This document shows positions 1-64,000 of a stretch of DNA of 64,000 nt, one piece after another. Numbering within the stretch: the first letter of the stretch is position 1; each line of letters begins with the position of its first letter. The notes below the pieces were generated by a model. That model was given only the letters and a program-made list of their open reading frames with translations, searched no databases and had not been told where the DNA came from. This stretch comes from Pleomorphomonas sp. (GTDB taxonomy: Bacteria; Pseudomonadota; Alphaproteobacteria; Rhizobiales; Pleomorphomonadaceae): positions 62,001-126,000 of the forward strand of contig JARKNW010000165.1 in assembly GCA_029976075.1 (NCBI GenBank), written 5' to 3'. Position numbers and translations under genes: made by a program.

Positions 1-902
1 GTCGTTCGGCGGCACTGGCCAATACCCTGGCTGCCATCTACCTCAACAACGGCCAGAGCGTCGTCGACGACAGTGCCCGGGAATCGGCTGCGAGCCTCGA
101 AGCTCGCCTCGCCGAGCTCGGCCGGGCTGCCGAAGAGTCGCAACGGGCCGTAGAAGACTATCGGCGTGACAACGGTCTGCTCGACACCGACGGTGTCCCC
201 TTGGCTGAACGCCAATTGAGCGAACTGAGCAGCCAGCTGGTCAGTGCATCGGTGACGACCGAGGCGGCCCGTACGGCGCTCGAAGCGCTGCGCAACAACG
301 GGGCCGGAGCGTCAGTTTCGGAGATGGCCAATCAGTTGCGCCTGGAAATCAGTCAGGCCCGTGCCGAGGAGAGCATGCTCTCCGATACCTATGGCCCCCG
401 TTATCCGCGTCTTGTCCGGGCTCAGGAGCATCGAAAGGTGCTGGAAAAGGCGCTTGATGCCGAACTGGCCCGCATGCTTGCCAAGGCCGAGGCCGACTAT
501 CGCTCGGCGGCTGGACAGCAGGCAGCCCTCAAGGACATGCTCGCCAAGTCTCAGGAGAACCTCTCCCGTTCCAATGCCGCTTCGGTGAAGCTGAAGGAAC
601 TCGAGCAGACTGCAAGGCAAAATCGCGAACTCTTCGACAGCTTCGCGACCAAGGCCAAGCAGGCCCGCGAGCAAATCTCGCTGCCGATGACGACGGCGCG
701 CATCATTTCGCCAGCTCAGGCCGCCGTGAAACCGAGTGCGCCCAAGTCCCTCGTCGTGCTCGGAGCCAGTGTCTTTGTGGGCTGCGTCATGGGCTTCGGC
801 ACGGCCTGGCTTCTCTATCTATTGGTTGGCCCTCCAGAGAAGCGCAGGCGTCCACCTCGCTTTTTCCCAATGAGAAAGCGGCATCTAGCCGCTGCCGAAT
901 AA
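1..902 (+). CDS. GumC/Wzc-like polysaccharide chain-length protein, 3' part
   Basis: The reading frame is already open at base 3 and ends with TAA at 900-902, so the N-terminus lies outside the window. The visible 300 residues are rich in Glu, Ala, Arg and Gln and read as long coiled coils. A C-terminal membrane helix follows (LVVLGASVFVGCVMGFG...) with a short basic tail. This matches the periplasmic coiled-coil and second TM part of GumC/ExoP-N proteins, which set chain length and link the inner membrane to the export channel. No Walker motif or Tyr-rich tail follows the last helix, so any tyrosine-kinase domain is absent or encoded elsewhere. Its place at the head of a Wzx/Wzy locus supports the call. 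Confidence 0.8.
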   Translation, partial: RSAALANTLAAIYLNNGQSVVDDSARESAASLEARLAELGRAAEESQRAVEDYRRDNGLLDTDGVPLAERQLSELSSQLVSASVTTEAARTALEALRNNGAGASVSEMANQLRLEISQARAEESMLSDTYGPRYPRLVRAQEHRKVLEKALDAELARMLAKAEADYRSAAGQQAALKDMLAKSQENLSRSNAASVKLKELEQTARQNRELFDSFATKAKQAREQISLPMTTARIISPAQAAVKPSAPKSLVVLGASVFVGCVMGFGTAWLLYLLVGPPEKRRRPPRFFPMRKRHLAAAE

Positions 903-930
903 TGTCCCCCGCTAGTAGAATGGATCGAAA

Positions 931-1923
931 ATGAGCTCATCCTATCAGAAGACGGTACTCGTCACCGGCGGGGCCGGATTCCTGGGTAGCCATCTCTGCG
1001 ATCGGCTGCTCCGGGACGGACACAAGGTCATAAGCCTTGATAACTATCAGACCGGGAGCCGCTCGAACCTGTCCAAGCAGATTCTAAACCCGGACCTTGA
1101 GCTGATAGAGGCGGATGTTGCCGATCCATTTCCGAACATTAAGGTTGACGAGATCTATCACCTCGCTTGCCCGGCCTCGCCGCCTCACTACCAGGAGAGC
1201 CCGATCACCACGTTGAGAACCAGTCTGCTGGGCGCCCTCAATGTACTGGAACTGTCGCTTCGGACCGAGGCCCGCGTGCTGCTTGCCTCGACCAGCGAAG
1301 TCTATGGTGATCCTCTGGTTCATCCCCAACCGGAGAGCTATTTCGGCAACGTCAACTCATTCGGCAAGCGTGCATGTTACGACGAGGGCAAACGGGCAGC
1401 CGAGGCCCTGTTCCATGCCTATGCCGGCGAGAAAGACGTCGACATTCGGATCGCTCGCATCTTCAATACCTATGGTCCGCGCATGCAGCCTGATGATGGC
1501 CGCGTCGTCTCGAACTTCGTCATGGAAGCGCTCCAGAATCAGCCGATCACCATCTATGGCGATGGATCGCAGACGCGTTCGTTCTGCTATGTCGACGACC
1601 TCGTGGAGGGGCTCGTCCGTCTGATGGCCAGTGACGTCGACACCCCCATCAATCTCGGCAACCCCGGTGAGTTCAGCGTGACCGACCTCGCGGCCATGGT
1701 GGTTGCGATGACCGGTTCGCATTCGTCGGTGTCCTATCTGCCATTGCCCGCCGACGATCCTCGTCGCCGGCGCCCCGACATCTCCAAGGCGGAGCGTCTG
1801 CTCGACTGGAGGCCGACCGTCTCGCTGGAGGCCGGCCTGGGACCGACCATCGCCTACTTCAGGGACGTCGTTTCCGTTCCATCGTCCGACCATCAACCCG
1901 CCTCTCTTCAGCCGGTTGCCTGA
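931..1923 (+). CDS. UDP-glucuronate decarboxylase (UDP-xylose synthase) family
   Basis: This is a 330-residue extended SDR protein. The N-terminal NAD-binding motif GGAGFLGS is at about residues 13-20. The [10 protein letters not shown] segment and the YDEGKR catalytic Tyr-x-x-x-Lys at about 150-154 match UXS enzymes, which oxidise and decarboxylate UDP-glucuronate to UDP-xylose. The segment [13 protein letters not shown] is also typical of UXS. It is cytoplasmic. The start ATG lies 28 bp after the GumC stop, and the stop abuts the GH10 start, so it is cotranscribed with the EPS genes. Other NDP-sugar epimerases are less likely because the [13 protein letters not shown] and DDGRVVSNF blocks fit UXS best. 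Confidence 0.85.
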
Positions 1924-3024
1924 ATGAAGTTGCTGACCCGTCGATCCGTGCTGGCGGCTTGCGCTGGTCTGCCATTGATCGGGCCAGCGGCAGCCAGTGC
2001 GCAGTCGGCAAGGCTTGGCGCCACGGCTGGCCGGTCGGGGCGCTATTTCGGTTCGGCTGTAACGCGAGCCGACGTGGTTGGCGGCGGTCCACTTGCGCCA
2101 CTTTACGACGAAGAATGCTCGGTCTGGGTGCCCGCCTGGGAGATGAAGTGGGGCGCACTCGTGCATGCGCTGGGCGACTCGCCGAACTACGAGGCAACCG
2201 ATGCCATCGTCGCCACGGCTGCGCGACGTGGCAAACGGCTGCGTGGCCACACGCTGATTTGGCATGAACATCTCCCGGCGGGCGCCGAGCGTCTCTCGAC
2301 GCGCGCCGATTGGGAACGTTTTGTCGCTCCACATGTCGGTTCGGTTGCCGGACGCTATCGCGATGCCATTTTCGAGTGGGATGTGGTCAACGAGGCGATC
2401 GAGCCTAACGACAATGGTGCGGACCTTATGCGTCGCTCGCCATTCTACGCCATGCTGGGGCCGGATTACGTCTCGGAGGCTTTTCGTCTCGCCGCCCAGG
2501 CGGCGCCGGCGGCGCGCCTCTATCTCAATGACGACCACGTCTATTACGCAGAGGATTGGCAGGAGCTCCGTCGTACCGGCGTGCTTCGCCTTCTCGAAAG
2601 ACTGATCGCAGCCGGCGTGCCCATCCACGGCTTCGGGATGCAGTGTCACCTGGATACCCGTCGCCGTTTCGACGAGCGGGTGTTCGGTCGATTCGTCAAG
2701 CAGCTCGAAGGCTTCGGTCTCACGCTGGCCATCACAGAACTCGATGTCACGGAGGCTCCTGATGCCGGCAACCGGTCGGTCGACGAACGGCGTCGGCGGG
2801 CCGCGGAAGAGGTCCGCAAGGTACTGGCCGTGGCGCTCGACAGCCCGGCTCTTGCCGGGGTCGTCACCTGGGGGCTGTCTGATGCCGACAGCTGGCTGCG
2901 CCATCGGTCGCCCGAGATGGTCACCAATCAAGGCCTTCCTTTCGACGATACCTATCGACCGACGCCCATGAGGGACATGCTCGCCTCGCTCTTCGCTTCG
3001 ACCCGGACACGGCACCCGACATGA
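1924..3024 (+). CDS. Exported GH10 endo-beta-1,4-xylanase-like hydrolase
   Basis: This 366-residue protein has an N-terminal twin-arginine-like signal (LTRRSVLAACAGL, cleavage likely near ASA-QS), so it should act in the periplasm or outside. GH10 landmarks are clear: GHTLIWHEHLP on the substrate-binding strand, WDVVNEAIEPND carrying the acid/base Glu at about residue 158, and ITELDVTEAPD carrying the nucleophile Glu at about 272. The family cleaves beta-1,4-xylan and related glucans with retention. The gene starts on the base after the UXS stop and overlaps the next gene by ATGA. An endoglycosidase inside a polysaccharide assembly operon suggests trimming or release of the polymer made here; that role is inferred. 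Confidence 0.85.
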   Translation: MKLLTRRSVLAACAGLPLIGPAAASAQSARLGATAGRSGRYFGSAVTRADVVGGGPLAPLYDEECSVWVPAWEMKWGALVHALGDSPNYEATDAIVATAARRGKRLRGHTLIWHEHLPAGAERLSTRADWERFVAPHVGSVAGRYRDAIFEWDVVNEAIEPNDNGADLMRRSPFYAMLGPDYVSEAFRLAAQAAPAARLYLNDDHVYYAEDWQELRRTGVLRLLERLIAAGVPIHGFGMQCHLDTRRRFDERVFGRFVKQLEGFGLTLAITELDVTEAPDAGNRSVDERRRRAAEEVRKVLAVALDSPALAGVVTWGLSDADSWLRHRSPEMVTNQGLPFDDTYRPTPMRDMLASLFASTRTRHPT

Positions 3025-3683
3025 CCGAATTCATCGATGACACCACAACACTCGTTGTAGCCGGCAGGCCGGCTGCGGTCCGCTCCTGGCTCAAACGCGC
3101 CTTCGACGTTGTGGGTGCCAGTGCAGGCCTTCTGCTGTTGTCGCCATTGCTTGTTCTGGTCGCCGTGTTGATTCGCATCGATAGCCCGGGGCCCGTGCTG
3201 TTTCCGCAGGAACGTTACGGCTTGGGTGCACGCACCTTCCGCATCTACAAGTTTAGAACCATGACGGCATCGGCGAGCCGCGAAGCCTTCCGGCAGGCGA
3301 CGGTTGGTGACGCCCGCGTCACGCGCCTTGGCGATGTCCTGCGCCGGACCAGCATCGACGAGCTTCCGCAGCTCTTCAACGTCTTGGCCGGCGACATGTC
3401 GCTGATCGGACCGAGACCGCATCCGCTGGCGCTCGACGAACATTATCGCCAGCTCATCCCCGGCTATATGAATCGCTATGCCGTTCGCCCCGGCATGAGC
3501 GGCCTTGCCCAGGTAACCGGTCATCGCGGCCCGACGCCGACCACAGCATCCATGGCTGCCCGCGTTGCCCAGGATCTCCGCTATATCGAGACCTGGTCTC
3601 TCTGGCTGGATCTTCGCATTCTGCTTGCGACAGTCATGCCTTGGTGGTCGCTCTGGAAATCGGAGGTGCGCGGTGACGGCTGA
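3021..3683 (+). CDS. Polyprenyl-phosphate sugar phosphotransferase (priming enzyme, ExoY/WcaJ C-domain type)
   Basis: This 220-residue protein has one N-terminal membrane helix (residues about 32-53) followed by the bacterial sugar-transferase domain. Motifs include KRAFDVVGASAG, the SPGPVLFPQERYG segment, YKFRTM, LRRTSIDELPQLFNVL, GDMSLIGPRPHP and YAVRPGMSGLAQVTG. These are hallmarks of enzymes that transfer a sugar-1-phosphate to undecaprenyl phosphate and so begin each repeat unit. The short form lacks the CoA-binding-like N-terminal domain of WcaJ, as in ExoY or PglC. It overlaps the xylanase by ATGA, and its stop lies inside the next gene. The sugar donor cannot be read from the sequence. 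Confidence 0.9.
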   Translation: MTEFIDDTTTLVVAGRPAAVRSWLKRAFDVVGASAGLLLLSPLLVLVAVLIRIDSPGPVLFPQERYGLGARTFRIYKFRTMTASASREAFRQATVGDARVTRLGDVLRRTSIDELPQLFNVLAGDMSLIGPRPHPLALDEHYRQLIPGYMNRYAVRPGMSGLAQVTGHRGPTPTTASMAARVAQDLRYIETWSLWLDLRILLATVMPWWSLWKSEVRGDG

Positions 3684-4383
3684 TCCCGGCACATCACGAT
3701 TCGAGTTGATCGTCGGCGTGCACGATCTTGCCGAGGAACCGGATGCGCGCGGTGAGGAGCTGAACTCCTGGATGCCGTTTTCGGCAGTCGAGCCACTTCT
3801 TGCGACACTGCTCCAGTACTGTCGCCAGTCTGGAACGCGGCTCAGGGTCACCAGCGATGACGCCTTTCGCTCCGATATCGAGCTGCTGGCTCCCTGGCTT
3901 GTCCGACACGGTGTTGCCGGCGCCTTCTTCGTGCCTACGCGCTATCTGGGACAACCCGGTCGCATGTCGGGCGACGATCTTCGCGCGCTTGTGGCTCTCG
4001 GCATGGATATCGGCGTTCACGGTGCCAGGCACATCGACTGGACGGCCGTATCCGAGCAAGAGTTCCTCGATGACGTTCACGAAGGTCGTGGAGCGCTCGA
4101 GAGCATTCTAGGCAAGTCGGTCGATGTCGTCGCGCCGCCCTTCGGCCGCTTCAACGCGCGCATTCTCGACCGCCTGCTCGCCATGGGATTTCGCGAACTG
4201 CATATCTGCCGGCCGGGTCACGCACTTGTGTCGGTGGCGCTCAAGCCGCGCAACATGCTGAAGACGGGAAACGTACCGGCAGTCCTCGCGGTCGGATCTC
4301 GACAGGCGACTTGGCGTGATGCTGCGCGCTGCCGCTTGCGCCCTTTGTCGACGCGTCTCAGATCGCTCGCCGGTGCGTCATGA
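3673..4383 (+). CDS. NodB-type polysaccharide deacetylase
   Basis: The GTG start at 3673 is preferred because a GGAGG lies at 3662-3666 and the start overlaps the upstream stop. The longer frame from 3565 would be buried in the previous gene. The 236 residues carry the NodB metal triad: SDD (Asp-Asp) in VTSDDAF and the HGARH His-x-x-x-His motif. The APPFGRFN segment follows. This family removes N-acetyl groups from glycans using a divalent metal. No signal peptide is seen, so action in the cytoplasm on lipid-linked intermediates is plausible, as proposed for HfsH of holdfast synthesis. The first Asp motif lacks the canonical TFDDG wording, so activity is likely but not certain. Confidence 0.78.
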   Translation: MTADPGTSRFELIVGVHDLAEEPDARGEELNSWMPFSAVEPLLATLLQYCRQSGTRLRVTSDDAFRSDIELLAPWLVRHGVAGAFFVPTRYLGQPGRMSGDDLRALVALGMDIGVHGARHIDWTAVSEQEFLDDVHEGRGALESILGKSVDVVAPPFGRFNARILDRLLAMGFRELHICRPGHALVSVALKPRNMLKTGNVPAVLAVGSRQATWRDAARCRLRPLSTRLRSLAGAS

Positions 4384-5624
4384 CGCGGGCCGTTCTTCTT
4401 TCGCTCATCGATCAGGCGTTGAACAGCGGGTTCAGTCTGCTGCTCAATCTCGCTTTCATAGCCTTCGCCACGCCAGCGGAGTTCGGTATTTTTGCATTCC
4501 TTCTCGCCGGTAGCTTCTTTGCGACGTCGGCGCAGAACGCTCTCATCATCATGCCGCTCAACTATCTCCTGCCGGGCAGGGAGCAGGAGGAGGTCGATCG
4601 GAATCTTTCGATGTTGACGTCGGCCAACTCGGTGTTGAGCATGCTGGTGTTGCCGGTCAGTCTAGGTCTCGCCTCGGTGATCGGCGCCGATGTCGCGCTT
4701 CTTGGGGCGACTGCCTGCTACTTTCTGACCATGCTGGTTCGCGAGTATGCGCGCAATCTCATGGTCGTGAGGGGGCAAATTCACCGCACGCTCATCTACG
4801 ATCTTGTCGCACTCGGCGCGACGGCGCTGCTTGCCGTCCCCCTTTGGAAAGTCTTGTCGCCGGCGACAGCCGTCCTGTTTGCTCTTTCAGCCGGCAACTG
4901 CCTTTCCTTTGTTTGGTGCCGCTTCGATCTCAAGGCCGACTTCCGGCGGCTGCCGTCCCATCTGTCCGACTATCGTGGCGTCTGGAAGGATACGCGCTGG
5001 GCTTTGCAGGGCGCGCTTCAGAACGAGGTCATGGCGCGCAGCCACGTGTTCCTGGTGGAGAGAATGCGTGACGCGGCGGCACTGGGCATGCTCAACGCGG
5101 GGCGAGTTGGCGTTTCGCCGCTTCTGCTGGTCGGTACCGCCTGGTGCCGGATCGCCCGGCCGAAGATGGTGGAGGAACTGGCGCACGGCGAAGTCAGGGC
5201 CGTGCTGCGGCTTCTTCGTTCGGGGGCGATGATTGTTGGCGGCGCGGCGGTTCTTTACGCCCTGTTTCTTGTTCTCGCCTGGCCCCTTCTCGAAACCTAC
5301 ACCTTTCGTAATCGCTACGGCGACATGACCGGCAATCTGTTCTGTTGGTGGCTCTATGCCCTCGTCGTCGGGCAGACTTCGGTCATGGCGGCGCTGATGG
5401 AGGCCCGCCGCAAGTTCCGCTTGCTGGCCTTCGTTGGCTTCGTCGGCGCTGTGGTCATGCCGCTCCTGGTTTTCACCCTGTTGTCCTTCGGGCTCAGCGC
5501 GTCGGCCGCCGTGCTCGGGCTTACCGGCGTTTCGCTTTTCGAGTGCGCAATCTTCGGGGTTCTGACGCTGCGCGACCTCCGGTCGTCGTCTTTCGGCTCG
5601 GGCAGGAAGGCGCGCGTTCCATGA
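4380..5624 (+). CDS. Wzx-type polysaccharide flippase (MOP superfamily)
   Basis: This is a 414-residue integral membrane protein with about 12 hydrophobic helices spread over its length, starting with SLIDQALNSGFSLLLNLAFIAFA. Length and topology fit the Wzx/PST branch of the MOP superfamily, which flips undecaprenyl-linked repeat units to the periplasmic face. No short motif defines this family, so the call rests on topology, on the N-terminal segment and on a position next to Wzy and the priming transferase. It overlaps both neighbours through ATGA junctions at 4380 and 5621, implying translational coupling. Confidence 0.75.
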   Translation: MTRAVLLSLIDQALNSGFSLLLNLAFIAFATPAEFGIFAFLLAGSFFATSAQNALIIMPLNYLLPGREQEEVDRNLSMLTSANSVLSMLVLPVSLGLASVIGADVALLGATACYFLTMLVREYARNLMVVRGQIHRTLIYDLVALGATALLAVPLWKVLSPATAVLFALSAGNCLSFVWCRFDLKADFRRLPSHLSDYRGVWKDTRWALQGALQNEVMARSHVFLVERMRDAAALGMLNAGRVGVSPLLLVGTAWCRIARPKMVEELAHGEVRAVLRLLRSGAMIVGGAAVLYALFLVLAWPLLETYTFRNRYGDMTGNLFCWWLYALVVGQTSVMAALMEARRKFRLLAFVGFVGAVVMPLLVFTLLSFGLSASAAVLGLTGVSLFECAIFGVLTLRDLRSSSFGSGRKARVP

Positions 5625-6901
5625 GCGAAGCCATCACCTTCGGCACCGTCGGCCACGGCTATCGCCGCCGCTTTGCCACGTTGATCCCTGCGATCAACCT
5701 AGCATATTTCATGCTGATCTGGCCGCTGGTGTATGCGCAGGATTACATCCCCGCCGACATTACCAACGGTCCGGTGGCGGAGGCACAGCCGGGCCTGCTG
5801 AATCGGCTTTTCTTTCCGGGCCTTGCTGCCCTGGCGGTGATTTTGTTGATCGCCGAGCGTCACAGGATCGGTCGCTTCCGGCTTTTCGGAGCCTGTCTCC
5901 TGTTCGCCTTCTTTGGCTATCTGGCCCTTACTGCGGCCTGGGCGCTTGCCCCGACCACGACACTGGCCCGGCTTTCCCTGCATATTCTGCTGATTATCGG
6001 CCTTACACCGGCGGTGTTGCTGGCGGAGCGGATGGAAGACATCCTGCGGCCGATGTTCTGGGTGACGGTGATCGTGCTCGTCGTCAACGTCGCCTCGATC
6101 GCCGTCGTGCACACAACCCCGATTGGTTTTCCCGGCATCTACTCACACAAGAACACGCTCGGCGCCAACGCGGCCATCGCCGGCCTGTTCGCCATTTACG
6201 CCTTGACGCGTGCCGACCATCGCATGCGGGTGGCGGGGGTTGTTTGTCTGCCCGTCATCGTCGGCCTGCTGCTGATAAGCCAATCCAAGACCTCGTTGGG
6301 CATGCTGGTTCTGGCGCCATCGGCTGCCATTTTTGCCGTTGTCGTTCGTCGTGGTCTCAGGATCGCACTTCCAATCTTGATCGTCGTGTTGACCATTCCC
6401 GCTGGCTTCCTGCTGAGCGGCGGCGTGCCGGGCTTCGACTACCGGGACGTGTCGCGCGTTGTGAGCGGAGATCCCACGTTCACCGGTCGTACCGAGCTTT
6501 GGGCATTTTCGGCCGCTCACATCGCCGAACGACCGCTTACCGGCTGGGGCTTCCAGTCGTTCTGGGGGATTGGGCCTCAATCCCCGGCCGCGCCCATGAC
6601 GCAATCCTTCATTTCGAAGACGCCGCATTCCCACAACGGCTATCTCGACATGACGCTCGAGGGAGGCTTGATCGCTCTATCGTTGTTCCTGTCGATCATC
6701 TTGATGATCGCCTGGTGGATCGATCGCCTGATAGATCGGGACGGCGGCGTCGGTACGCTGATGGCGTCGTGTCTTCTCTATATCCTATGGCAGAATCTGC
6801 TTGAGACCGACTGGTTGCACGGCATGACGGCTTCAAGCATGCTCTTGTTGCTGATGATGGTTTCGGCGATTACCACCCAAGAGGGGAGGGCGCTGACATG
6901 A
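5621..6901 (+). CDS. O-antigen ligase/Wzy-family polysaccharide polymerase
   Basis: The start is the ATG at 5621, which overlaps the flippase stop as ATGA; the longer frame from 5345 lies inside the flippase gene. The 426-residue protein has about ten to twelve membrane helices and the Wzy_C features: IYSHKNTLGA, the helix-flanking SQSKTS, a large loop with FTGRTELW and LTGWGFQSFW, then PHSHNGYLDMTLEGG. The His/Arg-rich periplasmic loop is the catalytic region in this family. Its expected role is polymerisation of lipid-linked repeat units in the periplasm. A ligase role cannot be excluded by sequence, but no lipid A-core genes are nearby. Confidence 0.85.
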   Translation: MSEAITFGTVGHGYRRRFATLIPAINLAYFMLIWPLVYAQDYIPADITNGPVAEAQPGLLNRLFFPGLAALAVILLIAERHRIGRFRLFGACLLFAFFGYLALTAAWALAPTTTLARLSLHILLIIGLTPAVLLAERMEDILRPMFWVTVIVLVVNVASIAVVHTTPIGFPGIYSHKNTLGANAAIAGLFAIYALTRADHRMRVAGVVCLPVIVGLLLISQSKTSLGMLVLAPSAAIFAVVVRRGLRIALPILIVVLTIPAGFLLSGGVPGFDYRDVSRVVSGDPTFTGRTELWAFSAAHIAERPLTGWGFQSFWGIGPQSPAAPMTQSFISKTPHSHNGYLDMTLEGGLIALSLFLSIILMIAWWIDRLIDRDGGVGTLMASCLLYILWQNLLETDWLHGMTASSMLLLLMMVSAITTQEGRALT

Positions 6902-7785
6902 TCTCCGTTTTGATTGCCAGCCTGGGCCGCCCCTTTCTTTTGTCGACGCTCGAAAGCGTCGCGAGGGCGCGTATCCCTGAAGGAGAAAGCATCGAAATCG
7001 TTGTTGCCGACGATAGTCCCGATGGCGCCGTGACGCGGTTGCTTGCCGGCCGCGATGTCGGCCTTCCGCTTCGCGTGCTGCCGGTTGCCGCCGGCAATGT
7101 TTCCCACGCTCGCAATGCCTGCCTTGACGCAGCGGTGGGGGACTGGATGATCTTTGTCGACGACGATGAAACGGTCGAACCGGATTGGCTGGAAGGCCAT
7201 CTGTCCGCCGCCCGGGATTTTGGTGCCGACGCGGTGTTCGGTCCCGTTTTCCCTCGATACCCCGAGGGAACGCCAACTTGGTTCGTCACCGCCGATCCGC
7301 TGTTTCAAGACTGGAACTGGGATGATGACGGGCGGCTCCATCCGCATGGTCGCACCGGCAACACCTTGATCCGCCGTTCGGCTCTCGGCGACCTGCGCTT
7401 CGATCCGGCCTTCGGCCGATCGGGGGGAGAGGACCACGACTTCTTCTTGCGCTTTGCAGCGGCCGGCGGCCGCATGGTGGTTACCAACCGGGCGCGCGCG
7501 CATGAGGATATTCCGCCGGCGCGCGCAACGTCGGCCTATGTGCTGCGCCGAGCCATTCGGGGCGGTCAGATCTATGCCGAGACCCACCTCAGAAAAAGTG
7601 GCAAGGCCGGAACGCTAGCCTTTGCCTGTGATGCGGTCGGAAAGCTTGCCGTGGGTTTAGGCCTCTGGCTGGTCTTCCGATCGTTCGATCGGCCTCGCGC
7701 ATTCCGCTATGGCAAGCGGGCCGCCACCAATCTGGGCAAGCTCAGGGGCGCTATCGGTGCAAGGCCGATGGCGGCTTGGGGATGA
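6898..7785 (+). CDS. Family 2 glycosyltransferase (GT-A fold)
   Basis: This 295-residue protein opens with SVLIASLGRPFLL, followed by the VVADDSPDG nucleotide-binding Asp motif. FVDDDETVEPDW supplies the metal-binding DxD, and GGEDHDFFLR near residues 177-186 is the likely ED catalytic segment. A weakly hydrophobic patch near the C-terminus may associate with the membrane. GT2 enzymes add sugars from NDP donors to the growing lipid-linked repeat unit in the cytoplasm. It is joined to both neighbours by ATGA overlaps. Donor and linkage are not predictable here. Confidence 0.85.
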   Translation: MISVLIASLGRPFLLSTLESVARARIPEGESIEIVVADDSPDGAVTRLLAGRDVGLPLRVLPVAAGNVSHARNACLDAAVGDWMIFVDDDETVEPDWLEGHLSAARDFGADAVFGPVFPRYPEGTPTWFVTADPLFQDWNWDDDGRLHPHGRTGNTLIRRSALGDLRFDPAFGRSGGEDHDFFLRFAAAGGRMVVTNRARAHEDIPPARATSAYVLRRAIRGGQIYAETHLRKSGKAGTLAFACDAVGKLAVGLGLWLVFRSFDRPRAFRYGKRAATNLGKLRGAIGARPMAAWG

Positions 7786-9002
7786 ATGGCAAGACGCCCA
7801 TGGGGAAAGAGCTGCCGCTCATCCTTCATATCTCCTCCGACTATCTCGATCCCATTCGCCCGCCCCCGATCACCGATGCGGTGGTGCGGCTCGTCGACCG
7901 TATGACCGATCATCCCCAGGTGGTCATATCGCTTCAACGGGTGGTTGATCCCCGTCGGGTGGAGTGGCGCGATTTTGGAGATTTCGAAGGGCGGCGGCTG
8001 ATCGTCTACCGCTATTTCGCCCCGCCTTTCGGCCTCGGTATGGCGGCCTGCCAACTGGTGGTGGCGCGACGGATCGGGCGGTTTCTCGCCGCCGAAGGGC
8101 TTCGGCCCGCCATCGTGCATTGTCATCGCTTCACTTTCGAGGGGATTGCCGGCTGGTTGCTGGCCCGTCGTCTCGGGGCGGCGCTGTTCTGCTCCATGCG
8201 TGGCGAAGTGGAGCGCAAGGTTTTCAGGTCGAAACCCACCTACCGGCTGCTGTTTCGCCGCATTGCCCGCGACACCAGTCGCGTCTTCCACGTGTCGGCT
8301 TGGTATCGCAGCGGATTTGAGCGCTACACGGGCATCGAGCCGAGAAAGACCGACTTCCTACCCAACATCGTCTTCAACGCCACGCCGACCATCATGCCGG
8401 CGACACCGGCGCCGCTGATCGTTTCCCCCATGTCGTTGCGAGCCATCGACAAGAAGGGGCTGCCCGAACTGCTCGCCGCCTTTGCCCGTGTTTGCGACCG
8501 CCTGCCGGGAGTCCGTCTCGAAGTGATCGGCGAGGGGCCGGAGGAGGCGCTCGCTCGCGTGCGCAACATGATCGGCAGCCACGGTCTGCAGGGGCGCGTC
8601 TTGCTCCGCGACTTCATACCCCATGACGAGTTGCTCGATCATTTGCGCGGGGCGCTCGCCATGGCCTTGCCTTCGCATCAGGAAACCTTCGGCATGGTCT
8701 ATTCCGAAGCTCTGTTCGCCGGCACGCCGATCCTTCATACCCTGGGGTCTGGTATTGACGGATATCTCGATGGCCTCGACGTGGGCGTTGGTATCCGTGC
8801 AGGCAATGTTTCCGACATTGCGTCCGGTCTCGTGGCGCTTGTCGAGGGCAATGCCGCCTATCGCATGAGAATAGCTGCCGCCTCGGCCGTCCTTTATGAA
8901 CGTCTTGCTCCCGAGCGGACGATTGCTCGCTATCGGGCGGCTGTGGCCGACGCGGCTGCAGCCGTCAGGGCTCGCCGGCACGCACGCGGCGAAGATAGAT
9001 GA
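7782..9002 (+). CDS. Family 4 glycosyltransferase (GT-B fold)
   Basis: The ATG at 7782 overlaps the GT2 stop as ATGA and is preferred over a TTG six bases earlier. The 406 residues have a GT-B layout: an N-terminal acceptor domain with IVHCHRF and a C-terminal donor domain with a GEGPEEA segment. The retaining-transferase E-x7-E motif is ETFGMVYSE at about residues 305-313, followed by ALFAGTPI. It is expected to extend the repeat unit from an NDP-sugar. It is the last gene of the plus-strand EPS operon, and its final 38 bases overlap the end of the convergent GT26 gene. Confidence 0.85.
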   Translation: MNGKTPMGKELPLILHISSDYLDPIRPPPITDAVVRLVDRMTDHPQVVISLQRVVDPRRVEWRDFGDFEGRRLIVYRYFAPPFGLGMAACQLVVARRIGRFLAAEGLRPAIVHCHRFTFEGIAGWLLARRLGAALFCSMRGEVERKVFRSKPTYRLLFRRIARDTSRVFHVSAWYRSGFERYTGIEPRKTDFLPNIVFNATPTIMPATPAPLIVSPMSLRAIDKKGLPELLAAFARVCDRLPGVRLEVIGEGPEEALARVRNMIGSHGLQGRVLLRDFIPHDELLDHLRGALAMALPSHQETFGMVYSEALFAGTPILHTLGSGIDGYLDGLDVGVGIRAGNVSDIASGLVALVEGNAAYRMRIAAASAVLYERLAPERTIARYRAAVADAAAAVRARRHARGEDR

Positions 9003-9714
9003 GAAAGACCTTTGGTCCATCCACGAGATAGCGGCGCCATAGACGGCGCGGCTCGGAGAGCAGCCGGTGCAGCCATTCGAGGCCGAGCCGCTGCCAGCCC
9101 TCCGGAGCGCGAGGCAGGGTGCCGCTCAGGAAATCGACGGCCGCACCAACGCATAAGATGATGCCCCCCTTGCCGTTCCGGGCAGCTCGCACATCCGCGG
9201 CGAAGAGTTCCTGCTTTGGAAATGACAGGCAGGACAGCAGGATCTGCCAGTCCGCCTGCGCCGCTGCCAGAACGGCAGCCTGCCATTCGGGAGTGCCGCG
9301 AACCAGCCTCGCTGGCGTCGGGATCAGGAGGAAGCGCCAGTCGGGAAAGCGGGAGACCATGATCTCGGCCTGCGTCGGCGTCGGGCCGGCCATGGCGATG
9401 GTCAGGTCACGATTGCCCGGCGCCGCCAGAACATCGGCCACGCGGTCGGTCCCGGTGCGCGGTGTCAGCTCGAGGCCACTCCAGCGTCCAAGACGGCCCA
9501 GTACCTTGCTGTCACAGAGGAAAAGATCGGCCGAGCGATAAGTCTCGACGATGTCGGAGGCAAGTTGCTGATCAAGTGCCACCACGTGATGGACGTTTGG
9601 CGTCACCAGCATGGCGGGCTTTTCTCCGCGAGCAGCCGTCACGATCAAGCCTACGACGTCGTCGATTGAGCCGGTACTGAAAGGAACTCCCAGAAAGCGA
9701 TGGACGCTGATCAT
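8965..9714 (-). CDS. WecG/TagA/CpsF-family glycosyltransferase (GT26)
   Basis: The start at 9714 gives an ATGA overlap with the GMC oxidoreductase stop, so 44 in-frame residues upstream are probably untranslated. The 249-residue protein shows TPNVHHVVALD near the N-terminus, SADLFLCDSKVLG, TGTDRVADV, ILLSCLSFPKQELFA and ILCVGAAVDFLSG. The D-S-K and GTD blocks match the active-site region of TagA/WecG enzymes, which add N-acetylmannosamine-type or glucosyl residues to the lipid-linked primer. The C-terminus is basic (RRLWRRYLVDGPKVFLIYLRR), fitting membrane association. HfsJ of holdfast synthesis belongs to the same family. Confidence 0.88.
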   Translation of the reverse strand: MISVHRFLGVPFSTGSIDDVVGLIVTAARGEKPAMLVTPNVHHVVALDQQLASDIVETYRSADLFLCDSKVLGRLGRWSGLELTPRTGTDRVADVLAAPGNRDLTIAMAGPTPTQAEIMVSRFPDWRFLLIPTPARLVRGTPEWQAAVLAAAQADWQILLSCLSFPKQELFAADVRAARNGKGGIILCVGAAVDFLSGTLPRAPEGWQRLGLEWLHRLLSEPRRLWRRYLVDGPKVFLIYLRRVRAGEP

Positions 9715-11348
9715 GGTCGCTCCTTGTCGCAGAGGTGTTCGGCCAGCCGTACCGCGAAAGCCGCGATGCTGAGCGTTGGGTTGCACTGCCCGGACGTTGG
9801 GAACACGGCGGAACTTGCGACATAAAGATTGTCGATTCCGAAACAACGCAGGTTCTCATCGACAACGCCGTCCTCCTGGCGAGCGGCCATGCGGGCCGTG
9901 CCGATCTGATGCGTGCCGTGAGACGCGATGGCCAGAATGGCGTCGACCGTCTTTTCGGGGGCTTGCCGGTACTCGAGGCGGCCGGCTCCGGTACGCTCGA
10001 GCCATCCCGCAAGATGCTCGTGGGCACGCCAAACCGCTTCCGCATCCGCGCGGGCAAAACGATAGTCGATCCTGAGTTTCGGCACGCCCAGCCGATCATA
10101 CTCCTCGGTCAGTGTGACACGGCTGTCTGGCTGGGGACTTTGCTCTGCGTGATAGGAAAGGCCATAGCGTCGCGCCGCATTGCGTATGAAGAAACCCGGC
10201 ATCGGTGGCCGCGCGATATAGCGTCGATAGAGGAAGGCAACCAGACTGCCAACCGCACGCGGCAGGTCGCGGACGATGTTGACGATGTGCGGCCAGATGG
10301 CGAGATCGTCGGGGATATGCCGCTTCCGGATCGCTTCGGCGATGACCAGCCTGCCAATCGGCCCGATGGCAAAGGCAAATAGGACCATCGACAACAAGCC
10401 ACTCTTGTGCCGGGCGTCAGCCATCGGAGGCACGACGGGCCAGAAGGATACGTTGAGCAGGCGGTGTTCGTTTTGCGCCGCATCGGACGGGATCAGGCGC
10501 CGGCGAGCATAGGAGCCGTACCCATCGATGTAGAAGTCGTAGGCGGCATCAAGGGCATCGGTGGCAAAGGTGATATCTGCCACCTCCCCAATGACATGTC
10601 CCATGTAATAGCGGCCAAGCGGTCCATCCTTGCCGCCGAAAAGCTCCGGATGCTTTCTCTGAAGGACGAGCAGTTGACGAGTGCTTTCGAGACCACCGGA
10701 CGCCATCACGACGGTTTTCACCGGAACGGAGCGCCGAGTGCCATTGCGGTCTGCCACTGTCAGGCCAGCGATACGCCCCTGCTCGAGGGTCATATCGACG
10801 ACGGTGGAGTTGAGCCGGACATCGATCAGCGTCGATCCCTCGATCTCCGCCAAGTGTGCCTTCTGGATGGCGGCGATGCGCGAGAAGCGCTCAAGGCGCG
10901 TGTAGTCGATCGCGTCGTCGGTGATGTCGACGCCGACGATCGGCGCGCGGAAGACATTGGCGCCAGCCGTGAGATAGTCGACGGCCCGGTCGTAGTAGGG
11001 AGCAATGTCCTCGTAGCGGATGGGCCAACTGGCATCGACCAGACCGGGGCGAGCCTCGAAATCGATGGGATCGAACGGTTGGCAACGCACCGCCCAGAGG
11101 TTTGACGTACCGCCGAACTGCCTGGCGACGGCGATGGACATGTCGTCGTGCAAGGCTGGATTGACGATGTCGGCGTCGGAGAGTGCCTGCTGCAGCCGAC
11201 TGGGGTGCGCAGAGCCCGATTCCAGCAACAGAATGCGCTTGCCGCGCCGCGCTGCCTCAAGGGCGAACACCATGCCGGCCGGGCCGGACCCAATAACGCA
11301 GATGTCGTGATCGGAGATCGGTGAAGAGGTAATCGAGGCCGAGATCAA
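9711..11348 (-). CDS. GMC-family FAD-dependent oxidoreductase
   Basis: This 545-residue protein has an N-terminal FAD-binding GSGPAG at about residues 19-24. A second conserved FAD contact lies around FGGTSNLWAVRC. The C-terminal GMC domain carries SHGTHQIGTARMA and GQCNPTLSIAAFA, which hold the His and Asn expected of the GMC active site. The family oxidises alcohols, including sugars. No signal peptide is evident. It lies in a minus-strand operon between an aldo/keto reductase and a GT26, so it may oxidise a sugar or repeat-unit intermediate; the substrate is unknown. Confidence 0.85.
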   Translation of the reverse strand: MISASITSSPISDHDICVIGSGPAGMVFALEAARRGKRILLLESGSAHPSRLQQALSDADIVNPALHDDMSIAVARQFGGTSNLWAVRCQPFDPIDFEARPGLVDASWPIRYEDIAPYYDRAVDYLTAGANVFRAPIVGVDITDDAIDYTRLERFSRIAAIQKAHLAEIEGSTLIDVRLNSTVVDMTLEQGRIAGLTVADRNGTRRSVPVKTVVMASGGLESTRQLLVLQRKHPELFGGKDGPLGRYYMGHVIGEVADITFATDALDAAYDFYIDGYGSYARRRLIPSDAAQNEHRLLNVSFWPVVPPMADARHKSGLLSMVLFAFAIGPIGRLVIAEAIRKRHIPDDLAIWPHIVNIVRDLPRAVGSLVAFLYRRYIARPPMPGFFIRNAARRYGLSYHAEQSPQPDSRVTLTEEYDRLGVPKLRIDYRFARADAEAVWRAHEHLAGWLERTGAGRLEYRQAPEKTVDAILAIASHGTHQIGTARMAARQEDGVVDENLRCFGIDNLYVASSAVFPTSGQCNPTLSIAAFAVRLAEHLCDKERP

Positions 11349-11398
11349 AAGATTATCCCCCTGATGGGCTTAGGCTAGCAGCGGCCGGACGGTTGGCG

Positions 11399-12358
11399 TC
11401 AAGGGGCAGATAGGATTCTTTCGGCCAGCCGAGCTGCCGCCTGGTCCGGCAGCTCTGCAGCGATCTGAAGATTATCAGCGAGATGGCGGGCCGAAAACAT
11501 CGAGGAAAGCACTACGCCGTCCGGATTGACGAAGAAGGCACGCCGCATGAGCAGCGTCGTCGCGACGATGTGCGGCGGTCCGTCATAGCCAGCGGCGGCG
11601 GCTTCGGCTGCAAGAGCCGGACGTTCCCTGAGCCGGCTTATCAGCCGGTCTCGAGCCCCTCCGACGCCAAGCACGGAATGGGTGATAAAGCCGGCTGGCC
11701 TGTCCAGTGTGTCGCGCAGGGTCGACAACTGTCGGCCATCTGGATCATCGGCGATCTGGAAGAATGTGAAAATAGGAAGCGTGGCTGCCTTGAGAGCGGC
11801 GTCGAGCGTGCCGGCCATCGATACATATCGGGCGTCGCCTCGCGCAATGACACGTTCGAGGGCGCGGAGGACATCGTCGCGTTCGAGGTCTACCGGGGCG
11901 GGGTCGTGCAGGGCGAAGACATCGAGGTGGTCGGTGCGCAGGCGTCTGAGCGATGAGGCGATGGAAGTCTCGATGAGCTCGCCACTGAGTGCGATGCGCC
12001 TGTTGCGCGTCGCCTTGATGGACCGAAACTGCCGCGACAGACTGCGTGCCACAGCCACCAGCGGACGACCGAGATCGTAGGCGAGACGCATCAGACCATT
12101 GTTCTTGGGGGGGACGAGGCCAACCTTCGAGCATAGGAACAGGCGATCGCGGTGCATCGCGATGAACGGGCCCAGAATATCCTCGGCCCGACCTGCGCCA
12201 TAGGAGGGAGCGACATCGTACCAGGTTACGCCGGCTTCGAAGGCTGCGTCGAGCATGCGTCGACCTTGAGTCGGCGAAATGCGGGACCCGAGCGAGGCGC
12301 ACCCCATGCCGATGGGCGAGGTTCTGATGTCCGTTCCCGGAATGGCGATCGTCCGCAT
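11399..12358 (-). CDS. Aldo/keto reductase
   Basis: The chosen ATG at 12358 has GAGG four bases upstream and places the family N-terminus (RTIAIPGTDIRTSPIGMG) at residue 2. An alternative ATG at 12424 would give an ATGA overlap with the upstream gene and 22 more residues. The (beta/alpha)8 barrel tetrad is visible: Asp and Tyr in WYDVAPSYG, Lys in LFLCSKVG and His in FALHDP. These enzymes reduce carbonyls with NAD(P)H. Its pairing with a GMC oxidase in an EPS operon suggests sugar redox chemistry such as keto-sugar or deoxy-sugar formation, which is an inference. Confidence 0.82.
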   Translation of the reverse strand: MRTIAIPGTDIRTSPIGMGCASLGSRISPTQGRRMLDAAFEAGVTWYDVAPSYGAGRAEDILGPFIAMHRDRLFLCSKVGLVPPKNNGLMRLAYDLGRPLVAVARSLSRQFRSIKATRNRRIALSGELIETSIASSLRRLRTDHLDVFALHDPAPVDLERDDVLRALERVIARGDARYVSMAGTLDAALKAATLPIFTFFQIADDPDGRQLSTLRDTLDRPAGFITHSVLGVGGARDRLISRLRERPALAAEAAAAGYDGPPHIVATTLLMRRAFFVNPDGVVLSSMFSARHLADNLQIAAELPDQAAARLAERILSAP

Positions 12359-12420
12359 GACCTCAAATCTCCACTTCACTTTGCCGAGAGGGCGCCGCCG
12401 ACCGGACTCTGCGACATGTC

Positions 12421-13548
12421 TCATGCCGCCTTCTTGTCCTGGTGGGCTTCCGTCTTCGTTTCGGCAATCGACTTCATGCGGGCACGCACGGCGATCTTGA
12501 GCCGCCAGAAAAGGTAATAACCCCAACCTGCGAGGGTTTTGGGAAAGAGCGCATCGTAGAGGTCGACTTCCTCACATCCGAGGCGACGTTTGTAATCCAT
12601 GTCACCGACGGACAGATCGAAGCAGTCACAACCGGCCGAGCGGAAATACTCGATGGTTTCGGAGAACAGCTGAAGCCCGGGCGAGTAAGGCTTCCATTCC
12701 CCGAGTTTGGAAGCGGGAAGGGTCGCCACGACGCGACGCCCGTCGGAGATACCGAACAGATAGGCTATGGGTTCGCCATCGGCGGTGAGCTTTGAAAGCC
12801 AGCCTTTACAGGCGCCCCCTTCGCCGCGAAGGAGGGCGAGATAGAGGGCTGACCATTCCTTCGTTTCGAGAACGTTGGCGCGTCCTTTTTCTTCCGTACT
12901 GGTCGCTCTCAGCGCCCTAAACCCGGCTATGTCGGCTTCACTGATCTCTCCGCTGAGCGCGATGGAGAATTCCCGGTTGTGCGTTTTGGCAAGCTTCTGC
13001 CCGGCGCGGCGAAGGTTGCCGCGGAAGTTGGCTGGGCGGGCATTGATGATCTCGTCGGCGCTTCGGCCGGCCAGCGGCAAAACCCAGGCCGAAAGCCGAA
13101 GCCGGCCGGCGTTCGAAAGGCAGATCAGAGGATTGGGCCTCTCTCCATATCGGCTAGGCATCCGATTGCAATAGAGAAGGTCGACGCCTGGAACGGCGGC
13201 GAGGACGGTTCTTGCCAAGCCCGGCAGGTCCGTTGCCGAGAGCGAGGCGTCAAGGATCGGGGCGCAATAGTCGCTTGGTTGGACATCCGTGCGAAGCCAG
13301 CGCAATCCATGCCGATGCGAGCGCAGCATCTGAAAGAGAGCAACCGGACGGCCATCCCGCGAGCGTACGAGCGCGATCACCGGAGTTCCGACACCGTTTG
13401 CGACAAGCCGGCGAGTGAGAAGACGTGCGAAGCCGTAGCTTTGAAACGGCGTCGCATTGTGCGGGCCGGTGAGCGCTGACCATTCCGATTCGAGACCCTC
13501 GACGGTGTCGTGGATCTCCACGAGCCATTTGCCCTCCGAATATGTCAT
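12421..13548 (-). CDS. CelD/BcsL-like GNAT acetyltransferase
   Basis: The ATG at 13548 has GAGG six bases upstream and is preferred over a start 25 codons earlier. The 375-residue protein matches the GNAT_6/CelD pattern: an N-terminal segment with WSALTGPHNATPFQS, a central NFRGNLRRAGQKL helix, then a C-terminal acyl-CoA-type fold (ISDGRRVVATLP, FDLSVGDMDYKRRLG). Members occur in EPS and cellulose loci and are thought to acylate sugars; HfsK of Caulobacter holdfast is one. It is the first gene of the minus-strand EPS operon. No signal peptide is visible, so it should be cytoplasmic. Confidence 0.75.
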   Translation of the reverse strand: MTYSEGKWLVEIHDTVEGLESEWSALTGPHNATPFQSYGFARLLTRRLVANGVGTPVIALVRSRDGRPVALFQMLRSHRHGLRWLRTDVQPSDYCAPILDASLSATDLPGLARTVLAAVPGVDLLYCNRMPSRYGERPNPLICLSNAGRLRLSAWVLPLAGRSADEIINARPANFRGNLRRAGQKLAKTHNREFSIALSGEISEADIAGFRALRATSTEEKGRANVLETKEWSALYLALLRGEGGACKGWLSKLTADGEPIAYLFGISDGRRVVATLPASKLGEWKPYSPGLQLFSETIEYFRSAGCDCFDLSVGDMDYKRRLGCEEVDLYDALFPKTLAGWGYYLFWRLKIAVRARMKSIAETKTEAHQDKKAA

Positions 13549-13945
13549 CCCGACCTCTATATGCCGCGGCAGCCACACTATAGGCACTTCTGGCGGATCG
13601 GGGAACGGATGAGTCGCCGACAATCCTAACTAAAGCTCTGTCCCATAATGCCGAACCCATTCGGCTTGTTCGGTTGGCGATCGGCTCGCGTCGAACTTCG
13701 CTGCAGCTTGATGTCTCCTGCGTAACCAGAAAAGCTGCGGTCAAGTTTATACGTTTGATTACGTAAGTATCAGAAACGTTCTGACATTAAGAGGCGTTTG
13801 CAATAATCCTGACCGGCAAGGTTGTCTTTTAGATGGATCAACGGCGCACCAGTTGCGGTGGCCGAAGTTCTGCCGTCGCTGGGCGGTGCTGTCGATTACG
13901 CCATTGGCGCATCCGTCCGAGAAACCGAAAACTCCCACAGAGAAG
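13549..13945. other. Intergenic region between the EPS and nos loci
   Basis: About 400 bases separate two divergent units, and no convincing coding frame is present. The stretch next to 13548 must hold the promoter for the minus-strand GNAT operon, but no clear -35/-10 pair stands out. The part around 13740-13800 is noticeably AT-richer than its surroundings. A weak half-site TTTAG-N4-ATCAA at 13828-13841 resembles one arm of an FNR box but not both. Confidence 0.5.
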
Positions 13946-13946
13946 T

Positions 13947-13960
13947 TTGCGTTTTCGCAA
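13947..13960 (+). promoter_or_regulatory. FNR/NnrR/FixK-type activator box for the pseudoazurin gene
   Basis: The 14-mer TTGCGTTTTCGCAA is a perfect inverted repeat of the TTG-N8-CAA class. It fits the FixK2-type consensus TTG(A/C)-N6-(T/G)CAA. A TATATT hexamer at 13982-13987 gives a predicted start near 13995, which places the box centre about 41.5 bases upstream, the class II activation distance. The element therefore probably drives low-oxygen or NO-dependent expression. Confidence 0.65.
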
Positions 13961-13974
13961 AGTTCGAAATGCCG

Positions 13975-13992
13975 GGCTCTTTATATTGAGCC
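13975..13992 (+). promoter_or_regulatory. -10 region embedded in a short inverted repeat
   Basis: GGCTC and GAGCC arms flank an eight-base AT core that contains TATATT (13982-13987). The TATATT serves well as a -10 element for the box at 13947. The flanking repeat could be a repressor site over the promoter or a chance match; five-base arms are weak evidence. Confidence 0.4.
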
Positions 13993-14018
13993 GTAGAGTC
14001 CACATAACGAGGCTGAAA

Positions 14019-14447
14019 ATGAAGACGATCCTCCTGGCCGCCGCCGCTCTGGCCGTTGCCATCCTTCCCGCCACTGCCGCAGACTACCAGGTCAAGATGC
14101 TCAACAAGGGCGCCAAGGGCATGATGGTGTTCGAGCCGGACCTGGTGAAGGTACAGCCGGGTGACACGGTCACCTTCGTCGCCACCGACGCCGGTCATGA
14201 TGCCATGAGCGTGCCGGGCATGCTGCCCGACGGCGCTCAGCCCTTCGAGGGCCAGATCGGCAAGGATCTCACCGTGACCTTCACCCAACCGGGTGTTTAT
14301 GGCGTCAAGTGCAAGCCGCACTACGTCATGGGCATGGTCGGCCTCGTCGTGGTCGGAGATCCGGCTGCCAACCTCGAAGCGGCCAAGGCCGCGAAGAATC
14401 CCGGCAAGGCCGGCAAGGTCTTCGCCGAACTGCTCGGCGGTCTGTGA
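14019..14447 (+). CDS. Pseudoazurin (periplasmic blue copper electron carrier)
   Basis: The start at 14019 has GAGG eight bases upstream and gives a clean Sec signal peptide ([20 protein letters not shown]). The 142-residue precursor shows a cupredoxin fold with copper ligands His in DAGHDAMS, Cys and His in [12 protein letters not shown], and Met in the same loop. The [20 protein letters not shown] start of the mature part matches pseudoazurins. In denitrifiers it carries electrons from the bc1 complex to nitrite reductase or N2O reductase. It precedes nnrS by one base and nos by a short gap, so NosZ is the likely partner here. The FNR-type box upstream predicts anaerobic induction. Confidence 0.92.
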
Positions 14448-14448
14448 C

Positions 14449-15627
14449 ATGACAGGCACCGCGGCGTGGCGAAACCTGTTGTCGGGTGCTTTCCGGCCAT
14501 TCTTCCTGCTGGCCGCGCTCTGGATGGCCGGTTCGATCCTTGTCTGGGTGCCCCTTTATATGGGACACGCCGCGTTGCCCACTGCCTTTGCCCCGCGCGA
14601 TTGGCACGTTCATGCCATGCTGTTCGGCGGCGTGCCGCCGATCATCGCGGGCTTCACGCTGACAGCCGTATCCAGTTGGACAGGACGGCCGACCATCGCC
14701 GGCCGATCGCTGGCAAACCTGGCACTGATATGGGTTGCTGGCCGGATCGCCGTTTCCGTGTCGGCCCTGATCGGGCCGATGACGGCGGCCGTCATCGATC
14801 TCGCCTTCCCGCTTTCGTTGGCAGCCGTGCTAGGGCGTGAGGTGATCCTGGCTGCCAACTGGCGCAATCTGCGGGTGGTCGGTCTCGTTGTCCTCCTGGC
14901 ACTGGCCGATGCCGGATTTCACGCGGAAGCGATGAAGACCGGCCTTGCCGACATTTCCGTTCGGGCGGCCTTGTCGGCGGTGTTGATGCTCATCCTGCTG
15001 ATGGGTGGGCGCATCACACCCGCCTTCACCCGAAACTGGCTGAAGTTGCGCGGCGAAAGCCGGCTGCCGGCGCCTTTCAATCGTCTTGATGAGGTGGCAA
15101 TGGCGGTCTGCGGTCTCGCGTTCGTTCTCTGGACCGCTGCGCCCGTCTGGTTCGGCACGGCCGTGGCTCTTGGACTTGCCGGCCTCCTGACGGCTGCCCG
15201 TCTGGCGCGTTGGCGCGGCCTTGCCACGCGTAGCGAACCGCTCCTTCTCGTCTTGCATGTCGCCATTGCCACGATTGCCTGCGGTTTCATCGTCGAGGCC
15301 TTGGCCATCTTCAAGCCGGAGATCGTCGATCCGATGGCGGCTCTTCATCTCTGGACTGCCGGCAGCGTCGGACTCACCGTTCTCGGAGTGATGACGCGGG
15401 TAAGCCGGGGACACACTGGCCGGCCGCTCGTTGCAGGCCGGCTGGAACTTGCGATCTACGCCCTGGTGTCCGTCGGCGCTCTCCTGCGCATGGCGGCTCC
15501 CTATGCGGGCAATGCCTACCAGCACGTACTCGCTTGCGCCGGCCTGCTCTGGGCCGTCGCCTTTCTGACCTTTGTCGTTGGCTACGCCGGAATCCTCGCC
15601 GGGCCGCGGGCCGACCGACGGGTGTGA
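14449..15627 (+). CDS. nnrS: NnrS family heme-copper membrane protein
   Basis: The start at 14449 follows the pseudoazurin stop by one base; the frame open from 14293 overlaps that gene. The 392-residue protein has about 12 membrane helices and NnrS landmarks: FRPFFLLAALW at the N-terminus, WHVHAMLFGGVPPIIAGF, a GGRITPAFTRNWL segment, then LHLWTAGSVGLTVLGVMTRVSRGHTGRPL. The conserved His residues are the expected heme and copper ligands. NnrS proteins relieve NO-derived stress and are often controlled by NnrR. Translation is probably coupled to pseudoazurin. Confidence 0.92.
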   Translation: MTGTAAWRNLLSGAFRPFFLLAALWMAGSILVWVPLYMGHAALPTAFAPRDWHVHAMLFGGVPPIIAGFTLTAVSSWTGRPTIAGRSLANLALIWVAGRIAVSVSALIGPMTAAVIDLAFPLSLAAVLGREVILAANWRNLRVVGLVVLLALADAGFHAEAMKTGLADISVRAALSAVLMLILLMGGRITPAFTRNWLKLRGESRLPAPFNRLDEVAMAVCGLAFVLWTAAPVWFGTAVALGLAGLLTAARLARWRGLATRSEPLLLVLHVAIATIACGFIVEALAIFKPEIVDPMAALHLWTAGSVGLTVLGVMTRVSRGHTGRPLVAGRLELAIYALVSVGALLRMAAPYAGNAYQHVLACAGLLWAVAFLTFVVGYAGILAGPRADRRV

Positions 15628-15643
15628 TCTATACCAACCGAAT

Positions 15644-15657
15644 TTGTGCCAGCGCAA
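15644..15657 (+). promoter_or_regulatory. FNR/NnrR/FixK-type activator box for nosR
   Basis: TTGTGCCAGCGCAA has the TTG-N8-CAA form with GCAA in the right arm, close to FixK2-type sites. It lies 70 bases before the nosR ATG. A start near 15692 would put the box at -41.5, although the -10 there (about AAACAT, 15681-15686) is weak. Its presence implies the nos operon has its own low-oxygen or NO-responsive promoter besides read-through from nnrS. Confidence 0.55.
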
Positions 15658-15681
15658 CGAAGGTCCAGGTCGTCTCGTGAA

Positions 15682-15704
15682 AACATGACGACATAATTCA
15701 TGTT
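15682..15704 (+). promoter_or_regulatory. 23-bp inverted repeat over the predicted nosR start site (possible repressor operator)
   Basis: AACATGA and TCATGTT form perfect seven-base arms around a nine-base spacer. Total length, AT-rich core and the AATTCATGTT right half resemble NsrR-type operators, but the left half matches less well. It overlaps the -10/+1 region expected from the box at 15644, which would suit repression. Regulator identity is inference. Confidence 0.4.
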
Positions 15705-15726
15705 GAGTCGATTCCGGAGGGGCGGG

Positions 15727-17976
15727 ATGAAACAGGCGGGAAAAGCGACGTCTTGGCTTGCCAGGATAATGGCGGCGTTTTGCCTCGTGATTGCCCTGGC
15801 GTGTGTCGCGACGCCGTCGAGAGCTGCCGGCCTTGCCGACTTCCTTGGCAAAGTGGCGCCCTCCGACCTGGTTCCGGGCGCCGATGCCTATGGCCCCATC
15901 CGCGTCGACATGCCGGCAGCTCCCGCCCTCAAGGGAGGCAGTCGCATCGGTTGGGTTTTCCTCAACACCGATTTCGTGCCGGCGACCGGCTACTCCGGCA
16001 AGCCAATCCACATTCTCATCGGCGTCGACGACAAGGCGATCATCACCGGGGCTCGTCTCGTCAAGCACTCCGAGCCGATCGTTCTCGTCGGCATTCCCGA
16101 AGCCAAGATCAAAGCGGTGATCGAGAAGTACACGGGCCTCGATCTGAAGCGCGAGGCAGATGGTCCCGCCCATGATCTCGACATCGTGTCGGGCGCCACC
16201 GTCACGATCATGGTGATCGACGACTCGATCCGCCGGTCCGGCCTAAAGGCCGCGCGCACCCTTGTACTGGAAGGCTTTTCTGCAGCGAACGGCCCAGCCG
16301 CCGATACGAAGACGGTGGATCGCAGCAAGGACGCGGTGACGGATTGGGCGACGCTTGCCGGCAACGGTTCGATCCGGCGCTTCAGCCTTTCCGTTGCCGA
16401 GATCAACTCCGCCTTCGACAAGCTTGGCGATCCGCGTGCAGCCGACCATCGCGAAGCCGGCGTCGACACCGATCCCTACATCGACATCTACGTCGGACTG
16501 GCCAGCCAGCCTTCGATCGGCCGGACCCTGCTTGGTGACGCGGCCTACGCAAACCTGAAGAGTCGGCTTGGCGACGGCGACGAAGCAATTTTCGTGGCAA
16601 GCGCCGGCCGTTGGTCTTTCAAGGGCTCGGGCTATGTGCGTGGCGGCATCTTCGACCGCATTACGGTCCTCCAAGGCGAGTCGACGATCCGCTTCCGCGA
16701 CAAGGATCATTTGCGCGTCGTCCGCATGGCCCCTGGCGATGCGCCAACGTTCAGCGAGATGGATCTGTTCGTTATTCCCAAGGCGTCCAACTTCGACGCG
16801 GCGGCGTCCTGGCGATTGCAGCTCCTGGTGTCCCGGGCCGTTGGAGCCATCGATAAGCTGTTTTTGACCTATGACGTCGACTACGTGTTGCCGCCGGCCT
16901 ATCTCGCGGCCGCGCCCAAGCCGGCGCCGACTGTTGCCGTGCCCGTTTCGGCGCCCGGTCCCGATGCGGCGACGTCGGCCGACGAAGCTCCGGCTCGCGA
17001 CCGCTTGTGGCTGCGTATCTGGGAAGCCAAGCGAACCGAGGTCGCTATCCTCGTCGCCGCGCTGGCAGCCCTGACAGGCATCTTCTTCTTTCAGACCTTC
17101 GCGACGAAGAACGAACGGGTGTTCCGCATCATCCGTCTCTCTTATCTGGCTTTCACCCTGGTATTCGTGGGCTGGTACGCCAACGCCCAGCTCTCGGTGG
17201 TCAATCTTCTCGCCGTGCTGTCGGCGCTGGTCAGCGACTTCCGTTGGGAAACCTTCCTGATGGACCCTCTGATCTTCACCCTGTGGTTTGCGGTGGCGGC
17301 TGCCCTGCTGTTCTGGGCGCGCGGTGCCTACTGCGGCTGGTTATGTCCGTTCGGTGCCTTGCAGGAGTGGTCGAACCAGATCGCCCGCTGGCTGAGAGTG
17401 CCGCAAGTTCGTCTGCCCTGGGGGCTGCACGAGCGCCTCTGGCCGATCAAATACATGATCTTCCTCGGTCTTCTCGGCATCTCCTTCTACTCGCTCGACA
17501 TGGCCGAGCATTATGCCGAGATCGAACCGTTCAAGACGGCGATCATCCTGAAGTTCGATCGTCCCTGGCCCTACGTGCTGTTTGCGCTCGCCATGCTCGC
17601 GCCGGGCCTGTTCATCGAGCGCTTCTATTGCCGCTATGTCTGCCCGCTCGGAGGTGGCCTCGCCATCCCGGCTCGGCTGCACATGTTCCGCTGGCTGAAG
17701 CGCTACCGCGAGTGCGGCAATCCCTGTCAGACCTGCGCCCACGAGTGTCCGGTGCAGGCGATCCACCCGACGGGTGAGATCAACCCCAACGAATGCGTCT
17801 CCTGCCTGCATTGCCAGGTTCTCTACCGCAGCACGACCCGCTGTCCGGTGGTGATCGGCAAGCTGCGCAAGCGGGAGCGTTTCGAACGCCAGAACGGTCT
17901 TCTCCAGACGGGGGCAGCAGCACCTGGAGGCAAAACCACTCTCCAGAGTGAGGTGGGCGGTTCGGCGCAAGCGTGA
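15727..17976 (+). CDS. nosR: NosR, membrane flavo-iron-sulfur regulator/electron donor for N2O reductase
   Basis: The ATG at 15727 has GGAGG at 15716-15720 and is chosen over an ATG nine codons earlier. The 749-residue protein has a signal-like N-terminal helix, then a periplasmic FMN-binding domain with SGATVTI at about residues 155-161, whose Thr carries covalent FMN. About six membrane helices follow. Two CxxxCP motifs are at about 536-541 (CGWLCP) and 635-640 (CRYVCP). Two ferredoxin-like clusters follow from about residue 663 ([13 protein letters not shown], then CVSCLHC...CP). NosR feeds electrons to NosZ and is required for nosZ expression. NosX is its likely flavinyl transferase. It is first in the nosRZDFYLX operon. 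Confidence 0.96.
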
Positions 17977-17998
17977 AGAAGACAACGAGGAGAGCACC

Positions 17999-19906
17999 AT
18001 GACTGAAGAGACGCACAATCTGTCACGCCGATCGCTGTTGGGTGGCACGGCCAAGACGGCTGTTCTGGCCGGTGTTTCGGCGGCCGCCGTCGGCGGTCTG
18101 GTGACAACCGGCGGCAGCCGGGCAGCCGAACCTGCCAACAAGGCCGAGATCAAGCCGGGTGAACTCGACCAGTATTACGGTTTCTGGTCGTCGGGTCAGA
18201 GCGGCGAAGTGCGCATCATCGGAATGCCGTCGATGCGCGAACTGATGCGCATCCCGGTATTCAACCGCTGCTCGGCCACGGGCTGGGGCCTCACAAACGA
18301 GAGCCTCAAGATCCTGACCGAGAACCTCCTGCCCGATACCAAGGACTTCCTGAAGAAGCGCGGCTGGGCAAACTATCAGAACGGCGACCTGCATCACCCG
18401 CACATGTCGTTCACGGAAGGCAAGTACGACGGTCGCTACATCTTCGTGAACGACAAGGCCAACACGCGTGTCGCCCGCATCCGTTGCGATGTCATGAAGT
18501 GCGACAAGGTCATCGAGATTCCCAACGCGTCCGATATCCATGGCATGCGCCCGCAGAAGTGGCCCCGCACCGGATATATCTTCGCCAACGGCGAGCACCG
18601 GGTGCCGATTCCAAACGACGGCAAGATCCTCGATGAGCCGAAGAAGTATTCCGCCATCTTCACCGCCATCGATGGCGACGAGATGAAGGTTGCCTGGCAG
18701 GTGATCGTCGATGGCAACCTCGACAACTGCGACGCCGACTATAAGGGCAAGTATGCTTTCTCGACCTGCTACAACTCGGAAGAGGGAGTGACACTGGCCG
18801 AGATGACGTCCGCCGAACAGGATTGGGTTGTCATCTTCAACATCGCCCGCATCGAGGAGGCGGTGAAGGCAGGCAAGGCCAAGATGATTGGCGGTGTGCC
18901 GGTTCTCGATGGCCGTCACGGTTCGCCCTATACTGCCTACGTGCCGATCGCCAACAATCCGCACGGCTGCAACATGGCGCCTGACCGCCAGCACCTCTGC
19001 ATCAACGGCAAGCTGTCGCCGACGGTGACCGTGATCGACGTCGATCTCATTGATGCCGTCTTTGAAAAGGGGGCCGAGCCGCGTTCCTGCGTGGTCGCCG
19101 AGCCGGAACTCGGTCTTGGGCCGCTTCATACTGCCTTTGACGGTCGCGGCAACGCCTACACCACGCTGTTCCTCGACAGCCAGATGGTGAAGTGGAACAT
19201 CGAGAAGGCCAAGCGCGCCTACAAGGGTGAAAAGGTCGATCCGATTATCAAGAAGCTCGATGTCGCCTATCAACCGGGCCACAACCATTCGTCGATGGGT
19301 GAGACGCTCGAGACCGACGGCCAATGGCTCGTGTCGCTCAACAAGTTCTCCAAGGACCGTTTCCTCAACGTGGGCCCGCTGAAGCCGGAGAACGACCAGC
19401 TCATCTATATCGGTGACGATGACATGACCTTGATGCACGACGGGCCGGCCTTTGCCGAGCCGCATGACTGCATCATCGTGCGGGCCGACAAGGTCAACCC
19501 GCTGTCGGTCTGGAAGCGGGACGACCCGTTCTTTGCCGATGCCGTCAAGCAGGCCAAGGCTGACGGTGTCGACCTCGAGGGTGACAGCAAGGTCGTTCGC
19601 GATGGCAACAAGGTACGTGTCTACATGACGTCGGTGGCCCCGGCCTTCGGTCTCGAAAGCTTCGAGGTCAACCAGGGCGACGAGGTGACCATCTACATCA
19701 CCAACCTCGATGACGTCGACGATCTGACCCACGGCTTTACTCTCGGCAAGTATGGCATCGCCATGGAGATTGCACCGCAGGCGACGGCGTCGGTGACCTT
19801 CACCGCCGACCGGCCCGGCGTGCACTGGTACTACTGCCAGTGGTTCTGCCATGCCCTCCACATGGAGATGCGCGGCCGCATGTTCGTGAAGCCCACCGCG
19901 ATCTGA
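17999..19906 (+). CDS. nosZ: Nitrous oxide reductase, clade I (TAT-exported)
   Basis: The start at 17999 has a GAGGAG Shine-Dalgarno sequence; upstream in-frame codons overlap nosR. The 635-residue protein begins with the twin-arginine signal SRRSLLGG, which marks clade I. The N-terminal beta-propeller holds CuZ His ligands, visible in [41 protein letters not shown] and EPHDCI. The C-terminal cupredoxin domain holds CuA: HGFTLG and the [12 protein letters not shown] block with Cys at about 613 and 617. It reduces N2O to N2 in the periplasm with electrons from pseudoazurin, cytochrome c or NosR. All ligands that can be checked are present. Confidence 0.97.
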
Positions 19907-19914
19907 GGCAGGCC

Positions 19915-21237
19915 ATGAAGAGCGTGTTCCGCCTCCTCGTCACTGTCCTTCTCGGCTGCACCGGCACTGCCGGTGCGGCGGAGATCGCTGTCGGCAATGA
20001 GGCGGACGCGCTTCGCCATGCCATTGAAACCGCCGCGCCGGGGGATACCCTCCGGCTCGGCGACACTCGTTATGACGGCCCTCTGATCATCGATCGTCCG
20101 CTAACCCTGGTCGGCGCCCGCGACAGTCAGATTGTCGGCAGCGGGGAGGGGACCGTGGTCACCGTTCGGGCTGACGACGTGAGCCTGAATGGGCTTTACA
20201 TAACCGGATCCGGCCGCCGCCTCGACCGGCTCGACAGCGGCATTGCGCTTGCCAAAGGTACCCGCCGCGCCCGTATCGAGGGCAATCGCATCGTCATGAA
20301 TCTGATCGGCATCGACGTGCAAGGGGCGATCGATGCCACGCTGAGCGGCAACACGATTGTTGGCCGTACCGACCTCCACCGGGCCGAAATGGGCTCGGGC
20401 ATCTACGTGTGGAACGCGCCGGGGCTTCTGGCCGAGCACAACGATATCCGCCGCGGTCGCGACGGCATTTTCGTCACCACATCGATGCAAGCCCGCTATC
20501 GCTTCAATCGGATGCAGGAACTGCGCTTCGCATTCCATTCGATGAACGCCAACGACATTGTGCTGGAGCACAATGTATCGCGCGGCAACATGCTCGGCTT
20601 TGCCTTCATGTTCTCTAGCAATGTGACGGCTACCGACAATCTTTCCGTGGGCGACGCCACCCACGGTCTGTTTCTCAACTCCGTCAACGACTCGCGCATC
20701 ATCCACAACGAGGTACGCACCGGCGGTGAGAAATGCCTCTTCGTCTACAGCGCCACTCGCAACCGCATCGAGGGCAACCGCCTCGAAGGCTGCGATATCG
20801 GCATTCACTTGACCGGCGGGTCGGCTGAAAACGTGCTGACCGGCAATGCCGTCATCGGCAACCGCACCCAGGTCAAATATGTCGGCACGCGCTGGCTGGA
20901 GTGGAGCGGTATTCCCGAAGGTGCCGACAAGACCGAAACCCGGCTTGGCAATTTCTGGTCCGATCACGTCGCGTTCGATATCGACGGCGATGGGATCGCC
21001 GACAGTCCCTATCGGCCGAATGACACGGTCGACGTGCTGACATGGAGCCAGCCGATGACACGGCTGCTTCTCGGCGCGCCGGCGGTGCAGCTCATCCGCT
21101 GGGCTCAATCGCGGTTCCCCGGTCTTCTGCCCGGCGGCGTCATCGATAGCCATCCGCTGATGTCGCCCGAGGGCACCGGTCCTCGCCCGCTGGATACCCC
21201 TATGACGGTCGGCTTCATTCCGGCCGGGGAGAACTGA
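19915..21237 (+). CDS. nosD: NosD, periplasmic beta-helix copper-assembly protein
   Basis: The ATG at 19915 follows the nosZ stop by eight bases and gives a Sec signal peptide ending near GAAEI. The 440-residue protein consists of parallel beta-helix (PbH1) turns, seen as repeated hydrophobic-Asn-Gly-rich units such as IEGNRIVMN, LSGNTIVG, LEHNVSRGN and IEGNRLEG. The segment LGNFWSDHVAFDIDGDGIADSPY is typical of NosD. NosD works with the NosFY ABC complex in building the CuZ site. It lies within nosRZDFYLX. Confidence 0.95.
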   Translation: MKSVFRLLVTVLLGCTGTAGAAEIAVGNEADALRHAIETAAPGDTLRLGDTRYDGPLIIDRPLTLVGARDSQIVGSGEGTVVTVRADDVSLNGLYITGSGRRLDRLDSGIALAKGTRRARIEGNRIVMNLIGIDVQGAIDATLSGNTIVGRTDLHRAEMGSGIYVWNAPGLLAEHNDIRRGRDGIFVTTSMQARYRFNRMQELRFAFHSMNANDIVLEHNVSRGNMLGFAFMFSSNVTATDNLSVGDATHGLFLNSVNDSRIIHNEVRTGGEKCLFVYSATRNRIEGNRLEGCDIGIHLTGGSAENVLTGNAVIGNRTQVKYVGTRWLEWSGIPEGADKTETRLGNFWSDHVAFDIDGDGIADSPYRPNDTVDVLTWSQPMTRLLLGAPAVQLIRWAQSRFPGLLPGGVIDSHPLMSPEGTGPRPLDTPMTVGFIPAGEN

Positions 21238-21238
21238 C

Positions 21239-22153
21239 ATGACGGACGCCGCCATTCTGTCCATCGACGGGCTGACCATCCGCTTCGGCGCGGTGACGGC
21301 GGTCGACGATGTCAGCCTTTCCGTGGCGTCCGGCGAGCGGGTGGCGCTGCTCGGCCACAACGGTGCCGGCAAGTCGACCCTTTTCAAGACCGTTCTCGGC
21401 TTCCTGAAGCCAGCCGCCGGCCATCTCTCGATTGCTGGCGCCGCGCCTGGATCGAACGCCGCGCGCCAGGCCGTCAGTTATCTGCCCGAGCAGGTGGTTT
21501 TTCCGAAAGTGCTGACCGGGGCGGAAGTCCTCGCCCATTTTGCTCGCCTGAAAGGCGTGTCGCCAAAGACGGCGCTGCCGCTCCTTGAGACAGTCGGCAT
21601 CGCCGACGCAGCCGATCGTACGGTCGGAACCTACTCCAAGGGCATGCGCCAGCGTCTCGGGCTTGCCCAGGCACTGATCGGATCGCCGCGTCTCCTGCTG
21701 CTCGACGAGCCTACGTCTGGCCTAGACCCTGTTTCGCGGCGTGAGTTCTATGATGTTCTCGAGGCATCGGCCCGGGCCGGCACGGCCGTTCTTCTGTCGT
21801 CGCACTCGCTCTCGGAAATCGAAAATCGCATCGACCGCATCGCCATCCTGACCAGGGGGAGGCTGCGTGCCGAGGGATCGCTCGCCGACCTGTCGCGCCG
21901 GGCCGGCCTGCCGATCCGCATTCGCGTCGAGGCGGCCGAAGGTCGGGTCGAAGCCGTTCACGCCCATCTCGGCGGCGAACGGTTCAATGGTCGTTCCGTG
22001 GTGATCACCTGCCGTGCCGAGGAAAAGGTCGGCGCGCTCGCCCGCCTCGCCGAACTCGGGTCCGACGTATCCGACATCGATATCGCCTTGCCGGATCTCG
22101 ATGATGTTTACCGCCATTATTCTGCGGCAAGTGTTCAGGGAGCCGTGCAATGA
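21239..22153 (+). CDS. nosF: NosF, ABC ATPase for CuZ assembly
   Basis: This is a 304-residue cytoplasmic ATPase. Walker A is GHNGAGKST at about residues 39-47, the signature is YSKGMRQRLGLAQ at about 131, and Walker B is LLLLDEPTSGLDP. The D-loop and switch His (SSHSLSE) are intact. It pairs with NosY, which it overlaps by ATGA, and drives conformational change in NosD for sulfur or copper delivery. It begins one base after the nosD stop. Confidence 0.95.
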   Translation: MTDAAILSIDGLTIRFGAVTAVDDVSLSVASGERVALLGHNGAGKSTLFKTVLGFLKPAAGHLSIAGAAPGSNAARQAVSYLPEQVVFPKVLTGAEVLAHFARLKGVSPKTALPLLETVGIADAADRTVGTYSKGMRQRLGLAQALIGSPRLLLLDEPTSGLDPVSRREFYDVLEASARAGTAVLLSSHSLSEIENRIDRIAILTRGRLRAEGSLADLSRRAGLPIRIRVEAAEGRVEAVHAHLGGERFNGRSVVITCRAEEKVGALARLAELGSDVSDIDIALPDLDDVYRHYSAASVQGAVQ

Positions 22154-22986
22154 ACGGCATCGACCGCATGGCGGCTGTGACCGCCACCGAGTTTCGCCTC
22201 GCCTTTCGCAATCGATGGGTCTTGCTGTCGACATTGGCCTTCACGTTGTTCGCGCTGGCACTCGCATTTCTTGGCTCGGGACCGAGTGGTGCGCTCAAGG
22301 CGGATGCGCTGACGCTGACCGCGGCGAGCCTCGCTACCCTCACCGTCTACCTGGTACCGCTGATGGCGTTGCTCGTTTCCTATGACAGCATTGCCGGCGA
22401 AATCGAGCGCGGTACGCTGGCCCTGGTTCTGGCAACGCCACTGAGGCGCGGCGAACTGGTCATGGCGAAATTTCTTGGCCATCTTGCCGTGCTGGCATTG
22501 GCCATTGCCGTGGGTTACGGCATAGCCGGTGCGGTAATCGCCGGCGTTCATGGTGCCGACACGCCTGGTTTTCTTGCCTGGGCGCGCCTCCTCAGCACGG
22601 CCATACTGCTCGGAGCGGTCTTCATAGCCCTGGGAATGGCGCTGTCCGGTTTGCCACGTCAAACCGGCACCGCCGCCGCGCTGGCCATTGGCGCCTGGCT
22701 GATATTGGTGGTGCTTTACGACCTGGCTCTTCTCGGAGCCGTCATCGTCGACCAGGGCGGCGCTTTCACCAAGACGGTGTTTCCGGGGCTGGTCCTCGCC
22801 AACCCCGGCGACGCGTTCCGGCTCTACAATCTCGCGCTGATCGAATCGAACGCGCCGGTCGCAGGCCTTGACGGCCTAGCCCATACCCTTCCCTTCCCGG
22901 TCTCCAGTGCGCTCGGCGTGCTCCTTCTCTGGCTGGTCGCAAGCCTCGCCGTCGCCTGGACCCTCATCCGGAGAATCCGTCCATGA
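22150..22986 (+). CDS. nosY: NosY, ABC permease for CuZ assembly
   Basis: This 278-residue protein has about six membrane helices and the ABC-2 pattern of the NosY family, including YDSIAGEIERGTLALVLATPLRRGELVMAKFLGHL near residues 77-111. The large C-terminal periplasmic part seen in some exporters is absent, as usual for NosY. Overlaps with nosF (ATGA) and nosL (ATGA) imply translational coupling. It forms the membrane part of the NosDFY complex. Confidence 0.94.
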   Translation: MNGIDRMAAVTATEFRLAFRNRWVLLSTLAFTLFALALAFLGSGPSGALKADALTLTAASLATLTVYLVPLMALLVSYDSIAGEIERGTLALVLATPLRRGELVMAKFLGHLAVLALAIAVGYGIAGAVIAGVHGADTPGFLAWARLLSTAILLGAVFIALGMALSGLPRQTGTAAALAIGAWLILVVLYDLALLGAVIVDQGGAFTKTVFPGLVLANPGDAFRLYNLALIESNAPVAGLDGLAHTLPFPVSSALGVLLLWLVASLAVAWTLIRRIRP

Positions 22987-23525
22987 TGATCAACCGCATC
23001 CTGTTCGCCTTGGTTATCTCCACCGCGCTGGCCCTGCCACTTGCCGCCTGCAAGGAGGAAGCGGCGGTCAAGCCCGCCGCTGTGACGATGACCGACGAGG
23101 CGCTTGGCTATTACTGCCAGATGTATCTCGCCGATCACGGTGGCCCCAAGGCGCAGATCCATGAGAAGGGCCAGGACCATCCCCTTTGGTTCTCGCAGGT
23201 GAGCGATGCGGTGACCTACCTGCGCGGTGGCGAGAAGCGGGGAGATATCACCGCCGTCTACGTCTCGGACATGGAGAAGGCACCGAACTGGGCCGAGCCC
23301 GGCCGTGACAACTGGATCGATGCCGACGCGGCGGTGTTCGTGATTGGCAGCCGACAGGCCGGTGCCATGGGCATGCCCGAGGCCATTCCCTTCGGCAGTC
23401 GCAAGGCGGCCGATGATTTCGCGGCGCGCGAGGGCGGGGTGATCGTCAAGCTCGCGGAGATTCCCGACAAGTATCTAGGCCCGGCCAATGCCGAGCCCAA
23501 CAGTCATTCCGACATGCAGATGTGA
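22983..23525 (+). CDS. nosL: NosL, copper chaperone lipoprotein
   Basis: This 180-residue protein starts with a lipoprotein signal ending in the lipobox LAAC, so Cys at about residue 23 would be acylated and anchored in the outer membrane. The NosL copper-binding region is visible as CQMYLADHGGPKAQIHEKG, with Cys, Met and nearby His. NosL supplies Cu(I) to apo-NosZ through NosD/NosFY. It overlaps nosY by ATGA and lies seven bases before nosX. Confidence 0.95.
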   Translation: MMINRILFALVISTALALPLAACKEEAAVKPAAVTMTDEALGYYCQMYLADHGGPKAQIHEKGQDHPLWFSQVSDAVTYLRGGEKRGDITAVYVSDMEKAPNWAEPGRDNWIDADAAVFVIGSRQAGAMGMPEAIPFGSRKAADDFAAREGGVIVKLAEIPDKYLGPANAEPNSHSDMQM

Positions 23526-23532
23526 GGCCAAC

Positions 23533-24495
23533 ATGGCAGGTTTCCTCGCTCGGCCGATCGCTCGGCGCCGTTTCATTCTCATCGGCGCGGCGCTCGCCGC
23601 CGTGGCTTTTGCTCCCGCTGCGCTCGCCGTGGCGCCCGTTCGCCGTTGGTCCGGCTCTGCGCTCGGTGCTCACGCTTCGATCGAACTTGTCGGTGGTGAT
23701 GCGGCCTTCGCCGAGGCCACCTTCACGGCCGTCGAGCAGGAGATCGCCCGCCTTGAGGCACTCTTCAGCCTCTATCGCACCGATAGCGCGCTATCCCGCC
23801 TGAATGCCACTGGTCGCCTCGATGCGCCGGAGGCCGACTTCCTGCGTCTGCTGGCCTTGGTAAGGAGTGCGCATTCCGAAACCGGAGGCCTGTTCGATCC
23901 GACGGTACAGCCGTTGTTCGTCGCCTATGCCACCCATTATGCCAGCGGGCGAACAGATCCGCTTCCTGCCGAGGCGCTTGCCGACGGGTTGAAGCGGGTT
24001 GGTTTCGATAAGGTCGTCTTCGATGAAGATGCCGTGCGCTTTTCACAGCCGGGTATGGCGATGACGCTAAACGGCGTTGCACAAGGCTACATCACCGATC
24101 GCGTCGCTGATCTTCTGAAAGCACGGGGCTTCGCCAACGTTCTGCTCGACATTGGGGAGATCAGGGCCCTCGGCGGCGGTCGCGATAATCAGGGCTGGAA
24201 GGTTGGGCTCGCAGCCGGTCCGAACGGCGATGCGCTGGCGGGGACGCTGCGCCTCAGGGATCGGGCCGTTGCCACGTCGATGATGGATGGCACCGTCATC
24301 GATCCTGCCGGTCTCGTCGGCCATATCCTGCATCCCGGAAAAGGCGCGATTGCCTCCGTCTTCTCGGCCGTCAGCGTTGTGGCGCCGGAAGCCGCGCTCG
24401 CCGATGCCTTGTCGACAGCGGCTGTTCTGATGGCTCCGAACGAACTCGCAAGGCTTGATCGTGCCGGCGTCGAGGTTCACGCGACGCCGGTCTGA
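23533..24495 (+). CDS. nosX: NosX, ApbE-family FAD:protein FMN transferase
   Basis: The ATG at 23533 follows the nosL stop by seven bases; the frame open from 23488 overlaps nosL. The 320-residue protein has a twin-arginine-like signal (ARRRFILIGAALAA), so it is periplasmic. ApbE landmarks are LFSLYRTDSALSRLN, GVAQGYITDRVADLLK and VLLDIGEIRALGG, with the magnesium-site region near PEAALADALSTAA. It transfers FMN to the Thr of the SGAT motif in NosR. A nosX at the end of the operon is typical of alphaproteobacterial denitrifiers. Confidence 0.94.
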   Translation: MAGFLARPIARRRFILIGAALAAVAFAPAALAVAPVRRWSGSALGAHASIELVGGDAAFAEATFTAVEQEIARLEALFSLYRTDSALSRLNATGRLDAPEADFLRLLALVRSAHSETGGLFDPTVQPLFVAYATHYASGRTDPLPAEALADGLKRVGFDKVVFDEDAVRFSQPGMAMTLNGVAQGYITDRVADLLKARGFANVLLDIGEIRALGGGRDNQGWKVGLAAGPNGDALAGTLRLRDRAVATSMMDGTVIDPAGLVGHILHPGKGAIASVFSAVSVVAPEAALADALSTAAVLMAPNELARLDRAGVEVHATPV

Positions 24496-24505
24496 CGCGG
24501 AGACC

Positions 24506-25216
24506 TCAAGCAGCCGGCGCGACCAGTCCTCCGCAGCGAAGTTCGGCATCGGACACGTCCTGCCGGCCGTAAACCTTGAACATTCCGAACACATTCTGCA
24601 TTTCGGTGTCGTCGAGAATCACCGGCGTTCCCACGGCAAGCGTCCGCCAGTACTGGGCAGCGATGGTCTCGACCTCGACAAGCAGCGCGTAGGCCTTCTT
24701 GAGGTTCGAGCCCAGCACGATCACGCCGTGGTTGGCGAGCAGGCAGGCGAGGCGGCCTTCCAGAGCCTTGAGCGCGTGGTCGGAGAGTGCCTGCGAACCA
24801 AAGGTGGCATACTGCGCACAACGAATATTCTCGCCACCGGCAGCTGCCACCATGTAATGGACTGCCGGAATATCGCGACGCAGGCAGGAGATGACCGTCG
24901 AGAACATCGAGTGGGTGTGAATTACCGTGTCTATATCGGGGCGATGCAGCAGGATGTCGCGATGAAAACGCCATTCGCTGGTCGGCCGACAGGGACCATA
25001 ATAGGTACCATCGAACGCCATCTCGACGATCTGATCCTCGGTCATGCCTGCATAGGGAATGCCCGTGGGGGTTACCAGAAAGCGCCCCTCGCCGATGCGA
25101 ACGCTGACGTTGCCCGAGGTGCCTTGGTTGACGCCGGACGCGTTCATTTCGCGACAGGTGGCGATGATCTCGGTCCGCAGGGCGAGATGGGAGAGGGCGG
25201 AAAGGCTGGCAGGCAT
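24506..25216 (-). CDS. Class II aldolase (L-fuculose-phosphate/5-deoxyribulose-phosphate aldolase type)
   Basis: The start at 25216 has GAGGA nine bases upstream; 14 in-frame codons before it look untranslated. The 236-residue protein shows the zinc site: HTHS at about residues 93-96 and the later His in LLANHGV. GNVSVR near the N-terminus binds phosphate, and SEWRFH contains the catalytic Glu. The family cleaves ketose-1-phosphates to DHAP and an aldehyde. The gene is divergent from a SorC-type regulator and near an mtnA-like gene. That points to 5-deoxyribulose-1-phosphate or 5-methylthioribulose-1-phosphate as substrate, though fuculose-1-phosphate cannot be excluded. A ten-base gap separates it from the convergent nosX. 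Confidence 0.85.
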   Translation of the reverse strand: MPASLSALSHLALRTEIIATCREMNASGVNQGTSGNVSVRIGEGRFLVTPTGIPYAGMTEDQIVEMAFDGTYYGPCRPTSEWRFHRDILLHRPDIDTVIHTHSMFSTVISCLRRDIPAVHYMVAAAGGENIRCAQYATFGSQALSDHALKALEGRLACLLANHGVIVLGSNLKKAYALLVEVETIAAQYWRTLAVGTPVILDDTEMQNVFGMFKVYGRQDVSDAELRCGGLVAPAA

Positions 25217-25304
25217 TCTGGTGTCCTCGTTGATGGAGCGATATAGCGTGTTCGACACGCAAGACGAGCAATGGCACTTGGCGCGGTTAGGTGCTTATGT
25301 TAAC

Positions 25305-25325
25305 TGACGTTGTCAATTGTCGATC
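25305..25325. promoter_or_regulatory. Candidate SorC-family operator between the aldolase and regulator genes
   Basis: TGAC-GTT-GTCA (25305-25315) is a small inverted repeat within the word TTGTCAATTGTCGATC (25310-25325). A near copy, TTGTCAAGATCGATT, lies upstream of the transporter operon at 28038-28052. The shared word at the two promoters of one putative pathway suggests a common regulator, most simply the SorC protein encoded beside it. Confidence 0.4.
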
Positions 25326-25363
25326 TGAAGCGACGCGCTTTGGACGATGGGATTGGGAAGATC

Positions 25364-26386
25364 ATGGCGCTACGCTCGAGGATGAAGGACAAGGCTGACC
25401 GGCCGGGGGCCGTCGATGGGGATAACCGGACGCCGTTGCCGCGACCGGGCGAGTACCTCGCCGATCCGCTCCTGTGGGCATCCTGGCTCTATCATCACGA
25501 CGAGATGACGCAGAGCCAGATCGCCGACCTGATGGGTGTTTCGCGCGCGACGGTGGTGAACTACCTCCAGCAGGCGCGTGACCTGCATTACGTCAAGGTG
25601 GTGGTGCGGCCCGAGCTTCTGAACTCGATCGACCTTGCCCAGCAGCTCAAGCAGGCCTTCGGTCTGACCGAATGCATGGTCATTCCCTTCGACGGTGGCG
25701 TGCGGCCGCCGAGTGAGCGTATCGGTCGCGCAGGCGCCCAGTATCTCGATCAGATTCTGATGAATGGTGACGTTCTGGGTGTCGCCTGGGGCCGTACGGT
25801 GCTGTCGCTGGCGGAAAATCTGCCGGAAAAAGCCATGCCGGATAGCTGTGTCGTGCAGGTCATCGGCAGTCAGCGATCCGCCTACGATGGGTTCACGGCG
25901 GAAGAATGTGTTGCCTTCATCGCCCGGCGGCTGCACGCCCGTTCGATCAGTCTGCACGCGCCGGCGGCATTGTCGAATGCGGCGCTGCGCGATGCGCTGA
26001 TGCGCGAGCCGACCATTCAGGAACAGTTCGCCCGCATCCGTTCCTGCAACAAGCTGTTGTTTGGCGTCTGTACGGTTAAGGCCAATAGCCTGGTATTCGC
26101 CTCGGGGCTGATCTCCGTCGACGAGAGCAAGTATTACATCGCCAACGGCGCCGTCGGCGTCATTGCCGGCCGCTTCTACGACATCGATGGCAACTGGCTG
26201 CGCGGCACCATGGATGACCGCATGATCGGTATGACGCTCGACGATGTGCGCGGCGTGCCGACCCGCATCGCGGCGGCGGGCGGCCCGGACAAGACCGACG
26301 CCGTTCTCGGCGCCTTGCGTGGCGGTTACATTACCGCGCTGATTACCGACGAACCGACTGCTCGCAATATTCTTGGGCGACTCTAG
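25364..26386 (+). CDS. SorC/LsrR-family sugar-responsive transcriptional regulator
   Basis: The ATG at 25364 is preferred (weak GGGAAG upstream); a TTG at 25310 would add 18 residues without a ribosome site and would cover a likely operator. The 340-residue protein has an N-terminal helix-turn-helix, DEMTQSQIADLMGVSRATVVNYLQQAR, then a SorC sugar-phosphate effector domain (GVAWGRTVLSLAENL, GFTAEECVAFIARRL, GAVGVIAGRFYDIDG). Regulators of this class, including LsrR and SorC, are usually released by a phosphorylated sugar. It is divergent from the aldolase gene and convergent to the mtnA-like gene, so it most likely controls this salvage locus. Confidence 0.88.
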   Translation: MALRSRMKDKADRPGAVDGDNRTPLPRPGEYLADPLLWASWLYHHDEMTQSQIADLMGVSRATVVNYLQQARDLHYVKVVVRPELLNSIDLAQQLKQAFGLTECMVIPFDGGVRPPSERIGRAGAQYLDQILMNGDVLGVAWGRTVLSLAENLPEKAMPDSCVVQVIGSQRSAYDGFTAEECVAFIARRLHARSISLHAPAALSNAALRDALMREPTIQEQFARIRSCNKLLFGVCTVKANSLVFASGLISVDESKYYIANGAVGVIAGRFYDIDGNWLRGTMDDRMIGMTLDDVRGVPTRIAAAGGPDKTDAVLGALRGGYITALITDEPTARNILGRL

Positions 26387-26425
26387 GTTAGTTTGAGGGG
26401 TGGGTGACCTTTGACCGGCGCGGAA

Positions 26426-26457
26426 CGAAAAAGGCGCCGGCTGGGAGGAGCCGGCGC
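26426..26457 (-). terminator. Rho-independent terminator of the mtnA-like gene
   Basis: On the minus strand, GCGCCGGCT and AGCCGGCGC form a perfect nine-base stem (26434-26457) around a six-base loop, followed by CTTTTTCG. It lies 49 bases after the mtnA-like stop. On the plus strand the hairpin also follows the regulator gene but lacks a U-run. Confidence 0.85.
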
Positions 26458-26505
26458 ATGCCCCCGCGCCGGATCGGGTGGCCGATGCTGGGCAGGGGCG
26501 GGTTT

Positions 26506-27606
26506 TCATTTGGCTATCTGCTCCGGATAGAGCTTGAGGAGGCCTTCGCGGCTGGCGGCAGTGATGCCGCGTTCGGTGATGAGGCCGGTCACCAGACGGG
26601 CCGGTGTCACGTCGAAGCCGTAGTTGAGTGCCGGGCTCCCCATGGGCAGGATGTCGACCGTCTCGAGCCGGCTGTCGGCGGTGCGGCCGGTGATGTGACT
26701 GAGCTCGCGGGCGTCACGCTCCTCGATCGGGATCTCGCGAATGCCATCTTCCAACGTCCAATCGATGGTGGTGAACGGCAGCCCGACGTAGAAGGGCACG
26801 CCGTTGTCACGGGCGGCGAGTGCTTTCAGGTAGGTACCGATCTTGTTGCAGACGTCGCCGGTCGCCGTGGTGCGGTCTGTGCCGACGATCACAAGATCGA
26901 CCAGCCCATGCTGCATCAGATGCCCCCCCAGGTTGTCGGCGATCACGGTGTGATCGACGCCGTGCTGACCGAGTTCGAAGGCCGTGAGGCTGGCACCCTG
27001 GTTACGGGGCCGTGTCTCGTCGACCCACACATGAACAGGAATACCCGCCTCGAAGGCCATGTAGATGGGGGCGAGGGCTGTGCCCCAGTCGATGCAGGCG
27101 AGCCAGCCGGCGTTGCAGTGGGTGAGCACATTGAGACGCGAAGGCTTGCCCTTCTTCTCCCAGAGGTCGCGGATGATCGAGAAGCCATGCCGGCCGATGG
27201 CCTTGCAGGTCTCGACGTCCTCGTCGCAGATCTCGGCGGCACGGCGATAGGCGAGACCCATGCGTTCGGATCGTGCGACCTTGAGCAGGCGGCCCTTGAG
27301 ATCGTCGAGGCCCCAGCGCAGATTGACGGCTGTGGGGCGAGTGGCGAGCAACGCCGCATAGGCCTGCTCGAGGTTCTCGTTGGAAGAGTCCTCGCGCATG
27401 GCGAGCGCCATGCCATAAGCGCCCGTGGCGCCGATAAGAGGCGCGCCTCGCACCATCATGTCTCGAATGGCCAGTGCCGCATCCTGCCAGGTTCGCAGCG
27501 TCCTTGTCGCGACCTCGAAAGGCAGTTTGGTCTGGTCGATGATCTCGACCCCCCAGCTGTCCTCAGCCACCCAGATCGTTCGCGTGGATTTGCCGTAGAT
27601 CTTCAT
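26506..27606 (-). CDS. MtnA-like 5-methylthioribose-1-phosphate/5-deoxyribose-1-phosphate isomerase
   Basis: This 366-residue protein belongs to the MtnA/eIF2B-related family. [13 protein letters not shown] near residues 52-64 binds the phosphate sugar. The catalytic Cys sits in THCNAGWLA at about residue 160, and the catalytic Asp in [18 protein letters not shown] at about 239. [18 protein letters not shown] is also typical. MtnA enzymes convert MTR-1-phosphate to the 1-phosphoketose and, where tested, also 5-deoxyribose-1-phosphate. The Asp motif differs from the usual GADR(I/V)..NGD wording, so this may be a subfamily. GAGG lies seven bases before the ATG. No other methionine-salvage gene (mtnB, C, D) is in the window, which fits a DHAP-forming shunt instead. 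Confidence 0.88.
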
Positions 27607-28485
27607 AAATACCTCAGGTCACCGTCGCACCCTTCGGCGCGCCGGGTAGTCCGGTCGTCACCGGCGGGAGATCGGGAGCCATCTGCAAGCAGCAAACTAG
27701 CAGCGGCTGCAACGACCGTTGCAGCCCCAATACCGACAAACAGAGCGCAATCAACTGCAAGGCACCCAAAGGGGTGACCTTGAACTCCTCCAGTCAGCAT
27801 GTACGTCGTGCCGACATGGCTTTCATGCCGCGGCGTACCCGCCCGGGAGGCTTCCGCTTCCGAAAGACAGGTCAGCTAGGTGCCGGTGGGCACCTGGTCG
27901 CGGACCGATGGTCGGTGACCGGAATGCCCGTCATAGCTTTTTTCATTCCTCGCTCCTCAGCCCCCACCCCGGCAATCTGCAGTTTCCGAATGCTGGCAGG
28001 AGCCCCTTGTTGTAAAAACTGTCCCCGATTTATTCATTTGTCAAGATCGATTGACATTTGCCATTCTTATGGCTAGGTATGTCGTCATCGGGTCTGGAGG
28101 GACCCCCTGCCAAGTACCGTGGAGGCGGTTCCGGCATGACAGAACCAATGGCGAAGGTGAACGGCGCCGGCGACCAGGTCCGAGCAGTCCGGCAGCATGT
28201 GTGCGGTCATTGGGTTCATCCGCGACCGTCAACACCGTAAGGGCCAGCCATCCTGACTTCAGCCAAGGTTGGCCGACCCGAGCGTTTGGGCCGACTACCT
28301 GATGGATGCTTGGTGCCGAGGCAAGGCCTCGGCAGGTGGATGTTGTCTTGCCCTGAGGGCGCTGAGTTGAATTTTCGTGGCCCTACCCTTTGGCGGGTCG
28401 GGTTCGGAGGGCAGGGGCCGGCAAACGACCTGGCGGCAAACGCGTTTGGGGGTCGGCTCGATATTTTCGGTTAGGGAGAGGCGCG
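27607..28485. other. Long hairpin-rich intergenic region between the mtnA-like gene and the ABC operon
   Basis: No convincing gene is seen in 879 bases; the frames present have mixed third-position composition unlike neighbouring genes. Several perfect stems occur. GGCTGCAAC/GTTGCAGCC is at 27705-27726, AGGTGCC/GGCACCT at 27878-27895, and TGCCGAGGC/GCCTCGGCA at 28314-28334. A TGAC..GTCA stem at 27916-27933 is followed by six T at 27938-27943. One operator-like repeat lies at 28039-28056. A 65-codon minus-strand frame ending at 27603 overlaps the mtnA-like start as ATGA and encodes one hydrophobic segment, but its codon use is not gene-like. Confidence 0.6.
28039..28056 (+). promoter_or_regulatory. 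Inverted repeat and possible -35 of the sugar ABC operon
   Basis: TGTCAA-N6-TTGACA is a perfect six-base inverted repeat. The right arm TTGACA is a consensus -35, with a mediocre TAGGTA 17 bases later (28074-28079). A start near 28086 would leave a leader of about 400 bases before the permease GTG. The word TTGTCAA..TCGAT is shared with the aldolase/regulator intergenic region. Confidence 0.45.
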
Positions 28486-29469
28486 GTGGATCGCCAACTG
28501 AATTTTCTCGTTGCAGTCAATGCGCTCGTGCTGGTCGTTGCCATTGCGATCGCCGGCATGGACTTCGTCAGCGTTTACAACATCCAGTCGATGGCGGTGC
28601 AGGTCCCCGAACTTGGGCTGCTGGCCATCGGCGTCACGTTGACCATGATCTCCGGCAATGGTGGTATCGACCTCTCTGGCATTGCGGTCGCCAATCTGGC
28701 CGGTATCGTCGCCGCGCTCCTGTTGCCGCTCTGGGTTTCGGCTGACGATAACCCCATGACCTATGTCTTCGTCTTCGCCGCCGTCTGTCTGGTGGTGGGG
28801 CTGTTGTGCGGTCTGATCAACGGGTTCCTGGTGTCGCGTGCCGCGCTGACACCGATCATCGCAACGCTCGGTACGTCGCTTGCCTACACCGGCCTGTCGG
28901 TCGTGTTGACCAACGGCTCCGGTGTTCGTCTGGGCTACATCGAGCCGCTCGACAACTTCGGGCACATGCCGATCCTGGGTGTGCCTCTCTGCTTTGCCGT
29001 GTTCATCATTCTTGCCGTGATCATCGGCGGTGCGTTGCGCTTCGCTCCGTTCGGCATGCGTTTGTACATGCTCGGCAGCAATGCCAAGGCGGCGCGCTTC
29101 GCAGGGTTCAATCAGTTCAGGCTGCTGATGGTAACCTACACGATCTCGAGCCTGCTCGCGTCTGTTGCCGGCTTCATCATCGCCGCCCGCATCTCCAGCG
29201 TGAAGTGGGACTATGGCACATCCTACGTGCTGATCGCCATTCTGATCGCCGTCATGGCCGGCGTACGACCTGCTGGTGGTTACGGCAAGATCACATGCGT
29301 CGTTCTGTCGGCGGTGGCGCTGCAGATGCTGTCCAGCATGTTCAATTTCCTCAATATCTCGAACTTCTTCCGAGACTTTGCTTGGGGCTTGTTGCTGCTG
29401 ATCTTTCTTTGGGTTTCTGAATTCGACATCCGGGCTTTGCTCACACCACAGGCGAAGCCACGCGGTTGA
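28486..29469 (+). CDS. Sugar ABC transporter permease 1 (RbsC/LsrC/RhaP type)
   Basis: The GTG at 28486 has GGGAGAG five bases upstream; the frame open from 28390 would start in non-coding sequence. The 327-residue protein has eight to ten membrane helices with the CUT2 permease pattern, including LLAIGVTLTMISGNGGIDLS near residues 44-63, ATLGTSLAYTGL and LGSNAKAARFAGF. It shares little with the second permease at 32367, as in Lsr and Rha systems that use two different permeases. It opens the transporter operon permease-binding protein-ATPase-permease-kinase. Confidence 0.9.
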   Translation: MDRQLNFLVAVNALVLVVAIAIAGMDFVSVYNIQSMAVQVPELGLLAIGVTLTMISGNGGIDLSGIAVANLAGIVAALLLPLWVSADDNPMTYVFVFAAVCLVVGLLCGLINGFLVSRAALTPIIATLGTSLAYTGLSVVLTNGSGVRLGYIEPLDNFGHMPILGVPLCFAVFIILAVIIGGALRFAPFGMRLYMLGSNAKAARFAGFNQFRLLMVTYTISSLLASVAGFIIAARISSVKWDYGTSYVLIAILIAVMAGVRPAGGYGKITCVVLSAVALQMLSSMFNFLNISNFFRDFAWGLLLLIFLWVSEFDIRALLTPQAKPRG

Positions 29470-29543
29470 GCAAGGTTCGGCGCGATCACCCTCTCGTGCT
29501 CGTTATCAAAAAAGAGGGTCCTTAGGAGAGGAAGGAAACTAAC

Positions 29544-30545
29544 ATGGCCGTATGGAACAAACTGGCGCTTGGTGCCCTGATGCTCGGCACTGCTTTCGGT
29601 TCGGGCAGTGCTCTCGCGGCCGACCAGACGATTACTACCGTCGTCAAGCTGGCCGGCGAGACCTGGTTCACCCGCATGGAGCAGGGCGTCAAGGAGTTTG
29701 GCGAGAAGACACCGGGTGTCGTCACCAGTGAAATCGGACCAGGCAAGGCCGACGCCGCCCAGCAGGAACGTCTGATCGAGGATCTGATCGCCAAGAAGGT
29801 CGACGCGATCGCTGTCGTGCCGTTCGATCCGCCGATGCTCGAAGGCGTCCTCAAGCGCGCCATGGATCGCGGCATCAAGGTGATGACCCACGAGGCCGAC
29901 AACCTGAAGAACACCATGGTCGACATGGAAGCGTTCGACAACGCTGCCTTCGGGGCCCATTTCAACGAACAGTTGGCCTCCTGCATGGGCCAGAAGGGCA
30001 CCTGGACGACATTCGTCGGTTCGCTCGGCAGTCTTACCCACGTTCAGTGGGCCGATGCCTCGGCCGCCAACGCCGAGAAGAAGTATCCCGGCATGAAGTT
30101 GGTGTCGCCGAAGAACGAGTCGTTCAACGACGCCAACACCGCCTACAACAAGACCAAGGAACTGCTCAAGAAGTACCCGGACCTGAAGGGGTTCGAAGGC
30201 GGTTCCGCGGTCGATGTGATCGGCATTGGTCGTGCCGTCGAAGAGGCCGGCCTGATCGGCAAGGTTTGCGTCTATGGCATCGGCATGCCCAAGGATACCA
30301 GCCGCTGGTTGCAGAGTGGTGCCGTCAACGGCATCAGTCTTTGGGATCCCAAGGACGCCGGCTTCGTCATGAACAAGATCGCCAAGATGCTGGTCGACGG
30401 GGTTGAGTTCAAGGACGGCATGGACCTCGGTGTTCCCGGCTACACCAACATGAAGCTCAAGAAGGGCCCGGGCAAGGGCATCATCCTGACCGGACAGGCC
30501 TGGATCGACGTCAACAAGGACAATCTCGACAAGTACGCCTTCTAA
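29544..30545 (+). CDS. Periplasmic sugar-binding protein (LsrB/RhaS-like, CUT2)
   Basis: This 333-residue protein has a Sec signal peptide (ending SALAAD) and an AGGAGAGG sequence upstream. The mature part follows the periplasmic binding protein family 1 pattern: VVKLAGETWFTRMEQGVKEFGEK, QQERLIEDLIAKKVDAIAVVPFDPP and TKELLKKYPDLKGFEGGSAVDVIGIGRAVEEAGL. The layout is closest to LsrB/RhaS proteins that bind AI-2, rhamnose or other deoxy sugars. A 5-deoxypentose or methylthioribose ligand is inferred from the neighbouring enzymes. Several strong hairpins follow the stop codon. Confidence 0.88.
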   Translation: MAVWNKLALGALMLGTAFGSGSALAADQTITTVVKLAGETWFTRMEQGVKEFGEKTPGVVTSEIGPGKADAAQQERLIEDLIAKKVDAIAVVPFDPPMLEGVLKRAMDRGIKVMTHEADNLKNTMVDMEAFDNAAFGAHFNEQLASCMGQKGTWTTFVGSLGSLTHVQWADASAANAEKKYPGMKLVSPKNESFNDANTAYNKTKELLKKYPDLKGFEGGSAVDVIGIGRAVEEAGLIGKVCVYGIGMPKDTSRWLQSGAVNGISLWDPKDAGFVMNKIAKMLVDGVEFKDGMDLGVPGYTNMKLKKGPGKGIILTGQAWIDVNKDNLDKYAF

Positions 30546-30580
30546 GGAGGCGCACGTCGCCGCGAGCAAGCTGGGGTTCA

Positions 30581-30715
30581 CCATCCGTGATGGTCCATCC
30601 CGGATGTTGGCGGCGACAGCAACGGGAGCCAATCCCGCTGCAAACGGATTGGCTCTCGACGACTCCTCGCAAGGAGCACCTTCGAACCTCGCGGATATGC
30701 GATTTCCGTGAGGGT
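30581..30715 (+). other. Cluster of four intercistronic mRNA hairpins after the binding-protein gene
   Basis: Four stems lie between the binding-protein stop and the ATPase start. ACCATC/GATGGT is at 30581-30595 and GAGCCAATCC/GGATTGGCTC, a perfect ten-base stem, at 30626-30655. CTCCT/AGGAG is at 30663-30676, and CCTCGCGGA/TCCGTGAGG with one G-U pair at 30687-30715. None has a U-run, so they more likely protect the upstream mRNA from 3' decay than terminate. This would favour binding protein over ATPase. Confidence 0.6.
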
Positions 30716-30792
30716 ATCTGGTTCGCCAATGGCCAAGCGTCGGCGGCCGCCGCCAACTGAACATTTCGGAGCCGGTTTCCCCGGGCGTTTGA

Positions 30793-32370
30793 ATGGACAG
30801 CAGCAATTCGTCCCCAATATCCCCACCGACGGTCCCAGGTAGCCCTCCGTTTCTTGAGCTGCGTGGCATCCACAAGCGCTTTGCGGGTGTACATGCCCTG
30901 CGTGGTGTCAGCACGTCGATCGAAGCCGGACAGATCTACCATCTGATGGGCGAAAACGGCTGCGGCAAGAGCACCCTCATCAAGATCATATCTGGCGCCC
31001 AGCCGGCCGATGAGGGGAGCATTCTCATTGCAGGCACGGAAACCTTGTCACTGTCGCCGATCGGCGCGCTGTCGGCAGGTATCGAAACAGTCTACCAGGA
31101 CCTGTCATTGCTCCCCAACCTCTCGGTTGCCGAGAATATTTCGCTGACTCAACAACTGGTCGAATCGAACGGTCGACTGGCTTGGCGGATCAACCGCGAG
31201 CAGCTGATAGCCACGGCGGTCAAGGCGCTCGGCGCGGTCAATCTGCCGACCGATTCAAAATTCTGGTCCCTCCCCATCGAGGAACTGCCAATCGCCACCC
31301 GGCAACTGGTGGCCATTGCTCGCGCCATCGCCACCGAAGCCAAACTGGTGATAATGGACGAGCCGACCTCGGCTCTGACCAAGCGAGAGATCGACAATCT
31401 GATCGGCGTTGTTGACCGGTTGCGCGCCGGTGGCGTTGCGGTCCTGTTCGTCACCCACAAGCTCGATGAATCGAAGTCGATCGGCGGCCGCTTCATCATC
31501 ATGCGTGACGGTCAGAAGGTGATGGAAGGTGACATCAGGGATCATTCCAAGAGTGAACTGAGTTATTGGATGACCGGACGGCAACTCGATGTCGCCCGAT
31601 ATCGCAGGGCTGAGCACGGTCATGGCGATCTGCTCGAGGTCAAGAACCTCGGTCGATCACGCGCCTTCGGCAACGTCAACTTCTCACTGGGACACGGCGA
31701 GATCCTCGGTATCACCGGCCTGCTCGACTCCGGACGCAACGAGCTTGCCCGAGCACTCGTCGGCATCACCCCGGCCGAGAGTGGCACGCTTACGATCGAT
31801 GGGCAGACCGTTACTCTCAAGCGGCCGATCGACGCCATCGATGCAGGTATCGGCTATGTACCGGAGGATCGGCTTTCTGAAGGCCTGTTCCTGGAAAAGC
31901 CGATCCGCTCCAACATCATTGTCGAAATTCTCGATCGTATCAAAAATCGTTGGGGTGCCATCGACGATAAGCGCAGCCGGACGATGGCCGAGGATATCGC
32001 CCGCGAGCTGCAGATCGTCGCCGCCAACCTTGAAAGCCCGGTACAGTCATTGTCGGGTGGCAATCAGCAGCGCGTCCTCATTGGTCGTGGTCTGATGATA
32101 AAGCCGAAGTTGTTCGTGTTGCACGGCCCCACCGTGGGTGTGGACGTCGGCTCAAAGGACACCATTTTCCGCATTATTCAGAAACTCTCGGCCGACGGCA
32201 TGGGCGTGATCATCATCAGCGACGATCTGCCGGAGCTGCTGCAAAACTGTGATCGCATCATGGTGATGCGCAAGGGAACGATCGCGGAAGTGTTCGACGC
32301 CGAGAATGTCGACGAAGACACCCTCTATCGCGCGCTCGTCACCGACAAATCATCAAGGATGCCATCATGA
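30793..32370 (+). CDS. Sugar ABC transporter ATPase with two domains (RbsA/LsrA type)
   Basis: This 525-residue protein has two tandem ATPase domains. Domain 1 has Walker A GENGCGKST and Walker B VIMDEPTSALT, both canonical. Domain 2 (from about residue 275) has the usual degenerate P-loop of this family (TGLLDSGRNEL) and an intact signature LSGGNQQRVLIGRGL. Its Walker B region reads LFVLHGPTVGVDVG, so the expected Asp-Glu pair is replaced by His444-Gly445. RbsA-type proteins often hydrolyse ATP at only one site, so domain 1 may suffice. The stop overlaps the second permease start as ATGA. Confidence 0.9.
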   Translation: MDSSNSSPISPPTVPGSPPFLELRGIHKRFAGVHALRGVSTSIEAGQIYHLMGENGCGKSTLIKIISGAQPADEGSILIAGTETLSLSPIGALSAGIETVYQDLSLLPNLSVAENISLTQQLVESNGRLAWRINREQLIATAVKALGAVNLPTDSKFWSLPIEELPIATRQLVAIARAIATEAKLVIMDEPTSALTKREIDNLIGVVDRLRAGGVAVLFVTHKLDESKSIGGRFIIMRDGQKVMEGDIRDHSKSELSYWMTGRQLDVARYRRAEHGHGDLLEVKNLGRSRAFGNVNFSLGHGEILGITGLLDSGRNELARALVGITPAESGTLTIDGQTVTLKRPIDAIDAGIGYVPEDRLSEGLFLEKPIRSNIIVEILDRIKNRWGAIDDKRSRTMAEDIARELQIVAANLESPVQSLSGGNQQRVLIGRGLMIKPKLFVLHGPTVGVDVGSKDTIFRIIQKLSADGMGVIIISDDLPELLQNCDRIMVMRKGTIAEVFDAENVDEDTLYRALVTDKSSRMPS

Positions 32371-33395
32371 GCGACTTCATCTGGAGCGGCTCCGCCGCCG
32401 ACGATTCGACCTCGCCGAAACAGATCTTCGCCTGGCTCGTTCGCCACCCCCCGGTCTTCACTCTGATTCTGATCATCCTGGTGAGCGTTGTCATCGGCGC
32501 CATCTCGCCGGAGTTCTGGCAGATCTCGAACATATTCGACATGGCCAGGGCCTCGGTGGTCACTGGCATGTTCGGGCTGGGTTTCCTGGTGATCCTGGCC
32601 GCCGGTGGCATAGACATGTCCTTCACGGCCATCGCCGGACTGATGATGTACTGGATCACCATTACTGTGGCTGCCTATGCACCATGGTTGCCGATGCCGA
32701 TCATTCTGATCGTGGCGGCCGTCGGTGGCATGATCCTCGGTATCGGCAATGGCCTGCTGGTCCATTATCTCAACGCGCCGGCCATGATCGTCACCATCGG
32801 CACGCAATACGTCATCCGTGGCTTCCTGCTCACCTTCATCGGCACTGAACTGTTCGTCAATGTGCCGGCACCGATCGAAGCCTTCGGCAAGTACGAACTT
32901 TGGCGGGTCGAGACTGACACGGGGTCGATCACCATCCTGCCGGCCTACGTGCTGGTACTGGTCGTTGCCGCCCTCGTCACCTGGTGGATTCTCAAGCGGA
33001 CCCTGATGGGTCGAGCCATTTTTGCCGTTGGGGGCAGCTCGGTGATCGCTGAACGTCTTGGCTACAATCTGCGCAAGGTGCAAGTGTTTGTGTTCGCTTA
33101 TGCCGGTCTGTTGGCGGGCGTCGCCGGCATGCTGCATGTGGCCAGCAATCGCCTTGCCAATCCGTTTGACCTGGCCGGCTCGGAACTGGGCGTCATCGCC
33201 GCCGTGGTACTTGGCGGCGCTCGCATCACCGGAGGTTCCGGTACGGTGATCGGCACCATCCTTGGCGTGATCCTGGTGACGCTGGTCAACAACGTGCTGA
33301 TCCTCGCCGGTATTCCGAGCTCGTGGCAGACCTTCGTCGTGGGCTGTTTCATCATCTTGGCCGGCACGGTGTTCGCTGCGCGCAAGACCAGCTGA
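32367..33395 (+). CDS. Sugar ABC transporter permease 2 (RbsC/LsrD/RhaQ type)
   Basis: This 342-residue protein has eight to ten membrane helices with CUT2 features: VTGMFGLGFLVILAAGGIDMS near residues 65-85, NAPAMIVTIGTQYVIRG, AVGGSSVIAERLGYN and VIAAVVLGGARITGGSG, the last forming the ATPase-coupling loop. It pairs with the permease at 28486 to make a heterodimeric channel. ATGA overlap with the ATPase gene indicates translational coupling. A 163-base gap without a gene separates it from the kinase. Confidence 0.9.
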   Translation: MSDFIWSGSAADDSTSPKQIFAWLVRHPPVFTLILIILVSVVIGAISPEFWQISNIFDMARASVVTGMFGLGFLVILAAGGIDMSFTAIAGLMMYWITITVAAYAPWLPMPIILIVAAVGGMILGIGNGLLVHYLNAPAMIVTIGTQYVIRGFLLTFIGTELFVNVPAPIEAFGKYELWRVETDTGSITILPAYVLVLVVAALVTWWILKRTLMGRAIFAVGGSSVIAERLGYNLRKVQVFVFAYAGLLAGVAGMLHVASNRLANPFDLAGSELGVIAAVVLGGARITGGSGTVIGTILGVILVTLVNNVLILAGIPSSWQTFVVGCFIILAGTVFAARKTS

Positions 33396-33558
33396 TAGAC
33401 GACTTCACCAAGGAAATTCCCGGTCCGTCGTTGGCGGATCGGGCCCAAGCCCCGAGGTGGGATGGAGCCCGGGGCGCAAGGACACAACCGACGGCAGACG
33501 ATACTGCGAGCCATCAAATGGACTCGGTCGCACCGCGGTTTGGCATGGAGGTTTAGTG

Positions 33559-34509
33559 ATGGCTTTTGATGTCAGCGTCGTCGGACTTTACATCCTCGAC
33601 ATTCTCGGGCGTCCGGTCGATGGCATTCCGCCTGGCGGACAGCTGCGGTTCATTGACGAAATCCGCCTGACCGTTGCCGGGACGGCCGGTGGCACGGCGG
33701 TTGATTGTGCCAAGCTCGGTCTTGCCACCAAGGCCGTCGGTGCCGTCGGTGATGATGAAAAGGCCGATTTCGTGCTGATGACCCTGAAGGGCTTCGGTGT
33801 CGACGTCGCGTCGATGCGCCGGCTTGTCGGGGTCTCGACGTCGGCGACCATCCTCAATGTTCGCCCAAATGGCGACCGGCCGGCCCTTCATCGGCGCGGT
33901 GCTTCCGATGAGTTTACGCTGATGGCCGAGGAATATGCCGGTGTGCTCGACGCCAAGTTCATTCATGTTGGCGGCATGCCGTTACTTGCCAAGTTCGATG
34001 GAGCACCCACTTCGGCTTTCCTCAAGGCGGCAAAGGCAGCCGGCCGCACCACGACATTCGACTTGCTGTCGGCAACTGCCGCCACAACGGAGGTCCTCAA
34101 GCCGTCCTTGCCATACGTCGACTACTTTGTACCGAGCATCGAGGATGCTGCGGTCATGAGCGGATACTCCAGTCCCGAGGACGCTGCCCGCTTCTTCCGC
34201 GATCTCGGTGCCCGCAACTGCTTGCTCACGCGGGGTGGCGACGGTTGCTTGGTGGCGACGCCTGATCGCGTGTTCCGGCTGCCTGCCTTCGACATCGACG
34301 TCAAGGATACGACCGGCTGTGGCGATGCGTTCACTGCTGGGCTTATTGCTGGTCTCAACCATGGTTGGGACATCGAGAAATCGGCTCGCTTCGCCTCGGC
34401 TTGCGGTGGTCTTGTGGCCACGGGGCTTGGCTCCGACGCAGGTATCGTCGATTTCGCAAAAACCGAAAAGCTCATGAATACCGGCCGCACCCGGCCGATC
34501 TCGCTCTAG
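33559..34509 (+). CDS. PfkB-family (ribokinase-like) sugar kinase
   Basis: The ATG at 33559 has GGAGG seven bases upstream; the longer frame from 33457 lacks a ribosome site. The 316-residue protein has the PfkB N-terminal GGTAVDCAKLG segment and the C-terminal signature DTTGCGDAFTAGLIAGL with the catalytic Asp of G-x-G-D. The substrate is a sugar or nucleoside hydroxyl. Its position at the end of the transporter operon suggests it phosphorylates the imported sugar. If that sugar is 5-deoxyribose or methylthioribose, phosphorylation must be at C1, whereas ribokinase itself acts on O5. The fit with the pathway is therefore tentative. Confidence 0.85.
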   Translation: MAFDVSVVGLYILDILGRPVDGIPPGGQLRFIDEIRLTVAGTAGGTAVDCAKLGLATKAVGAVGDDEKADFVLMTLKGFGVDVASMRRLVGVSTSATILNVRPNGDRPALHRRGASDEFTLMAEEYAGVLDAKFIHVGGMPLLAKFDGAPTSAFLKAAKAAGRTTTFDLLSATAATTEVLKPSLPYVDYFVPSIEDAAVMSGYSSPEDAARFFRDLGARNCLLTRGGDGCLVATPDRVFRLPAFDIDVKDTTGCGDAFTAGLIAGLNHGWDIEKSARFASACGGLVATGLGSDAGIVDFAKTEKLMNTGRTRPISL

Positions 34510-34517
34510 GCTCAACT

Positions 34518-34540
34518 TTCCGAAAGCCGTGCGTTCGGAA
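34518..34540 (+). other. Hairpin after the kinase gene
   Basis: TTCCGAA and TTCGGAA form a perfect seven-base stem around a nine-base loop, eight bases after the kinase stop. No U-run follows, so it is more likely a 3' stabiliser than a terminator. Confidence 0.4.
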
Positions 34541-34646
34541 CAACCGATGGAAGCTGCCACCGAAGTGTAGATTGGCTCCCATAAATAAAACGTAAGATCG
34601 CTCCTCCGCTGATCGCTGGCCCGAGCCCGGGCCGGTTGCTTGCGAG

Positions 34647-34681
34647 AAAGCCGACATTCCCCTCGGGAGTGCCGGCTTTTT
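34647..34681 (+). terminator. Rho-independent terminator of the sugar ABC-kinase operon
   Basis: A 15-pair stem with one mismatch and one G-U pair (AAAGCCG... to ...CGGCTTT) closes on a CTC loop and runs into TTTTT at 34677-34681. It lies about 140 bases after the kinase stop and before the metal-efflux pair. Confidence 0.88.
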
Positions 34682-34743
34682 CATTGGAGGCGAACGAACT
34701 ACTGTGGGCGTGCACATGCCACTTGCCAGCCGTCTTCATTAGT

Positions 34744-34765
34744 ATAGGATAGGGGGGTATCCTAT
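34744..34765. promoter_or_regulatory. CsoR/RcnR-family operator (palindrome around a G6 tract)
   Basis: ATAGGATA-GGGGGG-TATCCTAT is a perfect eight-base inverted repeat around six G residues. This is the architecture of RcnR/CsoR/DmeR operators, where a G/C tract with A-form character is flanked by inverted AT-rich arms. It ends one base before the regulator's ATG, so bound repressor would block initiation directly. Confidence 0.88.
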
Positions 34766-34766
34766 C

Positions 34767-35039
34767 ATGCACACTACGACAAACAAACAGCCACTGCTCG
34801 CCCGCGTTCGCCGCATCGCCGGCCAGGTAGCAGCCATCGAGAAAGCCCTTGAAGACGAGGCGGACTGCGCGGCCGTCCTGCACCAGGTGGCAGGGGTCCG
34901 TGGCGCGGTTCTGGGCTTGATGGACGAACTGATCGAAGGGCATCTGCGCGAGCACGTCGCCCGTCCAGGCATTGATGATGAGGCGCGATCGGCTGCGGCT
35001 GACGAGTTGATGGCCGCCATCCGCCGTTACGGCAAATGA
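34767..35039 (+). CDS. CsoR/RcnR-family metal-sensing repressor (DmeR-like)
   Basis: This 90-residue all-helical protein of the DUF156 family has RVRRIAGQVAAIEKALEDEADCAAVLHQVAGVRGAVLGLMDELIEGH. It carries the expected metal-site Cys (about residue 34) and His residues (about 39, 59 and 63) on the second helix and its neighbours. The N-terminal His and Cys spacing fits Ni/Co-sensing RcnR/DmeR better than Cu-sensing CsoR. It is cotranscribed with a CDF exporter nine bases downstream, like dmeRF of rhizobia. The operator touches the start codon, so the mRNA may be leaderless or use the G tract as ribosome site. Confidence 0.85.
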   Translation: MHTTTNKQPLLARVRRIAGQVAAIEKALEDEADCAAVLHQVAGVRGAVLGLMDELIEGHLREHVARPGIDDEARSAAADELMAAIRRYGK

Positions 35040-35048
35040 GGACGGGAA

Positions 35049-35990
35049 ATGCAGCAATCAGACATCGACCCGCATGGCCACGGCCACGTTTTCCTCGGTC
35101 ATGACCATGACCGAAATACGCGCCGCGTCCTGTGGGTGGTGGCCCTGACGCTTTGCATGATGATTGGTGAGATCGTTGCCGGCCTGTTGTTCAACTCCAT
35201 GGCCCTGCTTGCCGATGGCTTTCACATGGCGACCCATGCCGGCGCACTGACGGTGGCAGCGATCGCCTATCTTCTGGCGCGTCGCTATGCCGGCGAGCGA
35301 CGGTTCACCTTCGGCACGGGCAAGATAGGCGATCTCGCCGGCTTTGCCTCGGCGCTGGTGCTTGGACTTGTGGCGCTCGGCATCGGCATCGAATCGCTTG
35401 TCCGCTTCATCAATCCGCAGCCGGTCGCCTTTTTCGAGGCGACGCTGATCGCCGTGCTCGGCCTTCTGGTCAACCTCTTGAGCGCCGCGTTGCTTGGTCC
35501 GGATCACCATCATCACGACCACGCGCATGACCACCACGATCATGAGACAGCCGATCACGGTCACGACAACAACTTGCGCTCAGCCTACGTTCATGTGCTG
35601 GCAGACGCCCTGACTTCCGTGCTGGCCATCGCGGCCCTGCTTGGCGGCCGCTTCCTCGGCTGGACATGGCTCGACCCTGCCATGGGACTGGTCGGCGCTG
35701 CCGTTATCGCGGTCTGGTCGTGGTCCCTGATGCGGGCCGCGTCGTCGGTCTTGCTCGACATGACCGACCCGCATGTCGAGACGGAGATCCGCGAGCTGGT
35801 TGCCGAAAAAGATGGCGCCCGGATCGTTGACCTTCACCTGTGGCGTGTCGGCCCGACCGGTCATGCCGCCATCGTCTCGGTCGTCGGTGACGACGCAGAC
35901 GACATCCGTCGCCGCCTCCGGCCGGTGCACGAAATCGTCCACCTGACCGTCGAGGCGAGGGGAGCCGTCTCTCAGCCGCCCGCCGCGTAG
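35049..35990 (+). CDS. dmeF: Cation diffusion facilitator, DmeF-type Ni/Co exporter
   Basis: This 313-residue protein has six membrane helices and an N-terminal His cluster (DPHGHGHVFLGHDHD). Helix 2 carries ADGFHMATHA and helix 5 HVLADALTS, the intramembrane metal sites. The cytosolic loop between helices 4 and 5 is very His/Asp-rich (DHHHHDHAHDHHDHE). FHMATH is characteristic of the DmeF subgroup, which exports Co2+ and Ni2+ in exchange for protons. GGACGGGAA lies before the ATG. Its 3' end overlaps the end of the convergent ABC exporter by 19 bases. Confidence 0.88.
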   Translation: MQQSDIDPHGHGHVFLGHDHDRNTRRVLWVVALTLCMMIGEIVAGLLFNSMALLADGFHMATHAGALTVAAIAYLLARRYAGERRFTFGTGKIGDLAGFASALVLGLVALGIGIESLVRFINPQPVAFFEATLIAVLGLLVNLLSAALLGPDHHHHDHAHDHHDHETADHGHDNNLRSAYVHVLADALTSVLAIAALLGGRFLGWTWLDPAMGLVGAAVIAVWSWSLMRAASSVLLDMTDPHVETEIRELVAEKDGARIVDLHLWRVGPTGHAAIVSVVGDDADDIRRRLRPVHEIVHLTVEARGAVSQPPAA

Positions 35991-37705
35991 AGACGGGCGT
36001 AACCACCATCCCGTTTGAGAAGTTCGTCGTGACTACCCTGCTCGGCGATACCCTCGGCGTCGACCACGACAATGCGGTCGGCATTGCGGATGGTGCTGAG
36101 CCGATGGGCAATGACCAGCGAGGTGCGCCCCCTGGCAAGTTCGGCGAGCGAAGCCTGGATTTCCCGCTCGGTTGCGGTGTCGAGCGCCGAGGTCGCCTCG
36201 TCGAGGATCAGGATCGGCGGATCCTTCAGGAACATGCGGGCAATGGCGATGCGCTGCTTCTGACCACCGGAAAGCTTCACGCCCCGCTCGCCGACGATGG
36301 TATCGAGCCCGTCGGGCAGATCGGACAGAAAATCGCCGAGCTGAGCCCTTTCGGCGGCGGCGGCGATGTCTGCTTCCGGCGCATCGAGCCGGCCATAGGC
36401 GATGTTCTCGCGAATGGTTCCGCCGAACAGGAACACGTCCTGTTGGACGATGCCGATCTGTCGCCTCAATGAAGCGACGGTCATGTCGCGGATATCGATG
36501 CCATCGATGGAAATGGCGCCTCCCGTTACCTCGTAGAAGCGAGGCAGCAGCGAGCAGAGGGTGGTCTTGCCAACGCCCGATGGGCCGACGAAGGCAACCG
36601 TCTCGCCAGCAGCGATATTGAGGTCGATGCCCGAGAACAGCGGCTTGTCGCTACCATAGCCAAAGCTCACGTCGGAAAAGCGGACATGCCCGCGGAAGGG
36701 CGGGGCGACGATGGCGCGCGGCCGGTCGGCGATGTCCGGTTCGGTGGCAAGGAAGCCGAGGTAGCGGCGGAAACCGGCTATGCCCTTCGGATAGGTCTCG
36801 ATCACCGCATTGATTTTCTCGACCGGACGGAAAAACACGCCAACGAGCAGCAGGAAGCCGACGAAGCCGCCCGCCGTGAGCTCGCCCGTCAGGACCAGTC
36901 GGCTGCCGGCGATCAGGACGACAAGTTGCACGAGACGCATCGACAGGAAGGACAACGCGTTGGTCGCGGCCATCAGTCTGTAGGCCGCAAGCTTGGTGGT
37001 GCGGTAGGCCGAGTTGTCGACCGCGAACAACCGCCGCTCGTGGTCCTCGTTGGCGAATGCCTGCACGACGCGCATGCCGCCGACGTTTTCCTCGATACGT
37101 ACGTTGAATCCGGCGACTCGACCGTAGAGCTGATGCCAGTTCTCGGTCATGCGGCCACCATAGCGGGCAGTGATGAAGGCGACGGCCGGCACGATGGCGG
37201 CGGTGATCAATGCCAGTTTCACATTGACCGACAGCATCAGCAGGAAGGCTCCGAGGAAAGTCATCAGGGCAATGAACAGGTCCTCGGGGCCGTGGTGGGC
37301 AATCTCGCCGATCTCCTCGAGATCCTTGGTCAGCCGGGCGACCAGATGGCCGGACTTCTGATTGTCGAAGTAGCGGAAGGAAAGCTTCTGCAGGTGATCG
37401 AAGCTGCGGCGCCTCAGCTCGGTCTCGATATTGATGCCGAGCATATGGCCGAAATAGACGACGATGGCATTGAGGCCTGCGCTCAGCAGATAGATCACAA
37501 GAAGAGCCAGTGCCGCGCCGACGATCAGTCCCCAGTTCGCCGAGGGTAGGAGCTGGTCGATGTAGATCTTGACCGCGAAGGGAAAGCCGAGTTCGAGAAG
37601 GCCGGCGACGACGGCACAGCCGAAGTCGAGCAGGAACAGCGCGCGGTACGGGCGGTAGTAGGAGAAGAAAGTTTTGAGCATGGGGCGAAGAATGCCCCAT
37701 CCCAC
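35972..37705 (-). CDS. ABC exporter, MsbA/multidrug type half-transporter
   Basis: This 577-residue protein has an N-terminal six-helix type I exporter domain followed by an ATPase domain. Walker A is GPSGVGKTTL at about residues 379-388, the signature is LSGGQKQRIAIARM, Walker B is ILILDEATSALDT, and the switch is AHRLST. The start at 37705 has GGAAGGTGGG directly upstream; an ATG eight codons later is possible. The substrate is unknown: lipid, drug or peptide export are all plausible. A 20-base GC-rich hairpin precedes it, separating it from the upstream reductase. Confidence 0.9.
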   Translation of the reverse strand: MGWGILRPMLKTFFSYYRPYRALFLLDFGCAVVAGLLELGFPFAVKIYIDQLLPSANWGLIVGAALALLVIYLLSAGLNAIVVYFGHMLGINIETELRRRSFDHLQKLSFRYFDNQKSGHLVARLTKDLEEIGEIAHHGPEDLFIALMTFLGAFLLMLSVNVKLALITAAIVPAVAFITARYGGRMTENWHQLYGRVAGFNVRIEENVGGMRVVQAFANEDHERRLFAVDNSAYRTTKLAAYRLMAATNALSFLSMRLVQLVVLIAGSRLVLTGELTAGGFVGFLLLVGVFFRPVEKINAVIETYPKGIAGFRRYLGFLATEPDIADRPRAIVAPPFRGHVRFSDVSFGYGSDKPLFSGIDLNIAAGETVAFVGPSGVGKTTLCSLLPRFYEVTGGAISIDGIDIRDMTVASLRRQIGIVQQDVFLFGGTIRENIAYGRLDAPEADIAAAAERAQLGDFLSDLPDGLDTIVGERGVKLSGGQKQRIAIARMFLKDPPILILDEATSALDTATEREIQASLAELARGRTSLVIAHRLSTIRNADRIVVVDAEGIAEQGSHDELLKRDGGYARLYAAGG

Positions 37706-37741
37706 CTTCCGGCGAAAGGCCCGGCTGCCCTTGTCTCGTTG

Positions 37742-37767
37742 GCGGCGGCGAGGCGTGTCGCCGCCGC
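37742..37767 (-). other. Strong GC hairpin between the aldo/keto reductase and ABC exporter genes
   Basis: GCGGCGGCGA and TCGCCGCCGC form a perfect ten-base stem with a six-base loop in the 92-base gap. There is no U-run on either strand, so termination would be inefficient. It may dampen read-through from the reductase operon into the exporter. Confidence 0.45.
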
Positions 37768-37797
37768 ATCGGTCGGGATGCCTATACCGGACACCTG

Positions 37798-38649
37798 TTA
37801 GGCGGCGTCGAGTTCGGCGATTTCAGCGTCGGTGAGCCGCAGGCCGGCGGCGGCCACGTTCTCTTCGAGATGGGCGATGCTTGACGTGCCGGGGATTGGC
37901 AACATCACGGGACTGCGCGCCAGAAGCCAGGCGAGGGCAACCTGTCCCGCAGTGGCACCATGCGCCTTGGCGATGCGATCGACGAGACCGCCCGTCTGCG
38001 CGAGCTTGCCGGACGCCAGCGGGAACCACGGGATGAAGCCGATGCCGTTTGCCTCACAATAGGCGAGGACGTCTTGGCTTGCGCGGTCGGTGAGGTTGTA
38101 GCGGTTCTGCACGGTGGCAACCGGAAATACCTTCCGTGCCGCCTCGATCTCGCTGACGGATACTTCCGACAGACCGGCATGGGCGATGATGCCTTGGTCG
38201 ATCATTTGGCGGACGGCAGCAAACTGCTCGTCGCGCGGTACCTTGGGATCGATGCGATGCAACTGCCAGAGGTCGATCCGCTCGACTCCGAGTTTGGCGA
38301 GGCTTTTCTTGGCCTGACCGATCAGGTAGTCCGGTCGACCGTTAGGCGCCCATTGATCGGGGCCGCCCCGTGTGAGGCCGCCCTTGGTGGCGATCAGCAA
38401 GCCTTTGTAGGGATAAAGAGCCTCGTGAATGAGCTCCTCGGAAACGTCCGGACCGTAACTATCGGCGGTATCGACGAAGTTGACGCCGATCTCCGGCAAC
38501 CGCTTCAGAGTGGCTAACGCCGTGGTCCGATTGGCAGGTGGCCCCCAGATGCCTTTGCCGGTGATGCGCATGGCACCGAAACCGAGGCGGTTGACCGTCA
38601 GGTCGCCGATTTTGAACTGGCCGGACAGGCCGGCATCGATCGTGCTCAT
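37798..38649 (-). CDS. Aldo/keto reductase
   Basis: The start at 38649 follows a GAGAGG sequence; the longer frame from 38724 adds a proline-rich segment with no ribosome site. The 283-residue barrel shows the tetrad: Asp and Tyr in FVDTADSYG, Lys in LLIATKGG and His in LWQLHRID. The C-terminal nucleotide-binding segment is [14 protein letters not shown]. It resembles the YajO/YdbC-like oxidoreductases with unknown physiological substrates. It lies downstream of a second reductase on the same strand, so the two probably form one operon. Confidence 0.85.
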
Positions 38650-38684
38650 CCTCTGGGTCCTCTCGCGAAGGGTAAGAATTCGAA

Positions 38685-38711
38685 GCGGCGGAAAGCATGG
38701 CTTCCCGCCGC
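38685..38711 (-). other. Intercistronic hairpin between the two aldo/keto reductases
   Basis: GCGGCGG and CCGCCGC plus AAGC and GCTT form an 11-pair stem with one mismatch and an ATG loop. It lies between the stop of the first gene and the start of the second, with no strong U-run. Confidence 0.45.
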
Positions 38712-38724
38712 CGCCTGAGTTCAA

Positions 38725-39654
38725 TCAGGGAACGATGTAGCCCGCTGCCGTGAACAGGCGATACCACTCCTCGCGCGACAGCGTCACGCCGGCGCCGGCC
38801 ACGCACTCCCGGACACGCTCGGGGCGCGTCGTGCCAAGCACCACCTGCATCTTCGCCGGGTGACGGGTGATCCAGGCGACGGCAATTCCCGTTGGCGTCA
38901 CGCCATGCGCGGCGGCGATCTCGTCCAGCGCGTCATTGAGATCGGCACAGTTTTCGCGGTCGCCGATGAACGGGCCATCGAAGAAGCCGCGCTGGAAGGG
39001 CGACCAGGCCTGCAAGGTCATGCCTTCCTTGCGGGAGTAATCGATGAGGCCGAGGTTGCGATCGACCGACTGTTCGAGCCCGGCCATGTTGATCGCCACA
39101 CCTTGGGCGATCATCGGGGCATGGGTGATCGAGAGTTGCACCTGGTTGAACAGGAGCGGCTGTTTGACCACCGTCTTCAGAAGCTCGATCTGGCCCGCTG
39201 TCTGGTTGGAAACGCCGAAGTTGCGAACCTTGCCGGCGGACTGCAGCTTGTCGAAGGCCGACGCGACTTCTTCCGGTTCGACCAGGGCGTCGGGACGGTG
39301 CAACAGCAGTACGTCCAGATACTCCGTCTTGAGCGCCTTCAGCGAGCCATCGACGGCTTCAAGAATATGCGCCTCGGAGAAGTCGAAGAAACCTTTGCGG
39401 ATACCGGCCTTGCTCTGAATGACTATCTTCTCGCGCTGGGCCGGTGTGAGCTTCATCGCCTCGCCGAAGCGCTTCTCGCAAAGGTGCAGCTCGCCGCCGT
39501 AGATGTCGGCATGATCGATCATGTTGATGCCGGCGTCGATGGCGGTGTTGACCAGCGCCTGGATCTCGGTGTCGCTCATTCTGGCGATGCGCATCAGGCC
39601 GAGAATGACGGAGGAGACCGAAAGGTCGCTCTTGGAAATCTGGTAGGTTTTCAT
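38725..39654 (-). CDS. Aldo/keto reductase, YdhF-like
   Basis: The ATG at 39654 with GAAGGC upstream puts the family N-terminus (MKTYQISKSDLSVSS) at residue 1; 34 upstream in-frame codons are unlikely to be used. The 309-residue protein has Asp and Tyr in MIDHADIYGG, Lys in IVIQSKAG and His in LLLHRPD, the complete tetrad. VVLGTTRPERV near the C-terminus binds NADP(H). The MIDHADIYGG/LLHRPDAL wording is that of the YdhF subgroup. No substrate can be named. A 19-base palindrome at 39765-39783 lies upstream. Confidence 0.85.
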   Translation of the reverse strand: MKTYQISKSDLSVSSVILGLMRIARMSDTEIQALVNTAIDAGINMIDHADIYGGELHLCEKRFGEAMKLTPAQREKIVIQSKAGIRKGFFDFSEAHILEAVDGSLKALKTEYLDVLLLHRPDALVEPEEVASAFDKLQSAGKVRNFGVSNQTAGQIELLKTVVKQPLLFNQVQLSITHAPMIAQGVAINMAGLEQSVDRNLGLIDYSRKEGMTLQAWSPFQRGFFDGPFIGDRENCADLNDALDEIAAAHGVTPTGIAVAWITRHPAKMQVVLGTTRPERVRECVAGAGVTLSREEWYRLFTAAGYIVP

Positions 39655-39764
39655 GGCTTGCCTTCGTTGTCGGATGTCGCACGGGCCAGGCTGCTGGCCG
39701 AGCCGGCGACGAAAGGAACGAGGCGGACGATGCGCTGCCGTCGGCCATCCGTCCAACAGATTGC

Positions 39765-39783
39765 GGAGATTCTATTAATCTCC
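39765..39783. promoter_or_regulatory. 19-bp palindrome upstream of the reductase operon
   Basis: GGAGATT and AATCTCC form perfect seven-base arms around CTATT. It lies 110 bases before the YdhF-like start and 58 bases after the tamB stop. It could be an operator; as an RNA hairpin it lacks a U-run. Confidence 0.35.
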
Positions 39784-39841
39784 AAAGCGGATGGAAGTTC
39801 CATTCAATGACGCTTTGCCGCCGCTCGCAGGCGGTTCAACG

Positions 39842-42800
39842 CTAGTATTCCTTCTCGAAATAGACACCCGCCTTCGATTGCTCCTGCGTCGCCTCGGCTC
39901 GAGCCTTGACGTTGTCGGTGATGTCGAGATTGACGGACACTCCGCTCCGTCCACCCTCGCCAGCCGTCACGCCCAGATAGACGCGCTTGCTGATGTAGCG
40001 GCCGGCCGTCACCGCCGAGTTGCCCGCGGAGTCGGTGTTCACGTCGAGATCGTCCAGTCCGACGCCCGAGCGAAGACGGTCGAGAATACCATTGCCGCCG
40101 CCACCACCGGCAAGCTGAGTCACCGCCTCGGCCAACTGCGCGATCTGCAGGGCCGACAGATCGGAAACCGAACGCTTGAACAGGAAGCGGGCGAGGATCT
40201 CGTCCTGCGGCAGCTCCGGCGTCGAGGAGAGCACGATGCTCGGATTGTCGGCATAGCCTTGGACACTGGCCGTGACCGAAACGGAATCCGATGTGGTGGT
40301 CGCCGACAGCGCGAGATAGGGGTTGAGATCGCCTTGAAGGGTTACGGTTCCCTCGTTGAGCGTGATGCGCTGCCCGATGACTGCGACACGGCCGCGGATC
40401 AAGGTGAAGCTTCCCACTGGCTGCACGTCGGAGAGCGTGCCGCGCACCGTCAAGTGACCGCCGAGCTCGGCATCGATACCGCGCCCGCGCACGAACAGCT
40501 GCCGGGGCGCATTGATGTCTACGTTGAGGCCGATCGACAGGGCGTCGCTGGATTTCGCTCTGCCGCCGCCGGCCGCCTTGCTGATCCGCTTCAGCGTCGC
40601 ATTGACGTCAGCCGGCGTGTTCCTGTGCTTGACGTCGATCTGGATAGGGGCACCACCGCCACCCTCGGGTACGGTAATCTCAGCGCGCGCCACGTCGACC
40701 TTGCCTGCGATCGCAAGGCTGCTGGTCATCGAACCGGTAACGGTGAGGGCCGCGCCAAGATCGGCAGTCACGACGCGTCCGTCGGTAACATGCGCCTTCG
40801 TCGCGGCGATGCGAATGTCGACCGGCAGTCCGCCGGCAAGGCCGATGGTGCCATCTGCCGAAAGCCGCCCGCCGCCCTTGACGGTGGCCGTCGCCGTCTC
40901 GATGCGAACGCTGTCTCCAGAAAGCAAAAGAGCGACGTTGACGGCATCGAGCCGCATGGTGGTGAGAGGATCGGTAACCGAAGCGCCGTTGGCTGTAACG
41001 CGTCCGGAAAGGCTCGGGGCGGAAAGACTGCCGGTAGCCTTTAGTGTCGCCTTGGCCGTGCCGGTCACGCGCGTGCCGCGCGTCGCGACGAAGGATTGGG
41101 CAAGCGCAAGCGGCAGGTCGGCGGTCACGTCAACGGCAAGACCGCTGCCGGACAGTGGAATGACGCCCTTCGCATCAGCGCCCAGTCCGCCAGGACCGGT
41201 GAGTTTCGCCGACGCGAGATTGATCTTGTTGCCTTCCAGCCGGCCGGATGCCGTGGCGCCAAAGCCGGTGAGGCCGGCGGCGGTCAACTGCGGCGCGGCA
41301 ATGCCGTCGGCCTTGATGGTGAAGGCGGTGGCGGTGCCGTCGCTTCTGGCGGTGCCGTCGACGCTGGCAACACTTGCCGCGGCAGCCTTCAAGCCTTTTG
41401 CGGCAAAGCGGCCGTCGATCTTTGGCGCGCCGAGCAAGTCAGTGATGGCCGCGTTGATATCGGCGGAGGCGATGCTGTTACCCGCGATGGCCAGATTCGT
41501 CGCCTTGATACTTGCCTTTGCCGTTTGCTGTCCGTTTAGGGGCGCAAGACCCACATCGGCCGAAAGCCGGCCGCTGACATCGATCAAAAGGAGAGGCGCA
41601 AGTGCGGAAAGATCGGGCGAGTCGATGCCGACGCGGCCGGTCATCAAGGCATCGCTGCCGAGCGCCAGATCGCCCGTCACATGCGTATCGGCGACCGAAA
41701 GAGCGAGGCTGTCGAGGTGCCTGGTTCCATCGGCTGTGCTGTTCAAGCCGGCGGAAAGCGTCAGCGGCTTGCCCTTCACCCGGCCTGTACCGTTGATCCC
41801 GCCGTTGAATGCCATGCCGTCAAGCTTGCCCGAAAGGTCGACACTCAGCGCATCCACAGCATTGCCCGAAAGCGTCAGGCGATCGGAAGATGCGCGCGCC
41901 TTCAGATCCAATGGACCGCTTCCACCCTGGATCGAGAGTGTGATGCCAGCGGCTCCCTTTGCCTGCGGTTCGACTCGTCCGACGTCGGGCACCGTAAGGG
42001 TCGCGACGATGTTGGTACTGTCGAGGGCGCGATGACCATCGGCCGTCATTGTGACGGCGGGATTGGCAATCCTGAAGTTCTGGAGCGTGAGCCCCGCCGT
42101 ATCTCGAGCGATGCGACCACCAAGCTTCGTCTCTCCGGCAAGCAGGCCGTCAAGCCGGGCGATACCGGTCGAAAGCGCACCGGCATTGCCCTCGAGCGTC
42201 AGGTCGAAAGCGCCTGTCTGCGGGATGAGAGATCCGGCCGCAGCGAGGGCAATGCTGCCCTGAAGGGGTTGATTGGCGAGGGCCGAGAATGGCGCAAGCG
42301 AAGGAGCTGCCAGTGTCTGCCGCCCTTCAATGCGGCCATCTTCTACCTTGCCGACAAATGATGCCTGGGCCGTTGGCGTTTCAAGCTTGAGGAGATCGAT
42401 CGCAAGTGGCGTGCCGGCTGCCCAGCGCCCCGAGCCTGAAAAAGAAAGCTCGCCACCGACCGCCTTCTCGACCGCCGCATCCGCAAAGCTCAGTCCATGC
42501 GAGCCACCGTCCAGCACGAAGTCGATGCGGCGCTTTGCCGTATCGGCAAGATCAATCGCAGCGCCGTGTCCGCTGACTGCCAGAGTTTCGGCGTTGAAGG
42601 TCGGAGTCGACAAGCCGCTGGCCGCAAGTTCGAGGCTCCAGGCGCCGCCATGCCCGAAGGAAAAACGAATGCGCCCCTCGCCGAGCCGGGTCGTGGCATT
42701 GGCGCCGCCGAGCGGCAAGGCACCGTTCTGCCCGGCCAGCCGGCCGTCAATATCGATGGCCGTCGGGAAGTAGTCAGCCGCGAGAGCGGCCGATCCCTGC

Positions 42801-43765
42801 AGGGTTACCACCGGAGCGGAGAGGGACAGTTTGTCGAGGCTGATCGGACCTGCATCATCGATGCGGCCTGAAAGATCGAGCGTCGAGCGGCCGGCCAGAT
42901 AGAGCGCATAATCGGGCTGCACCAATGCCGCGAGGTCGCCACCCAGCGCCGAACCGAAACGATAGCCCTCGCTATCGCGGGCAATGCTGGTGTGGCCAGC
43001 GAGTCGATTGATGCCATCGGTCGCGAGCGTAAGGTCCGCGGCAAAATTGCTAAGCGGACCGGCGCCTTTCAGTGCCAGGCTGACCGATGGTCGGCCTGGC
43101 AGGTTGAGAAGGCCCGCCATGACGCCGCCGGCCGGCTCATCAGCCTTGAAATCGAGATCCAGTGCCTTGGTATCGCCCGCATAGGCCGCCTTGAGAGCAA
43201 GCTCGCCGGATTTGCTGTCGGTCCTGCGCACGGCAAGATTGGCGTCAAGCGACCCGCTGGCTAGTGAGGCCGAGGCGGTTACACCGAGATGCGCTTCCTC
43301 GCCAAGGACGGCAGAGCCGAGAACAACGTTTGGCACTGCGAGCCGGCCCACCTTCACCGCCACCGGAAGATCGGGCAGACTGAAGCCCTCGCTTGCCGCG
43401 GGGTTGACCGTTTCGGCGGGCAAGGGCTTGCGGATCACCTCGATCTTCTCGGCATCGAGGCTGTCGACATTCAGGTTGCCGCGGAGCAGCGCCAGGCGGC
43501 TCCATACGAGATGCACGCCCTCGAACTTGAGCCAGACGCCTTCACGATCGGACACGGTGATCGAAGCAAGGCGCACGTCCGACGACAAGGCGCCGTCAAT
43601 GGCACCCAGCTCGATCTTCCGATCTGGCGTTGAAATCTTGTCCTCGACGAAGCGGACGAAAGCGCCTTTTTCGGCACTGTCGTCTTCCTGGGCACCTGCC
43701 AACGTCATTGCCAGCGGCGCTGCGGCCAGAACGGTCAGGGCGAGGAGGGCAGCTTTGATCTTCAC
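39842..43765 (-). CDS. tamB: TamB, translocation and assembly module inner-membrane protein
   Basis: This 1307-residue protein starts with a signal-anchor helix (ALLALTVLAAAPLAMTLAGA). Long beta-rich, AsmA-like repeats follow (many units of the form L-x-L-x-G-x-G and VxGxAxL). The C-terminus carries the TamB (DUF490) domain with GRAVIGQRITLNEGTVTLQGDLNPYLALSA and the final block SGVSVNLDITDNVKARAE. It spans the periplasm and works with TamA in outer membrane protein insertion or lipid transport. It starts 12 bases after the tamA stop, the usual arrangement. Confidence 0.93.
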   Translation of the reverse strand: MKIKAALLALTVLAAAPLAMTLAGAQEDDSAEKGAFVRFVEDKISTPDRKIELGAIDGALSSDVRLASITVSDREGVWLKFEGVHLVWSRLALLRGNLNVDSLDAEKIEVIRKPLPAETVNPAASEGFSLPDLPVAVKVGRLAVPNVVLGSAVLGEEAHLGVTASASLASGSLDANLAVRRTDSKSGELALKAAYAGDTKALDLDFKADEPAGGVMAGLLNLPGRPSVSLALKGAGPLSNFAADLTLATDGINRLAGHTSIARDSEGYRFGSALGGDLAALVQPDYALYLAGRSTLDLSGRIDDAGPISLDKLSLSAPVVTLQGSAALAADYFPTAIDIDGRLAGQNGALPLGGANATTRLGEGRIRFSFGHGGAWSLELAASGLSTPTFNAETLAVSGHGAAIDLADTAKRRIDFVLDGGSHGLSFADAAVEKAVGGELSFSGSGRWAAGTPLAIDLLKLETPTAQASFVGKVEDGRIEGRQTLAAPSLAPFSALANQPLQGSIALAAAGSLIPQTGAFDLTLEGNAGALSTGIARLDGLLAGETKLGGRIARDTAGLTLQNFRIANPAVTMTADGHRALDSTNIVATLTVPDVGRVEPQAKGAAGITLSIQGGSGPLDLKARASSDRLTLSGNAVDALSVDLSGKLDGMAFNGGINGTGRVKGKPLTLSAGLNSTADGTRHLDSLALSVADTHVTGDLALGSDALMTGRVGIDSPDLSALAPLLLIDVSGRLSADVGLAPLNGQQTAKASIKATNLAIAGNSIASADINAAITDLLGAPKIDGRFAAKGLKAAAASVASVDGTARSDGTATAFTIKADGIAAPQLTAAGLTGFGATASGRLEGNKINLASAKLTGPGGLGADAKGVIPLSGSGLAVDVTADLPLALAQSFVATRGTRVTGTAKATLKATGSLSAPSLSGRVTANGASVTDPLTTMRLDAVNVALLLSGDSVRIETATATVKGGGRLSADGTIGLAGGLPVDIRIAATKAHVTDGRVVTADLGAALTVTGSMTSSLAIAGKVDVARAEITVPEGGGGAPIQIDVKHRNTPADVNATLKRISKAAGGGRAKSSDALSIGLNVDINAPRQLFVRGRGIDAELGGHLTVRGTLSDVQPVGSFTLIRGRVAVIGQRITLNEGTVTLQGDLNPYLALSATTTSDSVSVTASVQGYADNPSIVLSSTPELPQDEILARFLFKRSVSDLSALQIAQLAEAVTQLAGGGGGNGILDRLRSGVGLDDLDVNTDSAGNSAVTAGRYISKRVYLGVTAGEGGRSGVSVNLDITDNVKARAEATQEQSKAGVYFEKEY

Positions 43766-43777
43766 GAGTTCGCCTCC

Positions 43778-45706
43778 TCAGAAACTCTGGCCAAGGCCGA
43801 TGTAGACCCCGACGGTGGAGCCTGCCTGCTCGTGATCGAGAGGCAAGGCCACGTCGAGTCTTACCGGACCAAGGCCGGTGTAGTAACGAATGCCTGCACC
43901 GGCGGCGAAGCGAAGGCCATCGGAGAAGTCTGGATAACTCGAGGCGAAGGCGTTGCCAGCATCGACGAAGCCGACCACGCCGAAGCTGTCCGTCACCTTG
44001 GCCCGCATCTCGAGCGAGCCTTCCAGGCGAGACAGACCACCGACCACCACGCCGTTTTCCTTGGGACCGAGGCTGCGATAGGTATAGCCGCGCACCGAAG
44101 AGCCACCGCCGGCATAATAAAGCCGGCCATTGGGCATCTCGTCGATCGGGGCGCCCAGAATAGATCCGGCCGCGAGACGGCCTGCAAGGACGAAACGCCC
44201 CTCTCGATCAACCGGAAGATAGGAGGCGATGGACGCATCGGCTATGACGCCAGCGTTGCCAAAGTTCGCTTCATAAAAAGGCTCGGCGCTGACCTTGGCA
44301 TTGAAGCCCTGATGCGGATCCGTCTTGTCGTCCCGACTGTCGTAGGAAAGGCCGATCGGAAGGCCGGTGAGCAGGAACTTGTCGGTGCCCTGGGGATCCT
44401 TGTCACGCGAGGCGGTCACGTTGAGACCGAGCGAGGCGGAGAGTTGCTCGGTGATGGCGTGGTTGAGGCCGATCTTCGCGGTTACCGCGGTCTCAGTATA
44501 GGTGTCGGGCGTCTCCCGCTTTGCCTCGACTGCAGCGGTGAGATCCGTAAATGGAGTGATGATGCCCGGTCGGGTGAAGGTCGCGGCCAGATCGTAGTTG
44601 AAGTCCTTGGGATCGACACCGGCGATGCCGTTCACCGCACCCGACAGCTTGAGGGATTCCGCGTGCCCCCAGAGATTGCGGTGCTGCCAGTAGGCTTCGA
44701 CGCCGGCGCCGTCTTCCGTCGCATAACTGACACCGCCGCCAAACACATGCAGCGGCCGCTCGGCAACATTGAGGGTCAGCGGGAGTTGACCATTGGGGCC
44801 GAGCTTCTTGGCTTCCTCGATGCGCTGGCTTGAGAACACCTGCAGGCGCCGAAGATTCTTCTGCCCACGCTCGATCGCGGCGGGGCTGTAAGGCGTTCCG
44901 GGCTCGATGCCGGTCATCCAGGCCGTATATCCGGCATCCATGCGTTGGGTCCCGGTCACCGCGATTGGACCGAATGAGGCCGCCGGTCCGGGATCGACGG
45001 TGATCGCCACATCCAAGGTCGAGCCATCGTGCTGGGCGATCGTGTCGCGCTTGATGATGCTCGCCAGCGGGTGGCCGCGCCGCCGCCAGGCGTCGATCAA
45101 CAGTTTTTCCGATTCCGTGACGGCACCCGCCCGAGCCGGCTGACCCGAGACAAGGCCGATCTCTGCCGGCGTCGACTTCTTGAAATCGGTGTTCTCTTGC
45201 CCAAACGACGGCGCACCCGCGATCTCCACCTTGCCGAAGTGGAATAGCGGCCCGGGCGAAACGCGAATCGCCACCTTGACCGGCTGCGGCAAGGTGGCAT
45301 CCGGCGCGATGGCATCGGGATCCCGACCATCGACCGTAATCTCGATGGTGCCGCCGTAGCGGCCTTCTCGATAGAGCGCGGCGGTAATGCGGCCGTATTC
45401 CGCGTTGACGCGGGAAAGGAAGGCGGCCGTCGAGGGCGGTGGCGTATCGTCGCGGCCTGTCCAGAGAGCGGACGCGGCGACAACGGCTGCGTGCAGTCCA
45501 TCGTCAGCGCCAACCGTGTCGATGGCCACGGTGTAGCGCTGGGCGTCGGGCGAGATGTCGGGATCTGGAGCCGCCTCGAAGAAGCGATGGCCGAAAAGCT
45601 CAAAGGCGGCGGCGTCTTGGAAACAGAGCGGCGTCAAAATCAGCGACGCTGCAACGGCAACGAAGCGGGCAGTCTTCGAGGGCGGTCTGTTCCCCTTGGC
45701 CCGCAT
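43778..45706 (-). CDS. tamA: TamA, BamA-family outer membrane protein
   Basis: The ATG at 45706 has GGGAAGGGA upstream and gives a signal peptide (VAVAASLILTPLCFQDAAAF); a GTG seven codons earlier overlaps that ribosome site. The 642-residue precursor has N-terminal POTRA domains. They are followed by a 16-strand barrel with RLYYAGGGSSVRGYTYRSLGP (the conserved VRGY/F loop) and an aromatic C-terminus (GVYIGLGQSF) recognised by the Bam complex. It partners with TamB, encoded immediately downstream. Confidence 0.93.
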   Translation of the reverse strand: MRAKGNRPPSKTARFVAVAASLILTPLCFQDAAAFELFGHRFFEAAPDPDISPDAQRYTVAIDTVGADDGLHAAVVAASALWTGRDDTPPPSTAAFLSRVNAEYGRITAALYREGRYGGTIEITVDGRDPDAIAPDATLPQPVKVAIRVSPGPLFHFGKVEIAGAPSFGQENTDFKKSTPAEIGLVSGQPARAGAVTESEKLLIDAWRRRGHPLASIIKRDTIAQHDGSTLDVAITVDPGPAASFGPIAVTGTQRMDAGYTAWMTGIEPGTPYSPAAIERGQKNLRRLQVFSSQRIEEAKKLGPNGQLPLTLNVAERPLHVFGGGVSYATEDGAGVEAYWQHRNLWGHAESLKLSGAVNGIAGVDPKDFNYDLAATFTRPGIITPFTDLTAAVEAKRETPDTYTETAVTAKIGLNHAITEQLSASLGLNVTASRDKDPQGTDKFLLTGLPIGLSYDSRDDKTDPHQGFNAKVSAEPFYEANFGNAGVIADASIASYLPVDREGRFVLAGRLAAGSILGAPIDEMPNGRLYYAGGGSSVRGYTYRSLGPKENGVVVGGLSRLEGSLEMRAKVTDSFGVVGFVDAGNAFASSYPDFSDGLRFAAGAGIRYYTGLGPVRLDVALPLDHEQAGSTVGVYIGLGQSF

Positions 45707-45845
45707 GAATCGTCCCTTCCCACTCACTCGACGGACGGTGCCGGCTCGGCCCCAGGCTCACTATGTCAGGAAGATTAGAATAAATTGAGGTTACGAAACA
45801 GAAAAGATGACAATCACCGCAATTCGTCCAGCCCACGGGGAGGAC

Positions 45846-45876
45846 GAAAAAAGGCCCGCGTGGCGAAACGCGGGCC
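45846..45876 (-). terminator. Rho-independent terminator of the LacI-CUT1-GH127 operon
   Basis: On the minus strand GGCCCGCGT/ACGCGGGCC forms a perfect nine-base stem (45853-45876) with a six-base loop, followed by TTTTTTCG. It is 30 bases after the MalK-like stop. It also shields tamA from read-through. Confidence 0.88.
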
Positions 45877-45906
45877 GAGTTGCCTCTTGGGAGGCTGGAG
45901 GAGAGG

Positions 45907-46974
45907 TCAACGGATCCGTAATCCACTTTCGTTGAAGACGTAGCGCCGCTCAGGCGGGCAGCCGAGCGCGATGGTGTCGCCGGAGCGAACGTCGGGGCCG
46001 TCCCGATACTCGACAATCAGCGGCTGGCCGTCGGTGAGCTGACAATAGAGGTAGCGTGTGCCGCCGAGGTACTCGAGCACATCGACGCGCGCCTCGATGC
46101 CGCCGGGAGCTCCCACGACAAGATGCTCGGGCCTGAGGCCAAGGGTTACCTTGTCGCCTGGGGCGAGGCCAGTTCCTGTGATCGGCGCATCTTCCATTCT
46201 GCCGGCAAGCTCCACCTTGCCGTCGCCACGCCACACGGCGTCGAGGAGATTCATGCGTGGCGAGCCGATGAAGCCGGCAACGAAGGCGTTGTCGGGATCC
46301 TCGTAGACGGTACGTGGCGAGCCCGCCTGCTCGACCCGGCCATCGCGTAGCACGACGATGATGTCGGCGAGCGTCATCGCCTCGGTCTGGTCGTGCGTCA
46401 CGTAGATCATGGTGTTGCCGAGTTCCCGATGCAGTCGGGCGATCTCGACACGCATGGATACCCGCAACTCGGCGTCGAGATTGCTGAGCGGCTCGTCGAA
46501 GAGGAAAACCTCCGGCTGGCGCACGATCGCCCGGCCAATGGCAACGCGCTGCCGCTGGCCACCCGAGAGCTGCCCGGGACGACGGTCGAGAAGTTGCTCG
46601 ATCTTCAGGATGGCAGCCGCTGCCGCCACCCGCTCATCGATCACCACCTTGTCGGTGCGCTGCATCTTCAGCCCGAAGGCCAGATTTTCGCGCACTGTCA
46701 TATGCGGATAGAGCGCGTAGCTCTGAAACACCATGGCAATGCCGCGTTGCGACGGATCGATATCGGTCACGTCGCGGCCCTTGATGGAGATTTCGCCGTC
46801 GGTGACCTCTTCGAGGCCCGCGATCATGCGCAGGAGGGTCGACTTGCCACAGCCGGACGGCCCGACGAACACAACGAAGGCACCGTCGGGGATCGAGAGG
46901 TCGACGCCATGGATCACCTCCATCGAGCCGTAGCTCTTGCGGACCTCGGTCAGTTGAACGCCACTATCGGACAT
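45907..46974 (-). CDS. Carbohydrate ABC transporter ATPase, MalK/UgpC type
   Basis: The ATG at 46974 follows a GGAG; a GTG three codons earlier overlaps the GH127 stop. The 355-residue protein has Walker A GPSGCGKST, the Q-loop in MVFQSYALYPHM, signature LSGGQRQRVAIGRA, Walker B LFDEPLSNLDA and the switch THDQTEAMTLAD. A C-terminal TOBE regulatory domain with LGLRPEHL follows. It energises the CUT1 importer encoded upstream on the same strand. It is the last gene of the operon, before a strong terminator. Confidence 0.93.
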   Translation of the reverse strand: MSDSGVQLTEVRKSYGSMEVIHGVDLSIPDGAFVVFVGPSGCGKSTLLRMIAGLEEVTDGEISIKGRDVTDIDPSQRGIAMVFQSYALYPHMTVRENLAFGLKMQRTDKVVIDERVAAAAAILKIEQLLDRRPGQLSGGQRQRVAIGRAIVRQPEVFLFDEPLSNLDAELRVSMRVEIARLHRELGNTMIYVTHDQTEAMTLADIIVVLRDGRVEQAGSPRTVYEDPDNAFVAGFIGSPRMNLLDAVWRGDGKVELAGRMEDAPITGTGLAPGDKVTLGLRPEHLVVGAPGGIEARVDVLEYLGGTRYLYCQLTDGQPLIVEYRDGPDVRSGDTIALGCPPERRYVFNESGLRIR

Positions 46975-46979
46975 GGCCG

Positions 46980-48914
46980 TCACGCTCCGCTCTTCTTGGA
47001 ACCACCGCGCATCCAGACCAGCATTTCGCCGGGCGCGCGATTGTCCCAGAGATGATAGGGCACGAAGCGCGCCTTGGTCGGCTCCGTCGCCGGCGGCGCT
47101 TCTCGGTAGAGCGAGCCCTCAAAGCCGACAGGGAGGTCGCGTATCGCGTCGAGTTCGAGCGCGACGGCACCACCGAGCGCCTCCACCACGGTCTCGCTGG
47201 CGCGGGCCGGATCGCCTGTCACCGTGAGAGCATTGAGGCCATCGCCATTGTCGACACCCTCGGCGCAGTAGACCAGCGGTCCGCGCATCAGCGCGAAGCG
47301 GCCGGTGTCCTGGCGGACACGCGGATCGGCCCAGAGGGCCCGCGGGATCAGCGGCAGTTCCAAATCGATGACTTCCTTGCCGGTCCACTCATGCTCGATG
47401 CGCGCGTAGCCATCCACCATGACGGAGGCGAGATCCACCGCACCCCCGTCGATCGAAAGCTTGGCGCCCTTCGCCCAGCCGGGGATGCGCAAAGAAATGG
47501 CGAAGCGCGTCGGCTTTTCCACCTTCATCGTCAGCCGCACCGCGCCGTGCCATGGGTAGCGTGTCGCCTGGGCGAGCTCGATCTTCGTGCCGGCCACCTC
47601 GGCTTTCACAGAGCTCTCGCCATAGAGATGCACGGCAATCTCGTCGTTGGCGACGGCATACATGTAGGAGCCGACCGAGGCGACGAGGCGGGCGATGTTG
47701 GGCGGACAGCAGGGGCAGCGATGCCAGATCCAGCGGTGATGCTTGCCAGCGCTTTCCAGGGGGTTCTCGTAGAAGAAGGTCTTGCCATCGAGCGACAATC
47801 CCGACAGCGATCCGTTGTAGAGTGCGATCTCCATGATGTCGGCAAAGCGACGGTTCGGACCGCGGCCGAGCATGCGGTTGGCCCAGAACACCAGACCGAC
47901 CGATGCGCAGGTCTCGGCATAGGCGCTCTCGTTCGGCAGATCGTAGTAGTCTGTGAAACCTTCATTGGACGCTGCCGGTCCGATGCCGCCGGTGACGTAC
48001 ATCTGCTTGGTAACGAGATCATCCCATAGAGTATCCAGCGCTGATGTCAGCGTATCGTCATTGTATTCCGTGGCGATGTCGGCCATGCCCGAATAAAGGT
48101 ACATGGCGCGGACCGCGTGACCGACGACCTTCTTCTGTTCGCGCACCGGCTGATGAGCCTGGTTGTATTCGTAACTCTTCTGAATGAAATCCGAGGGATC
48201 GCGACCGTCGCGAATGGCTTCCTCGGTGAAGTAATGAGGCTCGGTACCGCGCTCGTCGATGAAGTATCTGGCGAGATCGAGGTATTTCTTTTCGCCGGTG
48301 ACGCGGGAGAGCTTGACCAGCGCCAACTCGACCTCTTCATGGCCACAATAGCCGGCAATCTTGCCGGGGCCATGACCGAAGACGGTAATCATGTAGTCGG
48401 CGTAGCGGCACATGATGTCGAGCAGCTTGCGTTTTCCCGTCGCCTGATAATAGGCGACCGCACCTTCCATCAGGTGGCCGGCGCAGTAGAGTTCGTGGAA
48501 GTCGCGCAGGTTGGTCCAGCGGCGGCCCGGCTGGACGCGCTGGAACCAGGCATTCAGGTAGCCGTCGGCGTCCTGCATCTTCCCATAGAGATCGATGATC
48601 TTGTCGACGCGGGCTTCCAGCGCAGGGTTTGGCTTGCGATAGAGAGAGAAGGCGGCCGTCTCGATGGATTTGCCGAGGTCGCTATCCCAGAACATCTGGG
48701 TGGAACCGCCCCAGGGTTGGAGCGGAAGCACGATGCCGGGGCTCGGCTCGCTGACGTCGATCGCCTTCACCATGCCCGCCTCGACACAACGGTCGAGCAG
48801 CGTTTCGGCAGTCGCGTTGCACACCGCGTCTTGACGGGCGCCGAACAGACCGCCGAGCACGACGGACGGCACGGGGACGGGACGGAACTGACGGTCTCTC
48901 TTGGTCTTGGTCAT
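46980..48914 (-). CDS. GH127 beta-L-arabinofuranosidase
   Basis: The start is the ATG at 48914 (MTKTKRDRQFRPV); the open frame extends upstream only as a shadow of the permease gene. The 644-residue protein has no signal peptide, so it is cytoplasmic. GH127 landmarks are WNATAET-like CNATAETLLDRC near the N-terminus, a catalytic-site Glu in NESAYAETCASVG, and the zinc/nucleophile cysteines in RCPCCPPNIARL at about residue 415. The family releases beta-L-arabinofuranose from plant arabino-oligosaccharides. Its place inside a CUT1 operon suggests that intact oligosaccharides are imported and then cut inside the cell. Confidence 0.9.
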   Translation of the reverse strand: MTKTKRDRQFRPVPVPSVVLGGLFGARQDAVCNATAETLLDRCVEAGMVKAIDVSEPSPGIVLPLQPWGGSTQMFWDSDLGKSIETAAFSLYRKPNPALEARVDKIIDLYGKMQDADGYLNAWFQRVQPGRRWTNLRDFHELYCAGHLMEGAVAYYQATGKRKLLDIMCRYADYMITVFGHGPGKIAGYCGHEEVELALVKLSRVTGEKKYLDLARYFIDERGTEPHYFTEEAIRDGRDPSDFIQKSYEYNQAHQPVREQKKVVGHAVRAMYLYSGMADIATEYNDDTLTSALDTLWDDLVTKQMYVTGGIGPAASNEGFTDYYDLPNESAYAETCASVGLVFWANRMLGRGPNRRFADIMEIALYNGSLSGLSLDGKTFFYENPLESAGKHHRWIWHRCPCCPPNIARLVASVGSYMYAVANDEIAVHLYGESSVKAEVAGTKIELAQATRYPWHGAVRLTMKVEKPTRFAISLRIPGWAKGAKLSIDGGAVDLASVMVDGYARIEHEWTGKEVIDLELPLIPRALWADPRVRQDTGRFALMRGPLVYCAEGVDNGDGLNALTVTGDPARASETVVEALGGAVALELDAIRDLPVGFEGSLYREAPPATEPTKARFVPYHLWDNRAPGEMLVWMRGGSKKSGA

Positions 48915-48934
48915 GATGGGTTTCCAGTGAGGGA

Positions 48935-49798
48935 TCACTTCACGGCGCCGGCCATCAGGCCGCGCATGTAGTAGCGTTGCAGGAGCAGGAAGACGAAAAG
49001 GCAGGGCACGCTCATTACGGTGACGCCCGCCTGGACGGCACCCCAGTCGATGGCACCGAGCCGACCGGCGCGCACCGCCGAAATCAGGATCGGCAGCGTG
49101 AACTTTGAATTGTCCGACAGCAGCACCAGGGCAGCCAGGAACTCGTTCCAGGAGTTGAGGTAGGCGAAGATCGCCACGGTAACGATGCCCGGCAGCACCA
49201 GCGGCAGCAGCACGCGGACGAGCAGCTTGAGATCGCGGGCACCGTCGATGCGGGCGGCCTCCTCGATTTCCTTCGGCACCGCGTCGAAGGCGTTGCGCAT
49301 CATGAAGACCGAGAAGGGAAGCTGCAGCGTCACGTAGACCAGCGTCAGGCCGATCAGCGAGTTGTTGAGCCCCAGCCGTGCCAGGATGATGAACAGCGGC
49401 GTCAGGATCGACTGGAACGGAATCATCAGCGTGGCGATGATCAGAACGAACAAGGCGTTCTTGAACATGAAGCGGTAACGCGAGAAGCCGTAGCCAGCGA
49501 GGAGGCTGACCACCACGGTAAGCAGTGCCGTGCCGATTGCCACCGCCGCCGAGTTCAGCGTGTGCTGCCAGATGCCGGATCCAAAGCTGTCGAGGCCGCG
49601 GTAGGCGTCGAGGCTGAAACCGGTGGTCGGCCACGGCGGGATCGGCGGCAGTCGGGCTTCCGTGCCGTGACGGAAGGACGAGAGGATAGTGATGGCAAAC
49701 GGCGCCAGAAAGAAGATGGAGAGCAGGATGCCTGTGCCGTGATAACCGCCGGCGCCAAGTCTGGTCCGGCGGGCGCGAGCTTCTTTCTTGGTGGTCAT
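48935..49798 (-). CDS. Carbohydrate ABC transporter permease, MalG type
   Basis: The ATG at 49798 overlaps the stop of the MalF-type gene as ATGA; the longer frame is a shadow of that gene. The 287-residue protein has six membrane helices and the coupling motif EEAARIDGARDLKLLVRVLLPLVLPG (EAA loop) at about residues 184-208. It ends with a typical YYMRGLMAGAVK tail. With MalF it forms the CUT1 channel. It lies upstream of the GH127 gene in the same operon. Confidence 0.92.
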   Translation of the reverse strand: MTTKKEARARRTRLGAGGYHGTGILLSIFFLAPFAITILSSFRHGTEARLPPIPPWPTTGFSLDAYRGLDSFGSGIWQHTLNSAAVAIGTALLTVVVSLLAGYGFSRYRFMFKNALFVLIIATLMIPFQSILTPLFIILARLGLNNSLIGLTLVYVTLQLPFSVFMMRNAFDAVPKEIEEAARIDGARDLKLLVRVLLPLVLPGIVTVAIFAYLNSWNEFLAALVLLSDNSKFTLPILISAVRAGRLGAIDWGAVQAGVTVMSVPCLFVFLLLQRYYMRGLMAGAVK

Positions 49799-50715
49799 GG
49801 CCGCTCCTCCCCGACGCGCAATAGCCAGAGCTGGAAGATGCTGATCAGGACAAGGATCACCAGCAGGCCGAGCGACATGGCCGCGCCGTAGCCGAGGTTG
49901 AACGACACGAATGACTGGTTGAAGATGTAGTAGACGACGGAGATCATCTTGTTCTGGGGGCCGCCCGCCGTCATGATGTAGAACTGGTCGAAGGCGAGGA
50001 TCGAGCCGGTCACCGACAGGATGAGCGACAGTGCCATCGTCTTTCGCATCAAGGGCAGCGTGACGTAGATGAACCGCTTCCAACGGTTGGCGCCATCAAT
50101 GCGGGCTGCCTCGCCGAGCTCGGTGGGGATCGACTGCAGACCGGTGAGCAGGATGATCATCGTGAAGCCGGCCACCTTCCAGACCACCATCAGACAGATG
50201 ATGAAGAAGGCGCTATCGAAGCTCGCAAAGAAGTTTGTCTTGATGTCTGTAAGGCCAAGCCAGGCTAGAAGCGGATTGAGAAAGCCGACGTCTACGTTGG
50301 CAAACCACACCCAGAGCAGCGAGGCCGAGGCAAGACCCACCACGACCGGCATGAAGATCGCCGTGCGGTAGATGCCGACCATCCGTCGTTGCCGCTCGAC
50401 GAAGATGGCGAGCGGAAAGGCCACGGCGAAAATGGCGATGGTTATGATCACCGTGTAATAGGCCGTGAATCCGAGTGCCGAATAGAATCGCGTATCGGAC
50501 AGCATCCGGATGTAGTTGCCGAGACCGATGAAGGTCGGCGCGCCGAGCAGCGGCCATTTATGCAGGCTCATCCAGAAGGTGAACAGCACCGGCAGGATGA
50601 AGAAAATGATCACCAGCGCCATGGCGGGTGCGATGTAGAGAAGTCCCTTCCATTGCGACCGGCGTTTGGGCCTTGGCCGGAGGGATGGGCGGGATAGGTT
50701 ATCGGCGATGGTCAT
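49795..50715 (-). CDS. Carbohydrate ABC transporter permease, MalF type
   Basis: This 306-residue protein has six membrane helices and a short basic N-terminus (no MalF-like extra helices). The EAA coupling loop is ELGEAARIDGANRWKRFIYVTLPLM at about residues 207-231. LYIAPAMALVIIFFILPVLFTFWMSL marks the first helix of UgpA/MalF proteins. It couples to the MalG-type gene by ATGA. A 159-base gap with a hairpin (50830-50857) separates it from the binding-protein gene upstream. Confidence 0.92.
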   Translation of the reverse strand: MTIADNLSRPSLRPRPKRRSQWKGLLYIAPAMALVIIFFILPVLFTFWMSLHKWPLLGAPTFIGLGNYIRMLSDTRFYSALGFTAYYTVIITIAIFAVAFPLAIFVERQRRMVGIYRTAIFMPVVVGLASASLLWVWFANVDVGFLNPLLAWLGLTDIKTNFFASFDSAFFIICLMVVWKVAGFTMIILLTGLQSIPTELGEAARIDGANRWKRFIYVTLPLMRKTMALSLILSVTGSILAFDQFYIMTAGGPQNKMISVVYYIFNQSFVSFNLGYGAAMSLGLLVILVLISIFQLWLLRVGEERP

Positions 50716-50829
50716 CGCTGCCGCTCTTCTGAGCCACCCGGGTCAAGGCAAAGGCCTCGTGACGGATGCTAAAGTTGAAAGGGGCGGACGAACGGACAGG
50801 TCATGTAAACTGATGCCGTCCGGGGAATG

Positions 50830-50857
50830 CCGGCCGAAAGACAAAGCTTCCGGCCGG
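50830..50857 (-). other. Hairpin between binding-protein and permease genes
   Basis: CCGGCCG/CGGCCGG plus AAG/CTT form a ten-pair stem with one mismatch and a six-base loop, 17 bases after the binding-protein stop. Such structures often stabilise the upstream mRNA and allow excess binding protein. Confidence 0.5.
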
Positions 50858-50874
50858 TCGATCGTGATGGGAGA

Positions 50875-52116
50875 TTACTGAGCGTTGTCGATGATGCCCT
50901 GCATCTCGTCCTGGGCCTTGGCAAAGGCGCCGTCCATGTCGTCGCCGAAGATGGCGGCATTGGTGAACGAGGCCCATGGGCCGTTGGCGCTGTTGATCAG
51001 GTCGTTGAACTGCAGCGTGTAGGGCGTCTTGGCGACGGCAATGGCATCGACACCGACCTGCATGCGCGGATCGAGATCCTTCAGCACTTCCTTGGCCAGA
51101 TCGGCCCGGGTCGGCAGGCTACCGTATTTCGCCATCACCTTCTGTCCTTCGAGCGAATAGGCATATTCGAGGAAGTTCTTGGCGATGGCGGCGCGCGGCG
51201 AGCCCTTGGTGATGACGAAGTTGTCGCCACCGGCGAATGAGGAGGTCTTGCCGTCGACGCTCGGAATCAGTGTCACGCCGAAGTGGATATCGGGATGCTC
51301 GGTGACCAGCGTGCCGATGGCGCAGGCACCACGGTTCTGCTGACCGATCTTGCCGTTGGTGATCGACAGGAAGTTGGTACCGGTATCCGAGGCGGCGCCC
51401 GGCGGCACGACGCCCGCCTTGACCATGTCGCGATAGTAGCCGACCGCCTTGCGCATCTGCGGCGTATCAAGCGTCGCCTTCTTGCCGTCCTCCGACAGGA
51501 TATCGGCACCGGCGCCCCAGGTGAGCGGGGTGAAGGTGAAGATCATGCAGCCACCACAGCCGCCGCCGGAGAAGTAGAAGCCGTAGATGTCATCGCCGAG
51601 GGCACGGATCTTCTTCGCGTTCGCCGAGATCTCGTCCCAGGTCTTCGGCGCCTTGTCGGGGTCGAGACCGGCCTTCTTGTAGAGGTCCTTGTTCCAGGCG
51701 AACACCGAGGTCTCGACCGACAGCGGCATGCCATAGATCTTGCCCTCATAGGTGCCAAGCCTGACGTGGCTCGGCGACAGCGAGGAGAAGTAGGGCAGGG
51801 CCTTCGCCCAGTCGGTCAGATCCTCGAGCTGGCCGGCTGCCGCGAAGGCTGGATTATAGATGAGGTCCATCGACAGCGCGTCCGGTGCCTGGCCGCCAGC
51901 GATGGCCGTGGCGTATTTCTGGACCAACTCGGTCTGCGGGACCTCGGTCAGGGCGACCTTGTCCTGGTGGCTGTCGTTATAGGCCTTCACGAGGCTGGTG
52001 AACGACGCGCCGATGCCGCTGCGAACCCACATGCTAAGGGTTTCAGCGCTTGCTGCGCCTGTGGCTAAAACAAATGTGACGAGGCTGGCCGCAGCCAGCA
52101 GCTTGTTGACTTTCAT
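50875..52116 (-). CDS. Carbohydrate-binding protein of a CUT1 ABC transporter
   Basis: The ATG at 52116 has GGAGGAGAG upstream and gives a Sec signal peptide ending ASA-ET. The 413-residue protein follows the family 1 extracellular solute-binding pattern: LVKAYNDSHQDKVALTEVP, ALSMDLIYNPAFAAAGQLEDLTDW, WNKDLYKKAGLDPDKAPKTWDE and FAGGDNFVITKGS. An unusual Cys-rich patch, GGGCGGC, sits at about residue 181. Its ligand is probably an L-arabinose-containing oligosaccharide, given the GH127 gene; that is inferred. Confidence 0.9.
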   Translation of the reverse strand: MKVNKLLAAASLVTFVLATGAASAETLSMWVRSGIGASFTSLVKAYNDSHQDKVALTEVPQTELVQKYATAIAGGQAPDALSMDLIYNPAFAAAGQLEDLTDWAKALPYFSSLSPSHVRLGTYEGKIYGMPLSVETSVFAWNKDLYKKAGLDPDKAPKTWDEISANAKKIRALGDDIYGFYFSGGGCGGCMIFTFTPLTWGAGADILSEDGKKATLDTPQMRKAVGYYRDMVKAGVVPPGAASDTGTNFLSITNGKIGQQNRGACAIGTLVTEHPDIHFGVTLIPSVDGKTSSFAGGDNFVITKGSPRAAIAKNFLEYAYSLEGQKVMAKYGSLPTRADLAKEVLKDLDPRMQVGVDAIAVAKTPYTLQFNDLINSANGPWASFTNAAIFGDDMDGAFAKAQDEMQGIIDNAQ

Positions 52117-52163
52117 CGCTCTCTCCTCCAAAGCGGGGTCCTCTTCCCGCAAAATCCTGGTTT

Positions 52164-53186
52164 TCAAGCCGGGGCTTCCGAGCCTCGGCAAGACTGACGG
52201 ATCACCAGCGAGCATGGCAGTTTGCGAATGCCGGACTGCACTTCACGGCCTTCCGACATCGCTAGCACCAGCCGCCCGGCTTCCCGGCCGAGCGTCTTGA
52301 GGTTCATGTCCACCGTCGTCAGTGGCGGCCGCGTTTGTGCCGCCACGATCTCCCAGTTGTCGAAGCCGACCACGGCGACGTCGTCCGGCACCCGGACGCC
52401 GCGTTCGCGCAAGGCATCGACGACACCCCGGGCGATCTGGTCGTTGCCGCAGAAGATGCCGTCCGGCCTTTCGCCGCCGCGTTCCCAAAGCTGTGTTACC
52501 GCCTCATGTCCCCAGGCTTCCGACCAGATGCCGTTGAGCACCTCCGGCGGCCCGTCGATCGCGGTACGGTAGGCGTCGGCGCGCTCACGCACCGACTGGA
52601 AGGTCTTGGGACCCGTGATATGAACAATCCGCCGGCAGCCGGCGTCGATCAGGCAGCGGGCAGCCAATCGGGCGCCCTGTTCGTCGTCGGAACGGAGTGT
52701 CACTCCATCGACTGGTCCCTTGGTGAAAGCGTAGACCACAGGCACCGGGAGACCCGACAGATCCACTGGCAGCTGCCGATCGAGGCGCTTGCCGGAGGCG
52801 ATGATGCCGTCGACGCTTTTGTCCAGCATGGCGTCGACGTGAACGCGGGCACGCTCCGGATCATCCTCGATGGCGCATAGGAAGACCGACACGCCATGCC
52901 CTACCAGCTCTTCCGACACGCCGGCCATGACCGGCAGGGTGAAGCGGCCGTAGGTATCGTTGGTGAGCAGGCCGATCGTGAAGCTGCGCTTGGTGATCAA
53001 GCCTCTCGCCAAGGCATTCGGACGGAAACCAACGTCCAGGGCGACCTTCTTCACCCGCTCCCGTGTCTCTGCACTCATCCGTCCGCTGCCGTTGAGAGCC
53101 TTGGAGGCGGTCGAGATTGACACGCCTGCCAACGCCGCAACGGTGTGGATGGTGATCCGCCCACGTTTGCTGCCGGTGAGGTCCAG
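52164..53186 (-). CDS. LacI-family repressor with a probable CTG start
   Basis: The helix-turn-helix reads ITIHTVAALAGVSISTASKALNG, but no ATG, GTG or TTG precedes it in frame before a stop at 53129-53131. A CTG at 53184-53186 has GGGAGGG four to ten bases upstream and gives a normal LacI N-terminus (340 residues), so it is the best start. A TTG inside the helix-turn-helix at 53132 would destroy DNA binding. The effector domain (FTIGLLTNDTYGRFTLPVMAGV, GIFCGNDQIARGV, VVGFDNWEI) is complete. It is the first gene of the CUT1-GH127 operon, 47 bases before the binding-protein gene, and two operators precede it. Confidence 0.85.
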   Translation of the reverse strand: MDLTGSKRGRITIHTVAALAGVSISTASKALNGSGRMSAETRERVKKVALDVGFRPNALARGLITKRSFTIGLLTNDTYGRFTLPVMAGVSEELVGHGVSVFLCAIEDDPERARVHVDAMLDKSVDGIIASGKRLDRQLPVDLSGLPVPVVYAFTKGPVDGVTLRSDDEQGARLAARCLIDAGCRRIVHITGPKTFQSVRERADAYRTAIDGPPEVLNGIWSEAWGHEAVTQLWERGGERPDGIFCGNDQIARGVVDALRERGVRVPDDVAVVGFDNWEIVAAQTRPPLTTVDMNLKTLGREAGRLVLAMSEGREVQSGIRKLPCSLVIRQSCRGSEAPA

Positions 53187-53210
53187 TTTTCCCTCCCACG
53201 TTCGTTGGCG

Positions 53211-53228
53211 TGAGAAAACCTTTTCCCT
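53211..53228. promoter_or_regulatory. Second, imperfect LacI-type operator
   Basis: TGAGAAAA-CC-TTTTCCCT repeats the core of the perfect site at 53240-53265 with one arm degraded. The two centres are 33 bases apart, about three helical turns, which suits cooperative binding. A TTGACT -35-like element on the minus strand lies between them. Confidence 0.55.
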
Positions 53229-53239
53229 TTATGGAAGTC

Positions 53240-53265
53240 AACATGAGAAAACATTTTCTCATGTT
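53240..53265. promoter_or_regulatory. Perfect 26-bp LacI-family operator
   Basis: AACATGAGAAAA and TTTTCTCATGTT are exact inverted 12-base arms around a two-base CA centre, about 55 bases upstream of the lacI start. The even-spaced palindrome is typical of LacI-family sites. The repressor gene lies immediately downstream, so autoregulation of the operon is likely. Confidence 0.8.
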
Positions 53266-53436
53266 CGAACTGGAAAACGCGTGATGAAGCGCCAACGATC
53301 GGCCATGTGTTTGGCGGGGCTGGATTTCGCCGGTCGTCACCGGTTTGGCAGATCAGGTTTGGCGATGCGAATGTACGGATGACTAGACTAAAAGCTGACG
53401 ACCGAAATCCGCTTCAGGAACATGGCAGATCGGAAC

Positions 53437-53472
53437 GGCAAAATGAAAGGCGGTGGATCGATCCACCGCCTT
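53437..53472 (-). terminator. Rho-independent terminator of the isomerase gene
   Basis: AAGGCGGTGGATC and GATCCACCGCCTT form a perfect 26-base palindrome (53447-53472), followed on the minus strand by TCATTTTGCC. It lies about 75 bases after the isomerase stop. Confidence 0.75.
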
Positions 53473-53545
53473 CGTGTCGTTCAACATGCTATGCGCCAGC
53501 CCAGGCGCTTCAAATGGACCGTCGCGTTCTCGCGGGGTGCGGCCG

Positions 53546-55012
53546 TCAGCAGAAGGCCTTGAGGCCGGACGTCGGCGCGGTTTCGCCGTTATGGTGATAG
53601 ATGGGCAGCTTGAGATAACGACTGACTGCCTCCTCAATGATGCCGGCCACGTGGCCGCGCACCATGGCGACGTGATGCTCGAAGCCGTTCTGCGTCACGA
53701 CCTTCAGAAGCTGTCGAAGCTTTTCGACCTCGATCACCGCAATGCCGCCATCCATCCCGTAGGGATCGTCGGTGAACTTGCCGTCGCCGACATAGGCCTT
53801 GATGGTGGCGTTGAGGTCGTCGGAAGAGAAGCGCAGGAAGCTCATCGGCCCGGCCTTCACCTTGCCCTTGACGGCGCCGAAGCACTTGTCGCGGCCGATG
53901 GTCTCGCCGAGCACGTCGAGCTCGCCGATATTGGGCGTATTGCCGAAGAAACTCTTAGGATAGTTGCCACAGTGCGTGCCAACACACTTGTTGGAATCGT
54001 AGCCGTAGTTGTTGTTCCAGTCGAGAATGGCGGCCGGCTGACCGGCAGCGAGCGTCAACGTGTACATCGACAGCGTGCCGAGCACGTCGACCTCGCAGGC
54101 GCTCGGCATCAGCTTCTCGCCCATCATGCTCATGGAGAGGCAGGTGGCGCAGCCATAGTTGTCCTGCAGCGACCGCCAGCACTGGATCGCCGAGGCGTCG
54201 CAGTCGTTCTCGCCCATCCATTCATCGATGGCGATGCCCCACTTGGCCTGCTTCAGGACTTGCTCCGGTCGGATGTGGGCATCGATCTTGCCGTAGCCAC
54301 CGATGGCCGCGAGCTTGTCCTTGACGCTGGCCGCGTTGTCGTCGATCGCTTTGGCACGGCCGATGATTTCCGAGAGGTCGACAGGCACCACGGTGACCCC
54401 CATCGCCTGGAGCAGTTTCTCCGAATAGCGCATGGTCTGGAACGGCGCAGTACGAGCGCCGATGGCGCCGATGCGTGCATGGTGGAGGCCGCGTACCGTG
54501 CGGCAGATGCGGGAGAAGGCATCGAGGTCGCCGCCGAACTCCTCGCCGTCCAGGTCGGAGGTGTGGCTGGTCGTCTCGGTGAAGGGGATGCCGTAGTTGT
54601 AGAAATTGTTGGCGACCGAGATCTTGCCGCAGAAGGCGTCGCGGCGGCTCTTGACGTCGACCTTGTCGAACTCGTCGTTGCAAGCTTGCAGGAGGATCGG
54701 CACGCCAAGGCTGGCTGCCTTCACCATCTCGATGATGGCGATCTCGTCGCCGAAGTTGGCCAGCGAGATGACGAGGCCATCGATCTCTTCCTTGTGGGCG
54801 GCGAAGAAGCGGCCATAGAGCTTGGCGTCGTCGCGGGTTTGCACTGCGCCATTCACCGTCGCGTCTACCGGCGGCATCAGCGTGCGAATGCCGAGACGCT
54901 TGGCCTGGGCTTCAAGGTCGTTGCGCGCCTTGATGCAGGGGGCCCCGTTGAAGAACTGCCGGCTGCCGACCACCAGGCCCAGGGTTACTTCGCGCTTGAA
55001 CTTGTCCGTCAT
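53546..55012 (-). CDS. L-fucose/L-arabinose isomerase-family protein
   Basis: The ATG at 55012 has GGGAGG at a six-base spacing; an ATG two codons earlier abuts that sequence. The 488-residue protein matches the L-fucose isomerase-like family (COG2407): VVGSRQFFNGAP at the N-terminus, EIDGLVISLANFGDE, a central WGIAIDEWMGENDCDASAIQCW with acidic metal ligands, and C-terminal FEHHVAMVRGHVAG with His ligands. The reaction would be aldose to ketose with Mn2+. L-fucose, L-arabinose and D-arabinose are all possible. The neighbouring GH127 operon makes L-arabinose attractive, but no kinase lies alongside. It is divergent from a DeoR regulator. Confidence 0.8.
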   Translation of the reverse strand: MTDKFKREVTLGLVVGSRQFFNGAPCIKARNDLEAQAKRLGIRTLMPPVDATVNGAVQTRDDAKLYGRFFAAHKEEIDGLVISLANFGDEIAIIEMVKAASLGVPILLQACNDEFDKVDVKSRRDAFCGKISVANNFYNYGIPFTETTSHTSDLDGEEFGGDLDAFSRICRTVRGLHHARIGAIGARTAPFQTMRYSEKLLQAMGVTVVPVDLSEIIGRAKAIDDNAASVKDKLAAIGGYGKIDAHIRPEQVLKQAKWGIAIDEWMGENDCDASAIQCWRSLQDNYGCATCLSMSMMGEKLMPSACEVDVLGTLSMYTLTLAAGQPAAILDWNNNYGYDSNKCVGTHCGNYPKSFFGNTPNIGELDVLGETIGRDKCFGAVKGKVKAGPMSFLRFSSDDLNATIKAYVGDGKFTDDPYGMDGGIAVIEVEKLRQLLKVVTQNGFEHHVAMVRGHVAGIIEEAVSRYLKLPIYHHNGETAPTSGLKAFC

Positions 55013-55055
55013 ATCCATCCTCCCATCGGCCGGGATCTCCGGCCGGCATGTGTAT

Positions 55056-55085
55056 CTTTCGATTTTTATCGCTTTCTTTCGTTTG
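55056..55085. promoter_or_regulatory. Tandem CTTTCG repeats, candidate DeoR operator
   Basis: CTTTCGATTT at 55056-55065 and CTTTCGTTTG at 55076-55085 repeat directly at a spacing of exactly 20 bases, two helical turns. DeoR/GlpR-type regulators commonly bind such TTTCG-containing repeats. The pair lies between the isomerase and deoR starts, upstream of the isomerase. Confidence 0.45.
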
Positions 55086-55228
55086 ACGATGTTTTTAGGG
55101 GTGCGCTTTGTCAATAAGGTTTTTGCCGCGAATAGCTTCGGATACCCTTGCTAGCCTACGGCGCCAAAATGACGTGGTCGCTTGTTCGCAATCCGAGCTA
55201 TAAGGATCGCAAGAAAGCGAAGGTTCCC

Positions 55229-56086
55229 ATGGCGACAGAGTCATCGAATGGTAGCGGAGTGGAAGTCGGCGTAGGCAGTAAGCGCGCTGCCGGAGCGACT
55301 ATTTCTCCTGCTCTCACTGGCCTGCTGGCCGAGCCTCGGCGCATGAAGATTCTGGAATGGCTGCAGGAAGAGGGCAGTGCCCGGGTGCGCGAACTGGCGC
55401 AAGCCTTCAAGGTATCCGAAGCGACGATCCGTCAGGATCTCGAGCGCCTGGAGCAGGATGGTCACATCCTCCGCGAGCACGGCGGTGCCTATCTCAAGAC
55501 GGTGCAGCAGCAGGTCGGCACCATGTCGCTGCAGCATATCGAGAACATGGACCGCAAGCGCAAGATCGGCGCAAAGGCGGCATCACTGGTCAAGAACAAC
55601 GAAACCATCATTCTCGATGCCGGCTCGACCACAACGGAAGTCGCTCAACGTCTGACGACGCGCGAAAATCTGACCGTCATCACCAACGCGCTCAATATCG
55701 CCATCATACTCGGCGCGGTTCCGGGGTACGCCGTGCACATGCCGGGCGGTCAGTTCAAGGCGCCGACGCTGTCGCTGTCGGGGGACAAGTCCGTCGAGTA
55801 TTTCCGCAACATCTTTGCTTCGAAGCTATTTCTTGCGACCGCCGGCGTCTCGATCGATGCGGGCCTTACCTACCCAAGTTTTGCCGACCTGCAACTCAAG
55901 GAAGCGATGATCAAGGCGGCCTCCCACGTCTACCTCGTGGCCGACTCATCAAAGATCAATCGCACCTCCTTCACTCGGCTCGGCAACCTCGACGTCATAC
56001 ACTCCTTCATTACCGACGACGGGATTGCCGACGGCGACGCCAAGGAGTTCGAGCGTCGCGGTATCGAGTTGATTGTCGCCAGCTGA
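55229..56086 (+). CDS. DeoR-family transcriptional regulator
   Basis: The ATG at 55229 has GAAGG upstream; the frame open from 55148 has no ribosome site. The 285-residue protein has a basic, Gly/Ser-rich start and then the DeoR helix-turn-helix (RRMKILEWLQEEGSARVRELAQAFKVSEATIRQDLERLEQDG). The sugar-phosphate sensor domain follows (LDAGSTTTEVAQRL, VITNALNIA, GGQFKAPTLSLSG, DSSKINRTSF). It is divergent from the isomerase gene, which it probably represses until a phosphorylated sugar appears. Sequences downstream contain a relic of a transporter gene it may once have controlled. Confidence 0.9.
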   Translation: MATESSNGSGVEVGVGSKRAAGATISPALTGLLAEPRRMKILEWLQEEGSARVRELAQAFKVSEATIRQDLERLEQDGHILREHGGAYLKTVQQQVGTMSLQHIENMDRKRKIGAKAASLVKNNETIILDAGSTTTEVAQRLTTRENLTVITNALNIAIILGAVPGYAVHMPGGQFKAPTLSLSGDKSVEYFRNIFASKLFLATAGVSIDAGLTYPSFADLQLKEAMIKAASHVYLVADSSKINRTSFTRLGNLDVIHSFITDDGIADGDAKEFERRGIELIVAS

Positions 56087-56214
56087 GTTCGAAAGACCGG
56101 TCTGGCCTGGAGAAGCGCCTGGCGCGTCGGAGGGCATCCTCAACAAGCCGGGGATTTTGAGTCGCCGGCGTTGCCTCTGCTCGCTTGGGCGCGCAACACC
56201 GCAGAATGCGGGCA

Positions 56215-56245
56215 AACGATAGAAAACGAAAACAACCGAAATACG
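56215..56245 (+). promoter_or_regulatory. CGA(A/T)A repeats upstream of the transporter relic
   Basis: CGATAGAAAA, ACGAAAACAA and CCGAAATACG occur in a row with CGA words about 10 bases apart. They resemble the complement of the CTTTCG repeats at 55056-55085. They may be a left-over DeoR operator of a lost operon. Confidence 0.3.
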
Positions 56246-56291
56246 TGAGTCGGGGTGCAACAGGAGATCGAGGTCGCTCCCCCGTCAGGCT

Positions 56292-56474
56292 CGGTATGCA
56301 GTCGAGCTGGCCGACCAGTTCCTCAAGGAAGGCAAGACCGGTCAGCCCGAGAAAATCTCCATGGATTGCGCGGTGATCGCCACGGGCAGCGCTGTCAAGC
56401 TCGGTAACCTCGCGCTGAAGGATCAATCTTTCCGTGGCAAGATCCGGATCCCACGCTCTGGCCATGATGATTGA
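56292..56474 (+). pseudogene. Relic of a sugar ABC transporter binding protein (C-terminal fragment)
   Basis: Reading in this frame gives RYAVELADQFLKEGKTG, then QPEKISMDCAVIATGSAV and KLGNLALKD, and a stop at 56472-56474. The order (AxxLxxxFLKxGKTGxPEKIxxDCxVI...VxKLxNxALK) matches the C-terminus of RbsB/RhaS-type sugar-binding proteins. Upstream in-frame sequence shows no homology, and there is no start with a ribosome site, so more than 250 residues of the expected protein are missing. It lies 200 bases after deoR, the usual place for a regulated transporter. It differs from the intact binding protein at 29544 and is not a recent copy of it. Confidence 0.55.
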
Positions 56475-56663
56475 ACTGCGGGCGGGCGTCGAGGCGCCGG
56501 TCTGTTTACATCTTCTGCCTTGCGTTTCCCTGCCGGCTGACAGATAAGGAAATGCTCCAAATTCAAGGGTTTGTGAGTAATCTTACGGTTCGGGCTGACC
56601 CGATCCGGGCTCGCTTCTTGAGGCTCGGGGACGATCGGCGTCGCGTATAACGGAAAGCTTGAC

Positions 56664-57482
56664 ATGTCCCTTCGGATGATCGCCCTCGACCTCGACGGCA
56701 CGCTTCTCGATCCCGAAGGGCGCGTACGCCCGCGCAGCATCGCTGCGCTCGAGGCTGCGAGGAAGCAAGGCCTGGAGGTCGTGCTGGTCACAGGCCGGCA
56801 TCATTCGGTGACGAGGCCCTATTATGAGGAGCTTCGACTCACCGGTCCTGCCATCTGTTGCAATGGCACCTACGTCTACGATTTTGCGGCCGGACGCGTT
56901 GTGAGCGGGGAGCCTTTCGAGCACGCCGATGCACAGCGCATCATCGCTTCCTGTCGCCAGCACGGCGTCGACATGCTGATGTATATTGACGACGTCATGC
57001 TCTACGAGGTGCCGACGCCACATCTCCAGAAGCTCGGCGCCTGGATCGACGGCCTTTCCACTCGGCCGAAGCCGGAACTTCGCCAGGTGAAATCGGTCGA
57101 GGAGGTGCTCGAGTCCGGTCCCAACGTCTGGAAGTTCGTCGTCACCCATTCCGACGCCGGGCGCCTTGCCAGTTGGTATGCGGAAGCCGAGGCTATGCCG
57201 GCCTATGGGGTCGAGTATTCCTGGCATGATCGCATCGACGTCATGCCGGCCGGTCGCAGCAAGGGCAGCCGGCTTGTCGCTTGGGCAGCTGAGCGCGGTA
57301 TTGATCCGGCGGATATCGTCGCTTTTGGCGACAACTTCAACGATGTGGGCATGCTTACCAGTGTCGGGCTTGGCATTGCCATGGGCAACGCGCCGGATGG
57401 CGTCAAGGCGCAGGTCAAGGAGATCATCGGCGGCAACGACACCGATGCCATCGCCGACCGCATTGCGAGTCTTCTCGCCTAA
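56664..57482 (+). CDS. Cof-type HAD phosphatase
   Basis: This 272-residue protein has the HAD motifs of subfamily IIB: ALDLDGTLLD at residues 7-16 (nucleophile Asp 9, acid/base Asp 11), VLVTGRHH, K in GSRLVAWAAERG, and AFGDNFNDVGML with acidic Mg ligands. A C2b cap domain lies between motifs II and III. The family dephosphorylates sugar phosphates and related metabolites. It precedes a Dpp-type transporter by 270 bases on the same strand, but cotranscription is not certain. Confidence 0.9.
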   Translation: MSLRMIALDLDGTLLDPEGRVRPRSIAALEAARKQGLEVVLVTGRHHSVTRPYYEELRLTGPAICCNGTYVYDFAAGRVVSGEPFEHADAQRIIASCRQHGVDMLMYIDDVMLYEVPTPHLQKLGAWIDGLSTRPKPELRQVKSVEEVLESGPNVWKFVVTHSDAGRLASWYAEAEAMPAYGVEYSWHDRIDVMPAGRSKGSRLVAWAAERGIDPADIVAFGDNFNDVGMLTSVGLGIAMGNAPDGVKAQVKEIIGGNDTDAIADRIASLLA

Positions 57483-57577
57483 CCAATTCCCCGTATATGC
57501 ATCAGTATTGGGCGTGCCTGCCTATTGACCACCGCTCGGCAAGCCATTACGACTTTCCCTTCAGAAACAACGCCACT

Positions 57578-57599
57578 AGCCAGCCATCAAAGGCTGGCT
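57578..57599 (+). other. Hairpin after the HAD gene
   Basis: AGCCAGCC and GGCTGGCT form a perfect eight-base stem around ATCAAA, 95 bases after the HAD stop. No U-run follows; it may be a weak terminator. The other 240 bases between the HAD and transporter genes show no gene. Confidence 0.4.
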
Positions 57600-57751
57600 C
57601 CACGATCTCCCGGTGATCCGTGCGCCGACTCGCGCTCGGTCTCCGTCAGGGATATGGTAAACAGGTGAAAGGCTCCGTCGCGCATTTGCGAAAAGGCGCC
57701 AAACGACCAAACGGCGGACAAACCGCCGGGGTATCAAAGGGGAACCCAAAC

Positions 57752-59392
57752 ATGACCATGCCAGTTCTGGTGAAGCATTTGAGATATTTGTCGGCGGGCG
57801 CGGCAATGGCCGTGCTTGCCGTCTGTGCCGGACCTTCTTTTGCCGCCACGCCGGCCGATACGCTGGTGGAAGGCTTTTCCATTGATGACATCATCACCCT
57901 CGATCCGGGTGAGGCCTTCGAGCTCTCGACGGCCGAGGTCACCGGCAACACCTATTCGCTGCTCGTCCGCCTCGATCTCGATGACACCACCAAGGTGAAG
58001 GGCGATATCGCCGATAGCTGGACGGTATCCGACGACGGTCTCACCTATACCTTCAAGCTGAAGCCCGGCCTCAAGTTCGCTTCCGGCAACCCGGTCACCG
58101 CTGAGGACGTAGTCTTCTCGGCCGAGCGCCTGATCAAGATGGATAAGAGCCCTGCCTTCCTGTTCGGGCAGTTCGGCCTCACGGGCGACAACGTGACCGA
58201 GAAGGTCAAGGCGACCGACCCGCTTACCGTCTCCTTCACGGTCGACAAGCCCTATGCGACCTCCTTCGTGCTCAACGTGCTGTCGTCGACGGCCGGCTCG
58301 GTGCTCGACAAGAAGGTCGTGATGGAGCACGCCAAGGCAGTGACGCCGTCCAGCGACTACAAGTGGGACACCGACTTCGGTAATGAGTGGCTGAAGACCA
58401 ACTCGGCCGGCTCGGGACCTTTCAAAGTGGTGACCTGGAAAGCCAACGAGGCCGTGGTTCTCGAGCGCAACGACAATTATTTCGGCGAGCCGGCCAAGTT
58501 GAAGCGGGTGATCTACCGCCACATGAAGGAAAGCTCCGGCCAGCGTCTGGCCCTTGAGAATGGCGATATCGATATCGCCCGCAATCTCGAACCGGGCGAT
58601 CTCGACGCGGCGGCGGCCAACAAGGATCTTGCCACCATTTCGGCACCCAAGGGCACCGTCTACTACATCTCGCTCAACCAGAAGAACCCCAACCTCGCCA
58701 AGCCCGAGGTCATACAGGCCTTCAAGTATCTGGTCGACTATGATGCGATCGGCGCCACGCTGATCAAGGGTATCGGCGAGATTCACCAGTCCTTCCTGCC
58801 CAAGGGGCAGTTGGGCGCCATCGGCGACAATCCCTACAAGTTCGATGTTGCCAAGGCCAAGGAGCTGCTGGCCAAGGCGGGCCTTGCCAATGGCTTCACC
58901 GTCACCATGGACACCCGCAATACGCAGCCAGTGACCGGCATTGCCGAAAGCTTCCAGCAGACCCTGGGGCAGGCGGGCGTCAAGCTGGAGATCATTCCTG
59001 GCGACGGCAAGCAGACGCTGACAAAGTACCGCGCTCGCCAGCACGACATGTACATCGGTCAGTGGGGTTCTGACTATTTCGACCCCAACTCGAACGCCGA
59101 TACCTTCACCGCAAATCCCGACAACTCCGACGAGGGCAAGACCAAGACGCTTGCCTGGCGTAACGCCTGGGATCCGAAGGAACTCGACGCCGAGACCAAG
59201 GCGGCGCTTCTTGAGAAGGATGCCGCCAAGCGCGCAGCCATGTACGAGGATCTGCAACGCAAGGTGCTGGAAAGCGGCCCATTCGTCGTGATCTTCCAGC
59301 AAATCGAAGTGGCGGCTTATTCGGCCAAGCTGAAGGGTTTCAAGCTCGGTCCGTCCTACGATACCAACCTGGTCGCCTCCATCTCGAAATGA
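57752..59392 (+). CDS. Dpp/Opp-type ABC transporter binding protein, copy 1
   Basis: The ATG at 57752 follows AGGGGAA; the frame open from 57620 starts in non-coding sequence. The 546-residue precursor has a Sec signal peptide ending SFA-AT. The family 5 solute-binding pattern is clear: ADSWTVSDDGLTYTFKLKPGLKFASGNPVTAEDV near residues 90-123, and QAFKYLVDYDAIGATLIKG further on. Such proteins bind peptides, nickel chelates, opines or oligosaccharides. It is followed by a paralog of nearly equal length. Its ligand is not predictable. Confidence 0.9.
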   Translation: MTMPVLVKHLRYLSAGAAMAVLAVCAGPSFAATPADTLVEGFSIDDIITLDPGEAFELSTAEVTGNTYSLLVRLDLDDTTKVKGDIADSWTVSDDGLTYTFKLKPGLKFASGNPVTAEDVVFSAERLIKMDKSPAFLFGQFGLTGDNVTEKVKATDPLTVSFTVDKPYATSFVLNVLSSTAGSVLDKKVVMEHAKAVTPSSDYKWDTDFGNEWLKTNSAGSGPFKVVTWKANEAVVLERNDNYFGEPAKLKRVIYRHMKESSGQRLALENGDIDIARNLEPGDLDAAAANKDLATISAPKGTVYYISLNQKNPNLAKPEVIQAFKYLVDYDAIGATLIKGIGEIHQSFLPKGQLGAIGDNPYKFDVAKAKELLAKAGLANGFTVTMDTRNTQPVTGIAESFQQTLGQAGVKLEIIPGDGKQTLTKYRARQHDMYIGQWGSDYFDPNSNADTFTANPDNSDEGKTKTLAWRNAWDPKELDAETKAALLEKDAAKRAAMYEDLQRKVLESGPFVVIFQQIEVAAYSAKLKGFKLGPSYDTNLVASISK

Positions 59393-59404
59393 CCACCTGA
59401 CATC

Positions 59405-59441
59405 GCTCGACGCCGCTCGCCTTGGGGTGAGCGGCGCGAGC
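59405..59441 (+). other. Hairpin between the two paralogous binding-protein genes (attenuator-like)
   Basis: GCTCG and CGCCGCTC pair with GAGCGGCG and CGAGC to give a 13-pair stem with one bulged A and a ten-base loop. It is followed by ATCTTTTG. It may partly terminate transcription after the first gene or stabilise its mRNA. Confidence 0.55.
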
Positions 59442-59477
59442 ATCTTTTGAACCAACCCAAAACACGAGTGTCTGGAA

Positions 59478-61121
59478 ATGAAAGCGCCGCTTCGGGCCAA
59501 AGCCTTCCGCGAATTCTCCGCCGGTGTCGCACTGGCCGTATTGATGACCCTCGGCGCTCCGACTTATGCCGCAACGCCCGCCGACACACTGGTCGAAGGC
59601 TTTGCCATCGATGACCTGATCACCCTCGATCCGGCCGAGGCGTTCGAGTTCTCGGCCGCCGAGTTCATCGCCAACAGCTATAACAAGCTGGTCAATCTCG
59701 ATCCCCAGGATACCTCGAAGATCGTCGGGGAGCTGGCGGATAGCTGGACGGTGTCGGACGACAGCCTGACCTACACGTTCAAGCTCAAGCCTGATCTGAA
59801 GTTCGCTTCCGGCAATCCGATTACCGCCGCCGACGTCGCCTATTCCTTCGAACGAGTGGTCAAGCTCGACAAGTCCCCCGGTTTCCTGATCACCCAGTTT
59901 GGCATCACCGGCGACAATGTCGCCGAAAAGGCCAAGGCGATCGATCCGTTGACCTTCCAGCTTACCGTGGACAAGGCCTACGCGCCGAGCTTCGTGCTCA
60001 ACGTTCTGACGTCGATGACCGCCTCGGTGGTCGACAAGCAAGTGGTGCTGCAGCACGTCAAGCCGGTGACCCCGAGCGACGAGTTCAAATATGACAACGA
60101 CTTCGGCAACGACTGGCTGAAGTCGGCCTATGCCGGTTCCGGTCCTTTCAAGCTGGTCGTCTGGAAGGCCAATGAGGCGCTGGTGCTGGAGCGCAATGAC
60201 AATGCCGCCATTCACAAGGCGGCGCTGAAGCGCGTCATCTACCGCCACATGAAGGAAAGCGCCGGCCAGCGTCTGGCTCTCGAGAACGGCGACATCGATA
60301 TCGCCCGCAATCTCGAACCTGGCGATGTCGACGCCATTGCCGCCAAGGAGGGCTACGCCATCACCTCGGCGCCCAAGGGCACGCTGTTCCTGCTCGGCCT
60401 CAATCAGAAGAACCAGTATCTGGCCAAACCCCAGGTGCGCCAGGCCATCAAGTATCTCGTCGATTACAATGCCATCGCCTCGACGCTCATCAAGGGCATC
60501 GGCGAGGTTCACCAGACCTTCCTGCCATCAGGTCAGCTTGGTGCGCTCGAAGACAAGCCGTTTTCGCTGGACGTTGCCAAGGCCAAGGCTCTGCTCGCCG
60601 AGGCTGGTCTGTCTGACGGCTTCTCCGTGACGCTCGACGTGCGCAACACGCAGCCGGTATCCGGCATTGCCGAAAGCCTGCAGCAGACCTTTGCGCAGGC
60701 TGGCATCAAGCTGGAACTGATTGCCGGCGATGGCAAGCAGGTGCTGACCAAGTGCCGGGCCCGCCAGCACGACATGTGCTTCAGCAACTGGGGTTCCGAC
60801 TATTTCGATCCCAACTCCAATGCGGAAACCTTCACCGTCAACGCCGACAACTCGGATGCCAGCAAGAACAAGACCCTCGCCTGGCGCAATACCTGGGATC
60901 CGGGCGAGCTGAACGAAGTGACGCATGCCGCGCTGCTTGAGAAGGATACCGCCAAGCGCGCCGCCATGTACCAGGACCTGGAACGCAAGGTTCTTGAGAC
61001 CGGTCCCTACGTCTTCATCTACCAGCAGACCGAGGTTGCCGGTTACTCGTCGAAGGTGAAGGACTTCAAGCTCGGCCCCAGCTTCGACACCAACTATGTC
61101 TTCCCCATCTCGAAGGATTGA
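59478..61121 (+). CDS. Dpp/Opp-type ABC transporter binding protein, copy 2
   Basis: This 547-residue precursor has a Sec signal peptide (ending TYA-AT). From ATPADTLVEGF onward it aligns with the preceding protein without large gaps, roughly two thirds of residues being identical by eye. The conserved blocks include ADSWTVSDD, ERNDN, LKRVIYRHMKES, GDIDIARNLEPGD and WGSDYFDPNSN. Differences concentrate around residues 40-60, 210-240 and the YIGQ/CFSN segment, which may alter the ligand. The permease gene follows by six bases, so copy 2 is most tightly linked to the transporter. Confidence 0.9.
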   Translation: MKAPLRAKAFREFSAGVALAVLMTLGAPTYAATPADTLVEGFAIDDLITLDPAEAFEFSAAEFIANSYNKLVNLDPQDTSKIVGELADSWTVSDDSLTYTFKLKPDLKFASGNPITAADVAYSFERVVKLDKSPGFLITQFGITGDNVAEKAKAIDPLTFQLTVDKAYAPSFVLNVLTSMTASVVDKQVVLQHVKPVTPSDEFKYDNDFGNDWLKSAYAGSGPFKLVVWKANEALVLERNDNAAIHKAALKRVIYRHMKESAGQRLALENGDIDIARNLEPGDVDAIAAKEGYAITSAPKGTLFLLGLNQKNQYLAKPQVRQAIKYLVDYNAIASTLIKGIGEVHQTFLPSGQLGALEDKPFSLDVAKAKALLAEAGLSDGFSVTLDVRNTQPVSGIAESLQQTFAQAGIKLELIAGDGKQVLTKCRARQHDMCFSNWGSDYFDPNSNAETFTVNADNSDASKNKTLAWRNTWDPGELNEVTHAALLEKDTAKRAAMYQDLERKVLETGPYVFIYQQTEVAGYSSKVKDFKLGPSFDTNYVFPISKD

Positions 61122-61127
61122 TGGACG

Positions 61128-62189
61128 ATGACGGCGATCGAAGCCTCGAAACCGGCCCGACGACGGCGCGTCCGTGGTCTGGCGGTCAATTTCGGGCGGT
61201 TTGCCATCATGTTGGCAACCACCTTCCTCGGCCTCCTCGCCGTCACCTTCTTCATCGGGCGCGTGGTGCCGATCGATCCTGTCCTGGCGATCGTCGGCGA
61301 TCGCGCGCCTGCGTCGGTCGTCGAGCGCGTCCGCGAGCAGATGGGTTTCAACCTGCCGCTCTGGCAGCAATTCTTCATCTATTTGCGACAGGCCTTGACC
61401 GGTGATTTCGGCATCTCGGTGCTGACGACCAATCCGGTGCTCGAAGACATTCTCCGCGTGTTCCCGGCGACGCTGGAACTTGCCACGGTCGGAACGCTGA
61501 TCGGTGCCGGTCTTGGCGTGCCGCTCGGCGTCGTCGCCGCCGTTCGGCGTGGCTCCTTCGCGGACCAGATCGCCCGCGTCATTGGTCTCGTCGGCTATTC
61601 GGTGCCCATCTTCTGGCTGGCGCTGCTGTCGCTGCTGCTGTTCTACGCCAAGCTCAAGTGGGTGGCCTACCCTGGCCGCCTCGATGTTGCCTACGAATAC
61701 ACATTCACGCCGATCACCGGCCTTTATCTCGTTGACGCCGCCTGGACGCGCCAGTGGGATGTTCTTTGGGACGCCTTCCGGCACATAGCCTTGCCGGGCG
61801 CGTTGCTCGGCTATTTCTCACTCGCCTACATCAGCCGCATGACGCGCTCCTTCATGCTGAACGAACTGGGGCAGGAGTACATCGTTGCTGCCCGTGCCAA
61901 GGGACTCAGCGAGCGCCGCATCGTCTGGTTTCATGCGCTCCGCAATGCCGCGGTGCCACTCGTCACCGTGATTGCGCTGTCCTATGCCGGCCTTCTTGAG
62001 GGGTCGGTCCTGACGGAGACGGTGTTCTCCTGGCCGGGCATCGGTCTCTACATCACCAACTCCCTGCAGAATGCCGACATGAACGCCGTCCTCGGTGGCA
62101 CCATCATCATTGGCGCCGTGTTCATTACCATCAATCTGTTGTCCGACCTTCTGTATCGGTTGCTCGATCCGAGGACGCGCGTGAAATGA
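61128..62189 (+). CDS. Dpp/Opp-type ABC permease, DppB type
   Basis: This 353-residue protein has six membrane helices. The first (FLGLLAVTFFIGRVVPIDP) is followed by the DppB-like REQMGFNLPLWQQF periplasmic segment. The EAA coupling loop is EYIVAARAKGLSERRIVWFHALRNAAVP at about residues 248-275. It forms the channel with the DppC-type gene it overlaps by ATGA. The insert VAYEYTFTPITGLYLVDAAWT is usual for this family's periplasmic loop. Confidence 0.93.
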   Translation: MTAIEASKPARRRRVRGLAVNFGRFAIMLATTFLGLLAVTFFIGRVVPIDPVLAIVGDRAPASVVERVREQMGFNLPLWQQFFIYLRQALTGDFGISVLTTNPVLEDILRVFPATLELATVGTLIGAGLGVPLGVVAAVRRGSFADQIARVIGLVGYSVPIFWLALLSLLLFYAKLKWVAYPGRLDVAYEYTFTPITGLYLVDAAWTRQWDVLWDAFRHIALPGALLGYFSLAYISRMTRSFMLNELGQEYIVAARAKGLSERRIVWFHALRNAAVPLVTVIALSYAGLLEGSVLTETVFSWPGIGLYITNSLQNADMNAVLGGTIIIGAVFITINLLSDLLYRLLDPRTRVK

Positions 62190-63118
62190 TCGAAACCTCG
62201 TCTCCGATGCAGGAAAGCTGGCGCGACTGGCTGCTCACGGCCGAGCCGCGCTCGCGTCATCAGGCCCGGCTCGGCCGTGCCTATGTCACCTGGCGGCGCT
62301 TTTCGGAAAACCGGCTCGCCGTTACCGGCCTGCTGATCATTCTCGCCTTGGTGCTGATCGCCATCTTTGCCGATCTTCTGGCGCCTCATTCGGCGACCAT
62401 CGGCAACCTCGCCGGTGCCCGTCTGCTGCCGCCGGGGTCATCCGGCTTCCTGCTCGGGACCGATGATCAGGGGCGCGACATCCTCTCCCGCCTGATCATC
62501 GGCTCGCGCATCACCCTCGCAGTCGTCGCGCTGGTGGCCATCATCGCCGCGCCGGTCGGCCTGCTGATCGGAACAGTCTCCGGCTTCGCCGGCGGCTATG
62601 TCGATGCGATCCTGATGCGCATCACCGATATCTTCCTCGCTTTTCCAAAGCTCATCCTGGCGCTGGCCTTCGTCGCGGCCTTGGGCCCGGGCATCGAAAA
62701 CGCGGTTATCGCCATCGCTCTGACGTCCTGGCCACCCTATGCTCGCCTGGCCCGCGCCGAGACGCTGGGCGTGCGCAACTCCGACTACATTTCCGCCGTT
62801 CGCCTGATGGGCGCCTCGCCAGCGCGCATCGTCGTTCGCCACATCATGCCGATGTGCCTCTCCTCGCTGATCGTCCGCGTCACGCTCGACATGGCCGGCA
62901 TCATCCTGACGGCGGCCGGTCTCGGCTTTCTCGGTCTTGGCGCGCAGCCGCCACTGCCGGAATGGGGAACCATGATTGCCTCGGGGCGTCGCTTCATCCT
63001 CGACCAGTGGTGGGTTGCCACCATGCCCGGCGTCGCCATCCTGATCGTCAGTCTCGGCTTCAATCTCCTGGGGGATGGCCTGCGCGACGCTCTCGATCCC
63101 CGGGAGGCTGGCCGATGA
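62186..63118 (+). CDS. Dpp/Opp-type ABC permease, DppC type
   Basis: This 310-residue protein has six membrane helices, an N-terminal RFSENRLAVTGLLIILALVLIAIFADLLAPH block and the LLGTDDQGRDILSRLIIGSRITL segment that is diagnostic of DppC. The EAA loop is DYISAVRLMGASPARIVVRHIMP at about residues 199-221. ATGA overlaps on both sides (62186 and 63115) couple it to its partners. Confidence 0.93.
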   Translation: MIETSSPMQESWRDWLLTAEPRSRHQARLGRAYVTWRRFSENRLAVTGLLIILALVLIAIFADLLAPHSATIGNLAGARLLPPGSSGFLLGTDDQGRDILSRLIIGSRITLAVVALVAIIAAPVGLLIGTVSGFAGGYVDAILMRITDIFLAFPKLILALAFVAALGPGIENAVIAIALTSWPPYARLARAETLGVRNSDYISAVRLMGASPARIVVRHIMPMCLSSLIVRVTLDMAGIILTAAGLGFLGLGAQPPLPEWGTMIASGRRFILDQWWVATMPGVAILIVSLGFNLLGDGLRDALDPREAGR

Positions 63119-63948
63119 CGGCGCTCCTTACGGTCAACAACCTGTCGGTCACCTATCCGACCCGCACCGGCATCGTCGAGGCGGTGCGCGGCATCTCCTT
63201 CGAACTCGGCCGCGAACGTCTTGGCATCGTCGGCGAGAGTGGCTCGGGCAAGTCGCAGACCGGTCGCGCCATCATGGGGCTGACCCCGCCGCCCGGCATC
63301 GTCCACGCCGACGCCTTGTCCTTCTCCGGCGTCGATCTTCTCAAGGCCAATGCTTCGACATGGCGCGAGATGCGCGGCAGCCGCATGGCAATGATCCTGC
63401 AGGACCCGAAGTTCTCGCTCAACCCGGTGATGACCATCGGTCGCCAGATCACCGAGACGCTTCGTCACCACGAGAATGTCTCGAAGCGCGAGGCGCGTCG
63501 GCGGGCGCTCGCGATGCTGGAAGCGGTGCAGATCAGCGATCCCGAGCGCGTGTTCGGACTTTATCCGCACGAGGTGTCAGGCGGCATGGGCCAGCGGGCG
63601 ATGATCGCCATGATGCTGGTGTGCGGTCCCGAACTGCTCATCGCCGACGAGCCGACCTCGGCCCTCGACGTTACCGTTCAGCTCGAGGTGCTTGGCATTC
63701 TCGATCGGCTGGTAAGGAACAATGGCATGGGGCTGATCTTCATCAGCCATGATCTTCGCCTTGTTTCGTCTTTCTGCGACCGCGTGCTGGTGATGTACGC
63801 CGGCCGCATCGTCGAGGAACTCGCCACGGCCGATCTCAGCAAGGCAAAACACCCCTATACGCGCGGTCTTCTCGACTGCACGCCGAAGATCGGCGAGAGC
63901 CGGCATCCGCTGCCAGTGCTGGAGCGGCGCAAGGAGTGGGCCGCGTGA
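63115..63948 (+). CDS. Dpp/Opp-type ABC ATPase, DppD type
   Basis: The ATG at 63115 overlaps the DppC-type stop; the frame open from 62854 is a shadow of that gene. The 277-residue protein has Walker [10 protein letters not shown] at about residues 40-48, signature [15 protein letters not shown], Walker [14 protein letters not shown] and switch ISHDLRLV. The C-terminus is shorter than many DppD proteins but keeps [12 protein letters not shown]. Note that the usual SGGxxQR is complete. It pairs with the ATPase beginning at 63945. Confidence 0.93.
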
Positions 63949-64000
63949 CCATCCGTATCGAAAATCTGTCGGTAACCTTCGACGGCTTCCATGCGCTGAA
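63945..64000 (+). CDS. Dpp/Opp-type ABC ATPase, DppF type, 5' fragment
   Basis: A GTG at 63945 overlaps the DppD-type stop as GTGA and opens a frame ([17 protein letters not shown]) running off the window. The N-terminal beta-strand pattern is that of a second ABC ATPase, as expected after dppD. Only 18 residues are visible, so the call rests on context. Confidence 0.7.
   Translation, partial: MTIRIENLSVTFDGFHAL

Follow-up and report, generated by a model that had tools for sequence, protein, structure and literature searches.

The locus comprises eight genes lying within 10 kb of the window, by which is meant the whole 64-kb stretch of DNA analysed. All eight had been recognised in an earlier reading made from the letters alone (the sequence-only reading), and profile searches recovered each of them in the same place and with a matching family (Table 1). 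The absence of mtnB, mtnC and mtnD noted there also holds for these genes, none of the eight reaching the models for those enzymes; the aldolase scores 67.6 bits on the MtnB model, whose cut-off is 137.

Table 1. Genes and other features of the locus, in window positions
Feature	Position	Strand	Basis or remark
ald, class II (FucA-type) aldolase	24506..25258	-	PF00596, PDB matches, same-genus loci, tree
sorC, SorC/DeoR(Bsu)/LsrR-type regulator, sugar-binding domain	25310..26386	+	PF04198
mtnA, aldose-1-phosphate isomerase, intact	26506..27606	-	NCBIfam above cut-off
Stretch in which no likeness to five compared sister loci was detected, at their mtnK place	27646..27943	.	
Operator-like palindrome TCATTTGTCAA-N6-TTGACATTTG, retained	28034..28060	.	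one change in conserved arms
Leader and decayed start of CUT2-A ATPase gene (atpA), retained	28061..28210	+	DNA identity to sisters
CUT2-B permease 1	28390..29469	+	PF02653; 84% to G013; resembles other cassettes from about 28455 on
CUT2-B sugar-binding protein	29544..30545	+	PF13407; 91% to G013
CUT2-B double ATPase	30793..32370	+	PF00005, two stretches
CUT2-B permease 2	32367..33395	+	PF02653
PfkB-family sugar kinase	33559..34509 (ORF from 33457; likely start ATG 33559)	+	PF00294
Terminator-like hairpin after kinase	34655..34671	+	consensus match alone; 7 such sites vs 8.2 expected

The aldolase matches PF00596 with 177 bits. Its best NCBIfam model is L-fuculose-phosphate aldolase (229.9 bits, cut-off 264), and it scores below the cut-offs of the FucA models of that collection. 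Against the PDB it scores about 198 bits with E. coli FucA and 146 bits with 6btd, which we take to be DrdA; in being nearer to FucA it differs from the aldolase of the known DHAP shunt. Its predicted reaction is the cleavage of a ketose 1-phosphate into DHAP plus an aldehyde. In the aldolase tree the aldolases of the genus group (SH-aLRT 80) with those of Cohaesibacter and also with aldolases linked to FGGY kinases; since the clade joins both, the tree is uninformative on substrate. The regulator matches PF04198 with 228.5 bits and HTH families weakly, below their cut-offs, and the closest NCBIfam models, DeoR(Bsu) and LsrR, are likewise not reached at cut-off. The isomerase scores 399 bits with TIGR00512 (cut-off 279). 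Its dN/dS is 0.071, compared to 0.060 among the sisters, and it is the only gene with a slight surplus of private changes (10 vs 5, sisters 19 vs 35; Fisher p 0.04); ald and sorC are strongly constrained and free of decay. For the dN/dS comparison 8/11 and 31/55 pairs were kept for sorC and 10/11 and 52/55 for nosD, and the exporter row, with its partial and paralogous matches, was left out.

The triad aldolase-sorC-mtnA has the same order and the same neighbourhood in 11 of the 13 same-genus genomes, with the same nos/apbE genes to its left, so that the arrangement is not due to chance; the aldolase is 87-94% identical across these 11 loci. The sister loci also carry mtnK, which scores above the TIGR01767 cut-off, and another CUT2 importer, here termed CUT2-A; mtnK and the CUT2-A binding protein are each present in 12 of the 13 genomes. 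The best PDB match of that binding protein is 4ry8 (207 bits), presumably a methylthioribose binder. An assignment of the sister transporter to the BMP-type nucleoside importers was dropped, its binding protein belonging to PF13407. It appears from these matches that the sister species possess a complete uptake locus of the methylthioribose/5-deoxyribose type with its own importer, and the proposal that aldolase, MtnA and regulator mark a DHAP-shunt locus is borne out by their company in the sisters. The mtnK-mtnA pair with CUT2-A is also found on pSymB of S. meliloti and in a Spirochaetaceae contig; these systems resemble the sister locus and are unlike the window, which lacks both mtnK and CUT2-A. 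The S. meliloti mtnA is 62% identical to that of the window, but the regulator is just 33% identical and there is no aldolase match in its 17 kb.

The importer of the window, CUT2-B, is of another kind. The top PDB matches of its binding protein are 5bra, 9i1m and 3d02; with 4ry8 it scores 30.9 bits, compared to the 207 bits of CUT2-A, and it is 32% identical to the CUT2-A binding protein over 69 residues. By sequence, then, it would not be grouped with 4ry8 and CUT2-A, and the idea that the window's importer and kinase serve 5-deoxyribose or methylthioribose finds no backing here. A dedicated importer for such sugars does appear to exist, in the form of CUT2-A, but it is not the one in the window. 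Transporters in clusters of the DHAP-shunt type were noted in 2018, in passages of PMC6079011, so that as a pattern a transporter in such a cluster is not new. A literature search on the CUT2-B importer, 4ry8 and 5bra/9i1m found nothing on this importer. Farther relatives of its binding protein adjoin FGGY kinases in 3/3 loci checked, and ketose import is therefore not implied by the binding-protein family as a whole. The closest solved relative of the kinase in a profile search is E. coli YdjH (3h49), with 156 bits and the next at 103; the kinase has a DTTGCGD motif and, like YdjH, it is coded together with an aldolase. YdjH phosphorylates at C1.

The place at which the window departs from its sisters can be defined closely. 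The palindrome occurs once in each sister locus (11/11), between mtnK and CUT2-A, and in 0/28 other loci; it is present once in the window and was not found in 20 shuffles at one mismatch. A simple scan found no promoter-like site at it. The DNA that follows (28061..28210) matches the sister DNA, intergenic region plus beginning of atpA, at 76% identity, with the ATG of the relic at 28136, after which the frame departs and then meets a stop. The cassette, consisting of the CUT2-B importer and PfkB, has its edges at 28455 and 34511, and sister-like sequence is back between 34585 and 34743. It therefore stands behind the old palindrome and not behind upstream DNA of its own. In a quick tree the sorC clade of the genus joins the regulators that accompany the Cohaesibacter cassettes (SH-aLRT 97; 6 of 9 Cohaesibacter-genus genomes included), which could suggest that the order seen in the window is the ancestral one, but this idea was rejected in view of the palindrome and the atpA relic. 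Eight rows of that tree are long-branched, including S. meliloti, whose position is for this reason unsure.

Furthermore, the lost genes were not found elsewhere in the window's genome: MtnK had no match in the MtnK family search, and the CUT2-A binding protein was not found at an E limit of 1e-40. MtnP is above cut-off in none of the genus's 14 genomes; if the pathway is unchanged, some other enzyme would then have to supply the aldose 1-phosphate. MtnN was considered as the sugar source and rejected, being above cut-off solely in G018 among the 14 genomes.

The cassette itself is found in the same gene order in the Cohaesibacter genus, Rhodobium, Ancalomicrobiaceae and G013, with binding protein and kinase 78-91% identical to those of the window. 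Stretches of 15-20 kb fetched around it in 14 other genomes contain RpiB in 13, DhaK in 12 and a FucA-like aldolase in 9, the last not being found in the stretches of the remaining 5, including the nearest, G013. Among the genes of the chosen query set, which this survey covered, mtnA was found in 0/14, and these loci differ from the window in this as well as in their RpiB and DhaK. The Cohaesibacter genus shares with the window a SorC of related sequence and a FucA-like aldolase, and in 9/9 of its genomes these form one cluster with the cassette. Around relatives of PfkB more generally, an aldolase of the FucA or RhaD kind was seen in 23/40 fetched stretches and none was shown in 17/40. Hence the comparison of gene neighbourhoods that the sequence-only reading had proposed supports one half of it, the triad being kept within the genus, and goes against the other, the importer and kinase being without mtnA in the stretches fetched from all 14 other genomes; the latter comes near the outcome which that reading had itself named as refuting.

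The locus has kept the back half of a known pathway for recycling sugars like methylthioribose, but since importer and kinase were exchanged in place, it probably handles another sugar now. The reading that we tentatively prefer, at somewhat short of even chances, takes it for a locus of the DHAP-shunt type in which the entry module was exchanged, the new module feeding a ketose 1-phosphate to the aldolase. Comparison shows that the ancestor carried ald-sorC-mtnA-mtnK with CUT2-A, as the sister species do, that mtnK and CUT2-A went missing from the locus in the lineage of the window, and that CUT2-B with its PfkB came in instead, downstream of the palindrome, which was kept. The exchange may be recent. 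The sugar imported by CUT2-B would be another one, most likely a 2-ketose or a sugar easily converted to a 2-ketose; PfkB would phosphorylate this at C1 as its relative YdjH does, and the resulting ketose 1-phosphate would suit the FucA-type aldolase, giving DHAP and an aldehyde. SorC may sense a phosphorylated intermediate and control the operon via the palindrome. MtnA could be bypassed or serve a minor side supply, but its intact state counts against bypass, as a bypassed enzyme would not have to stay intact for long. The 5 cassette stretches and the 17 stretches around PfkB relatives in which no such aldolase was seen count against this reading as well.

Alternatively, the pathway may be unchanged and the exchange a non-orthologous replacement, with PfkB standing in for MtnK as 5-deoxyribose/methylthioribose 1-kinase, CUT2-B as importer, and MtnA and aldolase acting as before. 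It amounts to the sequence-only reading with another kinase, and we consider it rather unlikely. Palindrome, regulator, aldolase and an intact, constrained MtnA are all retained, the swap occupies the site of the former kinase and importer, and the lack of MtnK and MtnP would be accounted for. Against it stand the absence of mtnA from the stretches fetched around the cassette in the other 14 genomes, a binding protein unlike the 4ry8 type and the mild excess of private changes in mtnA; moreover mtnA persists in G018 and G006, although no MtnK or MtnP reaches cut-off there, and its retention is thus no proof of a kinase. The more specific form of this idea, that a PfkB of the ribokinase superfamily replaced the APH-type MtnK as 5-deoxypentose 1-kinase, together with a second, unrelated CUT2 importer, by in-place cassette exchange in one operon, is doubtful; if true, it would add a third entry route to the DHAP shunt.

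It is unlikely, too, that two unrelated operons merely adjoin, the cassette running a pathway of its own that draws on enzymes encoded at other loci (DhaKL, RpiB, transketolase) and ald-sorC-mtnA being a leftover. In G013, Rhodobium and Ancalomicrobiaceae the cassette does have DhaKL and RpiB genes around it, and four DhaK homologues occur at other places in the window's genome, the best 65% identical; however, the cassette uses the position behind the old palindrome, aldolase and regulator are not decaying, and a SorC relative and a FucA-like aldolase belong to the cassette cluster in the Cohaesibacter genus. Joining of two strains at the swap site in a draft assembly of 177 contigs with 7.9% contamination is very improbable, given that both flanks and the inner relic derive from one genus and are continuous in one 132-kb contig, that the relic is decayed and not simply cut, and that searches found MtnK and the CUT2-A binding protein nowhere else in the assembly.

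The locus can be seen as a natural experiment in which importer and kinase were exchanged while palindrome, regulator, isomerase and aldolase were kept in one lineage. It makes directly testable the notion that a transporter and its kinase together can act as an exchangeable entry module, by which a conserved DHAP-forming back end is turned to another sugar. With the known DHAP-shunt and 5-deoxyribose salvage systems (drdKIA of Bacillus thuringiensis and mtnK-mtnA-ald2 of E. coli ATCC 25922) it shares an MtnA-type isomerase, a class II aldolase of the FucA type beside it and a linked transporter; it differs in having, in place of MtnK or MtnP at family cut-off, PfkB and another kind of importer. 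According to portions of PMC12632272, the E. coli operon includes a permease and is governed by a repressor of the SorC/DeoR type, MtnR, whose recognition site was still unknown in 2025. For the SorC-type regulators of such loci the palindrome offers a candidate operator. The pairing of kinase and aldolase also recalls E. coli YdjH/YdjI, in which YdjI belongs to another class II aldolase family and the cluster has MFS transporters. A further difference is the preference of YdjH/YdjI for long sugars that end in a carboxylate, as stated in parts of PMC9602453.

All eight genes that the sequence-only reading had assigned to an uptake-and-salvage locus for a 5-modified ribose were recovered at the coordinates and in the families it had proposed. 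MtnA scores above the curated cut-offs, the regulator carries a SorC sugar-binding domain, the kinase is of the PfkB family and the importer is a CUT2 set of a binding protein, a double ATPase and two permeases. FucA models are nearest to the aldolase, which scores below their cut-offs. The window lies within contig C177 (132 kb) of a 5.36 Mb draft genome in 177 contigs (completeness 94.4%, contamination 7.9%).

It is well shown by comparison within the genus that an importer-kinase module was exchanged in place. MtnA was found in 18 of 20 family genomes, the window's own included, and in all 13 other same-genus genomes, 11 of which hold the aldolase, regulator and mtnA in the window's order at 87-95% identity; in G018 and G011 the aldolase and regulator were not found beside MtnA within the 18-20 kb fetched. 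In each of the 11 sister loci nosD and apbE lie on one side of these three genes, while on the other mtnA is followed by mtnK (in locus L021, 514 bits on TIGR01767, cut-off 275) and a different CUT2 importer, CUT2-A. MtnK is present in 12 of the 13 same-genus genomes, as is the CUT2-A binding protein (E below 1e-40; 51% identity for the G011 copy). A genome-wide search of the window's genome for these two proteins recovered neither at the thresholds used. On that other side of the three genes, 6 of the 11 sister stretches also carry the window's ABC exporter and 5 the CsoR/DmeF genes; in the remaining stretches, as far as fetched, these were not found. Since both CsoR-like and DmeF-like genes occur in those 5 loci, they lie outside the insert.

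The edges of the exchange were mapped against five sisters (see table), none of which showed likeness to the window at the expected place of mtnK. A stretch retained between the edges matches the sisters' mtnK/CUT2-A intergenic region and the first CUT2-A ATPase codons, and this ATPase start is decayed, its frame diverging within a few codons and reaching a stop. An operator-like palindrome, TCATTTGTCAA-N6-TTGACAATTGA, occurs once, at a constant position, in each of the 11 sister loci; a scan of 28 further loci, allowing up to one mismatch, gave no copy. Across its 64 kb the window has a single copy, whose arms differ at one position; 20 mononucleotide shuffles gave none at one mismatch. Because the intergenic DNA, the ATPase-start relic and the palindrome all persist in the window, the sister order must be ancestral and the window order derived. 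Despite this, the SorC clade of the genus groups with the SorC of Cohaesibacter cassettes in a quick tree (SH-aLRT 97).

A dedicated importer for such sugars, which the sequence-only reading had suggested would be new, matches the sister-species locus, but as a pattern it is not new, because importers of the CUT2-A type are already known. The CUT2-A binding protein scores 207 bits against PDB entry 4ry8, probably a 5-methylthioribose-binding protein of a Thermotoga relative. On S. meliloti pSymB a regulator, mtnK, mtnA and an importer of CUT2-A type, whose binding protein is 66% identical, form one cluster, mtnA-mtnK lies beside a CUT2-A type ATPase and permease on a Spirochaetaceae contig, and four 5-deoxyribose clusters displayed by Beaudoin et al. 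contain sugar transporters (PMC6079011). No description of the window's own arrangement was found in the open-licence literature.

The incoming cassette, comprising the window's importer (CUT2-B) and PfkB kinase, was looked for across the order in a sample of 397 genomes. Fourteen of them, not counting the window's, encode a PfkB of 80% identity or more, always with a complete importer. Within the 15-20 kb fetched from each, mtnA was seen in none, RpiB in 13 and DhaK in 12. Nine of the 14, all of the genus Cohaesibacter, hold both a FucA-like aldolase and a SorC (61-66% identical) there. The window's binding protein has an ortholog (91%) in just one of the 13 same-genus genomes, G013. There the cassette and the shunt locus are on separate contigs: the standard locus retains mtnK, and the cassette sits in a DhaKL/RpiB/transketolase cluster whose RpiB, at 232.6 bits, falls slightly short of the 240 cut-off of the D-erythrulose-4-phosphate isomerase model. 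The dS values against G013 are 0.60-1.23 for cassette genes and 0.58-0.90 for backbone genes; the cassette, diverging about as much as the backbone or more, was thus not copied from that of G013 very recently.

We infer the substrate of the exchanged module to be a ketose or near-ketose. In the reading that we favour, this sugar would be imported by CUT2-B, phosphorylated at C1 by PfkB and split by the aldolase into DHAP and an aldehyde, a route that would bypass MtnA. E. coli YdjH, which presumably phosphorylates C1 of 2-ketoses, is the nearest solved relative of the kinase profile (156 bits; next 103). DhaKL acts on short ketones. Searching with the window's binding protein gave 48 loci, and in the stretches fetched around them 13 have a PfkB relative, 11 have DhaK and 8 have both; in three more distant loci that were checked, FGGY kinases take their place. 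Of 40 stretches surrounding PfkB relatives, with identities as low as 46%, 23 contained a FucA- or RhaD-kind aldolase (in L193, about 8 kb away) and 17 showed none; in annotated or profiled examples the kinase is partnered by genes for a class II aldolase and an SDR, or by a bifunctional aldolase/dehydrogenase. With YdjI, YdjH prefers long sugars bearing a carboxylate end (PMC9602453).

Alternatively, PfkB may merely have taken the place of MtnK, which we consider rather unlikely. Counting against the favoured reading are the intact MtnA and the 5 of 14 cassette genomes, the nearest included, that show no FucA-like aldolase nearby. Retention of mtnA alone is weak evidence for a feeding kinase, because G018 and G006 (loci L032 and L036) likewise retain the gene although neither genome has an MtnK or MtnP above family cut-offs. 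The aldolase scores nearer to FucA than to PDB entry 6btd, which is compatible with bypass and replacement alike.

Pairwise dN/dS between window and sisters, and among sisters, is 0.071 and 0.060 for mtnA, 0.066 and 0.081 for the aldolase and 0.054 and 0.079 for sorC, some sorC and nosD pairs having been left out. At otherwise invariant sites the window has 10 private changes in mtnA and 5 in aldolase plus sorC, against 19 and 35 summed over the 11 sisters (Fisher p 0.04, a single test on a single lineage). In the window lineage mtnA, and mtnA only, shows mild extra change, without decay.

Coordinates of features in the window and in other fetched loci
Location	Feature	Comparison
19840-24495	nosD (90%), apbE (82%)	as in 11 sister loci; counterpart in L021 is a nitrous oxide reductase cluster (Pfam)
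27627-27645	limit of mtnA-side likeness to sisters	
to 28210	retained stretch	73-77% identity to sister DNA; 28020-28210, 76% to L021
28034-28060	palindrome	
28136	ATG of decayed ATPase start	
28455-34511	cassette	80% identity to G013 over 6.1 kb
34585-34743	return of sister-like sequence	varies with sister compared
34767-35990	putative CsoR-like regulator and His-rich cation efflux protein (DmeF-like), named from sequence	
L117:221-11268 (Spirochaetaceae)	mtnA-mtnK (479 bits), CUT2-A type ATPase/permease, D-serine ammonia-lyase; next, DeoR, class II aldolase, CUT2-B-like binding protein and ATPase	the two importer kinds adjoin
L038:9760-16543 (G007)	second mtnA, CUT2-A-like binding protein (55%), second mtnK (386.7 bits, above cut-off)	mtnA 90% identical to window's
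L060:5489-11890 (window's genome)	CUT2-B importer paralogue, DhaK and DhaL directly after; PfkB relative not seen within 20 kb	52-57%
L153:98-12118 (Klebsiella plasmid)	CUT2 importer, PfkB relative; flanks annotated acireductone synthase/dioxygenase, methylthioribulose 1-phosphate dehydratase	PfkB 47%
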